Assembly (NCBI GenBank): GCA_964023275.1
Contig: OZ029919.1
Span: forward strand, 662,001-726,000
Source of the DNA: Norana najaformis
Taxonomy: Eukaryota > Annelida > Clitellata > Crassiclitellata > Hormogastridae
DNA length: 64,000 nt
Direction of reading: 5' to 3'
Every line of letters starts with the position of its first letter. The first letter of the stretch is position 1. This document shows positions 1-64,000 of the stretch, in pieces. The position numbers and the translations under genes were made by a program. The notes below the pieces were generated by a model that was given only the letters and a program-made list of their open reading frames with translations, made no database searches and was not told the origin of the DNA.

Positions 1-149
1 AACATCCTCACCGCATCATCAACAGCTTCATCAATCGCAAGGATTGATGGCCTACATATACAGCCTCTACTGAATTATAAATGAACCATACTGCCTACCT
101 AATAACAGTATATATTGCCTACTGAGTTAGTAACAGACCATACTGACCC

Positions 150-520
150 CCCACTCCTCTGGAATAAACTCCCACCAGAATTACGAAAATTATCTGACCC
201 ATCATAACAACTCACTAACATTTCACCTCTTGCAATCTCTGCACAGAGATTTTCACTCAAAACTGAAAACAATCCTCTCCCACAAATCCTATCCTGATTC
301 TTTCGCATCCCCTTATCTCTCTAGCCGCTCCAATTCCAAATACCATCCACCATAGCTGTCTGACTCCCTGCCTGCCTGCCAGCCCGACTCTTGGATCTTG
401 ACCTGGAACCGAACCCTTCCTGTCTATCGATTTTGTTTTGACTGGGCGCCTGTGAATAAGCTGGTTCCCACGACTTAGATTTCGTTGGGTGTTGTAGAAA
501 TCTCGAGCTTACAATTACAA
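150..520 (+). mobile_element. LINE 3'-end remnant with attached repeat family B tail
   Basis: Read forward, bases 150-190 encode PLWNKLPPELRKLSD, matching the LWNxLPxxIR block near the C-terminus of CR1/L2-type reverse transcriptases. The sequence from about 290 to 520 is a copy of the window's most common interspersed repeat (key words: GGTTCCAGGTCAAGATCCAAGAG and CCAGCTTATTCACAGGCGC, here on the minus strand). It lies within an intron of, or beyond, the receptor gene. Confidence 0.6.
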
Positions 521-1882
521 TTTCAATACTGGCCACCAGAGTCATAACAGACCACACTGCTTACTGAATTAAAAATGGACCAGGCTGCCTACTGAGCTGA
601 TAATGAAGATAAGAGAGAAAGTTACTAATGAAACGAGAGATGCGTTCTGTTCACCATTTCGGCTGTTGGCCGAGGCTGTAGTGCCAGAGTCGTATGTCTG
701 AGATTCTGCCGAGCGATGCCAACGTGCGAACAATGAAGACGTTGATGTGACCTCGCTGGAGAACAGGAAACTGACAGCAATGAAGGCGATGTGCGCCACT
801 GCTTCCTATTTCTCCTGTTAACACCAAATCGTAATCGTAATCAAGAATCTATAAAGCGCCACTACCGGATAATCTCATCAGAGGCTCCCGGCCCGATAAT
901 CCAGAACCATGGGGAAGAGGATGGTCTTCAAACGCTTGCGGAAGAGAGAGGGAGAAAGGAGGAGAAGTTCATGCCGCAGGTCACTAGGCGAACCGTTCCA
1001 AGAAGTAGGGCCGACCACCATAACGTGTGTTTATATAATTTTCTATTCGCTCTCTCATGTCAAGTGAGCAGAGTCGTATACTCTACTGTAAATCTAAAAG
1101 TTGCTCAATTCTATACAAGAGCTGTGTCGGGGAGATCAGCGCTATATTCCTCTTCTTCCCTTTATCTGTCCTGCAGATCCACTTCCAATCAACAACACCC
1201 GCGAGTTCTTGGGTCAGTTTCTGTGCCAGGTCAGAATTCAAGGGTAGGTTAAGTCAGGGTAATGCTAAGATGGAAAGCAACTATCACTGATAGGGCGTTC
1301 GTTGGCCCAACGCTGAGGGCCCTTAGTGGCCCAACGCTGAGGGCCAAGTGACTGTGACCATCTGTGATGGTGATGAAGCAACCACGACTGACCAATGAGG
1401 CTGATGTAGATCTCTGAAGTAGTTCCAGCCTTCAGATGTGTTCCTGTGTAAACGGTGATCAGATAAACGTAGCGAGCATTCGTCGGATTGTCTGCCAAAT
1501 CGATTGGTAGAGCCTGTCAAACACGTAACAACTCATCATTAACACCTTGATGCACCAGCATTTTTGAGGTTCTTGATAGGTATTTTGCAGACCAATGATG
1601 TATGCATAGTTTGTTATTACTATGAAAATGCAAGCAAAGTCACAAAGAAATGTGAATTGGAGAAGCGGAAAAGATTTGAAGAACCATAATCTGCTTTAAT
1701 TCATAAGATATAGACACATAAAATTAAAAGCAAATTGAATCTATGCAATTTAGTTTAATTAATAAACTGGCGCATAAATTAAAAGACTTAAAAGATAATC
1801 GACATCAACACTAACGATAAGAATGCTTTACTTATTTTGCAACAGTAGCACGAGCAAAGCAGAGCCAATAACCGATGCTTAC
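521..1882. other. Non-coding stretch, left of TM1 exon
   Basis: No convincing exon. It includes a partial family-B-like fragment around 1,130-1,260, a short duplicated GGCCCAACGCTGAGGGC motif at 1,302-1,343, and AT-rich sequence from 1,550 to 1,800. It is probably an intron, since the TM1 exon ends in a GTAAGC donor. Confidence 0.6.
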
Positions 1883-4800
1883 CAGCAGCGCATCCGAGCG
1901 ATCCATCCATATCGCCCAGAAGAGCAGCAGAAGGAAGAAGAGGAGCCACAGAAGCGCCACTGAAATCGTACCCAGGAGATTCCACTGAGAACGCGCCTCG
2001 GAATCCACGGACTTTTCCAGTTCTGGATCCGACTTCGTGATTGCAACACCACCTCCAAAGGTCGACAGGTGATTGCAGCAACAAACAATGTTGGAGTAAT
2101 TGGTACTCTCTGGATCTGCCTAAACCAACAGAGGTAACGCATATAGGCATTTATACAACGCCACTTTACAAATGTGTGGCACGGTGGTCTACCGGTAACG
2201 CGTTTGGTCGATGATCATGCGGTTGCGGGTTCGACTCCGTGTAACGATCCTGAGCAAGTTATTTGCACACACCGTGCCTCTGTCACCAAGCAGTATAATT
2301 TGTACTGGTGTAAGCTGGGAAGTAAACGACAAGTAAAGCGATGCATTGGCCCCGTTTCCTGGACCTTGGGATTGGTCCATTTCCGGCTCAAGGGCCTAAA
2401 GAAAAGGAAATGAGCACCTCCCCTGTGTGGCGACACTTGACTAGACAGACGTGCAACACGGAGGTCTATCGAGTGTGTGGTCTGTGATCTAACGGTTGCT
2501 GGCCCGAGCCTTACGTTTTACAACCTCAGACAATGGCGCTTAATAAATGCAAAAATAATAATAACTAAGAGTATAGGGTTAGGTCCGAGAAGGAAAACAA
2601 TTCGAGCTGAAACTTAAACTGCCAGTGAACTCACAAAGCAACCATCTTGCTTCCACCGTTTCTCCCGCTCGTTCCAGTATTGGCAGAATTTGTTGACAAC
2701 CATGATGGACACAACTATGCTGTGATTTGCTGTGTTATTGAAACGAACCACGAGACAGGTTTCGTTCTTGACGTCAGAAGTTAAGTGAGGATCAACTGCC
2801 CCGGCGTAACTCGGCGACTGCGAAGACGAACTGCAAGAGCAATGCTTAATGGCAAGATAAGGCAAGACACTGCAAGAACAACTTAATGGCAAGATAAGGC
2901 AAGACACTGCAAGAACAACTTAATGGCAAGATAAGGCAAGATACTGCAAGAACAACTTAATGGCAAGATAAGGCAAGATACTGCAAGAACAACTTAATGG
3001 CAAGATAAGGCAAGATACTGCAAGAACAACTTAATGGCAAGATAAGGCAGGATACTCCGAGCAACTTAATGGCAAGATGAGGGAAGATGTGTTAGGCAAT
3101 GCAAAGGCTTCCAATAAAAACTGAAAACACTCCTCTACTGCAAAACCTATTCTGATTGATCTTCTTCCCCTTATCTACCCTGCAGATCCATTTCCAAACA
3201 CCCACCCATCGTAGCCGTCTGAACACTAAGAACCAAGAACCAAGTTAAGAACCAAGTCCGGTTGTCAGAAGACCAGAGAAAGAGAAAGGGGAAAGGAGCT
3301 GTTAGTGTGGGTTGTGTTTAAGCGAAGAGAAATGGGAAGGAAGCGGATTCGATGGATCAGGGTGAGATTTCTTTAAAAGGTGAGACTTGGAACTTACTAA
3401 CTGGGGCAACAGACCACGTGTTTAAGGCTAATATTATACAGATTATCACACTTCAACCAAGTTACCTAAAATTGTAAGTCCACACAGGATTCGCAAGTCG
3501 AATTGTACCTTCGGCCAAGGCCTTCTTAGCTTTCTGCGCATTTCCCTTGAAGATGTCAAAGGTCACCGTTCCATTCAGTTCCTTGTCTGTACCGCTGCTG
3601 TTATCTTTCGATGCTTCTACGTACAGATAGAGGAACACTGTGCTGTGAGCCGGTTTCTGTACAATGGGAAGCACGAACGTCTGATTTGACGAGATGCTTA
3701 CGTTGACATAATCGTCTGGGTTCCACGGTTTCTTGCTCGGTAAAGTGAGGAATGCTTGGCGCTTCAATGTTGGAGGCACTTCGAGGGGTTGGCCGTCTTT
3801 TCGCAAAGTTATCTTAACGATGCCGGAGTCAAACGCATCGGATGTAGTCCAGAATGGATTCAGAGACCAGAATGCGAGTAACTGCAATTGCAGATAAGCC
3901 TTGATGCAACGTAATGTATCTTGCTTTTATCTAGCACCTTTTAAACACAATTCACAAGGGCGTTAAACATGGCTATTATAATTTATGCATTTGTTAAGCG
4001 CGACTATCTAATGACTTCGCATCAATCAATGGCGCAGAGGGAAGGAAATGTTCAAGGCCCCAGCACAGTAACCGTCTCAGAGGCGCAGGACTGAACCCAT
4101 ACTCTCCGCGTTACAAGCCGATCGCTCTAACCAATCAGCTACCATTTTCCACACGTCATCAAACAGGCCAACAAAGGTGCGACTTAAAATACGCTTTAAA
4201 TGTTCCTTGCCCCGTCTGGGGCAGAACGCATTTTTAGTGGCAGACTCTTCCAGAAGGACGGTCGCGGGCACAAGAAAGTAGTGTGCTTTCGCCATACGGA
4301 ATTGCTGGACCAACAGCTCCCAAGGGCTGACGAATGGATCTCTCATCGACCCCGATCACTAATGCTTCCTTCTGGAAGCGCCCCTGGAATCGATAATTAC
4401 ATGTCTTGAGGAGTGGGGCGTTAGATGACTACTAGGCACCAATGGCTGTGTTGGCCAAAATTCAAAATGACAGATTTATCACAATCGTATCGTAAAATCG
4501 TAAACTCGAGATTTCTACAGCGCTCAACAAAAGCTAAGTCGCGGGAATCAGCTTATTCACAGAGGCTCAGTCAAAACAAAATTGACAGGCGAGAAGGGTT
4601 CGGTTCCAGGTCAAGATCCAGGAGTCAGGCAGTCAGACGGTTACGGTGGGTGATGTTTGGAATTGAATCTGCAGGAAAGACAAGGGGGAGGAAGAGGAAT
4701 CAGGATAGGATCTGAAGAAAAGGAGTGTTTCAGTTTTGAGTGGAAGACCTGCACAGAAATTACAAGGGAAGAGGAAATGGTGAGTATTTATTTTATGTAT

Positions 4801-5098
4801 TCTATTGTAAAGTCGCCAGAAAAATTCTCCATGTCTCGCGTACCTCGACCTGATAGTCATCACCGTTGACAAGGACAGAGGAGGAAAATGCATCCGGTGG
4901 TAGAGAAAAGTTAAAAGCTCTTTCATTCATTTCCAAATTAACTTTGGTTGGCGCAGCTTCCTCAGGTTCCAGGGTTTTCAAAGAAACCGTGAAGGCATCC
5001 GTGTCTACGGTCAGTTGTTCTGATAGGTATGTTACATTGAAGAGCAACTGGTTCACGCTTGCAATCAGGTTCATAACAAAAGGCGCAACATCCAAACT
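1883..5098 (-). CDS. GAIN region, GPS autoproteolysis motif and first transmembrane span
   Basis: Exons 5098-4844, 3881-3466, 2830-2635 and 2119-1883 join in matching phases. The first two encode a beta-rich region with the polycystin-like segment FWSLNPFW and GIVKITLRKDGQPLEV. The third ends in the first half of a GPS motif (CQYWNEREKRWKQDGCF). The fourth supplies the second half, CCCNHLSTFGG, in which cleavage would fall between HL and ST, then KSDPELEKSV and a hydrophobic span beginning WNLLGTISVALLWLLFLL and ending in WMDRSD. This is the polycystin/adhesion-GPCR GPS, cut in the ER into two non-covalently bound parts. A PLAT domain would be the next expected exon, left of the window. Confidence 0.87.
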
Positions 5099-8000
5099 CT
5101 AAACAAATCAACAAACCAAATCTAATCTGTATGTATGTATGTGAACTTTTTTAAAGCGCATTTTAGGCGCTCCTTAATAGCGTTAATCTGAGCAATTATG
5201 AGTGAAGGACTTGATCAAGGTCCCCGGACAGTAACCGTCTCAGAGGAGGAGGCTCGAACCCGTGCTCTTCCAGTCACAAGCAGAGCGCTCTATCCAATCG
5301 GCTACTGTGCCCCAGTGCAAGAGAACAACGAGCAAAGTTCGGTCAGAGGTGGGTTAGCAAGGAGCGTCTCCGAGATGACTGTTAGGGTCGCTAGAAGAAG
5401 ACCCTAACAGCCACGTTCGCTGGATCTATATGTGGCTCACTGCTGGCCACCAGAGGCACAGCGTGGGTCCCATATGTGCCCAGCCCGAGTGGCTGTTTGG
5501 ATAGGCCTATGTAAATAACGCATTCTGTTTAAAGGAAAGCAGTCACTGTACAGTTTGAAGAGAGAACCTGCATCACTCTTACAAAACACAAACTCACCTG
5601 CACAAAACTCATTTTGGAATCACGAAACGCCGCATACAGCAAGTCAGACAGGCAGAACAGAAAGATTCTACAAGCAACACAAAATTCCTTTACAAAATCT
5701 TGCCAGACACGAAGCCATGAGACATTTCTAACCGAATCTAATCCAATCGTAAACGTAATCGTAAACTCGAGATGTCTACTTAAAAGCTAAGCGCAAAGCA
5801 CCAGCTCATTCACAAGCATTGCATTAAAATGGTGCTGAGAAATTGTTCAATATCATAGGAAATTATACTGCATTGTAAAGCAAAATATGGTAAATGAAGC
5901 AGACTGGTTTTTGAGAATTTGAATTCTAAACTAATCAAATGTAAAAAGTTCTATAGCGCCGTTATCACAATGTCCAAGGCATCAGTCGATGGTCGCTTCA
6001 AGTCAAAATCGCAATCCAAAATCACAATCCGTCGGAGAAGCCGGGTCGGATTTGGATAGATCAAAGAAACCGGAAGCCAGGCTACGGTAGGTAAGCAAGT
6101 TGAAAGAGATGTGTTTTTAGTTTAGATGTGAATGACATCAAAGAATTCTGACATCTGACGTAATAACACAGCTTCCGAACCTGCCAGTGTCCCTTAATAC
6201 AGTGGTTGAAATTTCGTTGCTGTAATATCCGATGCTTTCTTCGATCCTGACAAGAAGTTTCTGGAAGTCAAATCCAGTCAGAATTCGCGACGGTTCGTCT
6301 CTGCTGATCTGGGTCGTCAGTTTCTTGAGCGCTGTGACCGTCTGCTCAAGAATGATGACGTAGATAGGTTCTTTGGCTGGTGACGAACTCTTCATCCCAG
6401 CGATGTCCCCAAGCAAACTCAATGCCTCAGACCTGAACTGAACATTAGAGACATTGTCACGAATCAGAAAAACTCATAACACGAGGAAGGAAGGAGGAGG
6501 AAAAGGAGGAGAAGAAGAAGATGAAGAAGAAAAAGACCAGTCTCCCTTAAACCAACCTCAAAAGGCAACCATGGGTATGAAGCGACAGCGACTACCGACT
6601 ACATCTTCTTGGCCTCAGCATATGACAGCAGGTGACCAGTCCTCTATTCGCCGTCTAATCTTCCCACTGATAGTGTACAGTAAATGCACTCATTTCATAG
6701 CTGAGTTTACAACAGGAATAGCAATTCTGAAACACACGGTAACAATGTGAACCTCCAACTTTTCGATCGATAGTCCAGCACTTTATCCACTAAGACCAGC
6801 GTCAACCCTCTGTAACTTTAGAAAGCCAGTGTCAAAACAAAAAGCAGGTGTTCAAGGCCACTCCTGATGTATCCCACTTAAACTCAGATGGGGGTTGGCC
6901 ATGGCAGACGTGGACCTGGATCTACCCTTGATGGCAACCCAGCACCAATCTATTAATTGGGGCACCTTCTGCAGTTGTTTCAAGTCTTCGCCGCCCGTCA
7001 CGTTGCCAGTCTGAGAGTTGATCGACGCCAGGATGACGTTGAGGTGCCTCGCTGCTCCCACGTGATCCAGGTGCCACAGCATGGATGATGCCTCTCTCAG
7101 TCGGTCGAAGAAGAAAGCCAACGACCTCTGCTTCGAATGTACCTAACAACCCAACACCAAGTAAACTATCCTCTATACCACAAGTGAGACGCAGGGTAGG
7201 CGCTCAATTCCTTTTCTTTTTATGCCTTTTGGCCGGCGATGGACGAATCCCAAGGTCCTGGACACGAAGCCAGCGTATCGCAGGACCTGCCGTTTACTTC
7301 CCAGTTTAAGCCAGTACTAAATTATACTGCTTGGCTACAGCGGCATGGTGTGCGCAAACCACTTGTCGTTACACGGAGTCGAACCAGCAACCGCATGATC
7401 ATTCCCTCTTTAGAATCATGGCACCAAAATGTATCATATTCATATATCCATAATTGTGCTATAGGCCTACACAGGCTTATTCTCAAAATTACAAAAACAA
7501 AGTACAACAGATGATATTTAAGCATCTTTCCTTTGATTATCTGCCAACAGCGTAACTGACTTACAAAGTACTTTACATAACATTAAAATATATTAATGTT
7601 AATTCAACTGGTGCTAAAACATTACACTTTCATGTCAAATTAACACACTGCTCAAATGCTAAACTTGTGCAACAATTCACATAACACTCAAATCTTAAAC
7701 TTTCATGTTAAACTCATTTACTGCCTACATGCTAAAATTTTGCATTAATTCACATAATGCTTGAGGTTAAACTTACACAGTAATCAGATAACACTTAAAT
7801 GTTAAGCTTTCACATTAATTCACATAACTTACAGTAACTCTGAGCTCAATGGCCGCTTGAGTCCGCCACCCATCAATTGCAAACGCCGTCAAACAGACCA
7901 AGTCCTTGAGGGATTTCTCTCCAGCTGGTAGCATGAAGTTGCTTAAGCCCGGATTTGGACCGAGGTAGAGCAGTGTTCTGACTGTCAATGTACCACATGA

Positions 8001-11000
8001 TTTTACATGTACACGTGTACCCGAACATTTATATAGCGCCTTCAGGGAACCCAATGAAGGCACACTTTGCACTGATGCTCTAGTTCAGTAGGGAAAATGT
8101 TCATTCACAGACAAATGAAGCTCAAATACCAGGAAACACAGTTTAGCATCAACTGTTCCTTAAAGGTAACTTTTGCAGTAAATTTTCCAACATCTTTGCA
8201 CGGCCTAGATGAAAATTAGGTCACTTGCTTACTTAGGCTATTTGACTTCACTGTCAGAACCTCACTGTTTGTTGACTGAGTGGATCAACCCTTTCCAGTC
8301 TTTGATTTCTGATCCATCCAGCTATGCCTCAGTGCATCTGAGTAAATGTATATGTGCTTCTATAGTAACAGTATGGCCTCGACCGAGTGGTTCTCAAATG
8401 CCGCCAGCGCCACTGAGCTCCAGACCAGTAAGGATAAATGGTTGTCCTTGCAACCAAATTCATCATAAAGGTTTCCTAAAAGCTCTTAATCAACAATCCA
8501 AAATAGGCCTAAAAGTAACTTCTACTTTACATTACTATAATTTACTAGATCATCCAGAATCTAATGGTTGGTAGAATCTAAGAAATTTCTATCAAAAACA
8601 TGGACATTAAGTAACCTAAACACAAATCACTTATTATCAAAATAGACCTATTCTGAAACCCAAGACCATAAGCACAAGGCAACCGGTAATCAACCTAAAA
8701 GGTCTAAGAAATGCCCTAACCCAAAAGCTCTGTTATTACACCTTAAGGGCCACATGACCTTAAAGGTTGCATGATTTTAAGGGTCACATGACCTTAAGGG
8801 TCATGCTTGACCACAATCATTTTAACGAGTCTAGGAGATATTCCCCGGGTAATTTCCCCCCGGACATTTCCCCCGTCATCTCCCCCCATGGATTTCCCCC
8901 CCCCCCGGGTAAATACCCACCCAGACATTTCCCCCCAAGTCATATATTTTATATCAACAAACATCACAATTAGTTTTGTATAGGTCACAAATAAAAAGAA
9001 CAATATTTTTAAAATGAATTTAAGTGATACAAGGTAAAAAATAACAGTAAAATTAGTACTTGTGTTTATATCAAAGGTCTTTAGTGTTAAGTTTAAGTTC
9101 TGTTTATGAGCAATACACAGAGATAGTGTGTTCACAGACTAATGTTAAAAGCAACTGCTTTCAAGTAGTCTTTCTAGAAAACTGTTTACTCAGTTTGTTG
9201 ATATATTAAAAGTCTTTGCTAAATATTGTTTGTATTTCCACACTCAAACATCAAAGCACTAAAAACTCCGTATAGATAGAAATTGTTTACTTTTTGTGGA
9301 CATTTGGGGGGAAATATCCAGGTTTTTTATCCTATTGAAACGCCTGGGGGAGAAATCCAGGGGGAGATGACAGGGGGAAAAGTCCGGGGGGAAATGTCCA
9401 GGGGGATTTGTCCGGATCCCCATTTTAACATACTGAACAGAAAAACTCAGCAAAAGATATGATTCTCACACAGATACGGTGGGTTGCTTTTGCCGCATCT
9501 GTGTAGAACAAACTTGTAGGTAATCGGATGCTGGGCATCGGAAAAGTTCTCACAAAAGATGGAAAACATCGTCTCCAACTCGTTCCCCATCGAAGGACGA
9601 ATAACGCAGAGTCCGTTTGCTGGGGCATCGTTTACCGTGAAACTGTAGGAAGCGCCGTAATAGCCTGATTCTGCTGCTGTGTCATTTCCAGTCCCGAAAC
9701 GAATGTACCCGATTTTCGACCGAGAAGCTCTCTTGGCACGATTGTCAGAACCACTGCTGGGCTCTGCCGGATTGTCTGGGGACAAACCAACTTGTTCACT
9801 TGTGTCTGAGCCGAGTTCAATGCCAACGATGGCTCCTGAAGTTCGTTTCCTGTCAACTGAAGAAAATTCACTGGCATATAAAATGTCCTCAACACTGATA
9901 GATGTGACTTCAACGGCTCCTGAGGTATCTTCATCACCAAACGGTGAGAGTTCATCGGTACTTAAACCGTCATCAGACGTAACTTCAGAGGCTCCTGAAG
10001 TTTGTTGATACAGTACTGTAGATTTTTCACTTCCCCTTGAACTTTCCTCGTTGCCAACTGACGCAATCTGAGTGGTACCTGGAGATTGTATCTCGCCTGC
10101 TGTATAAAATTCACTGGTCAATGACCTCTTTTTAACTCTATTCGAAGTAACTTCAGTAGTTTCAGAGGTATCTAAATTGTGAACTGTAAAAACTTCACTG
10201 GAAACTGAGCTGTCTTTAATACCAACAAATATGAATTCACTCTCCACTGATACGAGCTCTTCTCCAGCTGTCAAAAATTCACTTGAAATGTCTTCACCGT
10301 CAGTGGTCGAAAACTGAGTGGCTCTTAAAGTATATTCCTCGCCCGTAGCAGACATTTCACTGGCAACCGAGTGCTGTCCAATGCTCACTGATTTAGTCCG
10401 AGTAGCCCCTGAGGTATATTCATCACCAGTGATAGCTGAACTCAGTTCAGGACCACGTGATGTGACTTCAGTAGCTGCTGAGAAACCTTTATCTGCAACA
10501 GCAGACCATTTACTGGTATCTCGGCTGTCTTCAGTGCCAACAGATGTAACTTCAGTGGCTCCCGAAGTATGTTTTTTGCCAAAAGTTGCTAACTCATTCC
10601 CATTTACACTGTGATCTATGACACCAGTCGTCACCTGAGTGGCTCCTGAAGTATGTTTCACAACTGTTATAGAAAATTTACTGGTATCTCGGCTGGCTTC
10701 AACAGCTTCAGTGGCTCCCGAAATATGTTTTCCGCCAAATGTTGCTAACTCACTTCCATTTACACTGCGCTCAATGACACCAGTCATAATTTGAGTGGCA
10801 CCTGAAGTATATTCCACGCCTGTTGTAGAAAATTTACTGGTACCTGGGCTGTCTTCAGTGCCAACAGATGTAACTTTGACGGATCCCGAAGTACGTTTAT
10901 TATCGCCCAATGGTAAAGCACTGGTACTTTGGCGGTGCTCTACGACCGGAGACGTAACATCACTGGTTTCAGCTGCAAGTTCACCTATGACTATCTCTGC

Positions 11001-14000
11001 CAATTCAATGTCACCCGAACTCCCCTCATCATCACCAACAGATGCAAAGTGAGTGACTCCTGCAGTGTCTTTCTCGCCTGCATTATAAACTTCAGTAGGA
11101 AATGGCCCGTGTTCAATCCTAACGGCTCCTGAGCTGTGTTTATCGACTGTTTCAGTTCGAGGTATCGGTAAGCTGTGTTCTGTTTTATCTCCAACCGCTG
11201 ACAATTTACTGGGACTTGAACTGTGCTCAATGCCATGTGATGTAACTCCAACAGATGCTGAAGTGAGCTCTTCTTTATGTATAACAGCTTCACTGGTAAC
11301 TGCTTCGGAGGTACTTGATCTGTCTTCAATGTCATGTGATGTAACTCCAACAGATGCTGAAGTGAGCTCTTCTTTATGTATAACAGCTTCACTGGTAACT
11401 GCTTCTGAGGCACTTGAACTATGCTCAATGCCATGTGATGTAACTCCAACAGATGCAGAAGTGAGCTTTTCTTTATGTATAACAGCTTCACTGGTAACAG
11501 CTTCTGAGATGCTTTTATCTCCAACTGTTGACAATTTACTGGGATTTGAACTGTGCTCAATGCCATGTGATGTAACTCCAACAGATGCTGAAGTTAGCTT
11601 TTCTTTATGTATAACAGCTTCACTGGTAACTGCTTCTGAGGCACTTGAACTATGCTCAATGCCATGTGATGTAACTCCAACAGATGCAGAAGTGAGCTTT
11701 TCTTTATGTATAACAGCTTCACTGGTAACAGCTTCTGAGATGCTTTTATCTCCAACTGTTGACAATTTACTGGGATTTGAACTGTGCTCAATGCCATGTG
11801 ATGTAACTCCAACAGATGCTGAAGTGAGCTTTTCTTTATGTATAACAGCTTCACTGGTAACAGCTTCTGAGATGCTTTTATCTCCAACTGTTGACAATTT
11901 ACTGGGATTTGAACTGTGCTCAATGCCATGTGATGTAACTCCAACAGATGCTGAAGTTAGCTTTTCTTTATGTATAACAGCTTCACTGGTAACTGCTTCT
12001 GAGATGCTTTTATCTCCAACTGTTGACAATTTACTGGGATTTGAACTGTGCTCAATGCCATGTGATGTAACTCCAACAGATGCTGAAGTGAGCTTTTCTT
12101 TATGTATAACAGCTTCACTGGTAACAGCTTCTGAGATGCTTTTATCTCCAACTGTTGACAATTTACTGGGATTTGAACTGTGCTTAATGCCATGTGATGT
12201 AACTCCAACAGATGCTGAAGTTAGCTTTTCTTTATGTATAACAGCTTCACTGGTAACTGCTTCTGAGGCACTTGAACTATGCTCAATGCCATGTGATGTA
12301 ACTCCAACAGATGCAGAAGTGAGCTTTTCTTTATGTATAACAGCTTCACTGGTAACTGCTTCTGAGGCACTTGAACTATGCTCAATGCCATGTGATGTAA
12401 CTCCAACAGATGCTGAAGTTAGCTCTTCTTTATGTATAACAGCTTCACTGGTAACTGCTTCTGAGGTACTTGATCTGTCTTCAATGTCATGTGATGTAAC
12501 TCCAACAGATGCTGAAGTGAGCTTTTCTTTATGTATAACAGCTTCACTGGTAACTGCTTCTGAGGTACTTGATCTGTCTTCAATGTCATGTGATGTAACT
12601 CCAACAGATGCTGAAGTGAGCTTTTCTTTATGTATAACAGCTTCACTGGTAACTGCTTTGGAGGTACTTGATCTGTCTTCAATGTCATGTGATGTAACTC
12701 CAACAGATGCTGAAGTGAGCTTTTCTTTATGAATAACAGCTTCACTGGTAACTGCTTCTGAGGTACTTGATCTGTCTTCAATGTCATGTGATGTAACTCC
12801 AACAGATGCTGAAGTGAGCTTTTCTTTATGTATAACAGCTTCACTGGTAACTGCTTCTGAGGTACTTGATCTGTCTTCAATGTCATGTGATGTAACTCCA
12901 ACAGATGCTGAAGTGAGCTTTTCTTTATGTATAACAGCTTCACTGGTAACTGCTTCGGAGGTACTTGATCTGTCTTCAATGTCATGTGATGTAACTCCAA
13001 CAGATGCTGAAGTGAGCTTTTCTTTATGTATAACAGCTTCACTGGTAACAGCTTCTGAGATGCTTTTATCTCCAATCGTTGACAATATACTGGGACTTGA
13101 ACTGTGTCCAACACCAACAGTTGTAACCTGAGTGGCTTCTGAAGTGTGTTTCTTCTCATCTGCTCTAGAAAGTTCACTGGCAGCTGAGCTGTGTCCCCTG
13201 CCAACAGACGTTACTTCAGTGGCTCCCGAGGTATGATCATCCCCAACTGTTGTCTCGATGGAACTTGAGCTTTGCTGTAGACCAGGCGACATAACTTCAG
13301 TAGCTACTGATGTGTTCTCATCTCCGACTGGCGATGTACCTCTGCCATCTGAACTATCTTTCTCGCTAATAGATGAAATTTGAGTGGATCCTAAAGTGTG
13401 CTTCGCGCCTGCTGTTGAAACTTCACTTGCAACCGAGCTTTCTTGAATGTGAAGAGACCTGAATTCAGTAGCTCCAGAGGTGGCTTTGTATGGAACGGTG
13501 GAAATGTCCCTGGTAACTGTGCTGTTTTCAATACCACTAGATGTGATTTCTTCAGCGGCTTTCAGGGTCTGTTTATGCCCAACTGTAAAAGTTTCAGTGG
13601 AAGTGAGTTTATCTGCAACAGATGACAGTTCAGTGGCACCCAAGCTGTGTTCTATGTCAGGTGACATCACTTCAGTAGCAGCTGAGGTAAGTTCATCTTT
13701 ACCTTTAGAAATTCCAATGGGGACTGAACCGAGCTCAATGTCAACAGATGTAACTTCAGTGGCTCCCGCTGAATGTTTGATGCCTGAGCTGTGTTCGATG
13801 CCACGAGATGTTCTTTCAGTGATGTAACTTGTGTACTGATCTCTGTCTGTAGTTTCTCCACCTGCACTTGAACTACCTTCATAGCTAAAAGATGTAATTT
13901 GAGCACCTCTTGAAGTTTGTTTTTTGCTTGCAGTTGAAAATTCAATGGCAATTGTGCTACCCTCCATGCCAGCAGATCTGAATTCTGTGGCACCTGTACT

Positions 14001-17000
14001 TTCTACATACTGAACTGTAGAAATTTCCCTAGTAACTGACTGGTGCTCAATACCACTTGATGTAATTTCTTTGGTGGTTCCTGAGGTTTCTTTATGTTCA
14101 ACTGTAAAAGTTTCAGCGGCATCTGTGCGATGCTCTGTGTCCACAGACGCAGCCTCAGTGGCTGCTGAGGTGAGTTTATCCGCAACAGATGATAATCCAG
14201 AGACAAGGGAACTGTGGTCTATGCCGAGTGACGTAACTGTGATGGCTGCTGAGGTGAGTTCATCTCCAGTCGTAAGAATTTCACTGGCAACTGGGCTGCC
14301 TTCAATGCCAACAGTCGTAGCGACTCCTAAAGTGTACTTCTCGCTTGTTGTAGAAAATTCACTGGCAGCCGAGCTGTCTTCAATACCAACAGAGCTAACT
14401 TCAATGGCTCCTGACGTTTGCTTTATGCCAAATGTTGCTAACCCACTGACAGTTGAACTTTTGTCTCGGCCAAGAGATGTAACTTCACTGGCTACCGAGA
14501 TGTGTTTATCGCTGACTGTAGGAAAATCACTAGCATCTGAGCTCTGCTGTATGCTAACAGATGTACTACCTTCAATGGAGTCAGTACCAGTAGCTTCACT
14601 TCCGGGAGTTTTTAAATCACTTGATACATTTATGGCCATGCTACCCGTGATGATTTCAGTAGCAATGATACTGACAGAATTGTATTCAGTGGCAGTAGTT
14701 CTTATCCCAGTACCAGTAAATTCAGTGATATTTACCTGAAATTCACTTGAAGACATTGAAAGCTCAGCGGTGTTTTGTTCACTCATTGTGGCAATTTTAG
14801 TTTCACCCTTGGTAGTGTAATATTCACGTAATGTAGTTTTAAAGTCAGCCGTCAAAGTAGTTCTGTCTTCCACTCTGGTGCTTTCAAATTCACTTGAAGA
14901 AATTTGTCGTTCAGTCCCAGTAGTTAATTCGGTTGAAATCGTACTAAGTTCAATCCCAGTGGCATTTAGCTGGACTTTAAATTCAGTATCAGAGTAAGTA
15001 TGCAAGGCTTCGGTGCCAGCAGTATGTTCTTCAAGTACAGTAGTTCTGAACTCCGTACCTGTTACCTCAAGACCACTTTCTGTGGCGGTTATATAACTTG
15101 AAATACTTCTAGACTCTGTGGAAGTAGGTTTTATGTCAGTTTCAATAGTTTCAATACTGGCAGCAGTGTACTGCTCACCTGAGGTAGACGAACCTAAAGT
15201 GTCAGTATGAGTAACATCAAACTCACTAAAAGCTGTTCTCACTTCAGTACCACTAGCTTTCATTTCACGCGAAGTAGTTTCAATTTCGATAACCATAGCA
15301 GTCATATCAGCTAAAGTACGAGATCTAAACTCAGTGTTTGTTACATTTAATTGAGGTGATGTAGCTTCAACTTCAGTGCTAGTGATATTGGATTCGCTTG
15401 ACATAATACTGAACTCGGTGCCTGTAGCATTAACGTGAGGTAATGTATCAGTAACATCTTTTTCACTTGATGTAGTCAATAGGTCAATTTCGGTAACATT
15501 TATTTCATGTGAAATAGTTTCTATTTCAGTGCTCGTAACAATAAATTCGCTTGACATAGTTCTGTCCTCAGTGCCTGTAGCATTAACGTGAGGTAATGTA
15601 TCACTAACATCTTTTTCACTTGATGTAGTCAATAGGTCAATTTCGGTAACATTTATTTCATGTGAAATAGTTTCTATTTCAGCGCTCGTAACAATAAATT
15701 CGCTTGACATAGTTCTATCCTCAGTGCCTGTAGCATTAACGTGAGGTAATGTATCAGTAACATCTTTTTCACTTGATTAACGTGAGGTAATGTATCAGTA
15801 ACATCTTTTTCACTTGATGTAGTCAATAGGTCAATTTCGGTAACATTTATTTCATGTGAAATAGTTTCTATTTCAGCGCTCGTAACAATAAATTCGCTTG
15901 ACATAGTTCTATCCTCAGTGCCTGTAGCATTAACGTGAGGTAATGTATCAGTAACATCTTTTTCACTTGATGTAGTCAATAGGTCAATTTCGGTAACATT
16001 TATTTCATGTGAAATAGTTTCTATTTCAGCACTCGTAACAATAAATTCGCTTGACATAGTTCTATCCTCAGTGCCTGTAGCATTAACGTGAGGTAATGTA
16101 TCAGTAACATCTTTTTCACTTGATGTAGTCAATAGGTCAATTTCGGTAACATTTATTTCATGTGAAATAGTTTCTATTTCAGCGCTCGTAACAATAAATT
16201 CGCTTGACATAGTTCTATCCTCAGTGCCTGTAGCATTAACGTGAGGTAATGTATCAGTAACATCTTTTTCACTTGATGTAGTCAATAGGTCAATTTCAGT
16301 AACATTTATTTCATGTGAAATAGTTTCTATTTCAGCGCTCGTAACAATAAATTCGCTTGACATAGTTCTATCCTCAGTGCCTGTAGCATTAACGTGAGGT
16401 AATGTATCAGTAACATCTTTTTCACTTGATGTAGTCAATAGGTCAATTTCGGTAACATTTATTTCATGTGAAATAGTTTCTATTTCAGCGCTCGTAACAA
16501 TAAATTCGCTTGACATAGTTCTATCCTCAGTGCCTGTAGCATTCACTTCAGATAAAGTACCAGTAACACCCAGTTCATTTGATGTAGTTGTCAACTCAAC
16601 GTCAGTAGCATATACTTCAATTGAAGTAGTTTCAGCTTCACTGTGAGTAACAATACTTTCGCTTGACATAGTTGCAAACACAGTTCCGGTAAAATTTACT
16701 TTCAGTGGAGTAGTTTCAACCTCAGTGCCAGTGACACCAGAAGCAGTGGAAAACTCTACTTCAGTAGCAGTTATTTCAAGTGAAGAAGTTTCAACCTCAG
16801 TACCAGTGACACCGGAAGTGGTGGAAAACTCTACTTCAGTAGCATTTATTTCAAGTGAAGAAGTTTCAACCTCAGTACCAGTGACACCAGAAGCAGTGGA
16901 AAACTCTACTTCAGTAGCATCTATTTCAAGTGAAGAAGTTTCAACCTCAGTACCAGTGACACCAGAAGCAGTGGAAAACTCTATTTCAGTAGCATTTATT

Positions 17001-20000
17001 CCAAGTGAAGAAGTTTCAACCTCAGTACCAGTGACACCCGAAGCAGTGGAAAACTCTACTTCAGTAGCAGTTATTTCAAGTGAAGAAGTTTCAACCTCAG
17101 TGCCAGTGACACCGGAAATGGTGGAAAACTCTACTTCAGTAGCATTTATTTCAAGTGAAGAAGTTTCAACCTCAGTGCCAGTGACACCAGAAGCAGTGGA
17201 AAACTCTACTTCAGTAGCATTTATTCCAAGTGAAGAAGTTTCAACCTCAGTACCAGTAACACCGGAAATGGTGGAAAACTCTACTTCAGTAGCAGTTATT
17301 TCAAATGAAGAAGTTTCAACCTGAGTGCCAGTGACACCAGAAGCAGTGGAAAACTCTACTTCAGTAGCATTTATTCCAAGTGAAGAAGTTTCAACCTCAG
17401 TGCCAGTAACACCGGAAATGGTGGCAAACTCTACTTCAGTAGCATTTATTTCAAGTGAATAAGTTTCAACCTCAGTTCCAGTAACACCGGAAGTGGTAGA
17501 AAACTCTACTTCAGTAGCAGTTATTTCAAGTGAAGAAGTTTCAACCTCAGTGCCAGTAACACCGGAAATGGTGGAAAACTCTACTTCAGTAGCAGTTATT
17601 TCAAGTGAAGAAGTTTCAACCTCAGTGCCAGTGACACCAGAAGCAGTGGAAAACTCTACTTCAGTAGCAGTTATTTCAAGTGAAGAAGTTTCAACCTCAG
17701 TACCAGTGACACCGGAAGTGGTGGAAAACTCTACTTCAGTAGCATTTATTTCAAGTGAAGAAGTTTCAACCTCAGTACCAGTGACACCAGAAGCAGTGGA
17801 AAACTCTACTTCAGTAGCATCTATTTCAAGTGAAGAAGTTTCAACCTCAGTACCAGTGACACCAGAAGCAGTGGAAAACTCTATTTCAGTAGCATTTATT
17901 CCAAGTGAAGAAGTTTCAACCTCAGTACCAGTGACACCCGAAGCAGTGGAAAACTCTACTTCAGTAGCATTTATTTCAAGTGAAGAAGTTTCAACCTCAG
18001 TACCAGTGACACCGGAAATGGTGGAAAACTCAACTTCAGTAGCATTTATTTCAAGTGAAGAAGTTTCAACCTCAGTACCAGTGACACCAGAAGCAGTGGA
18101 AAACTCTACCTCAGTAGCATTTATTTCAAGTGAAGAAGTTTCAACCTCAGTACCAGTAACACCGGAAATGGTGGAAAACTCAACTTCAGTAGCAGTTATT
18201 TCAAGTGAAGAAGTTTCAACCTCAGTGCCAGTGACACCGAAAATGGTGGAAAACTCTACTTCAGTAGCATTTATTTCAAGTGAAGAAGTTTCAACCTCAG
18301 TGCCAGTGACACCAGAAGCAGTGGAAAACTCTACTTCAGTAGCATCTATTTCAAGTGAAGAAGTTTCAACCTCAGTACCAGTAACACCGGAAATGGTGGA
18401 AAACTCTACTTCAGTAGCATTTATTTCAAGTGAAGAAGTTTCAACCTCAGTACCAGTAACACCAGAAGCAGTGGCAAACTCTACTTCAGTAGCATTTATT
18501 CCAAGTGAAGAAATTTCAACCTCAGTACCAGTGACACCAGAAGCAGTGGAAAACTCTACTTCAGTAGCAGTTATTTCAAATGAAGAAGTTTCAACCTGAG
18601 TGCCAGTTACACCAGAAGCAGTGGCAAACTCTACTTCAGTAGCATCTATTTCAAGTGAAGAAGTTTCAACCTCAGTACCAGTAACACCGGAAATGGTGGA
18701 AAACTCTACTTCAGTAGCATTTATTTCAAGTGAAGAAGTTTCAACCTCAGTACCAGTGACACCCGAAGCAGTGGAAAACTCTACCTCAGTAGCAGTTATT
18801 TCAAGTGAAGAAGTTTCAACCTCAGTACCAGTAACACCGGAAATGGTGGAAAACTCTACTTCAGTCGCATTTATTTCAAGTGAAGAAGTTTCAACCTCAG
18901 TGCCAGTGACACCAGAAGCAGTGGAAAACTCTACTTCAGTAGCATTTATTCCAAGTGAAGAAGTTTCAACCTCAGTACCAGTGACACCAGAAGCAGTGGA
19001 AAACTCTACCTCAGTAGCATCTATTTCAAGTGAAGAAGTTTCAACCTCAGTACCAGTAACACCGGAAATGGTGGAAAACTCTACTTCAGTAGCATTTATT
19101 TCAAGTGAAGAAGTTTCAACCTCAGTACCAGTGACACCAGAAGCAGTGGAAAACTCTACTTCAGTAGCATCTATTTCAAGTGAAGAAGTTTCAACCTCAG
19201 TACCAGTAACACCGGAAATGGTGGAAAACTCTACTTCAGTAGCATTTATTTCAAGTGAAGAAGTTTCAACCTCAGTACCAGTAACACCAGAAGCAGTGGC
19301 AAACTCTACTTCAGTAGCATTTATTCCAAGTGAAGAAGTTTCAACCTCAGTACCAGTGACACCAGAAGCAGTGGAAAACTCTACTTCAGTAGCAGTTATT
19401 TCAAATGAAGAAGTTTCAACCTGAGTGCCAGCTACACCAGAAGCAGTGGCAAACTCTACTTCAGTAGCATCTATTTCAAGTGAAGAAGTTTCAACCTCAG
19501 TACCAGTAACACCGGAAATGGTGGAAAACTCTACTTCAGTAGCAGTTATTTCAAGTGAAGAAGTTTCCACCTCAGTGCCAGTAACACCGGAAATGGTGGA
19601 AAACTCTACTTCAGTAGCAGTTATTTCAAGTGAAGAAGTTTCCACCTCAGTACCAGTGACACCAGAAGCAGTGGCAAACTCTACATCAGTAGCATTTATT
19701 CCAAGTGAAGAAGTTTCAACCTCAGTACCAGTAACACCAGAAGCAGTGGCAAACTCTACTTCAGTAGCATTTATTCCAAGTGAAGAAGTTTCAACCTCAG
19801 TACCAGTGACACCAGAAGCAGTGGAAAACTCTACTTCAGTAGCAGTTATTTCAAATGAAGAAGTTTCAACCTGAGTGCCAGTTACACCAGAAGCAGTGGC
19901 AAACTCTACTTCAGTAGCAGTTATTTCAAGTGAAGAAGTTTCAACCTCAGTACCAGTGACACCCGAAGCAGTGGCAAACTCTACTTCAGTAGCATTTATT

Positions 20001-22377
20001 TCAAGTGAAGAAGTTTCAACCTCAGTACCAATGACACCCGAAGCAGTGGAAAACTCTACTTCAGTAGCATTTATTTCAAGTGAAGAAGTTTCAACCTCAG
20101 TACCAGTGACACCCGAAGCAGTGGAAAACTCTACTTCAGTAGCATTTATTTCAAGTGAAGAAGTTTCAACCTCAGTACCAGTGACACCCGAAGCAGTGGA
20201 AAACTCTACTTCAGTAGCATTTATTTCAAGTGAAGAAGTTTCAAACTCAGCACCAGTAGCATTGAATTCGCTTGAGGTAGGGCTAAATTCCATTTTAGTA
20301 ACATTTACTTCAGGCGTGATTTCAACTTCAGTGCCAGTAGCACTAAATTCACTTGAAGCAGTGCTAAACTCCATTTTAGTAACATTTACTTCAGGCGTGA
20401 TTTCAACTTCAGTGCCAGTAGCACTAAATTCACTTGAAGTAGTGCTAAACTCCATTTTAGTAACATTTACTTCAGGCGTGATTTCAACTTCAGTGCCAGT
20501 AGCACTAAATTCACTTGAAGCAGTGCTAAACTCCATTTTCGTAACATTTACTTCAGGCGTGATTTCAACTTCAGTGCCAGTAGCACTAAATTCACTTGAA
20601 GTAGTGCTAAACTCCATTTTAGTAACATTTACTTCAGGCGTGATTTCAACTTCAGTGCCATTAGCACTAAATTCCCTTGAAGCAGTGCTAAACTCCATTT
20701 TAGTAACATTTACATCAGGTGTAATTTCAATTTCAGTGCCAGTAACACGAAATTTACTTGAAGTAGTGTGCAATTCAATTTCATTAGTTCTTACGCCTTG
20801 TTGAGAAGTTCCAACCTCACTGCCAGTGACATGAACTTCAGTAGCAGCAGTTTTAAAGTGGCTGCCAATAGTACTTACTTCAAGTGCAGTAGCATCAACT
20901 TCAGTGTCAGTTGCTCTAAAATTGCTTGAAGATGTTCTAAACTCAAGATCAGTGGCATTTATTTCACGCAAAGTAGTTTTTGTTTCACCACCGGTAGCAT
21001 CAAATTCAGTAGTAGCAGCTTTAACAATTCTTGGCGTGGTTATGAATGGAATGACAGTGGCTTCACTTACACCAGCAGTTTTTACACTTGAAGTTGTTTT
21101 TCTTTCATCACCAGTTCCATGAAATTCACCTGTAACTGTTGTAACGTAACGGGATGTGTTCTTTTCTGACCCAGTGCTGTCACTGCCCGGAATTCCGGTC
21201 GTTACTGCGGTTGATGTGGGATGTACCGGTAAAGTACCAGTGGGTGACGTAGACGCTAAAAGATCCAATAACATACAATGGTCAACAATTCAGTCTACTC
21301 TTTTTATCCGACTGAATGGCGCCTCACCACAGTCAATAATCTTAGCTGGAATAGTTATATAGTCTACTCTAAATAAAATGTATATGTACACGTTTTTCTG
21401 TAACGACCGCATGGCCTCGACCATGCTCATTTTCAATGAATATATCGAGTGAGATCCTTCACCACCACTGCCCGTTTGAATCGCCATCATCATCGTCACC
21501 ACCACCACCAACACCACTGCCACCATCACCACCACCACCATAGGTATATATGTAACTGGACATTGATACAGAGCTTCACTGTCACAATAAAACGAGATCT
21601 TACTTGTTAGGCCGATTGTGTACTGCTCAGATGGCATCGCAAACTGGAAGACGTCTTCCTTGATGTGCAGGACAGGATTGTTAAGACCAAACTCAGTATC
21701 CGATCTCGAAATAAATCTGATGTTGTAACTTCCGTTCTGTAACCTCCATCGAAACAACAGACCGCGACAGTCGATGCACGTCGCCGTTAGCACCAAGTGG
21801 AATGACGGATTCAACTTGCTAGCACAGTTCACGAGGCACTTAACCCCCATTTTCTGTGGCACCAACCCTCGGCGAAACAGTCGCCCGGAGTCGGCGACCG
21901 ATGTGGCAACAATCCGGATCCAGGTGGAGTTTGACACGGAAGGAATCTCCTCGAAATTGTGATCCGGCTGAGCCGTGAACTGCAAGAAACAAATCCACAG
22001 ACTAGATGTCATCTGTTTCCAACAGCAGGTTTAGGTAAAGCCTTAACAATGTATATTAATGACACATTCCAAGCTTGTGCTGTGTAGTATACAGCACTTT
22101 GAGGATACTTCCATCAACATCAGGTCTACAGGGAATGTGAACAGAGGATGGTTTTTAGCCCAGATGACCTGGAAAACCGAGGATGGTTCTGGAACATGGT
22201 TCAGTCTGTGAAAAAACCCTTAAACGATGAAAGAACACTGGAATTATCACTTTCTTCCATCAAAAAATGCCTGAAAACTCACTATTTCTCAGCGGCTTTC
22301 AAACAACTGGATATCTATCTGACTACCCACACCTCAGGTTCGCACTATGTGTGACCTTGCATGCATTAAAAATCTTC

Positions 22378-22410
<33 letters not shown>

Positions 22411-25400
22411 TTAAAAAATAATGATAAATAAAAGAATAATAGGATATTAACCAGTTATCAAGAAGATTAACTAATTATCCAAGAAGATCAAAAAGGTGAT
22501 CAAATAATCAGACTTGCATGAACTTTAAAGCACACAACTCCCTCTGTGTAAATGTTGACATTAGACAATGCAGCCAAAACCAAGACAGTATGTTTTCAAG
22601 ACGCACATACTCACAGTTGCCATGATCCTGTACAGCCCTGGAGTATAGTTGCTTGCAATCATAACCGCAATCCGGGTATGAGATGGAATGCGACGAACTT
22701 CCCCCAATGTTCTGTTAACTTCGTTCATCTTTGTGGCCATCCAAATCACAGTCATTGGGTTAATTATTGGGCACAAAAACGATGGAATCACCTCAATGAT
22801 GAAATTTCTTGTAGATGGATATTCACCCGGTTTATCTCTCGTCCCAATTCCAGGAATATGAAGACTAACTGGATGGCACACTGCAAATGAACAACATAAT
22901 GTAAAAGGGTGTTTATTTTACAGCACCCCTTGAAGGATAATCTCAAGCATTACCAACAAGAACACAAAATCCACAATTGGCCAAGAGGATTTTCAGTCTT
23001 TGACAGAAGAATTACGAATGAAAAAGCCCAGAAAATCTTGTAATGTAACAAAATACATGCAGTGTAAGCTGAAGAAAAGGTGCTTTTGAGATGATGCAAG
23101 TGTAAGTCTCCTAAATATCTTAGCACCACACAAAAGCTGCGTCAGGGAGACCAGCTAATTACCGGCGCTATATCAATTCAAGTCCGCAAGAACTAGGTTG
23201 TTTGGTCAGTTTCGATGCCAGGTCAGAAGTGGGCATCACCCCACTCAGAAGTTTCCCTGGCAACAACAATATACTTGGCGTTACAGAAATTTAAAAGTAA
23301 TGGAGAAAAAGGCGCAGTTACCTTCGCATGCTGTGCCATTGGTGCTGACCGTATAGCCAGGCCTGCAGGTACACAGGAAGCTGCCTGGAGTGTTGGTACA
23401 TTTGTGACATTTGGTGATGTTCAAACACTCGTTAACATCTGAAAACAAACAAAACGTTAGTACGTGTACGGCGTCAACCTAAACCATAAACTCTGGCACT
23501 CTTGGGAGGTCAACTCCTATTCACAACAATACACAACGACAAACACATCAGTAACAACAAAAACAATATGACAGTTATATTCTGTGTTGCAGTTACTTTC
23601 CTCTACCATTCCCAAGTCCATTCCCAAAGCCCATACGGGATCTATATTCTCATATGGGACCCGTCAAACTTTAATGGGCATGCTGGCAGGGAATGCAAAG
23701 GAAGCCAGTATGTAAGAAAGATGGGTTAACATTAGCTAAAGATTTACTAAGATTGCTGCTAGCATGGTCCATACACATTTACATTTAATAATTCTGAAAA
23801 ATGCTCCTGAGCGGTGACTGCAAGAAAAACCACAGACAGCAACTGTCGGCTTCACCTATACAGATGTCGTCCGGCTGGCTTTTCACGAATCCCGGTTCAC
23901 AGGAACAGACGAAGCTGCCAGGGACATTCGCGCAATTCACACAGAATGGAAGGCTCCTACATTCGTCGATATCTGAACAAAATCAATGCAAATATGGTCA
24001 ACTATATCTTCAAATGTGTTGCAGAAAGGAGGTCCAAACGCCAATGCCTCACTACTATCATCCGCTGATGGAAACTTTTTGGCAGGCATATGGCTTTTTT
24101 GCAAGGCCAAAGAATGGCAAGAGAAGAGGACAGAGAAGGCCAAATTGGAGCAACCCGAACACACAAAGTTCTCATCCATTTTTGTTGGGCATGTAGCTGG
24201 CCACCCGTGGTACAGTGTGCGCCAGCTATGGACCCACTGAACTGCCTAAGTAGTGAGGTTTACACCAAACCCAGAGACATACATTTCCCAGTCATTTTCC
24301 TACGTACTCATAATATTTCCAATTTAACTCATGTCTCAGTGAACTGACTTTCTGGCACTTGACCTGACCAAGGCTTTGTTTCATAAACCATCGATTGATT
24401 CCTCGTACATTAGACACTGGAGCTACAGAAGCTTCATTCATCATCATCATGATCCATGGGCCGAGAGCCCGTAGGTGTCCACTGCATGCATTGTCACTTG
24501 TCTCCACAGTTCCCGATCTTGTGCTGTTCTTATCAAGGCGTGCAAGTCTTGCTTACACCAATCCCTTATATCATCTGTCCACTCCCTGTTAGGTCTTCCT
24601 CGTCTCCCATTTCCGTCCATAATTCCCATCATCACGCTTTTTATTTTTCTACTGTCATCCATCCTGCATATATGTCCAAACAAGCGTAATTTCCTTCTCA
24701 TTATTACTTGTGAAGCTTCATTCAGATATACTATATGTTAAAATGGTACATCACGTAAGCGACTGAAAATGTAGAGAAAAAGCAGAAGTAGAGACAAGAC
24801 GAATTCAAAACCTATGCAATCTCTGTTCTCTGTCATCTCGTAGCCTGGCTCGCATTTGAGAGTGAAGCTCCCCAGAGTGTTTTCACACGAGTAACAAGAG
24901 AAGTCAGCCTCAGCACATTCGTCGATATCTACGAAAATCACCAAACAAGAATCATAATCGTAAACTCGAAATTTCTAAAACACTACTTAAAAGCTAAGCG
25001 CAGGGCACCAGCTTATTCACGAGCACTGCATCAAGTCAGTGGGGTTGTCCAAAGATGCCACGTGAAGAGCCAAGTCCGGTTGCCAGAAGACCAGCGACAG
25101 AGAATGGGAGAGGAGCTGTTAGGGAGGGTTGTGTTTAAGAAAGTTTCAGCAAGTTTCAACAAACAGTATGATGTGCTTGCATCAGCAACTGATGATACGG
25201 AAAAAATGCTGAGAAAAACAGGACGTTTTCATTTAAAAAGGTCTTTGCACTAAATATTTACATTAAATATTATTCATAAATATGATTATTAGTTATTATC
25301 TTACACTGAATTTTTAATAGGCAATCTAATATGTTGCAATGAAACTAAACACAAAATCAGAGCAGGTGTGAGAATTCACCTTGACAGGAGCCTTCACTGG

Positions 25401-28400
25401 TCAGCGTAAAGCCGTCATCGCAGTAGCATTTGAAACTCCCTCTTGTGTTGATGCACATCTGGCAAGTCCTGTCAGTCATCTGACACTCATTCACCTCTAA
25501 AAATTACAACATGGCAATGTAATGTAAATTGATGCATGTATCCAAATAGTACATATTTATGTATCCAACAATGGCATGTATCCAAACACAAATATATGTA
25601 TGCATCTAAATACGTATGATAGGCATCATGTCATGAACATGGGAGCCGATTGGTTTGAGTGCTTGCCTTGCAGAGTAGAGTGTGCAGGTTCAAGACTCAC
25701 AGAGACAGTTGCTGTGTTGGATCTTGAGGAAGTCCTTCACATACTATCGCTCAGTGCCATCAACTGATGCTTTGTTATTAAATAGTTAACACCTAATAAA
25801 TGCAGAAATAGGAGTACGGCATCCAGCCGTTCGTTAGAATGAGAAAACCAACCGTAGCATTGAGATCCCTCGGCGTTCAAAGCAAATCCGACGTCACAGA
25901 CGCAACTGTAGCTTCCAAGATTGTTGATGCATTCAGAAACGCAGAAGTTTTCACCAGCACATTCGTCAACATCTGAAATCCACAAAACCATAAGCTTAAG
26001 ATTTCTACAGCACCCAACGATAGCCAAGTCACGGGAACCAGCTTATTCACAGGTGCTCAGTCTAAACAAAATCAACAGGCAGGAAGGGTTCAGTTCCAGG
26101 TCAAGAACAAAGAGTCAGGCAGACAGACAGTCAGACAGATACGGTGAATGGTGTTTGGAATTGTAATGTATATATGCAAAACAATGAGTATTTCTATTTT
26201 CTGTGATTGTCTAGTCACTCTAGCGATTAACATACATGAAAGTCAGCTCAATTTCCTGCAAGAACAGAAAAATACTTCAAGATATCTCTTCCATCAACGC
26301 CCCCTGGTGAACTTGGCCATAAAATGAGTAGAGTAATCATAAGCTGTCAACGGGAAGATCAGCCAACAAGGGAGAGGAATGGCCAGTGAACAAGCCGTTT
26401 CCGCAACTTAGCTATCTTTGGATGCTATAGAAATCTCGAGTTTATTATTATGATTACAAGGAAACTAATGTGATACTGACATGTGAAATTACCAAGTGAG
26501 ATTGATATGTGAAATTTACACATGAAATTGATATGTGACAATGATGCCAGACAGTAACATAAAACAGTGCACGAAAGACACACTGGAAAAGACTGGTCAC
26601 CTTTGCAACCACCGTTAGGAGAATATGCAAATCCTGGATGGCACTGACAGATGAAACTACCGACAGAGTTCTGACAAGTGGTGCAACCTATCGGCAGTTG
26701 GCATTCATCGACATCTACAACATTAGTAACCATTAGATAGTCGCGCTTCATAAATGCAAAAATAATAATAATAATCTAAACATTAGAAACACATTAACAT
26801 AATTTGCATGCTGACCCAATTACGATCCATTTCTGAACTCTGCTCAATCCTAGTTCTTGTTTTCTGAGAAAAAAGTCAAAAAGGAACATAATTTTTTTAG
26901 TTGCTGGATCTAAATTTTGGAACTGCCTCCCTTCGTCTGTTCGTTTTGCTCAGTCGCTTCTGTCATTTCGCACTCAACTTAAAACTTACCTTTTTCAAAT
27001 TGCTTATCCACCGTAGGCTGCCTCTCTGTCGTGTGGACTGACCTTCTGGATATCGACCTGATTGTGGCTTGGCTTCGGTGCACCATCGGTTGACGCCTTG
27101 AAACCAGCACATCACGTGTTACTGCCTAATAGTAATTAATAACAATTTACCTGCTGACCCAATTTAGAACCATCTCTGGATAACTCTGCTCAATTTTCTG
27201 AGGAAACAGTCAAAACTAACTGAAACTTGTAAACGACCCACAGTTACCTTCGCACTGGTGCTTTTCTTTGCTCAACTGAAATCCAACGTCACATACACAA
27301 CTTAATGCTTCAGACTTTGGATTTTTCATGCACTCGTTCAAACAGTTTCCGTTGAAGACGGTACAATCTACAAAATCATTCTCTACATGTGACAGCTGTC
27401 TGCAAAAGAAAAGGGCAATACACGTGACCAAATACACATGAACCTTCATATAAAAGAAATCATTACAGAAATAAATTCTGATATGATCCGGTTTGTTACA
27501 CAGATCCCATCACAGTTCTGCTTTAGACCACTATATAATGCAGGCGCATTGTCTGATATGTCTTGTCTTGTCTTCTCTTCAACCCTTCTCGAGCCGAGGA
27601 TTGGCTGCACCACGGACAATTTTGTGCCATCTGCTTCTGTCCCTTGTCAACTGAAATAACTGGTCGAACGATAATCAGTCCGTGACTTGATGTTATTGAT
27701 CCATGTCATCTTGGGTCTTCCCCGAGCTCGGGATCCAGACATTGCTCCTTGGATTACAACACAACAATGTATGGCTAGCATAGATAGCCTTATACAGAGG
27801 TTCCAGTATACTTACAGAAGTGAGTGATAGTTTGGGTCTGACACCTAACAGGGAAGTTAGATGCCATAAAATTTCTGCTCCACTTGCAAACCCCAGCTAT
27901 AAAATAAGTACTCTGAGTGTACACCAATTAGACAGCAAAGGGGTGTGGCCCACTGTCACAAATTATCTAATGAAGTCACTTAATGGCTGCTTTTTGGTCT
28001 TACCTCAAGACATTGCTCTACCTCACAGTGTACATGCATTGAAGATGATGATAATGATGATGGCGAAAATCATATTCTACCTGATTCCTCTTCTTTCCCT
28101 TATCTATCCTGCAGATCCAATTCCAAACACCACCCACTGTAGCCGTCTCACTGTCTGACTCTTGGATCTTGACCTGGAATCGAACCCTTCTTGTCTATCG
28201 ATTTTATTTTGACTGAGCACCTGTGAATAAGCTGGTTCCCGCTTTCATTGGGCACTGTAAAAATCTCAAGCTTACGATTACGATTACTAATTTAACAACT
28301 GAAAGAATTAAACTTAGTAGCTCGCAAATAAAAACGAGTACATAGCTCACCGCGAATGTTACAGACTGATGAAGAGCTGGTTCCTTTGCCTGCGGAAATC

Positions 28401-29819
28401 CATCCGGTAAGACAAGGCGCATTTTTCTCACACCGACCAGTCTTTGGCTCGCACGGTACATAACCCTCACAGTGACAAGTCTTCTCACAGCTGACACCAA
28501 AGGCACCGCTTCTGCAGACTAACAGCAAAATCAACTGACATGAAACCAGTTTCATAAAAGTAAAGTAATCAAAACAGTCAAAAAATACTCACTGTAACAT
28601 AAGTCTAGTCTAATGATTTCTGTAGCACCGTTATCATAATAATGCCCATGGCATCAATCAGTGGTTGCTTCAAGTCAAAATCGCAATCCAAAATCATGAA
28701 AAAGAAAATAATAGTAATAAACTTGTTTAAGTCTGTTGCTCTGTAATAATGAGTGGAAGGTATCAGAATACATCAAATAGGCTACATCAAAATAATGTCT
28801 GCCTGTCTGACTCTTGGATCTTGACCTGGAACTGAACCCATCCTGCTTATCAATTTTGTGTTTACCAAGCGCCTGTAAATAAGCTGGTTCCGTGACTTAG
28901 CTTTCGTCGGGTGCTGTAGAAATCTCAAGCTTACGATAACGATAATTCACCCAAGTAGACGCTGACAACGCCTTTTCCTCCACAGCTAAATTGAGAAGAA
29001 TTGTGAAGAGGATCATCCACACATCTTTGACTGCACTCCATATCCTTTGCTAACAACATCAGCTTTGGCTTTTGGCCACATAAACAAAATCCATTGAACT
29101 ACAATACACAAAAGAACGTCACGTAAATTAATGCTGGGAAAAATACCTAGGATGAGGTAAGGCATGGTAATCATCATCGTAACTGCAATCGTAAGCTCAA
29201 GATTTCTACAGCACCCCACGAAAACTAAGTCGCGGGAATCAGCTTATTTATAAATTTTTGATTACATTACATTACATTATTCACAGGCACTCAGTCAAAA
29301 CAAAATCAATAGGCAAGAAGGGTTTGGTTCCAGGTCAAGATCTAAGACTCAGGCAGGCAGACAGACAGATGGCTATGGTGGTTGGGGGTTGGAATTGAAC
29401 TGGAGAAAGAGTTAAGGAGAAGAGGAAGAATCAGGATATGATTTGTTGAAGTTTTTCAGATTTGAGTGAAAGACCTGTGCAGAAATTGCAAGAGGTGAAG
29501 TGTTGGTGGTACAAAAGATTTGGTAAGTTCTAGTCTACTGTATATTTCCTGTGGTAAATTTAGGTAAGATAAAAATTAAACTGAGGTACTTTGTATCGCT
29601 AGCTGTACTGCATGATATAATTACAACCTGGGTTTTCCAACTTTACCGTTTTCCCAAAATACATAAAGTTGTAATTTCGACAGATGGCAGCACATTGCAC
29701 CAGATCCTGCGGCACATTCTCCAGTCGCGTCACGTAGTCACTTATGATCCTACAATCCTTGGCAGTCAGCGGACAAAAGGAGTCGTCATGGAAACAACCC
29801 AGATATTGATCCTCAGAAA
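1883..29819 (-). CDS. Polycystin-1/REJ-family adhesion receptor (WSC-EGF-REJ-mucin-GAIN-GPS-TM), partial
   Basis: A spliced minus-strand gene. Exons in protein order: 29819-29647, 29098-28951, 28518-28351, 27367-27248, 26714-26601, 25972-25853, 25496-25380, 24928-24812, 23972-23856, 23438-23322, 22880-22615, 21979-21604, 21255-9470, 7981-7833, 7127-6966, 6437 to about 6153, 5098-4844, 3881-3466, 2830-2635, 2119-1883. AG/GT borders and phases agree at nearly every junction. REJ, GAIN and GPS in this order are typical of polycystin-1 and sea urchin egg-jelly receptors, which are membrane proteins linked to sensing and sperm activation. WSC and EGF modules suggest carbohydrate or matrix binding. 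The gene runs off the left edge: a PLAT domain and ten further spans are expected if it is a full polycystin. The first exon with a signal peptide was not recognised. Which polycystin subfamily it belongs to is uncertain. Confidence 0.85.
2172..2420 (+). mobile_element. tRNA-derived SINE, family A
   Basis: The head resembles a tRNA with an A box near TGGTCTACCGGTAACG and a B box GGGTTCGACTCC, followed by a body with GTAAGCTGGGAAGTAAACG and CCTTGGGATTGGTCCAT. Other copies are at 7,188-7,402 (minus), 38,025-38,190 (plus, head lost) and 52,125-52,345 (minus). Confidence 0.75.
2831..3071. repeat. 37-bp intronic tandem repeat copying the adjacent 3' splice site
   Basis: Units of 37 bp (the first interval is 39 bp) adjoin the acceptor of the GPS exon at 2830. 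Read on the minus strand each unit contains TTGTTCTTGCAG; the true acceptor is TTGCTCTTGCAG at 2831-2842. CAG copies lie at 2831, 2870, 2907, 2944, 2981 and 3018; the next unit is degenerate. Confidence 0.9.
4030..4150 (-). mobile_element. tRNA-derived SINE, family D (fragment)
   Basis: Minus-strand reading shows a tRNA-like A-box region (TAGCTGATTGGTTAGAGCG) and a B-box-like TTCAGTCCTGCGCCTCTGAG. Related copies are at 5,205-5,315 (minus), 37,055-37,160 (minus), 46,085-46,380 (minus) and 58,150-58,345 (plus). Confidence 0.6.
4490..4770 (+). mobile_element. Interspersed repeat family B (LINE 3' tail), representative copy
   Basis: Begins TCGTAAACTCGAGATTTCTA, then AGCTTATTCACAGAGGCTCA, GGTTCCAGGTCAAGATCCAG and a tail reading as a LINE C-terminus on the opposite strand (LPLKTETLLFF). 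Further full or partial copies: 290-520, 5,750-5,830, 24,955-25,110, 25,985-26,165, 28,080-28,285, 28,795-28,945, 29,185-29,490, 32,070-32,215, 35,815-35,970, 37,795-37,950, 47,685-47,905, 52,790-52,910 and 56,610-56,745. The 24.9-, 52.8- and 56.6-kb copies form a subtype with GTCAGTGGGGTTG. Confidence 0.7.
5205..5315 (-). mobile_element. tRNA-derived SINE, family D
   Basis: On the minus strand an A-box region TAGCCGATTGGATAGAGCGC and a B box GGGTTCGAGCC are separated as in a tRNA, followed by CTCTGAGACGGTTACTGTCC. The head is well preserved but followed by SINE body sequence, so it is not scored as a functional tRNA gene. Confidence 0.7.
5975..6080 (+). mobile_element. Interspersed repeat family C fragment
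   Basis: Key words are GGCATCAGTCGATGGTCGCTTC and AGTCAAAATCGCAATCCAAA. Related copies: 28,610-28,700 (plus), 36,730-36,900 (minus), and more diverged 27,000-27,150 and 39,640-39,850, where it is fused to a LINE C-terminal segment. Confidence 0.55.
6153..7981 (-). CDS. REJ module, C-terminal exons after the mucin tract
   Basis: Exon 7981-7833 continues the giant exon in phase (PYL + F + RTLLYLGPNPGLSNFMLPAG), matching the lLy.G..P...f.LP.G element of REJ regions, and ends IELRVT before GTAAGT. Exon 7127-6966 (RSLAFFFDRLREASSMLWHL..LNVILASINSQTGNVTGG) and exon 6437 to about 6153 (FRSEALSLLGDIAGMKSSS..LEQTVTALKKL) are helical segments preceding the GAIN fold, like those after the REJ core in polycystin-1. 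The donor of the second is a weak GTGCCC, chosen because phase 0 is required. The end of the third may be 6153 (GTCAGA) or 6168 (GTTATT); both keep phase. Confidence 0.7.
7188..7402 (-). mobile_element. tRNA-derived SINE, family A (second copy)
   Basis: Reverse-oriented copy of the 2,172 element. It keeps the B-box-like GGTTCGACTCCGTGTAACG (minus strand) and the body CCTTGGGATTCGTCCATCGC. It sits in a receptor intron. Confidence 0.7.
8819..9429. mobile_element. C/G-run foldback element (non-autonomous, inverted arms)
   Basis: The left arm (8,835-8,945) is built of CCCC to CCCCCCCCC runs every 10-14 bp: GGACATTTCCCCC, GTCATCTCCCCCC, GGATTTCCCCC. The right arm (9,300-9,420) is its inverted counterpart with G runs. 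About 350 bp of AT-rich sequence without an ORF lies between. An 8-bp direct repeat ATTTTAAC occurs at 8,819-8,826 and 9,422-9,429 and may be the target-site duplication. It lies in the intron just after the giant exon. Confidence 0.6.
9470..21255 (-). CDS. Giant mucin-like tandem-repeat exon inside the REJ module (frame broken once)
   Basis: One 11,786-bp exon between a TTTTAG acceptor and a GTGAGA donor. The reading frame is continuous for about 3,900 codons if a 41-bp duplication at 15,736-15,817 is discounted; as given, the frame shifts there. Blocks in protein order: unique Ser/Thr-rich start; about six 27-residue repeats with TPEVNVTK (20,268-20,760); about 47 repeats of 25 residues around GTEVETSSLEINATEVEF (16,715-20,250); about seven 51-residue repeats (15,430-16,545); a degenerate region; about 17 repeats of 33 or 44 residues around TSEAVIHKEKLTSASVGV (11,225-13,080); then another degenerate region. 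The last 100 residues return to REJ sequence (SGYYGASYSFTVNDAPANGL, then CVIRPSMGNELETMFSIFC). The tract is Ser/Thr/Glu/Val-rich, almost without Cys or Pro, and full of NxT sequons, so a heavily glycosylated extracellular stalk is likely. Confidence 0.85.
11225..13080. repeat. 99/132-bp coding tandem repeat array (about 17 units)
   Basis: Units of 99 bp (33 codons) and 132 bp (44 codons, with an extra SNPSKLSTVGDKSI-type segment) alternate irregularly. The shared core is highly uniform, with DIEDRSST and GIEHSSSA subtypes arranged in runs, as expected of unequal exchange and homogenisation. Confidence 0.9.
15430..16545. repeat. 153-bp coding tandem repeat array (about seven units)
   Basis: Near-identical 153-bp units (51 codons) encoding segments such as MSSEFIVTSAEIETISHE and INVTEIDLLTTSSEKDV. 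Each unit carries NVT and NAT sequons. One unit contains the frame-breaking 41-bp duplication. Confidence 0.9.
15736..15817 (-). repeat. 41-bp tandem duplication that shifts the mucin reading frame
   Basis: Bases 15736-15776 (TTAACGTGAGG...CACTTGA) are repeated exactly at 15777-15817, inside one unit of the 153-bp array. Since 41 is not a multiple of 3, the upstream frame leaves the repeat and stops near 15,674, while the downstream frame is open from at least 15,710. Removing one copy restores a single frame through the exon and makes the exon length fit the phases of both flanking exons. Confidence 0.9.
16715..20250. repeat. 75-bp coding tandem repeat array (about 47 units)
   Basis: A homogeneous 75-bp (25-codon) array. 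Units differ at a few positions: INATE, ITATE or IDATE at the sequon, STASG, STISG or ATASG at the end. The complementary strand is also open for hundreds of codons, which follows from the repeat unit lacking stops in that frame. Confidence 0.92.
20268..20760. repeat. 81-bp coding tandem repeat array (about six units)
   Basis: Six units of 81 bp (27 codons) encoding TPEVNVTKMEFSTASSEF-type sequence, each with one NVT sequon. They grade into diverged Ser/Thr-rich sequence at the protein N-terminal side. Confidence 0.88.
21604..22880 (-). CDS. REJ module, N-terminal exons
   Basis: Exons 22880-22615 and 21979-21604 join in phase 0. The first begins VCHPVSLHIPGIG and ends in the strand-like stretch YTPGLYRIMATV. 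The second carries KCLVNCASKLNP followed by LVLTATCIDCRGLLFRWRL and ends FAMPSEQYTIGLT. The C.NC....P...L.L.a.C.dC....f.W.L pattern is typical of the receptor-for-egg-jelly (REJ) region of polycystin-1 proteins. In known REJ modules the sequence then proceeds within a few dozen residues to NxPPxxGxC; here the mucin tract intervenes. The second exon ends phase 1 (ACA A|GTAAGA), matching the start of the giant exon. Confidence 0.82.
22141..22355 (+). mobile_element. LINE C-terminal remnant
   Basis: Reads SLSSIKKCLKTHYFSAAFK forward, matching the SLxxFKxxLKTHLFxxAF tail of CR1/L2-type LINEs. It lies in the intron between REJ exons and is followed by an (ATA)n tract at 22,379-22,414. Confidence 0.6.
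23322..27367 (-). CDS. Seven consecutive EGF-like exons of the REJ receptor
   Basis: Exons 27367-27248, 26714-26601, 25972-25853, 25496-25380, 24928-24812, 23972-23856 and 23438-23322 are each 114-120 bp, symmetric phase 1-1, and encode one EGF-like unit. Six start with a calcium-binding signature (DVDEC, DVDEC, VNEC, DIDEC, DIDEC, DVNEC); the first starts DCTVFNGNC and lacks it. Each carries the G(S/T)F/Y..C.C..GF/Y core. Several show CxxC where usual EGFs have single cysteines (TCQNSVGSF, SCENTLGSF, KCTNTPGSF). In the 24.9-kb unit the cysteine after the GSF motif reads FTLKCEPGY, so the usual CxC is reduced to one Cys. That unit also has an unusual GTTTTG donor. Introns hold LINE and SINE copies. 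Confidence 0.85.
24447..24701 (-). mobile_element. LINE C-terminal remnant (RTE/endonuclease-RT type)
   Basis: Encodes MRRKLRLFGHICRMDD, then GRRGRPNREWTDDIRDW and LWRQVTMHAVD. The RLRLFGHxxRM...GRRGRPxxxWxDDI pattern is the usual C-terminal end of craft-/BovB-like endonuclease-reverse transcriptases. It lies in an EGF-exon intron. No RT domain is present locally. Confidence 0.75.
26880..27150 (+). mobile_element. LINE C-terminal remnant with family C tail
   Basis: Forward translation gives FWNCLPSSVRFAQSLLSFRT then LKTYLFQIAY, the C-terminus of a CR1/L2-like reverse transcriptase. It is followed by family C sequence. A similar diverged copy lies at 39,640-39,850. Confidence 0.65.
28351..28518 (-). 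CDS. Cys-rich (laminin/MEGF-type EGF-like) exon of the REJ receptor
   Basis: A 168-bp symmetric phase 1-1 exon encoding CRSGAFGVSCEKTCHCEG, CEPKTGRCEKNAPCLTGW and a Ser-rich tail ending VCNIR. Spacing of the cysteines (CxCEG, CxxxTGxC, CLTGW) resembles laminin/MEGF-type EGF repeats rather than the calcium-binding EGFs that follow. It sits between the WSC domain and the EGF block and shares their reading phase, so it fits as a shuffled extracellular module. Confidence 0.7.
28951..29819 (-). CDS. WSC domain exons (N-terminal part of the REJ receptor)
   Basis: Two exons, 29819-29647 and 29098-28951, join in phase 0. They encode a module starting SEDQYLGCFHDD, followed by CAAICRNYNFMYFG, then FNGFCLCG, MECSQRCVDD and SCGGKGVVSVYLG. 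The order YLGC, CxxxC, FCLCG, CxxxC and CGG..SVY is the WSC pattern, a putative carbohydrate-binding domain also present near the N-terminus of vertebrate polycystin-1. The first exon begins in phase 1 after a TTTCAG acceptor, so at least one upstream exon is missing from this annotation. It should lie between 29,820 and about 31,000, or beyond the divergent SR-protein gene. I saw no convincing signal peptide there. Confidence 0.8.
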
Positions 29820-31080
29820 CTGAAATCCACACAAAAGAACATTGAACTATAACTTCCAATACTTAAGAAAATTTTGACTCAAGAGCCAGTTACTGTCTCT
29901 TCTCAATTTTCCTCTTGGCTCTTGATTCCACTTAACCTGAAACTTTCCAGAGAACAGCAACAGATGCCTTGAGCATCATTACAGTGGCACTATAGAAGTT
30001 ATCGGATTATTATTATTACTGTTACTATTAACTGGAGTAGTGTTACTATCCTCATGACAAGACTTCAAGGCAGCGTTCCTTCCTAGAGGAAAATTCTGTA
30101 TACAGGCCTGAACTTGCTGGCTGTTTTTGGATGACTTAACATCGTTTGCCAATTTTTTCCATTGCACACAGAGCCACAAAACTGCTGTATGGCAGTTGAG
30201 CCATGCAGCTTGGAGGCGTTGTGATATATGCATTACAGAATTATAGATAAGATTAAAGATGAAGTTTACTCTTTGTGAACTGGAACTCAAATTCTTTGAA
30301 AATCGTCAGAAGGAAGACAAGAACAATGGACAGGCAGACTTTGGAACCAGAAACTATGATGATTCTGCACATTGCTCCTGCTCTTTCACTCGATCATCCA
30401 ATCTACAGAAAATCGTTAAAGGAATCAACATTAACCAATTCTGCCAGTCACCACATATATGAAATATGTTGTCAGTGATAGATTTCAAAGGGCGGAACAA
30501 ACACACACCCCTCTGACTTCTTGGCCGATTGGCATTTGCCTAATTGTTTTATAACTATATCTTTGCCACCTCAAAGTCTGAAGTACTTTTCGTGGCTGTC
30601 TTCTTGATGGTATGATATTATGGTCTTGAAAAACTCTACAAGAATGGGGGAACGCTGAATAGTCAATATTCACTTTCTCACAACCTCGTCTAAATTCGAT
30701 CATCAAAATTATACAACTTAGATAATAATTTACAAGAATCGTACTTACTGCCCATAAAATTTCACGCGTTTCTTATAATGCTAATTACACAGAAGGGCCA
30801 TTATTTGCACACAGTAGGCCTATTGGAACGATACTGGTAGCCCTAATTACGATCGCTTCTGTAATTTAATAAATGATCAGCAGAAGTGTACACAGTGCAT
30901 AAATACTATAAGCATAAACAATATAAAAATGAAAATAACATAAATAAACTTCCTATGAAATCTGCCAGTAACAGACGACGGAAGTTCCCCTCCTTTTAAT
31001 AAATGATTATTTAGCGCCACGATATATTTTGTCAATAAAATTAAAGATAACATCACTTGCGCGGCTTAAAATCCGTTAAC
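29820..31080. other. Interval upstream of the REJ receptor, no confident gene
   Basis: It should contain the receptor's first exon(s) and promoter, but none of the minus-strand ORFs (for example 30,290-29,979 and 30,706-30,485) has a signal peptide or recognisable domain. The SR-protein gene starts divergently near 31,080-31,200, so the two genes are head-to-head. Confidence 0.4.
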
Positions 31081-32354
31081 CCTAGTCGTAGATTTTGTGT
31101 TTTGTGTTTCGTTTTTGTTGTTTTGTGCCCGAGGGAGACTTGAGGAAGGAGAACGGAGGGACGGAAGGAGAAGTCTCAGGAAACGGAGGCAAGAGGTGAA
31201 AGACTGCCACCGAACAGCAACAACAAATTAATTCGAATATTATGTTACGCTGTATTAATTCTGCTACAGCTGACTGATTAATATTAAAAAGAAAGTGCTT
31301 AAAAGAAACTTTTCAACATATAGACTCTTGAATAAAGTAAAAATGTTTACTCATTGAAACAATCAAGAGCTAATTATTATATAGTCTATCGCATGAGACT
31401 GATGAGTTTTGATTGCATGTGGACATAAATCTTTAATTGCGAAGACAGTAGAGTACTAGTAGGCTGTACACGAAGGTTATTGACTAATTCATGTTATAAG
31501 AACAAAAAAGAATCTTATAGAATCATGTTCGTTGTCGCCTTAGTTTTCTAATAGACCTAATTTCACACTGACTTGCGAATTTCACATCATATATTAATAA
31601 AAACATCTTAAAGTAGGCCTAACTTAAAGTCTACCATTTGCTGCCAATATTGGTCGGATGAGATCATTTACTACCGCTACCCGTTTGAATGGGCGTCACG
31701 CCAATTAAGGTCCCTTTTACATCGATTTCGTTTTTAGTTATTGACTGCAAATAAGCTATTTTCAATGATATAAGGTGTTGAAGATGTTCTAAATTTACGA
31801 TTACGAACCCTCGAGTTTTGATATAAAGTTAGGGATTGTAATAGCATTAGGAATGATAAAAAATTTCAAATAGCGTTATATAATTTCGAAACAGTTTCAG
31901 TGAAGCGCGTATTTCCGGTTTTGGGTGTTGAGTACAATTTTTGTTACGTTTAGCGAAAAAAGGTTTAATTGTATTTTTAGAAACTCAGGCATAGTGTATT
32001 ATTTGTAGCTTTAGTGTGATTTTAATAATTATCCTATTTTATGAATTTATTGATGGATCTTTGAGGTACTCTGTCTCTCTGCCTGACTTGGATCTTGACC
32101 TGGAACCGGAACCCTTTTGCCTATCGATTTTGTTTTGACTGAGCGCCTGTGGATAAGCTGGTCCCCGTGACGTGGCTTTCGTTGGACGCTGTAGAAACAT
32201 CGGGATTACGATTACTTTGTGGATGCTGTATGAGAAGTTCTAAACAAGCACCAGGATTATAGCTGTTTCATCCAGGATATACGTGAGCTGTTATGCGCTA
32301 TGTTTGACTACTCTAAATGTTAAATAATTCCTGCTTTTTCTACCTTTTAGGAAA
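31080..32354 (+). promoter_or_regulatory. Probable 5'UTR/promoter region of the SR-protein gene
   Basis: A likely 5'UTR exon ends near 31,194 (GGCAAGAG before GTGAAAG). The intron that follows runs to the acceptor CTACCTTTTAG at about 32,350, four bases before the ATG. A family B repeat copy lies at 32,070-32,215. No TATA box is evident. Placement is by splice signals only. Confidence 0.4.
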
Positions 32355-35300
32355 ATGTCTCGTTACCGGGATGAATCGTCTGAGGAGTGTAAAGTCTATG
32401 TTGGTGATCTGCCAAGAGATGTGTCGGAGAAAGAGTTAGAGCGAGTTTTCAGAGAGTTTGGTAGCGTCCGGAGTGTATGGGTGGCACGCAACCCTCCTGG
32501 CTTCGCATTTGTGATGTTTGACGACGAACGAGATGCGGAAGATGCTGTCAAAAATTTGGATGGAAGGTCAGGACCTTGTGTTTTTATACATGCTAAATTG
32601 TCACTTAATGTAATTGCATGTTTATACAGCATGGTGTCGAGTTACTCAGATATTTTAATTCCGTTATTGGGTATTCATTATGTAGAACAAAAGGGAAAAT
32701 ATTTCTTCACAAATTTAATTTCTCCCAGTGAACTTTTCTCCCAACAATCTCCACAACTGACAGTTATCCATCCAGGTTATCACCTAAAAATTTCAAACTG
32801 TTTTCACCTAAATTGCGTAAGGTGCTCCAAATGGGCCCAAACGCTGGAAATGCTATTTTCACATGTTTTCTCCCATTGCCTGTTGGGTAACTTGACCTAT
32901 TTAAGGTTTTATTCTTCCATTAGGAGTTATCCACTTAAGCTTTCACCATAAAATCTCATACTGCTTCCATCTGTTGTCTAAAGGGCCCCAAATGGGCCCA
33001 AACACAGGCAAATGCTAGCATTACTTATATAAAATGAACTCTGATTTTAGCATCATCTGTGGAGTGCGTGCCCGGGTGAAGCACTCAAACGCCCGGCCTA
33101 CGAGATCACGACCTGTGATCAGAAAACCCTATGACCCGAACGATCGTTGCTATAAGTGCAACCAGCGTGGTCACTATGCCTACGACTGCGACAAATACAC
33201 GGGAGGAAGATCCCGCAGGCAAGTATCCAGATGAATTTGTCCGTTTGCAGTAAATTGTCAGTAAATATGAATGGTAAGGTAATGTGGATGGAAATTAATT
33301 CATCTTTGAAAAGTTGAACCTGGTTGTAAATGCGGCACTTGATGGGCATTTTTTAACGAAGGGCTGTTTAGATAGTATGACATCTAATGCAGGCAGATTT
33401 TGCCTAAAGGTTTGTGTTTGACCATCAGATAATTGATGATTTTGTTTGTCTACAATTTTTGTAAGCATTTTCATATCGTGTTCAACGTTTTTCTGAAATT
33501 AGATCATACTCAAGGTCACATTCGAGGTCAAGGTCACCTGTCAGAAGACGCAGCTACAGCCGTGAGAGGTTTGTGGTGGAGGGTCCTTCAAAATTCTAAA
33601 GATTAACATGATTTCCTTCGTAGATTGTTTTACTAAGGAGACAAGCGTAGGAGAGATTCTGGAAGATTTGACTAAACTGTTGTGCAAGTTGATGTTAGCT
33701 TTTTGTAAGGGACTCTAGTGCGATTGTGGGTCTAGATTTATTATCTTCGTTGCTGGTTCAGTATCAGATTCATCAGGTTTTCTGAAATTTTCACCTGAAA
33801 TTTTCACAAGTTTCCTGTTGATGAGTTTTGGGGATTGTCTCTTAAATTCTGTGATTGGTTGTAAGTTACCTGATGCAGGTTATGCTTTGAAGAAGTTATT
33901 GACTGATGCCTTGTGATGTAGAAGTCTTAAGATTAGAATAGATTGGATAAGATTAGATTAGGTAGATGCCAGGTGAGACATTTTTCTTCTCTGGTTGTGG
34001 GCAAGTGTAATAAGTAAGCAGAACTTGTATCTTCTTAATTTTGTGGTAATTTAACGGGTGGTTTTATTAGCAAATCTTTATGTGGACTACTGCTGGCAGG
34101 CTGGACATTAGTGCCTTGCCTGCATATGTATTGGTGCCTCTGGGAGATTCTGGTGCTTAAAATCTGCTGCCAATGTTGCTAATTCTCAAGCTTATCATAA
34201 TGGATTGATGGGATGATACTTTATCGATGTGCCAGCAATCTTGTTTGTTTAATTTGTGCAGCATGCTAGGAATAGACATCGAGTTATCACCAGAATATAG
34301 CAAAAATGCCTTATTAGTGCATAAATAACATTGTTAATATTGTCACTTGAGTAGCTAGTGCTTGGGCAAAGCACACAGCACTTGGCGTTTGTAAATCATA
34401 TGAGCTTGAATGACCACAGTTTTCAGTCTCCAGCTTGCATTCTTTCATAAAACTGACGGACATAGAGTTTGACTTTTGTGACCGTGGTTATTACAGGCAC
34501 AGGTTTTCAGATCAGAGGTTTACAATTGAGACAACCTAAGTTCGTATCAAATTATGAAGACGAACCGAGTTTGTCTATCTTGACCGTGGACTCTCCATTT
34601 TCCATTTGATTTTACGAGATATCGCCAGAATTGTCTCATAACCAGATTACACCAAGACCTTTCAGTTTAACGAGATTTCGCCAGAATTCTCACATAACCA
34701 GATTACACCAAGACCTTTGATTTAACGAGATTTCGCCAGAATTCTCTCTTAACCAGATAACACCAAGACCTTTGATTTAACGAGATTTCAGATACCGAAA
34801 ATTGGGGTGAGTCAAGCCGGCATGCATCATTGGTTGTGATTTCTAGCTAGCGTCGTAGCCATGATGGATTGCAGTTTTCTGGCGTAGATGATAGGGGGCC
34901 TAGATGTATAAAATATCAAGAAAATTTCCCTGTGCCAGTGAAAGTGTTTTCATGAAATGGTTCTTTACATGTAAATGATTACGTGATATGAAAATATTTT
35001 ACTTGTGGATTTCCGTGAACTGTTTTACAGTCTTTGAAGCTGCATAAGATTTATTGGTATTTTCTGTTTTTACCGAACATATTCCACAAACCAGTGCTCT
35101 AATAGTGTAAATGCTTTGCTATCTACTGGTAACTGACAAGTGATTTTATAATAACATTTTTAAACATTCTGCATTTTGAGTGTAACAAATAAAAACTGGC
35201 CTAAAAAATGAAGAGTTGAAATTTGAAGTGAACGCTTCACTGCTTTCCAGAAACTTTACTTGTGACGGAAAGGTTGTAACTTTTGTACACATATTGTATT

Positions 35301-35734
35301 TTTGTAACTGATGTCTTCATAAATGTAATAAGGTATTTGCAAGCATGAAGGTTGGGAACTGAAGTCTGAGTATTCTATCCCACTAACTGAAACCAGTTGT
35401 GAATATTCTGTAAAGCAGTTTAGTGTATTTTAGTATTTTTCTGACTTCTTTGCTTTCAAAAAGATTCATTGTGGTAATTATCATTCGATGATGTTTCTGA
35501 CCTTTGCAGATCGTATTCGAAGTCTCGTTCGCGATCATACGACCAGAGAAGGAGTCGCAGTCACAGCAGGTAAATCTCACACTTTGACTGACAGAACTAA
35601 AGTTGATATGGGAAGAAAAATTAAGATTAATGTGCTGGACCCAGCTGAGAGGTCAGAGGACTTGACAAATGTGGTTGTTTTTGAACAGGAGACATAGACA
35701 CAGAAGGAGTCCGTCAAGATCTGACTCGGACTAA
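32355..35734 (+). CDS. SR splicing factor, SRSF7/9G8-like (RRM + CCHC zinc knuckle + RS tail)
   Basis: Five coding exons: 32355-32566, 33051-33218, 33503-33568, 35510-35569, 35689-35734. They total 552 nt (183 aa plus stop) with all phases consistent (phase 2 throughout). Residues 10-80 form an RRM: KVYVGDL as RNP2 and GFAFVMF as RNP1. A zinc knuckle [14 protein letters not shown] follows, then [35 protein letters not shown] and [18 protein letters not shown] plus one CCHC knuckle is the mark of SRSF7 (9G8), which binds pre-mRNA and influences splicing and mRNA export; insect Rsf/RBP1-like relatives are possible. The RS tail is short relative to vertebrate SRSF7 (238 aa). The start is preceded by an acceptor (TTTTAG at 32,345-32,350), so the 5'UTR is spliced. 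Confidence 0.93.
33219..33502 (+). other. GC-AG intron of the SR-protein gene
   Basis: Exon 2 must end CGC AG to stay in phase with exon 3 (A TCA TAC ...). The donor there is CAG|GCAAGT, a strong GC-type donor. The nearest GT (CAA|GTATCC) breaks the phase. The acceptor is GAAATTAG. Confidence 0.8.
34615..34800. repeat. Three-copy tandem repeat of about 55-59 bp in SR-protein intron 3
   Basis: Units share ACGAGATTTCGCCAGAATTC and AACCAGATTACACCAAGACC. They lie in the long 1.9-kb intron between coding exons 3 and 4. Confidence 0.8.
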
Positions 35735-36300
35735 CTGAAGATCACTTGGAGTTGTCTGGTATTACAGATAAGGTAAGTTATGCAGGATTTTGTCTTCATA
35801 AATTACTACATATTGATTTGTAATTGTAATCGTAAACTTGAGATTTCTAAAGCACCCAACGAACGCTAAGTTTTGGGAACCAGCTTATTCACAGGCGCTT
35901 AGTCAAAACAAAATCGTTAGGCAGGAGGTTTAAAAACGGTTCCAGGTCAAGTTCCAAGAGGCAGGTAGGTTGATTAGTATGCTGGTGATTATAACTTCTG
36001 TCACACCTGATATTCCTAGTTTGTGTACATAACCTTCTCAATTGTCTGAAAAGTGTGCATCTGTTGATATGAAAAATTGTTGTCTGTTTAAGAAAACAAC
36101 ATGTAGTAGAAAAGGAACTGTGAAAGGCCACAGAGTTTCTATTCATAGCCAACAACCAAAATCTATTTTTTCATACTGGTCAATTGTTATTTATCATTTA
36201 AAAGCTTTTAATTGGTCATTTGTGTGTTTCAGAGTGAAAGTTGAAGTGCAAGAGAGATACTCTTTGAAGCGCAAGAGAGATTAAACTTTGACATGGAAAA
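35735..36300 (+). other. 3'UTR of the SR-protein gene with a probable intron
   Basis: 38 nt after the stop there is a good donor (GATAAG|GTAAGT at 35,773), and an acceptor TGTGTTTCAG precedes 36,233. A 3'UTR junction this close to the stop would not by itself trigger nonsense-mediated decay. A family B repeat copy (35,815-35,970) lies within the intron. Confidence 0.5.
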
Positions 36301-37309
36301 AACCTGACGCTTGCATTTCTGAACAGTTGAGAAATGGAGTTTTATCGCTATTTGAGGAGCTACGTCGGCAGATGTGTTTGCTCGTCAGTGATGTTACGGA
36401 TGATTGGATTTTTTGTATTAACAATTCGAAATTAGTTCTTAGAATCCAGTTATTTTTAAGACCTCAGTTTAATAGATAACGGGTGGATGTTAACAGACCT
36501 ATGTTGCAAGAAAGTATGTTACTGGTTTAAGTTAAAACAAATTGTTATCATTCAGGTTTTACTAATATTCAGCCGATGTACAATGACATTTGGTCAAAAC
36601 ATTTGCTATGGCATTTTTCAGAAAGAACAGAAACTGGAAACATGTGAAATACTTGGCCAGTGTTGTGTTGAATTAAAAATGTGAGATAGTACTTCCGTTT
36701 TGCTTGAGGTCTAAACTAAAGATGCATCTCTTTCAGCTTGATTACCCAGTGTAGCTTGGCTTCTGGTTTCTCAGACCTGTCAGAGTTTGACCCGGCTTCT
36801 CCAGCGGATTATGATTTTGGATTGTGAGTTTGACTTGAAGCGACCATCGACTGATGCCTTGGGCATTATGATAACAGTGCTATAGAAGTACTTCAATTAG
36901 CTGGAGGAGCAGCATAAAATAAAAGGATTAGAAAACATAAACTTGTGTAGTGTCATTTGAAATGGACAGTTTCCTTATTGAAGTGTCTTGTTGGATTTCT
37001 GTAGCACATTTTTTTTAAGGTCTGTAGGCCAACATGCTGAAGGTCTGTTTTATTTATGCATTTATTAAGTGCCAGTAACTAATGACTTGATGACGTTGAA
37101 CTATTGTGAGTGATGGTCTTGCTCAAAGTTTTTACACAGTTACGCAGTGAGGGAAGGCTCAAACCCAAAGTACAGTATTGTGGACGTCATTTATGGACAA
37201 CCCCTTGCTGGCCCAGATTCGGTGTTGGCGGGGGGTTGTCTGATTCGATCGGGAGGAGAAGAAAATTTTTTTCACTAGTTTTGGAGTTGTCATCATTTGA
37301 TTGGTCCTA

Positions 37310-37738
37310 CTATCTGGACTGCAGCCTTGACTTGAGACTCGCCTCGTAGCCGTCCCTGTTGCCCTTGACGGACGTCAGGAGAGCCAGCATGCTCTTGGCC
37401 AGCTGCTCGTCGGCTTCGGCGTTGCGTGAGGCAGCGAAGTCGTAAAAGACAACTGATGTTTGGACGTCGTCCAGTTCCTGGCCCCGTAGCAGCTGTCGCC
37501 GGATGTGCTGCTTGTTCCGCTTTATTGCTTCCTGTTCCTTCTGGGTCAGCTCAACGATCCGCTGCTGCTCCAGCTCGAACTCGCGCTCGAGGGCCTTGAA
37601 TGACGAGTAGACCATCGCCTTGACGACCTTCATGCGCGTCTCCTGCAGCATCCGGTTGAACTGGACGGGGTTCTTGTTGTAGGAGCTGACACGAGGACCA
37701 ACGGACAGGTCCACGACCGCTCTCGACTGCGACTGGAA
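37310..37738 (-). CDS. Terminal exon of an uncharacterised coiled-coil protein
   Basis: An open exon after the acceptor GGTTTCCAG and ending at a stop (TAG) at 37,310. It encodes about 140 residues, beginning SQSRAVVDLSVGPRVSSYNK, with a charged helical middle (ALEREFELEQQRIVELTQKE and AIKRNKQHIRRQLLRG) and ending YEASLKSRLQSR. Local GC content is clearly higher than in the flanks and third positions are G/C-rich, as expected of real coding sequence. I do not recognise the family. Upstream exons were not found between 37,740 and 44,000, so it may be an isolated last exon with distant partners, or a retrocopy fragment. A family B repeat starts 60 bp away. Confidence 0.55.
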   Translation of the reverse strand, partial: FQSQSRAVVDLSVGPRVSSYNKNPVQFNRMLQETRMKVVKAMVYSSFKALEREFELEQQRIVELTQKEQEAIKRNKQHIRRQLLRGQELDDVQTSVVFYDFAASRNAEADEQLAKSMLALLTSVKGNRDGYEASLKSRLQSR

Positions 37739-38024
37739 ACCAAAGCGACAACTCGAGTTCTGTTAGGATGTACAGGCGACGGGGGAAGCTGTTTTAATGC
37801 AATCGTAGGCTCGAGATTTCTACAGCAGCCAACGAAAGCTAAGTCGCGGGAACCAGCTTATTCATAGGCACTCGGTAAAAACAAAATCGATGGGCAGGAA
37901 GGGTACGGCTCAGGGCCAAGATCCAAGAGTCAGGCAGACAGACGGCTATGAAAATGAGCAGAGTCGGTCATACGGTCGCTTTAGAAAAGTGTGAATTTAC
38001 GTTTATTTTAACCCAGGGCAAGGT

Positions 38025-38190
38025 GTTCGCGCACACTGTCTTGTCTCTACCACCTAGCGGTAGAATTTGGTACCGGCGTAAGCTGGAAAGTAAACGGCAA
38101 GTCCTGCGAAGAACTGGCCGTGTCCGGCACCTTGGGATTCGTCCATTGCCGGCTCAAGTACCGAAGACATAAGCGCCTCCCTTAAGTTCT
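38025..38190 (+). mobile_element. tRNA-derived SINE, family A (head lost)
   Basis: Retains the body GTACCGGCGTAAGCTGGAAAG and CACCTTGGGATTCGTCCATT but not the B box. Part of the same family as 2,172-2,420. Confidence 0.65.
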
Positions 38191-38199
38191 AGATGGGAT

Positions 38200-39220
38200 G
38201 TGAGAGTTCTACTTGAAGTTTACTTGTTAGACAGTGACTTCGCTTACACCGAAGCCAGGCCAGCTATATTAAGGTTTTGATGAAAATCGAACCTGTGTTG
38301 ATCGCGGAACCGAGTTGTCCCCAGTTGGACTGAGCGCCTGAGCCTTGATGTCTTCGCTGTTCATCGAAGGCTGGACCATCACCACCCGAGTCGAGGAAGG
38401 AGGATCGGACGAAAGGGTCGCGTGAGGAGGAAGGCGTGAGGAAGACATTTTTCGTCTACGCTATATCCTTCTGTGCTTAGAAACAGCGCAGTTCTTAGAT
38501 CGTAACCGAGCCAGTAAATTTCAGGTCAGTCTAGTGTACTGTAGTCTAACGCTGAGATTTCAGGCCTAACCAATCCTGATCAAATCTAATCTAACCCAGT
38601 GTAATGTTTGCTGTGCGAATGATAGCGTTGCTATGGGTTGCATTCATATTCAACACGGTTAGCATAAGTTATTCAGACGAGAGGCAGCTAAGCGATGCTT
38701 CTGTAAGCCTAGCCATTGAACCGTTGACAATAATAGGCCTACGTTTAATATTAATATTAATAAAAGCAGGGTTTAGCAACAATGGCTTCGATCGATCGAT
38801 CGCACTGTCCTCTTCCTCGCGCCAAATAAAAGGCGGAATCTAGACAATGGTCAATGACAGACAATTGACTAGAATTGGGGATTATTGGCGACAATTAAGC
38901 AGCAGGAGATGTTGAAAATTAAGCGTGTTTACCGCGGTAACGCGTCCGGCGGCTACTTTACTGTAAAATCCAGATAATGTTACACCTGCGTGACCAATAA
39001 ATCGAACGTATATTATCGTGAGAATCATATCTGGTATTAGATCTGTCTGCCTAGAAAGCTCATAAAATCCCTCTGATCTGATCTCTTCCGAAAACTTCTA
39101 ACAGCTAAAGTTTGCTGTTACGCCAACAAAAATCTTGGTCTTGATTCAGGTTTTACCCCACGTGACCTGTGCTGCTTGCGCGACAGTTTTAGGTCGGCTT
39201 TCCTTTCCGGTTTCAAGGCA
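38200..39220. other. No gene recognised
   Basis: An ORF of 79 codons at 38,604 has a hydrophobic start (MFAVRMIALLWVAFIFN), but no conserved downstream sequence, good Kozak context or neighbouring exons. No other signal was seen. Confidence 0.4.
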
Positions 39221-39227
39221 ATACTTG

Positions 39228-39405
39228 TATGTATGTATGTATGTAAGTATGTATGCATGCATGTATGTATGTATGTATGCATGCATGCATGTATGTATGT
39301 ATGTATGTATGCATGTATGTATGTATGTATGCTTTCATGTATGTATGTATGTATGTATGTAAGTATGTAAGTATGTATGTATGTATGTACGTATGTATAT
39401 ATCCG
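39228..39405. repeat. (TATG)n microsatellite
   Basis: Interrupted TATG/CATG repeats over about 178 bp. ORFs on both strands here (YVCM and HTYI repeats) are artefacts of the tetranucleotide. Confidence 0.97.
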
Positions 39406-40665
39406 GACTTTTATTAAGTGCATTTTAGAAACTCCTTAAGTGCCATATGAACACGGCAAGGCAGCAGATTTCCAACTAACACAGTCCGTACACAAAGATC
39501 TTAAATGGCGTAGCATCCATTCAAACGGGCAGCGGTGGTCAGAGATCTCACCCGATTAATTCATTGAAAATTGAGCAGGGTCGAGGCCATACAGTCGCTA
39601 TAGAAAATCGTGTACATTTACATTTACACCGTACATGTAGGATCTTTCTGCACCTGTTCATTATTCTCAACCTCTTGTATCATTTCGGTCTCAACTTAAG
39701 ATTTACATCTTTCATTTGGCAAATAATTATCTCGTAAGTTGTCTCCTGTTTCAGCGGACTGACTTTCTAGATATTGTCCTGTCTGCGGCTTGATTTCTGT
39801 GCGCCATCTGTTGATGCCTTGTGCAATGAAAAGCGGCGCTATAGATTACGAAAAAGTGCAAGCTAGGTATTTGCAGAATTGTATTGTATTGTATTTGATA
39901 ACTTATATAGCGCTTCTTACAGAACAAACTACTCAGAGGCGCTTCCAGCATGAAAACCCCCTGGGAAATAAGAACGTCTTTAAACAGCGAGCTGACTGAG
40001 CTCTATCACATCTGTAATGTAATGTAATGTAACGTAACAAGCACTTATATAGCGCTCTTCAAGTACCTCTCAAAAGCGCTGATGACACGGCTATACAGAT
40101 CTAATACATCTCTGTCATATCTATAGCTCTATCTATTATGCAAAGACGTTTACGCAATTCAAATTCAAGCGTGTGCTTAAATTAAACACGTGATAATGCC
40201 ACGTGTGACAGTCGGGTCCTTGACTTTATCAACCAATTATTGTAGTGCTCGCAATAATCTTGCCCGCGACCACCGTTTCGCGTATCAACTGACCGAATTT
40301 CTTTGTCGGTCCTGTGTATGTATATAGAAACCGATTGCTACCACGATAGAAGTTTAGACTTCGCCCTGACCGATTATCTATGCAGTCGACCTCTTATCAG
40401 AAGAGATAATATTATGAATCGACTATAGATAATTCCAATGTTTTCCAAGTCAGCTTAGGCAATAACTGTTTTTCGTCGAAAGTATATCCGTTTTCAGCTG
40501 CATTGTCGAAAATCATTTCCTGAACCTATGTCGAGCAAAGGAAATTGACTATCAAGGTTTGTAGTTGATTCTTTGTTCAGGCTCTTTAAGACCCTTTCTT
40601 GAACCTGCTGATTGAAATCAACCATTTCTGACAGTTAATAAGAGAAAGATTTCGTCCGTCTGCTA

Positions 40666-42083
40666 CAGTGGTGTGCAAAAGTTTTGAATCACCTGCCGAT
40701 TTTTGCAATTCTTTGATTCACTGCTCTGTATTGAGGTAAATAATGTTGCGGCAATAATATGCTTATGAAATAATTGTTGTCATATAGTTTGTTTACCATT
40801 TCCTAACTTTATTTCTTTGAAATAACATGACAATAAATTTTTACCACATGGTGGATAGGCCGATATGAAAAAAGTCAAAAAACCGGCCCATGCTTCTTCT
40901 GTGTATAGTACACGTGCATGTGTTGAGATGAAATAACGAGCATTTCTCTGCGATCGTAAGCCTTCTCTATCATGTTGTGGCCTTGAAGAAGGCCGATTTT
41001 ATGTGTCAGTGATGGATCAGTACTTGATGGGCCAGCCCTTGCTCTTTGCCACTTGTCTGCATCGTGTCGGCATTGAGTGGACCAGCTTGACCAGGTGGTC
41101 ATGGATTACGACACGGTTCCAGACGGCAATGAGCGACTCGATCAGCTGGCGCTTGGTGGTCGGATGTCTCTTGGATATTTTCAAGGCTACTTTGTGCCAG
41201 AGATTCTCAATCGGATTCAGATCCGGTGATTGGGCGGGCCAGTCCAGCGTTCTGATGTTGTTCTGGTGCTTCCACTTGGTGACAATTTTGGCACGATGGC
41301 ATGGCGCATTGTCATCCTGAAACAAGAACTGACGCGGGAACAGCTGCTGAGCTGATGGCAACATGCACTTCTGCAGTAGTTCGATGTACTTGGTCGCGTT
41401 GACCGTTCCATCGACGATATGCAGACGCCCGACGCCACTGGCAGCCATGCAGCCCCAGACCATGATCTTCAGGGGATGCTTCACCGTCAGGTTCAGGCAC
41501 TATGGCTTGAATTCTTCTCCAGGAAACTTCCTCACATATGTGTGTCCTTGGTTGCCAAACAAGCAGAAGGTGCTTTCATCGCTGAAAAGCACCTTCTCAA
41601 CATCTTACAACTCCAGCTGGAGTACCGCCGTGCCCACAGGATTCGGTTGCGCCTCTGGACGTCGGTCATCAGAGGCTTCCTCCGTGCCTTGCATCCCCTC
41701 AGACTGAACGGCAGGCACCGGCGACGCACTGTTGATGAGCTGACAGCGACGTTGCACTTCTCCCACCACTCACATAGCAGTTCAGGTAACGACAGCTTGC
41801 GGTTGGCAAGAGATATGCAGTGAAGTGCGCGGTCCTGGCGTGACGTCGACGCGCGTGGACGACCGGTGCGAACCCTGTCGACCACTGACCCCGTCTCCTT
41901 AATCTTCTTCAGAATCTGGACAACCGCGCTCCGATTGCAGCCGATTCTTCTGGCGATATGGCGGCTCGAAAAGCCCTCTTGGTCCATCACGGACACACGA
42001 ACTCGCTGCTCCATTGTGAGGTTCGGACCCTTCTTCGTGGTGCCGTTCAAGTCCCAAACTGTCGATGATACCCAGAATCCCAC
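40666..42083 (-). pseudogene. Degenerate Tc1/mariner (DD34E) transposon
   Basis: The N-terminal part (42,083-41,532) has helix-turn-helix sequence (EGFSSRHIARRIGCNRSAVV, TGRPRAST). The C-terminal part (41,484-41,017) carries FQDDNAPCH and SPDLNPIENLW; 34 residues separate the second catalytic Asp from Glu, the DD34E spacing. The two parts are in different frames. The segment with the first Asp (FSDESTF) lies in a third reading stretch containing a stop, so the transposase is inactive as written. A 5'-ACAGTGGTGTGCAAAAGTTTT-type terminal sequence lies at 40,666 and fits a Tc1 terminus. No matching inverted copy was found on the other side up to 42,600. Confidence 0.85.
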
Positions 42084-42710
42084 GTTTATTTATAGCCGTT
42101 TCACGCGCGCAAGCTGTCTCCTACGTAATTGGTTGACAAAATAAACCTTGTAATTGGTCAGCTTAAGGAGCAGTGATTGGTTAATCTCGATCCAACTTCA
42201 ACGCACAATCCATCATTTCTACTTGTAGGGTGGAGGTTCATGTATGCGTATCATAACCAACGTGAATTAAAAGTAATCCATCTGAAGATGTTACTTTTCA
42301 AAGCTAAATACATTCCCTGCAACGCGACATAGAATTAACTTTTTAGCTATATGGCTGACTTGAGATAATAGCCATGGTCCGTCTGCTAAGTGCTGTGTTT
42401 TGATAGGCCACAAACACAGAAGCAGGTTATTTTATTCATAAGCAGAATTATATGACTATGTTCTCATTTTGTGTTCAAATTACTTACGTCTCATGACAAA
42501 ATTCGTCACTTCGAAAATAAGCTTTCTGGCTGCTGAACCGGGTCGTATTTAACGCAGCAGTCAGTGTACCATACAAGTTCTGTATAATACTGATACTAAA
42601 GCGGGAGGCATGCTCGATTGCAATGTCAATGCTTGCTGCGTCAAGTCAGAGCGGTTGTCCAGAAATACCATAGGAAATACAATACAAGACCCGGCTTCGG
42701 AAGAACACAC

Positions 42711-42711
<1 letters not shown>

Positions 42712-42762
<51 letters not shown>
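42712..42762. repeat. (GA)n microsatellite
   Basis: About 50 bp of near-perfect GA dinucleotides with one AAAG interruption. Confidence 0.97.
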
Positions 42763-42934
42763 TAGCTGTTACTGTTGCATTTAGGTTGAGAGAAACGATT
42801 GGCAAAAACCTGTATGAACCGGGGTAAGATTTCGCAAGATTTCTTGAAAAGATCGGACCAGTTTGGAAGGGTTAGTGGGGAACAAATTTATTATTATTTG
42901 ATAATGATGAGATTAAATCGATTTGTGCTTGTAG

Positions 42935-43111
42935 ATGTGCCTCTGTTGCTGTGCTCTTTGTAAGAGTTGTGCCTGTCTGAAATGTCTTTGCTGCTGTTGC
43001 CCGGACTGTTGCCCCGATGACGACAGCCACTCCGAGGCAAATGCACAGAATAACAACTCAAACAATTCAAACATTGAGTCAGAAGTCGTCACGAGTCAAC
43101 CGGATCAGTAA
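42935..43111 (+). CDS. Small cysteine-string ORF or terminal exon (58 aa)
   Basis: Opens with ATG directly after an acceptor-like TTTGTGCTTGTAG. The peptide starts MCLCCCALCKSCACLKCLCC and continues CCPDCCPDDD, then an Asn/Ser-rich acidic tail ending VVTSQPDQ. Fifteen cysteines fall in the first 27 residues. Such strings are typically palmitoylated membrane anchors, as in DNAJC5-type cysteine string proteins, whose Cys string is also followed by an acidic, Gln/Thr-rich tail. I found no J-domain exon upstream on this strand. So it is either the last exon of a gene with long introns, a free small protein, or chance. The region after it to 44,000 shows no other gene. Confidence 0.4.
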   Translation: MCLCCCALCKSCACLKCLCCCCPDCCPDDDSHSEANAQNNNSNNSNIESEVVTSQPDQ

Positions 43112-44174
43112 GAAAAACGACAGGCGATCGAAATGGTCCTTCCAACACGTACAGAAGTAGCTGCAAACGGACGAAATGTGTACAAAATATGATGAGCGAT
43201 AATTCGTTAAAATGGCAACTTCACAGCCATAGATTAGTGATTATACAGTGGGTTTATTTTTATAAGTGTTTTACGTTCATTTAAGATTTTATTTAAGAAA
43301 GTAGACGCCGTTACTATGCGCGGATGAGCCAAACATGCATCACAATGCTCTTCTACTCATGCATAGATCTATGTCGGCCATTTTGAAACAATGGCGTCGC
43401 TGAATGGATCTGTTAATTCTTTTGTTTGTTAATCATTTGCTGCATCGATTAGCTAGAAGCAGCTGCTGCGTAGTAACATAATGGTCTTTCTGCTATTCTA
43501 GGTGAAGCGTGAAGGTGCTGTACGCAAAGTGACTATTTGCACAATCAAGCTGATTTTAAATTAGAACGAGACGGTTAATTTATTAAGAAAGGAAGGTTTA
43601 AAACAATAAAATTATACCAGTTTATAGTTTAAAAAGAGCAAAACAGATGTTAGGATATTAAATAAGCTCAGCTGTTCCATCAAATCAAAATCTAATAGTT
43701 CTTTGAAAGAAATCTGGAAGACGGCTTATGCTTCATGACGCGAAAATCTCATTTGTAAAGGCATAATTTCTGCATTATTATAAAGACTGGACAGTTTAAG
43801 AATTTGTTTTGGCGGCAATAAAATAGAACTGGAACACACAAAACAGCAAAACTAATCGCCATTACTGTTCAAACTTTATTGCTGCTCATCTGCCTCACGC
43901 TATACAATATATATAGTCAGTCACGAAAACGAACAACACAAAAACTTATCAGTACAACAAAATAATAACTTCTATAGCGCCATTCTTGTTGTTGGCGATC
44001 ACACTTTTAGTCGGCGGTCATAACTCGTAGACCGTTCCACCTTTTCTGCCGCAAAACCAGATGACATACGTAGACGAAGACGGTGTGATCACATGTCGGA
44101 ATCTGGGTCGAGTTAATATATGCACAAGGTCATGTCTGTGCCTCAAGCCAATGCATATTAAGTAGGTTAGTAGG
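43112..44174. other. No gene recognised
   Basis: AT-rich sequence without domains. The right end likely holds the 3'UTR of the ZIP transporter, whose stop is at 44,175. Confidence 0.5.
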
Positions 44175-47100
44175 TCAGACGATAGAGATCTTATCTTCAT
44201 AGACGGCGAGCAGTAGCATGGCCAGGAAGCCAATTAAGATTCCAAGGTTCGATGTGAGGAAGATGAGCCACGGTGAGTAGAGTGAGAAGAATTGGATCAG
44301 CTCAGGTATCTACAACAATCAAGTTGGCTTAAATCAGCCATGGAATCAGTCAACCATGACCAGCTGTGTATCTGTAGAAGATTCAATGTTTACTAACTCA
44401 TGTATGTATGAATGTAACTATATACGTATGTACTGTATGTATTCATGAATGTATGTTTATATGTATGCATGTACTACGTACGTGTGTGTATGTATGTGTG
44501 TACATATGTATTTATGTATGTAGGTATGTATGTACGTATGCATGTACGTGTATATGTATGTGTGTATCTACGCATTTATATAGCACCTAGGTTGTCTTAC
44601 CACGTCGGCCAGTGCAATATAGAGGAACATTCCGGATGCCACAGCAGCGATCCACTGCTGTGCTCCATCTGTATTCTCTGAGACGGAGATTCCAATGTAT
44701 AGACCGACGAAAGCCGTCAGCTGGGACAACAGCTGGAACAACAGGACCTTCTTAGTCGACCAACCGGCGGACAACAGAACGGCCGTGTCACCTGTATCGT
44801 TGTACACAAAAAGAAAACATGGGCTATTCACTAGCAGGAACTGAAGCATACTACTATGCATCCAACGAACCTGAACTTACAAATACTAGAATAAAGAGGA
44901 GGAAATAAGTCAGATGCCATACAACAATGAAAACTATGACGAATGAACATATCACATTTAGCAACAAGTGAATACTATATGCAACTATACGTGTAAGTAA
45001 TGCATTCAACAGCACAAGAGTAATGTACATCAACTATTCATACAACGGATACATGCAACAACGCGACAACACAGCAGTCAGAGTAAGAGAACATAACGAC
45101 ACAAAGTATACAACTATACGACAGAACAGACAGACAGAAAGTATAAGGATAAAGCTATGCATACAACGAAATACGACAATACAATCACAGTACAGTAGCA
45201 GATAACATGAGTTTAAGCATACAATGCGTATACGTGCAACTAGCACTTAACAGTGCGACAATACTATAGCAACTGTTGCTCCATTAATAGATAGCGTTCA
45301 CGGTGGAAGACAACGAATGGAAGGACATTGCAACCCGACAAAGTCCGATATTAAGGCAAAACGTTTGCTGAGTAAGTCGTGTCTTACCAGATCAGTGTCT
45401 TACCAAAACCGTTTCTTACTGAATCAGTATCTTACCGAATCCGTATCTTATCAGATTCCTATCTTACCGAATTCGTATCTTACCGAATCCGTGTATTACC
45501 GAATCCGAATCTTACCAAATCCTTGTCTTACTGAATCCGGGTCTTACCGAATTCGTGCGGCAATTCGTGGGTGAATATGGCAATCGTTGTTCCAATGCCC
45601 GTTTGCCAACTGGTGCTAAAGGCTGCACCCATCGCCAATCCATCGGCAAAGTTATGAATGCCATCACCAATGGTTATCATCCAGGCCACAGAAGAATGAG
45701 CTGCAAACAGAATTCAAGGATTTCGTCGCAAGTGTCCATCAAATCACTTGGTATAGCGCCTTTAGATGCCACTGTAGGAATTAAGTCTAATCAACTGTTG
45801 CTCTATAGTAGCACGGGAGCTTTTGACAACTTTCAATTAGAGATGAAATGTAAGGAATTATATAGGATCAGAAGGAAAGGGGTGGAAAACTATGAAATGG
45901 TTAGTTGAGATGGGGTTCGACCAATGGAAAAGACTGGATGAGATCAGATAGAATGGGATAAAGATGGAATGGGATAAGATGGTATAGGCTACGGATGGAA
46001 TGGATTAGAGATGGATAAGACACGGTGCGATATATCAATTTATAAGATATGAACATATAAGTATTTACTGGTATTATTTCTGCATTGATTAAGCCTTACT
46101 ATCTAATGACTAAGCAGCAATAAATGGCGCTGAGCAATTATTGTGAGTGAAGGACTTTCTCAAGGTCTCTACACAGTAACCATCTCACGGAAGACTCGAA
46201 CTTGTACTCTGCACGTTACGGGCCGAACGCTCTAACCAATCGGCTACCGTGACCTACATACAAGCCGAGCGCTCTAACCAATCGGCTACCGTGACCTACA
46301 TACAAGCCGAGCACTCTAACCAATCGGCTACCGTGACCTACATACAAGCCGAGCGCTCTAACCAATCAGAATATGTCACAACATTCATGTAGTGCCGTTT
46401 AGGAATCTCTCAAAGGTGCCTTCCTTATTTTAACCTCGCCTTACATTATCTTACCTTAGTTTCCATAACTTAGTTTGCGTTAACTTACCTAAAAGAGCTG
46501 AGTGCTGTTCGGATATGGAGAACTGGACAGGCTGCGAGATATGAGAGAGGAGTATAGCATCAAAGTCTAACCAAGCGGCTAACCAATTCAACTCGCAGAA
46601 TTCTGCAATTCAGTTGTTTGCAAACGAAGTACTACAGTACTTACAGTGAACGACAGCATCCTCTTCTTCTCCTTCCTTGTGTTTCTTCTCCTTTTCCACG
46701 TCTTTGCTGTGACCATTTCCCTGATTGGATGATGACGTCAGGCTTACGTCATCCGATAGAGGTCGATTGATGTAATTGTTCAGAGTGATGTCTGAACTGG
46801 CGCTGTTCAAGTCCACGTGACCAAGGTCAGAGTCCGACCTCAATTTTTACTTCGATGACCTAAAAACTTGTCGAAAGTATCCCTAAAAATTTCAAATAGA
46901 TCACCATCACAATCTTTTAATCTATGATCGATACATCCCAGATCGATCGAACCATTGAATCATTTGTCCGTCTGTCGCTCCAGTGTCTTCCATCCATCCA
47001 TCAATCGGTCGATCGATCGATCCATCCATCCATCCACCCACCCACCACCCAGTCCATACATCCATTCAACCACCTAATCCATCCACCCAACCACTTCCAA

Positions 47101-50100
47101 TGCATAAATCCACCCATTCACCCACCCACACAATTTTCATCCACCCACCCACCCAGTCCATCCATCCATCCACCCAATCCCCAGACACCCATTCACCCAC
47201 CACCCACCTACCCACCTATTCACTCTCCCAACCGCCTAATCAGTCCATCTGTTGTACATACGGCGATGCTTCCAGCCTTGTAGAGAAGGAGTTGTAGGTT
47301 GTAGTAGAACCAGATGCTTCCACATCCACACAACGCTTTCCAGACGAAAGGTTCCACCACAGTTTCACCCTCGGCGTGGACGTGTTCCTCCCCCTCTGTG
47401 TGTACACCAAGAGCCTGAAGAACAAGCACCGGATACACAGTCAAAGCCAATCACCAAAGACAATCGACTCACCGTGAAGTTTACTTCAGCAGTGTTTTCT
47501 TAGAGGAGCTAAATAGATTAGCAAATATATTACAATACAGCTTGAAGCACATTTGAGCAGCGTGTTTTTAGAGGAGCTATATAAATTAGCAAATTCAATA
47601 CAGTACAGCTTGTCTAATGTGCTGCAGTGAAATGTAATTTAGTGCTTTGTACATTATTGTAATATTATTATGCATTTAGGTAATCGTAATTGTAAACATG
47701 AGATTTCTACAGCGTCCAACGAAAGGTAAGTCGCGGGAACCAGCTTATTTACAGGCGCTCAGTCAGAACAAAATCGTTAGGCAGGAAGGGTTCGGTTCCA
47801 GGACAAGATCCAAGAGTCAGACAGGCAGACAGTCAGATGGCTACAGTGGGTGGTGTTTGGAAATGGATCTGCAGAACAGATAAAGGGAAGAACAGCAATC
47901 AGGATATGTAGCTCATTTTGTACAAATCCCTCTATCAACCACGATGCTCGAGTGCTAGAGCTGCATAGGTACGTGCAGAAGAAGCAGGTGTAGTTGAGCC
48001 TACCTGTGTAATCAGGTGACGCATTTAGTTACACGTGTACTCAGGTGAGTCGTTACCTGTATACTCAGATTAGGCAGATTAGGCAGTTACCTCTGGGATC
48101 AGATGAAGCAGGGCATCTCCAGCGAGGCTTCCGACGGCCAGTCCGAGCATCGTAGAGATGAGGTATCGGTAGATCTTCGTACCTTTCCATCTGACGACGA
48201 CCAGAGCAATGACGACGCACGCGCTGACGATCGCCACTGCTAACGTCCCATAGCCATACACTGCGCGACAAACAGCACCAGCGCGACAATGCTTCCGTTG
48301 CCTAATGAATATTCATGGTTTCGTGAATATTCATAGTTTCATGAATATTCATAGCTTCATGAATATTCATTTCTTAATATTTATTCACTCTTTTTTGCAC
48401 TGAGTAACTACTGATTAATCATGGTTTAATAAGTAACCATTGCTACATGTCGTTAGTTAATTAAAGAGATGGATACGATAATTACTGGACAACAAATTTT
48501 TACAAAAGTCATGTTACTGAAATGAAATTAGTCAGTTCTTATCAATTTGTATGTGCTGAACACGAATATGACAGTGAAAATGTCGAATTGGCTCTAGTTT
48601 TTTTGTAATCTGAAATGAAGTAATTTTATATCGCACAATGCATGCCAATAGTGATACACTTACAGTTAATATTTGTAAAAACCAGGTCATAGACTAGTTC
48701 TTAGATTTTTTTGCCTGTCTCTTGTACAGCTGTTCGGGAGCATCACTGCGGAGTGTCCAGCAGTAGTCAGCCAACATTGTAGTGGACCATTTTCCCTGGT
48801 ACCTTTGCTCCATTGTTGCGATATCTTGATGAAAACGTTCGCCATGTTCGTCACTAACCATACCACAGTTGTCAGGGAAGAAATCCAGATGGGAATGAAG
48901 GAAATGCATCTTCAGAGACATATTGCAGCGAAATTTCTGGTACTGCTTGAGCATGTCTTCTACTAGTTCCTTGTAGTTTTCTGCCCTAACATTCCCCAGA
49001 AAGTCTGTAGACACTAGACGAAAAGCATTCCATGCTTGTTTCGCATCACCCTCCAGCAAGTTGTTGAAGCGGTCATCTTTGAAGAGTTCTCTAATCTGAG
49101 GACCCACAAAAACTCCCTCTTTAATCTTTGCTTCGCTGAGTCGAGGGAATTTTTCATGGAGGTATCGGAAAGCTGGCGAAGTGCGGTCCATGGCTTTCAC
49201 GAAGTTCTTCACCAAACCTAGTTTGATGTGAAGGGGTGGTAGTAGGATTTTGTGAGCCTCGACCAGAACTGGGTGCTGGATATTCTTCTGTCCAACTGCC
49301 ATGTTTTGTCTGGGAGTCCATTCCTTCCGCACGTAGTGCAACTCTCTTGCTCGGCTATCCCACTCACACAAGAAACACATATATTTTGTATATCCTTGCT
49401 GCAGTCCCATTAAAATGGCAACTACCTTCAAATCACCACACAGGTGCCATTTGTACCTGTTATAGTCAATGGAATGCAGTAGCTGTTTTAGGTTATCGTA
49501 TGTCTCTTTCATGTGGACAGCATGCGCTTGTGGAATAGATGGAAGACGGTTTCCATTGTGCAAAAGCACAGCCTTAAGACTCAATGTTGAAGAGTCTACA
49601 AAGAGTCTCCATTCTTGTGGGTCATGAGTGATCTGTAAGGCATTCATGAGGTCGTCAATATTGGAACAGAATACCAGATTACCTTCCTTCATAAAGAAAG
49701 GTTCCAACTGCTGATGGCGCTTTCTATATGAAGTAATTGTGACATCTTCTTCTAGAAGATTCCATTGTTGGAGTCTTGATCCTAGCAATTCTGCCTTGTT
49801 TTTGGATAAGTCCAAATCACGAACAAGGTCATTTAATTCTTCCTGTGTTATTCTGTGTGGGGTTGATGATGCACCACAGTGAAAATCGGGATCACTGCAC
49901 GCTGACGGACCAGGAGAAGAACATGTCGGCTCACCCTTGTCCTCATCAGATGAATCAAGGAAAATATATTCTGCTGGAGGTTCTAGAATAGGAAGTTCAT
50001 CACCATGTGGAACTGGTCTCAATGCTGACGGAATGTTTGGGTAGACTATTGTCGACTTCTCTTGCTTCGTTATTCCACCGGAAAGAGGAGGAACCAAGCA

Positions 50101-53100
50101 AAAGTAACAGTCATCTACGTGGCTGCTTTGCTCTCTCCACACCATGGGAACTGCAAACGGCATTGATGGTCTTTTGCCATTCAACCACTGTGAAAGCTGT
50201 GTTGTACATGTAGCACAGCATATATGCGGGGCCCATGGCTTGTCTTGGTCACCAACCTTGCATTCGAAGTAAGCATGATATGCCTTCTTGACTTGATAAG
50301 TGATACTTTTCTTCTGGTTGGCAAATGTCACTTCCCCACAAATGTAACAAAAGTTGTCCACGGTATTTACGCAATTCCGAGGCATTACTGTTCTGTATTG
50401 TATCTAAATGGATAAAGTAATAATAGTTTTATAAAACAGTAACTTAAACTGTCTCGCACAAAGTCTGTAATATTGTAAATGCTCAACCGTTCAGACTCGC
50501 TTTATATAGTACACTGCTGACGTCATCTTACGTCAGCAGCCGACTGGCTGTAGTTTTACATTGCATCAGAAAATGACGTAATCAACTGTGCATGATGTGT
50601 CCATGATGGGATTATGCAATGAGGTGGAATATTACATCATTCTAGACTTATTTAGGATATTGTCGCAGTCCTACTGCATAAATTTACATGGTGAAACATA
50701 AAAAATGAACTATATGAAATATTTTCAAAACGAGAGCCAATAAAAAATTTTTATGGTCATATTCGTGTTCAGCACACCAAGATGCTACACATTAGGGCCT
50801 TTTCCAGTCAGTAACGATTTCTATGTTGACCAGTGTAACCTTATTTTGACCCGACTTTGGGGTGGCCTGCCCTCTCGCGACCAGTCATCAAACTTGACCC
50901 CGTCTTTGCCTTGACTGAGTACCTATGATTCGGAAAGTGACCTGACCTCCTTTTACTAAACAATGCCTGACCTGACCTACTATTTAACATTGCTTGACCT
51001 GAACTGACCTACTTTAAATTTACATTGCCTGACCTTACTTTATAGGACCTACCTTATACTATCTTAATTTACAGCAGTCATCGTCGGCCTGACCTTACTT
51101 TACCATACCATACCTTACCTTACCTTACCTGAGTTTACCTGAGCCTTAGTAAATCCACTGGAGAAGCTAGAAGCGGAACCAAAGACCTTACTCACCTTCA
51201 GCAGCCGAGGGTTGACTGGGAGGCGGTGTTTGAGGAGTGGCGGTCGGTCGGCAACCGATCGTTGCCTGTTGCAGGAGAGCAGGACACAAGCGATGAAGGT
51301 CCGTCCTTGACAAAGTCCGCTCGGTGGAGTCCAGCTGGAAACCTCGCAGTAGAACATCCATCGAGACGCACTGTATCGAAAACGAAACAATTTCTGTGCA
51401 TTGGGTTCGATGTCGGGATTCGTTGTTGGATTACTATGCGTGTAATGTAATGTCCTGAACATTTGTATTGCGCCCTCTTTGGTGATTACTTCAAGTAATA
51501 TTTAATTATTCCCATTTAAATTACACAATTACACTGCAATATATTACATTAACTTACGTTACGCTACAGTAAAAGAGGTGAATACTGGATGTTGATTTTG
51601 TAATTTTCGATTATGCTCAAATGAATCAGGTGGATTTCCAGTTCCACGTGGTTTCCAAAACAGAATTACGATTTTCTAAAGAAACGTACTTTAGTGGCGA
51701 CATCTACTTCCGCCTCTTCATGTCCATGTTCATCTTCATGTCCATGTTCGTCTTCATGTTCATGTTTTTCCACCGAACGGCGTCTTCTGCGATGCGCATG
51801 CTCGTGGTCCTCTTCCTCCGTCCCTCCTTCCTTGTGATATTTCCCGATCGCTAATAACTCGGTAATCTTCTCCAACCCTGTTTATAAACAGATAAACAAA
51901 CACACCATGGGGGCTAGTCATTCCAGATCAAACAAGTCAGAAATTATAAATAAGTTAACCGACCTACAGTCGGCAACGAATCATTTCAGATTGTTAGAAA
52001 TTTCAGCTGAAGTGGAGATATGATGAACATTCAACCTTTCTTTATGAGGGTCGCTGTCTTAGTCACACGAGGACCTTAAAGGGTAAAAGCATAACTCCTG
52101 TGTCCCTATATAGTACAATGTAGTGGAGGCACTCATTTCCTCCACTTCGGCCCTTGAGCCGGCAATGAACGAATCCCAAGGTCCTGGACACGGGGCCAGT
52201 GCATCGCAGGACTTGCCGTTTACTTCCCACCTTACGCTGGTACGAAATTATACTGCTTGGTTACAGAGTGAAGTGTACGCGGACAACTTGTTTAGGGTCA
52301 GTACGCGGAGTCCGCTAGGCAGGCTCGAACCGGCAAACGTTAGGTTACAGGCCAAGCCCGTAAGACCTTGTCACACTCACGAGTTATTTACCTTTCCGGG
52401 AGATGCGGCAAGTGTTGTTCTCGCCAAAGGTTTCGAACAGAGAATGAAGATATTCCTCACTAGATGGAGCTTCTTCCACTTCTGTGATGCAATCACCTGT
52501 CACAGAAAAACAGGAACCGCGAAGGCGTAAACGTAAATGTAAATTTAAAGTAGGCCAGTTCAGGTCAAGCAATGTTAAATAGCAGATGGTCAGGTCAGTC
52601 ATTGTATCGGTACATTTATATAGCCCCTCATATTTATATACTGCCTTTAATGAAACCTGTCTGATTACCGAAATAATACACGGTAGTATGAGTTAATGGA
52701 TCTTCGAATTCGACTAGGTTCGTCGGTTTACCAATTGGAAGTTTGCGAAGAGTCAAAATGTTCGGGGTCGAATCGAGGGCAATATATAGGCAGAGGCACC
52801 TTTAGACAATCCCACTGACTTGACGCAGCGCGCTTGAATTAACTGTTGCCCGGCGCTTAGCTTATAAGTAACACTCCAGAAATTTCGGGTTTACGATTAC
52901 CATTAGGAAGCAGACAGGAGGCAAAAGCAAAGGAGACCACAAGAAACTAGAGGACGGGTAATTGCAGAGAAGACTCGGAATAGAAGTGAAGAATGGTTAC
53001 CTGAGAGCAATTTCATGAAGAAGACGGCGGCCATCTTTCCCAGAAGATCCTTTCCGATGACGGTTTCTGTCCGATTCAGAACAACAGATCTCCTCAGACT

Positions 53101-54795
53101 TCGTGAACTGAAGGACTGACAACCGCGTCAACAGAGAAGCACAACATCAGTAATTAAGAGTGCAATTCAAGATCTCATGTAGCCAGAAACACACAACTGT
53201 CCATATAGGGCGGTCAGTCAGCTGTTAAACGACACCACTTTCGTTAGTTACACTGACTGGTGTCTTTCGTTTCAGGTTGCCAACGTCCGATAAACATTTC
53301 TGTAAGTTTTAGTTTGGCAACAAACTTTGGCGATGACCGAAAGATAAACATCGAGTATCAACAGACACAGGTATCCTTTCACTCAATCATCTTCTACATA
53401 CGACGCTTGATTCCTATCTTCCTTCCTCTGTTCGTTTCTTCCATCCTTCCTTTAGTTCCTCTTTCTTTCTTCCCTTCCTCCCTTCTTTACTTATTTCCTG
53501 CTTTCCTTCCTTCCTTCTTTCCAACATTCCTTGTTTTCTTTCTTCCTTTCTTTCTTCCTTCTTTTCTTCCTTTCTTTCTTATTTCTTTCCTTCCTTCTTT
53601 TTTCCTTCTATCTGTCATTCTTTCCTTCCTTCCTTCTTTCCTGCTTTCCTCTCTTCAATTCTCTCTCTTCGTCCTTTCTTTTTCTTTTGTTTCCTTCCTT
53701 ACCTTCGTTTTCCCCCAATTAATTTATCGTCAAGTGATCTACTACCTTCAGTTCACCAAAAGTGCACAGAGAATCTCGGATGTCCTTTTCAGTAACACTT
53801 CCATCATCTCCACATCCAGAATAGCTCCTCAATTCACCCGGAACATAATAGGCCGAAATTGTCCTCAGCACGCTTTCCAGCTGACCTTCGTGAAGGCAGG
53901 GACTTTCATGCCCATCCGGGCATTCACTGACCTCGTGACCTTCCACATCCGGTGCCTGGAGCAGAATCTCATGAAAATCCTCGACGTCCAGAGCGTTCCA
54001 GGTGATGTTCGAAGCTCCGGAACAGACGGCGGAAAAGCGGAACAGGTAGGAGATGACAATAACGGAAACGTTATGGAAATGTTCTTCGGTGAGTTCCGAA
54101 TCTGGTGTCAAGTTCAGTTTTGCATACACGTTTCCGGCGGTCAGCCACTGCAAATCAAATACACGTGTTATATGCGATGTTGCAGCGTGGTCGCGATAGC
54201 CTAGCGGCTAGGATGTTGGGCTCTCAGCCCAGAGGACGAGGGTTCAAAACCCCGCAGAGGCAAGCAGGTACTTCTGCTCCACTGCCATCCCATAGCGAAC
54301 TCAGCTATCGAATGAGTGGGAAGATCAGGCGGTGAAGGAGAAGACTGTGGCGGGGGTCAAACGCCGAGGTTACGAATGAGGGTGTTTAATACAGTCCTTC
54401 TTTTCCTGTTTGAAGAAGAAGAAGAATAGGAAGAGGAAGAGGAAGCAGTGGAAGAGGAGGAAGAGCAAGAGCACGAGGAAGGACAGGAAGAGGAAGAAGA
54501 GAAAGAATCAACTAGGAATAGTTTACGATCTTACATTGGCACACGTCGTGTTTGGCGACAACTCGAACTGTCGACATGGAAATCGAAGCAGCGTATCATC
54601 CAGAATCTTCTGTAGCCCATCTTGCGATAGATTCCTCGAATGAACATGATCCAGAGCTTTCTCGAAGGCCACTCCCTCTGCTCCTTCTTCTTCCTCTTCC
54701 TCGTGGCACCAGAGATGGTCGTCAGGTGAAGTCTCGTGGGCCGCCGTTCGGACGATGTGGAGGAACAGAACGAAGAGGATGAGTGATCGCAGCAT
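44175..54795 (-). CDS. SLC39A zinc transporter (LIV-1/ZIP4-ZIP12-like)
   Basis: Twelve exons in protein order: 54795-54535 (signal peptide [19 protein letters not shown]), 54147-53746, 53115-53001, 52496-52392, 51877-51690, 51370-51196, 48260-48091, 47414-47262, about 46838-46645, 45700-45548, 44791-44601, 44309-44175; about 745 aa. Phases match except at the start of the 46.8-kb exon, whose acceptor is unresolved. The long ectodomain with scattered cysteines and [10 protein letters not shown] and [11 protein letters not shown] is like the ZIP4/ZIP12 helix-rich domain. A His-rich stretch ([17 protein letters not shown]) follows. TM2 ends [11 protein letters not shown]4-5 carry the metal site [10 protein letters not shown] and the LIV-1 signature HELPHEFGD. 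The protein imports Zn2+ (or related metals) into the cytosol. A DNA transposon occupies the 48.3-51.2-kb intron. Confidence 0.88.
44400..44575. repeat. (ATGT)n microsatellite in the last ZIP intron
   Basis: Imperfect TATG/TGTA repeats between the two final exons of the transporter gene. Confidence 0.92.
45372..45547. repeat. 16-bp tandem array copying the 5' splice site of a ZIP exon
   Basis: Eleven 16-bp units starting at the donor of exon 45700-45548. On the minus strand the consensus is GTAAGATACGGATTCG. Ten units keep GT and nine keep GTAAG. The exon's last bases GAATTCG fit the 3' half of the unit, so the real exon-intron junction is the first unit of the array. Confidence 0.93.
46222..46378. 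repeat. 42-bp tandem array of a tRNA-like head (SINE family D)
   Basis: Four units of GCCGAGCGCTCTAACCAATC plus CGGCTACCGTGACCTACATA and AA. Each repeats the A-box half of the SINE's tRNA-like head (minus strand). Units start at 46222, 46264, 46306 and 46348. The rest of the SINE lies at 46,085-46,221. Confidence 0.9.
46995..47225. repeat. (CCAT/CCAC)n simple repeat
   Basis: Degenerate ATCC/CACC tetranucleotides directly next to the 3' end of exon 47414-47262. Long plus-strand ORFs (SIHPSIHPP) are artefacts. Confidence 0.95.
48303..48376. repeat. 18-bp array of palindromic TGAATATTCA
   Basis: GAATATTC cores at 48307, 48325, 48343 and 48361, exactly 18 bp apart, followed by a weaker TAATATTTATTCA. 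The array is 45 bp from the acceptor of ZIP exon 48260-48091. Confidence 0.9.
48483..50835 (-). mobile_element. DNA transposon with 563-codon ORF and imperfect terminal inverted repeats
   Basis: The ends are inverted copies. ACTGGACAACA at 48484 matches ACTGGTCAACA on the minus strand ending near 50834. GTGCTGAACACGAATATGA at 48553 is matched exactly in inverse at 50757-50775. ATTGGCTCT(A/C)GTTTT follows on both sides. The arms extend about 140 bp with indels. The ORF between them is intact. The insertion lies in a ZIP intron. No clear target-site duplication could be fixed by eye. Confidence 0.75.
48694..50385 (-). CDS. Intact transposon-encoded protein (candidate transposase), 563 aa
   Basis: A single uninterrupted exon. 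The N-terminus has paired cysteines suggesting zinc binding (FCYICG, then [16 protein letters not shown] and DDCYFC). A low-complexity acidic/Ser linker follows at about residues 135-180. The C-terminal two thirds hold blocks that I recognise from multicopy intronless 'uncharacterised' genes of many invertebrates: [65 protein letters not shown] and [15 protein letters not shown] know of no assigned function. Conserved acidic and His residues ([18 protein letters not shown]) could form a nuclease site, but this is speculation. The inverted repeats around the gene argue that it is a transposase or accessory protein. The intact frame suggests recent insertion. Confidence 0.8.
   Translation of the reverse strand: MPRNCVNTVDNFCYICGEVTFANQKKSITYQVKKAYHAYFECKVGDQDKPWAPHICCATCTTQLSQWLNGKRPSMPFAVPMVWREQSSHVDDCYFCLVPPLSGGITKQEKSTIVYPNIPSALRPVPHGDELPILEPPAEYIFLDSSDEDKGEPTCSSPGPSACSDPDFHCGASSTPHRITQEELNDLVRDLDLSKNKAELLGSRLQQWNLLEEDVTITSYRKRHQQLEPFFMKEGNLVFCSNIDDLMNALQITHDPQEWRLFVDSSTLSLKAVLLHNGNRLPSIPQAHAVHMKETYDNLKQLLHSIDYNRYKWHLCGDLKVVAILMGLQQGYTKYMCFLCEWDSRARELHYVRKEWTPRQNMAVGQKNIQHPVLVEAHKILLPPLHIKLGLVKNFVKAMDRTSPAFRYLHEKFPRLSEAKIKEGVFVGPQIRELFKDDRFNNLLEGDAKQAWNAFRLVSTDFLGNVRAENYKELVEDMLKQYQKFRCNMSLKMHFLHSHLDFFPDNCGMVSDEHGERFHQDIATMEQRYQGKWSTTMLADYCWTLRSDAPEQLYKRQAKKSKN
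52125..52345 (-). mobile_element. tRNA-derived SINE, family A (fourth copy)
   Basis: Reverse-oriented body with TGCGATGCACTGGCCCCGTG and CCAAGTCCTGC-type words, plus the conserved CCTTGGGATTCGTTCATTGC. It sits in a ZIP intron, close to exon 52496-52392. Confidence 0.65.
53405..53710. repeat. (CCTT/CTTT)n pyrimidine-rich simple repeat
   Basis: About 300 bp of degenerate CCTT and CTTT units in the intron after ZIP exon 54147-53746. The plus-strand ORF of FLPSFLPSF type is an artefact. Confidence 0.95.
54187..54420 (+). mobile_element. tRNA-Glu-like SINE, family E
   Basis: The head has an A box TAGCCTAGCGGCTAGG, an anticodon arm TTGGG-CTCTCAG-CCCAG with apparent anticodon CTC (Glu), and a B box GGGTTCAAAACCCC. 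It continues into a SINE body and a GAA-rich tail, so it is a tRNA-derived retroposon rather than a tRNA gene. It lies in the first ZIP intron. Confidence 0.75.
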
Positions 54796-54859
54796 CGTCA
54801 GTGATTCCTACGACATCACCAACACCCCTCCAATGAGCCTTGAATATCCAGTCAAGGTA

Positions 54860-55060
54860 ATAACAGCCTCGTGAATATTCATTCAAGATAGATCGAGATA
54901 GGCAGCGTCGTATGAATATTCATTCAAGTTGGAAGGCGATTAGGGCAGCCTTGTGAATGCTCATTCAATGTAGAGTGGTATAAGAACCGCCTCATGAATA
55001 TTCATGCAGGATATCTTAGGCTAAAGATAGCCTCATGAATATTCATTTAAACTACACGTG
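54860..55060 (-). promoter_or_regulatory. Five palindromic GAATATTC sites at exact 41-bp spacing upstream of the ZIP gene
   Basis: Cores at 54873, 54914, 54955 (GAATGCTC variant), 54996 and 55037, 78-250 bp upstream of the start codon at 54,795. The core with its flanks (CTCATGAATATTCATTCAA) is kept while the sequence between is strongly diverged. It could bind a homeodomain/POU-type or other palindrome-binding factor, or be an old minisatellite. Confidence 0.6.
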
Positions 55061-55099
55061 ATGATGACGGCCACGCAAAATTGGCTGAGAGAAAGCCAA

Positions 55100-55500
55100 C
55101 CTGCGAAAGATAGGCTTAGGACTGTTCCTGAAGTTCAGTTACGGTTGATCGATAATACAATATTGTCTTCCAAAGACTACGGAAGCCCGCGGGGGACATG
55201 CGAATGTTTTCGTTTATCTAGGGCACACTAGATAAATAAATCGCATGGACCGTTTGGGCTTCTGTATAAAACACTTCGACCGACGATATAATATATTCAT
55301 GAGCTGCTTTTAATCGCCAAACGGATCACAAAGCTCAAAGAGTCCTAGGCAAGACGAGGTCAACGGTAACGACCTTGGCAACCATTAGAAGTCGTTAGAT
55401 ATGCACATGGGTTTAACCCTAAAATACCAGTACGAATGCGCACCCAGCAAGAACTGAAAAGTAGTGCGGTCAATTCTACGTGAACTATTTGAACTAGAGT
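55100..55500. other. Upstream flank of the ZIP gene, no gene recognised
   Basis: Unique-looking sequence with an imperfect GAATTC/ATTC-rich composition. No exon or repeat was recognised. Confidence 0.4.
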
Positions 55501-55507
55501 ATCTGTT

Positions 55508-55830
55508 TCTATGTCGCTGTCCCTACCTTCATCTCTGTCCCTTTCTCTGTCCAAGTCCCTGCTACTGTTTCTACGCCTATATCTCTTCCTGCTTCTGCCC
55601 TTCTCTCCGTCCCTCTGCCTGTTCTTGCTCTTATCTCTGCCTCTGCCTCTTTCCCTCTACCAGTCCATGCCCCTGCCCTTATCTCTATCCCTCCCTGGTT
55701 CATGCCCCGCCTTATCTCTGCCTCGGCCGCTGTCCCTCTCCCTGTCACTGTTCCTTCCCTTATCTCTGTCCCTGCCTCTGTTCCCTCCTATGCGTCTGTC
55801 ACTGTCTCTCGAACAAAGCAGACGCGCACC
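55508..55830. repeat. Degenerate (CTCTGTCCCTGC)n pyrimidine minisatellite
   Basis: CTCTGTCCCT/CTGCC-type words repeat irregularly for about 320 bp. Long SLSLPLSL and PAPARGRG-like frames on the two strands follow from this composition. Confidence 0.9.
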
Positions 55831-56552
55831 TACATGTGTGATCCTGATTCAAGTTATATCCTCCAACCCAGTCAACAAACTTTGGGTCAAGCTCAGTCTG
55901 GGCCTCCTAGTAACAGTTGTCCTTTTATAAGCGGCCTCTCGTTGATCCCCGCTATTAGTCTAATTTTCTGTGGGCGATGGAAATAACTGTGAAGAACCAA
56001 GACGTCGAATTGCCACAATCACCTGCGCAGTTGCCACGATCTTCTGTACAATGAATCGAACGAAAAGAGGCAATTAAGTGCTTACTCAACCGTTCTGGAA
56101 AATTTAGCCTTCCTTCTGGTGCTTGGGGCCATGTTGACCGACACGAGATGATTGATGGAAGAATTTGTTTACACACAATGCAGTATTTCAATCTTGTTTT
56201 GAGACCAACCGACACACATTATCAAGGAGCATGGCCTCATAACCTGTATCTCATAGACTGCTGCGAAGAGGTGTTTGCAGAACAATGCAATGGGGCTTTG
56301 GCCTACGCTCAGAAATCAGTCCTTGCTTTTTTGATGGCTCAATGAAGCCAATAAGAATGTTGCTTTCTAAAGCTTATTCCATCGGACCTAAAATATTGCT
56401 TTATTTGGACTAAAATATATGCCATAGGAATACTGTCTTCTTTAGTCCTAAGACTGCCTATCTCTATTGGATCTAGGAATATCGCTTTCTTCAGACTACA
56501 AGATATTTATGTTTGTTGTGAAAACAGTGCTTCTTTATTTCTTCTCTCCTCT

Positions 56553-56553
56553 T

Positions 56554-56602
<49 letters not shown>
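56553..56602. repeat. (CT)n microsatellite
   Basis: About 50 bp of perfect CT, directly followed by a minus-strand family B copy (56,610-56,745). Confidence 0.98.
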
Positions 56603-56607
<5 letters not shown>

Positions 56608-57016
56608 TCTGGCAACCGGACTTGGTTCTTGACATAGCGCCTTTGGTCAACCCCACTGACTTGACGCAGTGCTCGTGAATAAGCTGGTACCCAGCGCTTA
56701 GCCTTTAAGTAGCACTTCAGAAATTTCGAGTTTACGATTACGGTCCTTTAGACTAAGACTACTCCAATGCCTCCTTAATTTGGGTCAATGAATATTGCTT
56801 TTATATCTGCCTTATATCTCCTGTATTGCCGGAGCAGCGATCGAGCTTGTAGCCAAGAGGAAGCTTACCAAGTATGAAAGCGTGCCAGACTCTAACAAGT
56901 TTGTCCCTCTGGCGTCTACAAACAGGACCTGCTACTACACAGACACTTCTAGTAATCGTTTTCTGTTAAATCTAGCTCACAAATGACCCATTCCAATCAG
57001 TCATCTCTTGGTTTGC

Positions 57017-57639
57017 TTAAGCCTCAGAGGCTAGCCTATAAAAATCACATATTGGCTAACTTTTCACCCCACGCTACTTGAGGCGTCTGACATAAAACTA
57101 CACAACGTTCAGTGAACAGCGGTAATTGTCTCAAGTTCAACATAAAATTGCAAAACTAAGAAACCTAAATAATGTCAACTGTCAGCACAGTCATCGAGGC
57201 TACAGTCATCGTCAGACAAAACATCATCAGTGACAAGGCTTCCATCAGCGTCGCTCGGTTAATCGTTACCTGTATCACTGTCCTCGCGACCATCCTAGAT
57301 TTCAACATTATCTAGCTCCGATACATCGCTACTGTCATCACACTCTACATTATTACATTATCATCATCGTTGTCATAATTTCCATTCCAATCTGATATCA
57401 ATTTACTAGCATTTGCGGCAGATAACCTTCGAGACAATTATAAAAAATGGCCAAGGTGTGACGTCAGTTTCTGAGTCACGTGACTATGTATCAAAATAAG
57501 TAAGAAAAAATATGAAATCAAGCAAAAGTCATGTAGGAACAGATACACCAAAACGCTCGACATAGCTCCAAAGCTGTAAAACTCTGAGGCAGTGACAGTG
57601 GGGTGAAAAATTCACCCCAGGTTAGCCTCTGAGGATTAA
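57017..57639 (-). mobile_element. piggyBac-like non-autonomous element with TTAA target duplication
   Basis: TTAA at 57017-57020 and 57636-57639 bounds inverted ends: CCTCAGAGGCTAGCCT on the left and CCTCAGAGGCTAACCT (minus strand) on the right, with a shared inner TTTTCACCCCAC. TTAA duplication is diagnostic of piggyBac-type transposition. The minus strand of the interior translates, with interruptions, to an acidic stretch (LSRRLSAANASKLISDWNGN, later LVTDDVLSDDDCSLDD) like the N-terminus of piggyBac transposases, so it looks like an internally deleted copy. Confidence 0.78.
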
Positions 57640-58149
57640 ACCATGTGCACCTTGACTGGCCTTTACTCTACGTCTGGTTTCACAGAGACCTGTAGACAGC
57701 TTTGGTGAATTGTAGAAACAACTGTTGGGGCCAACACTCTTAAAGTAATATATGTTAAGATCAGACACTGGTGTGGTTAGCAGGCATAAACTATCTTATT
57801 TCAATACACAGTCATTGTCGACAGTTTGGCTAACTACTAAGGCCACAAATATGTTTGGCTATGGGCCACATTTACTGCTTAGTTACTAGACAGTTGATGT
57901 CTGACAGCCGCTTTAGTGCCTGCTGTTTACAGGCATGGGTTTTTAGAATGCAGAAAAAACCTGCATGGCCCAACACCCGTATTATATTAGGCTTGTAAAC
58001 TAAGTACGTGAAGAGTACGTAAACAAATTCTATTAGGCTATTTTGCAAAAACACTCTTGAAGAAAACAACATGGTTCTCAATATGAAGCATCACTTAGAG
58101 TCGCTTCGTTTCCAATGTAAATATAGTCACGCGCGCATATATAGTGAGA

Positions 58150-58345
58150 AGGAATACAGTTGCCGATTGGAGAGAGCGCTTGGCTTGTAACACGGAGCGC
58201 ACGGGTTCGGGCCTCCTCCTCTGAGACGGTAACTGTGTGAAGAGATCTTGAGCAAGTTCTTCACTTAGAATTGTTCAGCGCAATCGTTTGATGTTTAATC
58301 ATACGATGGTGGCGCTTAATAAATGAAGAAATGATTATAGTAATA
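58150..58345 (+). mobile_element. tRNA-derived SINE, family D (forward copy)
   Basis: CCGATTGGAGAGAGCGCTTGG is the A-box side and GGGTTCGGGCCTCC the B-box side. Then GAGACGGTAACTGTGTGAAG and a tail with GGCGCTTAATAAATGAAG follow, the last shared with other repeats in the window. Confidence 0.7.
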
Positions 58346-58672
58346 ATAAGAAGAAGAAAGGAGACAAGTTGATGAAGTGACATAGTCAGACTGATAAACA
58401 GACACAAGAAAGGCCGGCATAGTGTAAGTAGGTTAAGTAGTGAAGGAGTGATGGAATGAGGAAGTGTGACCGTGTCTGAGAAAAAGCTCACAAATTCGAA
58501 ATATATCCAAACTGGGTTTGATGCTGCATTGAAATGGAGTGGAAATGCTGAATAATTGGGTTAAAACCGCATTTTTCTATCGCAATTAGTCATAAAGGTG
58601 CATTTTTTAAAGATATAGGTCCCCACCAATACATTTGAGAAATCGGAAGTTCGCCATGACTATGTCACCTTG

Positions 58673-59731
58673 TCACCTTGTGCCGTCGGTTCTTGGAACC
58701 CTAGCGACCGCCATGACCAGCCTTCTCCATTCTCTTCTGTCCATTGCCACATCCCTCAGCTGTGCAAGATTCATCGCCGTCCTTCTCTGCACCTCCTCCA
58801 TCCATCTAGTTCTCGGTCGTCCTCTTCTCCTCGTCCCCTCTCCACACGCCAACATCATCGCCTTCTCCAGTCCATCAGCGCGCATCACATGTCCAAAGTA
58901 CATCATCTTCTACCTGCTGGCTCTTTGATTCAATGTCAGATCACCTCTTAGATCACCAATCTCCTGTAGTACTGACTCATTTGTTCTCTTTTCCCTCCAC
59001 GATATCCTCAGGAGTTTCCCCCATATCCACATTTCACACGCCACGATTTTATCCTCCAAGCCTTTCGTTTTTGTCCATGTCTCGCTTCCATATAATACTA
59101 TGGGGAAGATCATAGCTTTGACAAGTCCTGTCTTTGTCTTCATGCTCATGTGTCTGTCCTTCCATATCTTTTCCATTCCTTGCATTGCAGTTTTGCCCAG
59201 AGCGATTCTCCTTCTCACCTCTCCATCGCACCTACCCTCTCTCTCTATTAATGATCCCAGAAATGAGAAACTTGTTACAACCTCTATGTTTTCTCCATCC
59301 ATCTCGAAAGTATCCCATTCTGCCGTCGTCATGATCTTAGTCTTTTTGATGTTGAAGTATAGCCCTGCCTTTTCACTTTCCCTCTTTAGTCGACGTACAA
59401 GTTCAACAAGATCATCCTTTTTCCCTGCCATAAGTGTTGTATCATCTGCGTATCTTAAGTTGTTTAATATCCTCCCTGCTATCCTCACTCCTTCCTCCGC
59501 CCCATCCAAATCCGCCAGCCGCATTATTCTTTCTGCATACAGGTTGAACAGAGTCGGAGATAGTATGCAACCCTGTCTCACCCCCTTCCCGATTCTAATT
59601 TTCTCAGTGTCTCCATGTTCCGTCCTGATTACTGCCTCTTGATTCTCGTATAGCTCTTGAGAAGCATGATGAGATGCCTTGGTATTCCCATCTCTTCTAA
59701 GGTTTTCCACATTAGTGAATGATTTATACAA
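58673..59731 (-). pseudogene. LINE reverse transcriptase remnant (5'-truncated, RTE/craft-like)
   Basis: The main open part (59,731-58,910) has RT blocks: GKGVRQGCILSPTLFNLYAE, LRYADDTTLMA (catalytic YADD) and FNIKKTKIM. Then come FSFLGSLIEREGRCDGEVRR and LYGSETWTKTKG, the usual thumb and C-terminal region. The C-terminal MMYFGHVMRADGLEK and TRRRGRPRTRWMEEV lie in another frame at 58,906-58,673, so there is a frameshift near 58,910. No endonuclease domain or earlier RT blocks are present: the copy is 5'-truncated as is typical. Confidence 0.88.
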
Positions 59732-59739
59732 TCAAAGGC

Positions 59740-61060
59740 TTTGCTGTAATCTATGAAACATAGGTGTACCTCCTGCCCATGACTATGACTCGACTAAAAT
59801 GACTGAGCCAAGGGGGTCGTGAATATTAACTAGTATAGCATTTTGGAAGAACGTATCGAGACTCCTCTGGGGCGGCTACCAATGACATTTCCATTAAAAA
59901 ACTGGTTAATAGGATGAATATTTGCATGGGCGGGTTATTTGCATAGTAATGGACACACCCAACTCCGAAGTAGGGCAACAAGGTGACAGGTAGAATTAAG
60001 AATTTGTTTGGGCATCATAAATAAAATTGAAAATAAATACTCATACAGCGAAACACAATATAATGACTTGCATTCTGATAGCCTGCAGAAAAGGAATGTA
60101 AATATGCAAAGGACTCATTTTGATCAATTTTTTGTTTAATTCCTTTCTCAGTGTGTTCCTCGTAAATCAGCTTCTCCCACTTTTTGAGGTTTTTCTCAAG
60201 CTTGTTCATCAAGTTAAACCGAGTGAGAAAACATAAAAGCGAGTGAGCGAACGTGAAAATGAATGAGCAAATGTGAAAGCTAGTAAGAAAACGTGAAAGC
60301 TAGTGAGAAAACGTGAAAGCTAGTGAGAAAACGTGAAAGCGAGTGAGCAAATATCACAGCGAGTGAGCATATATGAAAGCGAGTAGTCTAACTGTGAAAG
60401 AGAGTGAATTAGACAGTCATTTAGCAAACGCATCAGTATCTTAACACCCCGTAAAACGTCTGCGTGTATCTTATATCAAACGACAAGCTTTGGCTGCCAG
60501 AGTCTTTCAGATCGATCTTACCTCACCAGAAATGTTACATACGTTTGATCAAGTATCCGAAAATTTTGACAATTCAGTCAGACGGTAGAACGCAGGGTGA
60601 ACGCGTTTTAATGTGTCTCAATACTGTTTCACAGCATCTTATACCTGCCAGGGCCGTTGACATCGATCTAATTTCAACCGCACTGTTATGTCGATCAGAA
60701 CATAAAGTCACATTAAAACAGGTCGAAGCTTCCAATATTTACCTGTCTGTTGACGTTCTCAGTGTCTCCTTGAAGCTCTGTCTACCCCAGCAAACGAAAG
60801 AAGGCAGAAAAACGAATGGCTGAGCTCGGCTGTGAAGACAAGACCGCCTCGTGAAGTTAGTACGTGAAAACATTCAAGTGACAGTGTTTACCTAACGCGG
60901 TTCGTGATTCGCTTCCGGCTATAGGCTCCTCCTTTTGTGACGTCAGGTTGATGCATATGCATCTACCTACGCAACAGTGCTCAGCGAAGCGTAACGAAGG
61001 AATGCGAAAGAAACGTATGCATGTGTGTATGTATATGTATGTACGTATGTGTATATGTGT
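59740..61060. other. Intergenic, no gene recognised
   Basis: Contains the 21-bp tandem repeat, two ATTTGCAT octamers 19 bp apart near 59,920, and a TGACGTCA next to ATGCATATGCAT near 60,940-60,963. No exons were identified. Confidence 0.4.
60225..60405. repeat. About 21-bp tandem repeat
   Basis: Eight or so units of GAGTGAGAAAACGTGAAAGC type with substitutions. No coding sense. Confidence 0.9.
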
Positions 61061-61062
61061 AT

Positions 61063-61180
61063 CATTGATGCAGAAGGCTGAAAGTTAAGTGATGACGATG
61101 TCATCTTCGAATATGGCGATGAGAAGCAGAGCCAAGTAGCCGAGGAATATTCCGGCGTTCGACAGAAGCAAGATGTGCAG
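61063..61180 (-). pseudogene. Truncated duplicate of the second ZIP paralogue's last exon
   Basis: 118 bp matching 63825-63942 with two visible differences. It encodes LHILLLSNAGIFLGYLALLL then IAIFEDDIVIT and a stop. It lacks the first 40 bp of the exon and has no acceptor (microsatellite-like sequence adjoins it), so it is a non-functional partial copy. Confidence 0.8.
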
Positions 61181-61429
61181 TGTGAGTGCTTATATATGTA
61201 TGAATGAATGAATATATGAAAGCGCCTTTTAAGAATTCCTCTCAAAGTCATTTTTATGTATTCATATACATATCAAAGCTTGTATATATAAGCACCTTTA
61301 CGAGCCATCCAAAAGTGCTATCAGCTTCTACAGAACTCCAAAGTGAGTAGTAAAACGCACATGGCATCAACCGATGGCTCGCCAATGCGTATAAGCCATG
61401 TGTATGTATCCATGCACTTGTATAGCGCG

Positions 61430-61990
61430 TTTTAAGAAACTCACAAAGGCGCTGCAGGGTGGCTATCGAAGATTACCAAAAAGATGCGTCTTAAGATGAA
61501 CCGAGAATGTTTCCTGAGATGCTGAGGCGCCCGAGAGATCGAATTTCTGGGGGCAGACTGTTCCAAAGAAGCGGTCACACACAGGAAAAAGCACCATTTA
61601 CCCTTGCCGTCGTGCAGGAGCGCGGAACTGTGAGCTGGCCAGGAGCAGCAGAGCGCAGCCTTTGACGACCCGGTTGGCTCGCAACAGGTATGAGAAACTC
61701 TCTGATGTATTCTGGAGCCGAACCAGCAATCGACATCCTGTCTATTAGAAGTATTTTGAACTGGATTCTCTTCTCAATCGGAAGTCAGTGCAGAGTATCA
61801 CACATAAGGTTGAGATGTGCGAGAATTTAGGCAGGTGGGCCAAGATCCTGGCCGCGCAGTTGAGGACCGACTGCAGCTGGCGAATTCGGAACTTTGGCAG
61901 GCCTGTTAGGACTGAGTTGCAATAGTCCAAGCGCTTCGTGCACGATGAAAGAGTGAACCAGGGTGGCCACAGCACCGTGAGATAAACTGC
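61430..61990 (-). mobile_element. CR1/L2-like LINE C-terminal remnant
   Basis: Minus-strand reading gives KRLDYCNSVLTGLPKFRIRQ and LQSVLNCAARILAHLP, then in another frame LPIEKRIQFKILL and later LLWNSLPPEIRSL. These are the RLDYCNSLLxGLP, LQxVxNxAARL, HWLPxxxRIxFK and LWNxLPxxIR blocks of such elements, in order but frameshifted. Confidence 0.8.
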
Positions 61991-62464
61991 GCCATAGGGT
62001 CATTCCCACATGGTTAGTTCAACGACAGCTGACCATGTACCTATACTGGTATTATTTTAAGGTATGTATACATGAATGGTATATTTAGGTGACGCTGGAC
62101 CGACGCCAACAATCGCTTTACAGCTTCTGCCAATCTCTTCTGAACAACCCTTGGTCCCTCTCCGGCAAGTCATGTGCCTGGCTATTTGCACAGCGTCTGC
62201 GTAGGGGAACATCTCAAGTACCAGGTCAGTCAAGGCAAGGAGAACTAAATATTAGGATCTGTCAAGGTGTCTAAAGAAGCCTCAACGAGGTTCTTCGTTG
62301 GGTACAAAACGTGAAGCGTGCTTCTCAACGCACTCGAACCTCCCTTCCCCAATCTGCCCCATAAACTAATTTCACCTGAATACAGAGCCCCCGGTGCTTG
62401 GCTCATTTGTGAGCTTAGTCACACGGTTGGTTGCTCACAGATAAATACATTAACAAAGGGATAT

Positions 62465-62615
62465 GGAGGCAGAGATGGAAAAGGACAAAGAGACAGAAAA
62501 AGATGCAGAAGGACAGAGAAGGGCAGAAAGAGACAGAGAAGGACACAGAGAGAGAGACAGAAAAGAATGAGAGAGACAGAGAAAAACTGAGAGAGAAGGA
62601 CAAAGAGAGGGACAT
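62465..62615. repeat. GA-rich degenerate simple repeat
   Basis: AGACAGAGAAAGG-type purine-rich sequence; frames of RDREKDTER type are artefacts. Confidence 0.9.
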
Positions 62616-62795
62616 ATGGCTGACGCTTCACACTGAGAGTTGATAAATCGTGAGACATTCTATGTCTCTTCTGTGAGCTTTTGTCAGAATGTTTAGACAG
62701 CTTTTCATTCGGTCCCATCGCAGTAAAACTGCGCCTTTCGAAACCAGTTTTGTGCGGATCAAGCAGGTCTCTTGAAATAAGTCAGCGCATTGTTG

Positions 62796-62904
<109 letters not shown>

Positions 62905-63539
62905 GAAAAACATAGAGAGAGGCGCAGAGAGACATAAGCATGATACATACATAACCAAACAGAAAAGCAGACAAACAGATTAACAGACAGACAGATGCAG
63001 TAATCCTGGAAATCCCATGAGCAACACAGATGTTTCAGTCGAAATGGAAATCCCAGACTTCAATAACTCATCGCAAACCCACACGCGTATTACAAAGTCA
63101 ACTTCTTTTATCGTAACCTCACGCATCGTAAATACATGCAAACATTGTGCAAATATCGTATTGTCCCTTTTGTCCAATACGAATGCTTAATGCTTAGTCA
63201 AGGGCTCTCGTAATCGATAGGTTGGGGGTTCGGCATTAACTATAGTAGACCTACAGAAATAGACTCCGTCATAAAACTCAGTCGAGATCAATTGGCAGAA
63301 AAATTTAATATCTTCCTGAGCACAACACTAATGTCGACAACGTTCCTTCCGTGCTCGAATCCATGATTTGACTAAGCAATACCATACAGGCACACTTATC
63401 ACTTGTACTTACTTTACACATCTGTACACTTTATAACCGATAAATTACGCGTAAAGTCTAATTTAGGGTAAACGGGTTAAGTAAGTTAAGGTAAACTATG
63501 GTTCTTTGGTGAGTTTTATAAATTTGGTAAGGGCAGAAG

Positions 63540-63655
63540 ATGAGAGGTAAGATAAAATAAGATGAGGGAAGGAAAGGAAAGGAAAAGAAGGAAAAAGAAA
63601 GGAAAGGAATGGACAGGAAAGGAAAGGAACAGGAAGGAAAGGAAATGGAAATTCA
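63540..63655. repeat. (GGAAA)n-type purine-rich repeat
   Basis: AAGGAAAGGAAAGGAA-like sequence, followed at 63,690-63,775 by a two-copy direct repeat of about 40 bp (AAACTAGCCACCCCATCACA). Confidence 0.92.
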
Positions 63656-63846
63656 GATGAAGTTAGGACACCTGACGTAACAAACAACACAAAACTAGCC
63701 ACCCCATCACACTGTTTGAACCCCACACCAAAAACTAGCCACCCCATCACACTGTTTGAACCCCACACCAAAGTAGAACGCCGAGGACGACCACTGAGGT
63801 CAGAGGTCAGGGACCGGCCAAGGTCATTGATGCAGCAGGCTGAAAG

Positions 63847-63981
63847 TTAATTGATGACGATGTCATCTTCGAATATGGCGATGAGAAGCAGAGCCAAGTA
63901 GCCGAGGAATATTCCGGCGTTCGACAGAAGCAAGATGTGCAGTCGAGAATACAGTTTGTAGAACTCAACCAGCTCCGGTAT
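63847..63981 (-). CDS. Last exon of a second SLC39A (ZIP) paralogue, partial
   Basis: A 135-bp exon after GTTTTCAG, the same length as the last exon of the transporter gene at 44,175. It starts IPELVEFYKLYSRLHILLLS, continues NAGIFLGYLALLLIAIF and ends EDDIVIN-stop. IPEL and the final hydrophobic span correspond to IPELIQFF...[13 protein letters not shown] of the first gene. Both genes read the same way, so this is a tandem pair with the rest of the second gene beyond base 64,000. Confidence 0.85.
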   Translation of the reverse strand: MPELVEFYKLYSRLHILLLSNAGIFLGYLALLLIAIFEDDIVIN

Positions 63982-64000
63982 CTGAAAACGCAACACAATA

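Follow-up and report, generated by a model that had tools for sequence, protein, structure and literature searches.

A polycystin-1 family gene with an expanded exon

The window, a stretch of 64,000 nt from the Norana najaformis genome, contains on its minus strand a gene that was assigned to the polycystin-1 family of receptor-channels because EGF, GPS, polycystin domain and channel sequences match Pfam. Five exons (23284-23478, 24741-24974, 25360-25503, 25740-26042 and 26428-26775, all minus strand) gave EGF_CA matches above the Pfam cut-off. The GPS motif was obtained by joining two exons by hand (2040..2734, minus strand, limits approximate); it scored 35.8 bits with PF01825 and has HL|S at the cleavage site (CCCNHLSTFGG). 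A hand-joined model matched the polycystin domain PF20519 with 45.6 bits and the PKD channel PF08016 with 37.8 bits. No Pfam match to PLAT was obtained in two rough exon assemblies of the receptor gene, and Rfam had no matches in the 64,000-nt window. The polycystin-type receptor proposed in an earlier note on this DNA agrees with the GPS, polycystin domain and channel matches, which lie downstream of the REJ domain, and with the single REJ match described below. The accessible text of PMC1934368 says that REJ is needed for GPS cleavage in human PKD1.

The receptor gene has a Kv neighbour. Among the best 120 of its 5,916 database matches, proteins from Capitella and Helobdella showed 79% and 78% identity at a query coverage of 71-73%; the top E-value among these 120 belonged to a tree-shrew protein (66%), and another protein reached 85%, so that calling this neighbour annelid-like would be a guess.

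The expanded exon (9470..21255, minus strand) is 11,786 bp long, a length of 2 mod 3, and carries a long repetitive tract followed by the second part of a REJ domain. It is bordered by the acceptor TTTTAG|CG and the donor CTGT|GTGAG, each in phase 1; the acceptor scored 13, and the donor reached a weak 3 of 6. The upstream exon (21604..21979, minus strand; acceptor read by eye) holds the first REJ part, profile columns 203-289, and ends with ..SEQYTIGLT, a strand-F-like segment, at a phase-1 GTAAG donor at 21604. Both exons are separated by a phase-1 intron of 348 bp (21256..21603). The second REJ part (9483..9653, minus strand; ..ASYSFTVNDAPANGLCVIRP.., columns 304-360) was found by Pfam and in a genome search, and a following REJ exon (..RTLLYLGPNPGLSNFMLPAGEKSLKDLVCL..) was read by eye at 7833..7981 on the same strand. 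The exon position noted earlier was thus recovered, as were the position directly after the REJ segment ending YTIGLT and the REJ segment at the end of the exon, which scored 43.9 bits.

The interrupted REJ domain

The upstream REJ part alone scored 25.7 bits and the exon-end part 43.9 bits, at a Pfam cut-off of 25. When both were joined with the tract omitted, in a construct that kept a few tract residues at either end, a single match of 84.5 bits over columns 203-385 was obtained, and the claim that the tract sits inside REJ was thereby upheld. This score is comparable to the 75.9 bits of a hand-joined paralogue without a tract and the 91.3 bits of a paralogue that is contiguous in the genome. 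The second reading frame of the exon, scanned whole (2,102 aa), matched nothing in Pfam at E 0.1, REJ included, and the same REJ end scored 41 bits in the genome search. The end of the domain is therefore visible only when scanned as a piece or in a genome search.

The composition of the tract is unlike that of a folded ectodomain, as might be expected if the repeat exon came from a distinct mucin-like gene lying within or next to that of the receptor. This candidate was rejected and is very improbable, as phase-matched splice sites lie on either side at a position conserved in the family, and REJ shares its open frame with the C-terminal half of the tract.

That position was recognizable in other REJ loci of the same genome, 19 of the 20 examined having a phase-1 donor candidate after the strand pattern. 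For two of the 20, at C1:13.61 and C1:13.67 Mb, the following REJ exon could be placed. In the latter paralogue the homologous exon has 213 bp, is in phase 1 at both ends and encodes a loop of about 10 residues. A profile of this exon had no match in the 1.5-kb flanks of the remaining examined loci, and extending the search by 5-10 kb at seven loci also gave none; similar tracts are possible in the loci in which it was not located. One paralogue seemed to carry about 510 extra residues at the position of the tract (a '731-aa open frame'); this reading was discarded, as a 1.5-kb intron separates both exons.

In the paralogues and in one sea-urchin polycystin, the place of the tract is taken by a loop of only about 10 residues that links apparently consecutive beta-strands. 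The strands were assigned by sequence pattern. A PDB sequence search with a single query gave no match at E 1, and a profile search gave 20 matches at E 10 (best E 0.0013), 19 of them from antibodies (heavy chains or Fabs) and one from another protein; the antibody VH matches would label the strands E/F and not F/G. By the sequence pattern, the tract probably lies between consecutive strands of one REJ sandwich, so that its two ends should lie side by side. It would then form a tethered loop, and the very long stalk suggested in the earlier note probably has the wrong geometry.

Composition, coding character and reading frame of the tract

The tract comprises 3,867 aa with 33.4% Ser+Thr, 1.3% Pro, 17% Glu+Asp and no Cys. 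Read on the minus strand, it starts with a non-array segment (20771..21253), followed by a 27-residue array of 7.1 copies (20190..20768), a 25-residue array of 47.5 copies with 32 distinct sequences among 47 units (16694..20257), and a 51-residue array in two rows, one of 5.3 copies and one of 2.8 (15343..16588). A non-array segment of 700 stop-free codons (13077..15176), whose heptad periodicity is weaker across the first 200 residues, a region of 33/44-residue arrays (11214..13059) and a C-terminal non-array segment with heptad periodicity (9741..11193) complete the series. The motif RAKR (9729..9740, minus strand), the only furin-like R-X-K/R-R motif of the tract, starts 29 residues before ASYSF. 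The unit sizes reported earlier agree with the detected arrays. Enrichment in NxT sequons, also claimed, was confirmed for the N-terminal half (47 sequons versus 17.8 after shuffling) but not for the C-terminal half (14 versus 9.8, shuffle maximum 18).

The tract is not a classical mucin. The term mucin-like fits its Ser+Thr content and lack of Cys but not its low Pro and high Glu+Asp contents. Of the features of mucin-type (PTS) regions, a high Ser+Thr content and tandem repeats in one big exon (frame-broken as assembled) were present, and Pro-richness was absent. The Pfam mucin families matched neither frame, and NCBIfam gave no match. Frame 1, scanned whole, matched three Pfam families, PSF2_N with 27.9 bits (cut-off 27) and two under the cut-off; as no single stretch passed alone, these matches were taken as sums over repeats.

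The tract looks coding. The 700-codon segment has no stop, whereas 41 were expected (200 shuffles, minimum 27), and the remaining five frames contain 14-82 stops. Periods of 7, 14 or 28 were present in all four non-array segments tested. The four arrays gave pN/pS values of 0.31-0.61, calculated over all pairs of related copies and without error bars; such values below 1 compare repeat copies within one genome and carry nothing on rates between species.

Neutral minisatellite growth in the exon would make the tract a filler that is tolerated but does nothing itself. The near-identical units of the arrays are consistent with this, as are the two tract pieces that had no close copy elsewhere in the genome and the outcome of the orthologue searches. 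In one search a hand-built model was scored against the 7,992 candidates that had the most words in common with it, and one distant sea-urchin protein was found; in a second search, with the channel region padded to length by part of the tract, none scored among 3,396 candidates. The search for orthologues that the earlier note had called for thus found none among candidates up to about 3,200 aa, the range covered in both cases, and a full-length orthologue bearing the tract would escape it. Although growth of this kind may have occurred, a mere filler appears doubtful in view of pN/pS values below 1 in four arrays and of the Ser/Thr retained at period 7 or 3.5 in the older, stop-free segments.

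The exon does not form a single open frame. It holds two minus-strand frames, the first of 1,859 and the second of 2,102 codons, and the shift between them is due to an exact tandem duplication of 41 bp (15735..15818, minus strand, second copy from 15775) inside the range of the 51-residue array, a break that the earlier note had overlooked. As assembled, the polypeptide would end about 100 bases past the duplication at the stop codon 15674..15676 (minus strand), which closes frame 1 after 1,859 codons. Without the 41 bp the length of the exon is 3 x 3,915.

The duplication either marks a recent null allele or stems from misassembly. If it were real and common, the locus would be a recent loss-of-function allele or a young pseudogene whose tract is functionless now, as the broken frame suggests. 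This is unlikely, since 2,102 codons past the break are open, REJ still scores 43.9 bits and the GPS and channel exons match Pfam; with the downstream frame and domains intact, any loss would be very recent. Moreover, false duplication within a near-identical array is a familiar kind of assembly error.

Alternatively, the tract may be optional. Splicing to an acceptor at about 9775, or at 9856 or 10057, could join the upstream REJ exon to the exon end, which would yield a short-loop receptor and bypass the frame break too. These three phase-1 AG sites had simple scores of 12, 13 and 12, compared with 13 for the acceptor of the exon itself. In the 550 bases scanned, however, 0.86 phase-1 sites of at least 12 and 0.25 of at least 13 were expected at the rate seen over the whole exon, against three and one seen, so that chance is possible; a long tract that is never used would also not remain open under constraint. 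We regard optional use as a tentative possibility at most.

A proposed tethered loop and its relation to known systems

The explanation we favor, with a probability of about two in three, is a polycystin-1 family receptor with a grown REJ exon, in which an in-frame, constrained tract forms a tethered glycosylated loop and not a stalk. Starting from a short REJ exon, like that of 213 bp in the paralogue, tandem duplication of a heptad-based Ser/Thr/Glu unit would have extended the 5' end until the exon was about 55 times as long, with frame and constraint preserved. Such a tract would emerge from one REJ beta-sandwich subdomain and return to it between two consecutive strands. The Cys-free loop, tethered at one place, is predicted to be disordered; O-glycosylation is probable, as is N-glycosylation of its N-terminal half. 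The resulting glycan brush, with a contour of up to about 1 micrometre, would most likely space surfaces, mucus or matrix from the REJ-GPS-channel module, or couple them to it. Quite speculatively, cleavage at RAKR might free one end of the closed glycan loop and leave an arm about 1 micrometre long, held by one strand alone, and pulling on it would unzip the REJ sandwich beside GPS and channel; we know of no such built-in mechanical release in any polycystin.

If the tract is expressed, REJ can accommodate about 3,900 additional residues at a site that in related genes holds a loop of about 10. A permissive loop would then be marked in a clinically important, structurally poorly known domain, and a glycan brush on a putatively force-sensing channel complex would be a natural experiment on polycystin gating.

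MUC16 and MUC5B have very long single exons with Ser/Thr-rich tandem repeats; the tract described here differs in its 1.3% Pro, the lack of a Pfam mucin match and a receptor-channel as host. Within the polycystin-1 family, C. elegans LOV-1 and mouse PKD1L3 have Ser/Thr-rich extracellular regions, to our knowledge in neither case inside REJ. In the available main text of one LOV-1 paper (PMC9829181) the words 'mucin' and 'serine' are absent, and human PKD1L3 is given as lacking REJ in the accessible part of PMC1934368. In the text examined from open-licence PMC papers, no mucin-like insertion within REJ is described.

The adhesion GPCR ADGRG4/GPR112 is likewise a receptor with a long mucin-like tract (about residues 279-2244); it has a GAIN domain, and shear sensing has been proposed for it (PMC10687090, available text). 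Its tract is a linear stalk between two domains, whereas here one domain is interrupted, and the host is a polycystin and not a GPCR. In sea urchin SpREJ9, a REJ protein with Ser-rich low-complexity regions (Ser173-284 and Ser528-694, 76% Ser), these regions are short, near the N-terminus and, in the accessible text, not said to lie inside REJ (PMC1934368). In SpREJ7, a sea-urchin member of the polycystin-1 family known from cDNA, a stretch of 428 non-REJ residues divides the REJ domain into parts of 247 and 284 residues; the same text does not describe this stretch as repeats or as Ser/Thr-rich (PMC1934368). In the present gene the interruption is about 3,870 residues long and made up largely of tandem repeats, and the likeness is in REJ being split. 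Split and Ser-rich REJ proteins are thus already known in sea urchin, and the present gene is an extreme variant.

Exon limits and reading frame

The exon that carries the Ser/Thr-rich tract occupies 9470-21255 on the minus strand (11,786 bp), and the splice sites seen there, acceptor TTTTAG|CG and donor CTGT|GTGAG, both in phase 1, agree exactly with the limits proposed in the earlier note. The preceding exon terminates in ..HIKEDVFQFAMPSEQYTIGLT with a phase-1 GTAAG donor at 21604, and the intron between the two exons is 348 bp long.

The length of the big exon is 2 mod 3. Frame 1 was open for 1,859 codons up to a stop at 15674-15676, and a second frame was open over the final 2,102 codons. 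The frame changes because of an exact 41-bp tandem duplication (15735-15818) that lies in the array of 51-residue units. Seven copies of the 41-bp unit were counted on the minus strand of the window, with one instance of direct tandem arrangement, and the exon without the additional 41 bp is 3 x 3,915 nucleotides long. As the copies are exact and both sides are intact, the duplication would be either very recent or an assembly error. The single tract of about 3,800 residues within REJ claimed in the earlier note is therefore true of the ancestral exon only; as assembled, the frame is broken, and this break is the matter to be resolved first.

Acceptor-like phase-1 sites are also present close to the end of the exon, at 9775, 9856 and 10057 on the minus strand, and splicing there could remove the tract together with the frame break. 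Three acceptor-like sites with a score of at least 12 were seen in the scanned stretch versus 0.86 expected, and one with a score of at least 13 versus 0.25, which is not clearly beyond chance.

Host gene and REJ paralogues

EGF_CA was above the cut-off on five exons upstream of the big exon. Hand-joined exons downstream matched GPS with 35.8 bits, the site reading HL|S, and hand-joined exons in the downstream flank matched the polycystin domain with 45.6 bits and PKD_channel with 37.8 bits. No PLAT was detected in rough exon assemblies. The gene is assigned to the polycystin-1 family on the basis of REJ, GPS, the polycystin domain and the channel.

Pfam REJ columns 203-289 were matched by the preceding exon with 25.7 bits (cut-off 25) and columns 304-360 by the end of the big exon with 43.9 bits. 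Joined by hand without the tract, except for a few tract residues left at each end, the two parts gave a single match of 84.5 bits over columns 203-385. A hand-joined paralogue REJ gave 75.9 bits, and a paralogue with a REJ contiguous in the genome 91.3 bits. The whole second frame (2,102 aa) had no Pfam match, REJ included, while the genome search recovered the REJ end with 41 bits; this end is thus visible only as a separate piece or in the genome search.

The genome (608 Mb, 17 contigs) yielded 39 Pfam REJ matches on many contigs, several of them within one gene, so the domain appears to have undergone strong expansion. For 20 of the 39 matches the place where the first REJ exon ends was inspected, the donor being chosen by eye and several loci having more than one candidate. 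A phase-1 GT directly followed a strand-like stretch in 19 of these 20 loci, locus L037 being the exception. The stretch was mostly Y-x-hydrophobic-x-hydrophobic; loci L024 and L030 lacked the Tyr. The intron position is thus most likely common to the family, with the tract filling the exon that follows at its 5' end. The equivalent exon of the paralogue at 13.67 Mb on contig C1 measures only 213 bp (phase 1-1), with a loop of about 10 residues (VTFSNRVNRN). A short loop was also present in the neighbour at 13.61 Mb on C1, in the paralogues at C1:45.05 Mb and C6:2.31 Mb, where both strands share one reading frame, and in Diadema polycystin-1-like protein 2. The next REJ exon was located in only 2 of the 20 loci; at the others it was found neither in the 1.5-kb flanks nor, for seven loci, 5-10 kb further, so tracts may be present there as well.

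A 37-bp minisatellite of 7 copies (2830-3088) lies immediately upstream of the first GPS exon, and by eye the intronic stretch 24450-24737 (minus strand) resembles the terminal part of a non-LTR reverse transcriptase. Two open frames without a Pfam match were seen in the window: one of 569 aa at 48694-50403 (minus strand), with a zinc-finger-like start and, by eye, perhaps derived from a mobile element, and one of 315 aa at 53257-54204 (plus strand), partly of low complexity. On contig C7, of which the window covers 662001-726000, a Shaker-type potassium channel gene is located downstream at about 628.6-630.6 kb, with Capitella and Helobdella among its closest named relatives among the matches listed. 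At about 640.4-641.9 kb of C7 lies a minisatellite with more than one open frame (ALSSDALSSAS.. and LCPLMLCPRPL..).

Composition of the tract

Once the misread stretch and the terminal REJ part are excluded, the tract comprises 3,867 residues, with 33.4% Ser+Thr, 16.9% Glu+Asp, 4.7% Lys+Arg, 1.3% Pro and no Cys. The N-terminal half contained 47 sequons versus 17.8 in shuffles (maximum 28) and the C-terminal half 14 versus 9.8 (maximum 18); the whole-tract count of 62 includes one created by abutting the halves. The array units are 27, 25, 51 and 33/44 residues long. In the four arrays measured pN/pS was below 1 (0.31-0.61), calculated over all pairs of 47, 7, 5 and 8 units, which are not independent. 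A non-array part of 700 codons had 0 stops versus 41 expected, and the other five frames had 14-82. All four non-array segments tested showed autocorrelation at lags 7, 14 or 28, with z up to 9.4 and of 4-5 in the two shorter segments (out of 51 lags). Ser/Thr power was determined for two segments and had its peak at a period of 7 in one of them and of 3.5 in the second. The tract therefore resembles a single heptad family, with parts that would differ in age.

The same genome was searched with two pieces of the tract, which cover 700 and 500 of its 3,867 residues. All three matches of the 700-residue piece were this exon. The 500-residue piece gave 16 matches, six in this exon and ten on contigs C15, C16, C6, C5 and C9, the latter with at most 30% identity; the best of them (E 5.6e-30) fell in a stretch with 59 stops. 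The outside matches are read as shared composition, and neither piece had a close copy elsewhere in the genome.

Proposed loop geometry and known systems

PMC3677617 reports FNIII-like sandwiches in the initial ~420 residues of the human REJ; two of these sandwiches are stable, and another two probably are not. By the FNIII-like pattern, YTIGLT, the REJ stretch before the tract, would be strand F, and ASYSFTVN, the stretch after it, strand G. A PDB profile search had a best E of 0.0013, and 19 of its 20 matches were antibody heavy chains or Fabs, a comparison that would name the two stretches strands E and F. Under either naming, the stretches resemble consecutive strands within a single sandwich, and the tract is accordingly expected to form a loop whose two ends lie together. 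The earlier note had assigned the tract the role of a stalk; judged from the strand pattern, a loop is proposed instead.

Taking 0.25 nm per residue, a pitch from PMC10687090, the contour of the tract is about 0.97 micrometre, so that a closed loop would reach at most half of this. The tract would most likely work as a glycan brush next to the REJ-GPS-channel module. Its sole R-X-K/R-R motif, RAKR at 9729-9740, begins 29 residues before ASYSF; at least one such motif occurred anywhere in 51 of 1,000 shuffles. Cleavage at RAKR, if any, would convert the loop into an arm.

LOV-1 and PKD1L3 are Ser/Thr-rich. In the LOV-1 paper PMC9829181 the words mucin and serine are absent from the main text. 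PMC10687090 describes a mucin-like stalk of ~2,000 residues in ADGRG4, for which a shear-sensing role was proposed. Among the sea urchin proteins covered in PMC1934368, SpREJ7 has 428 residues that divide its REJ, and SpREJ9 contains a Ser-rich region, so insertion in REJ and Ser-rich REJ proteins were already known. As far as the literature surveyed shows, the size of the insert and the combination are new.
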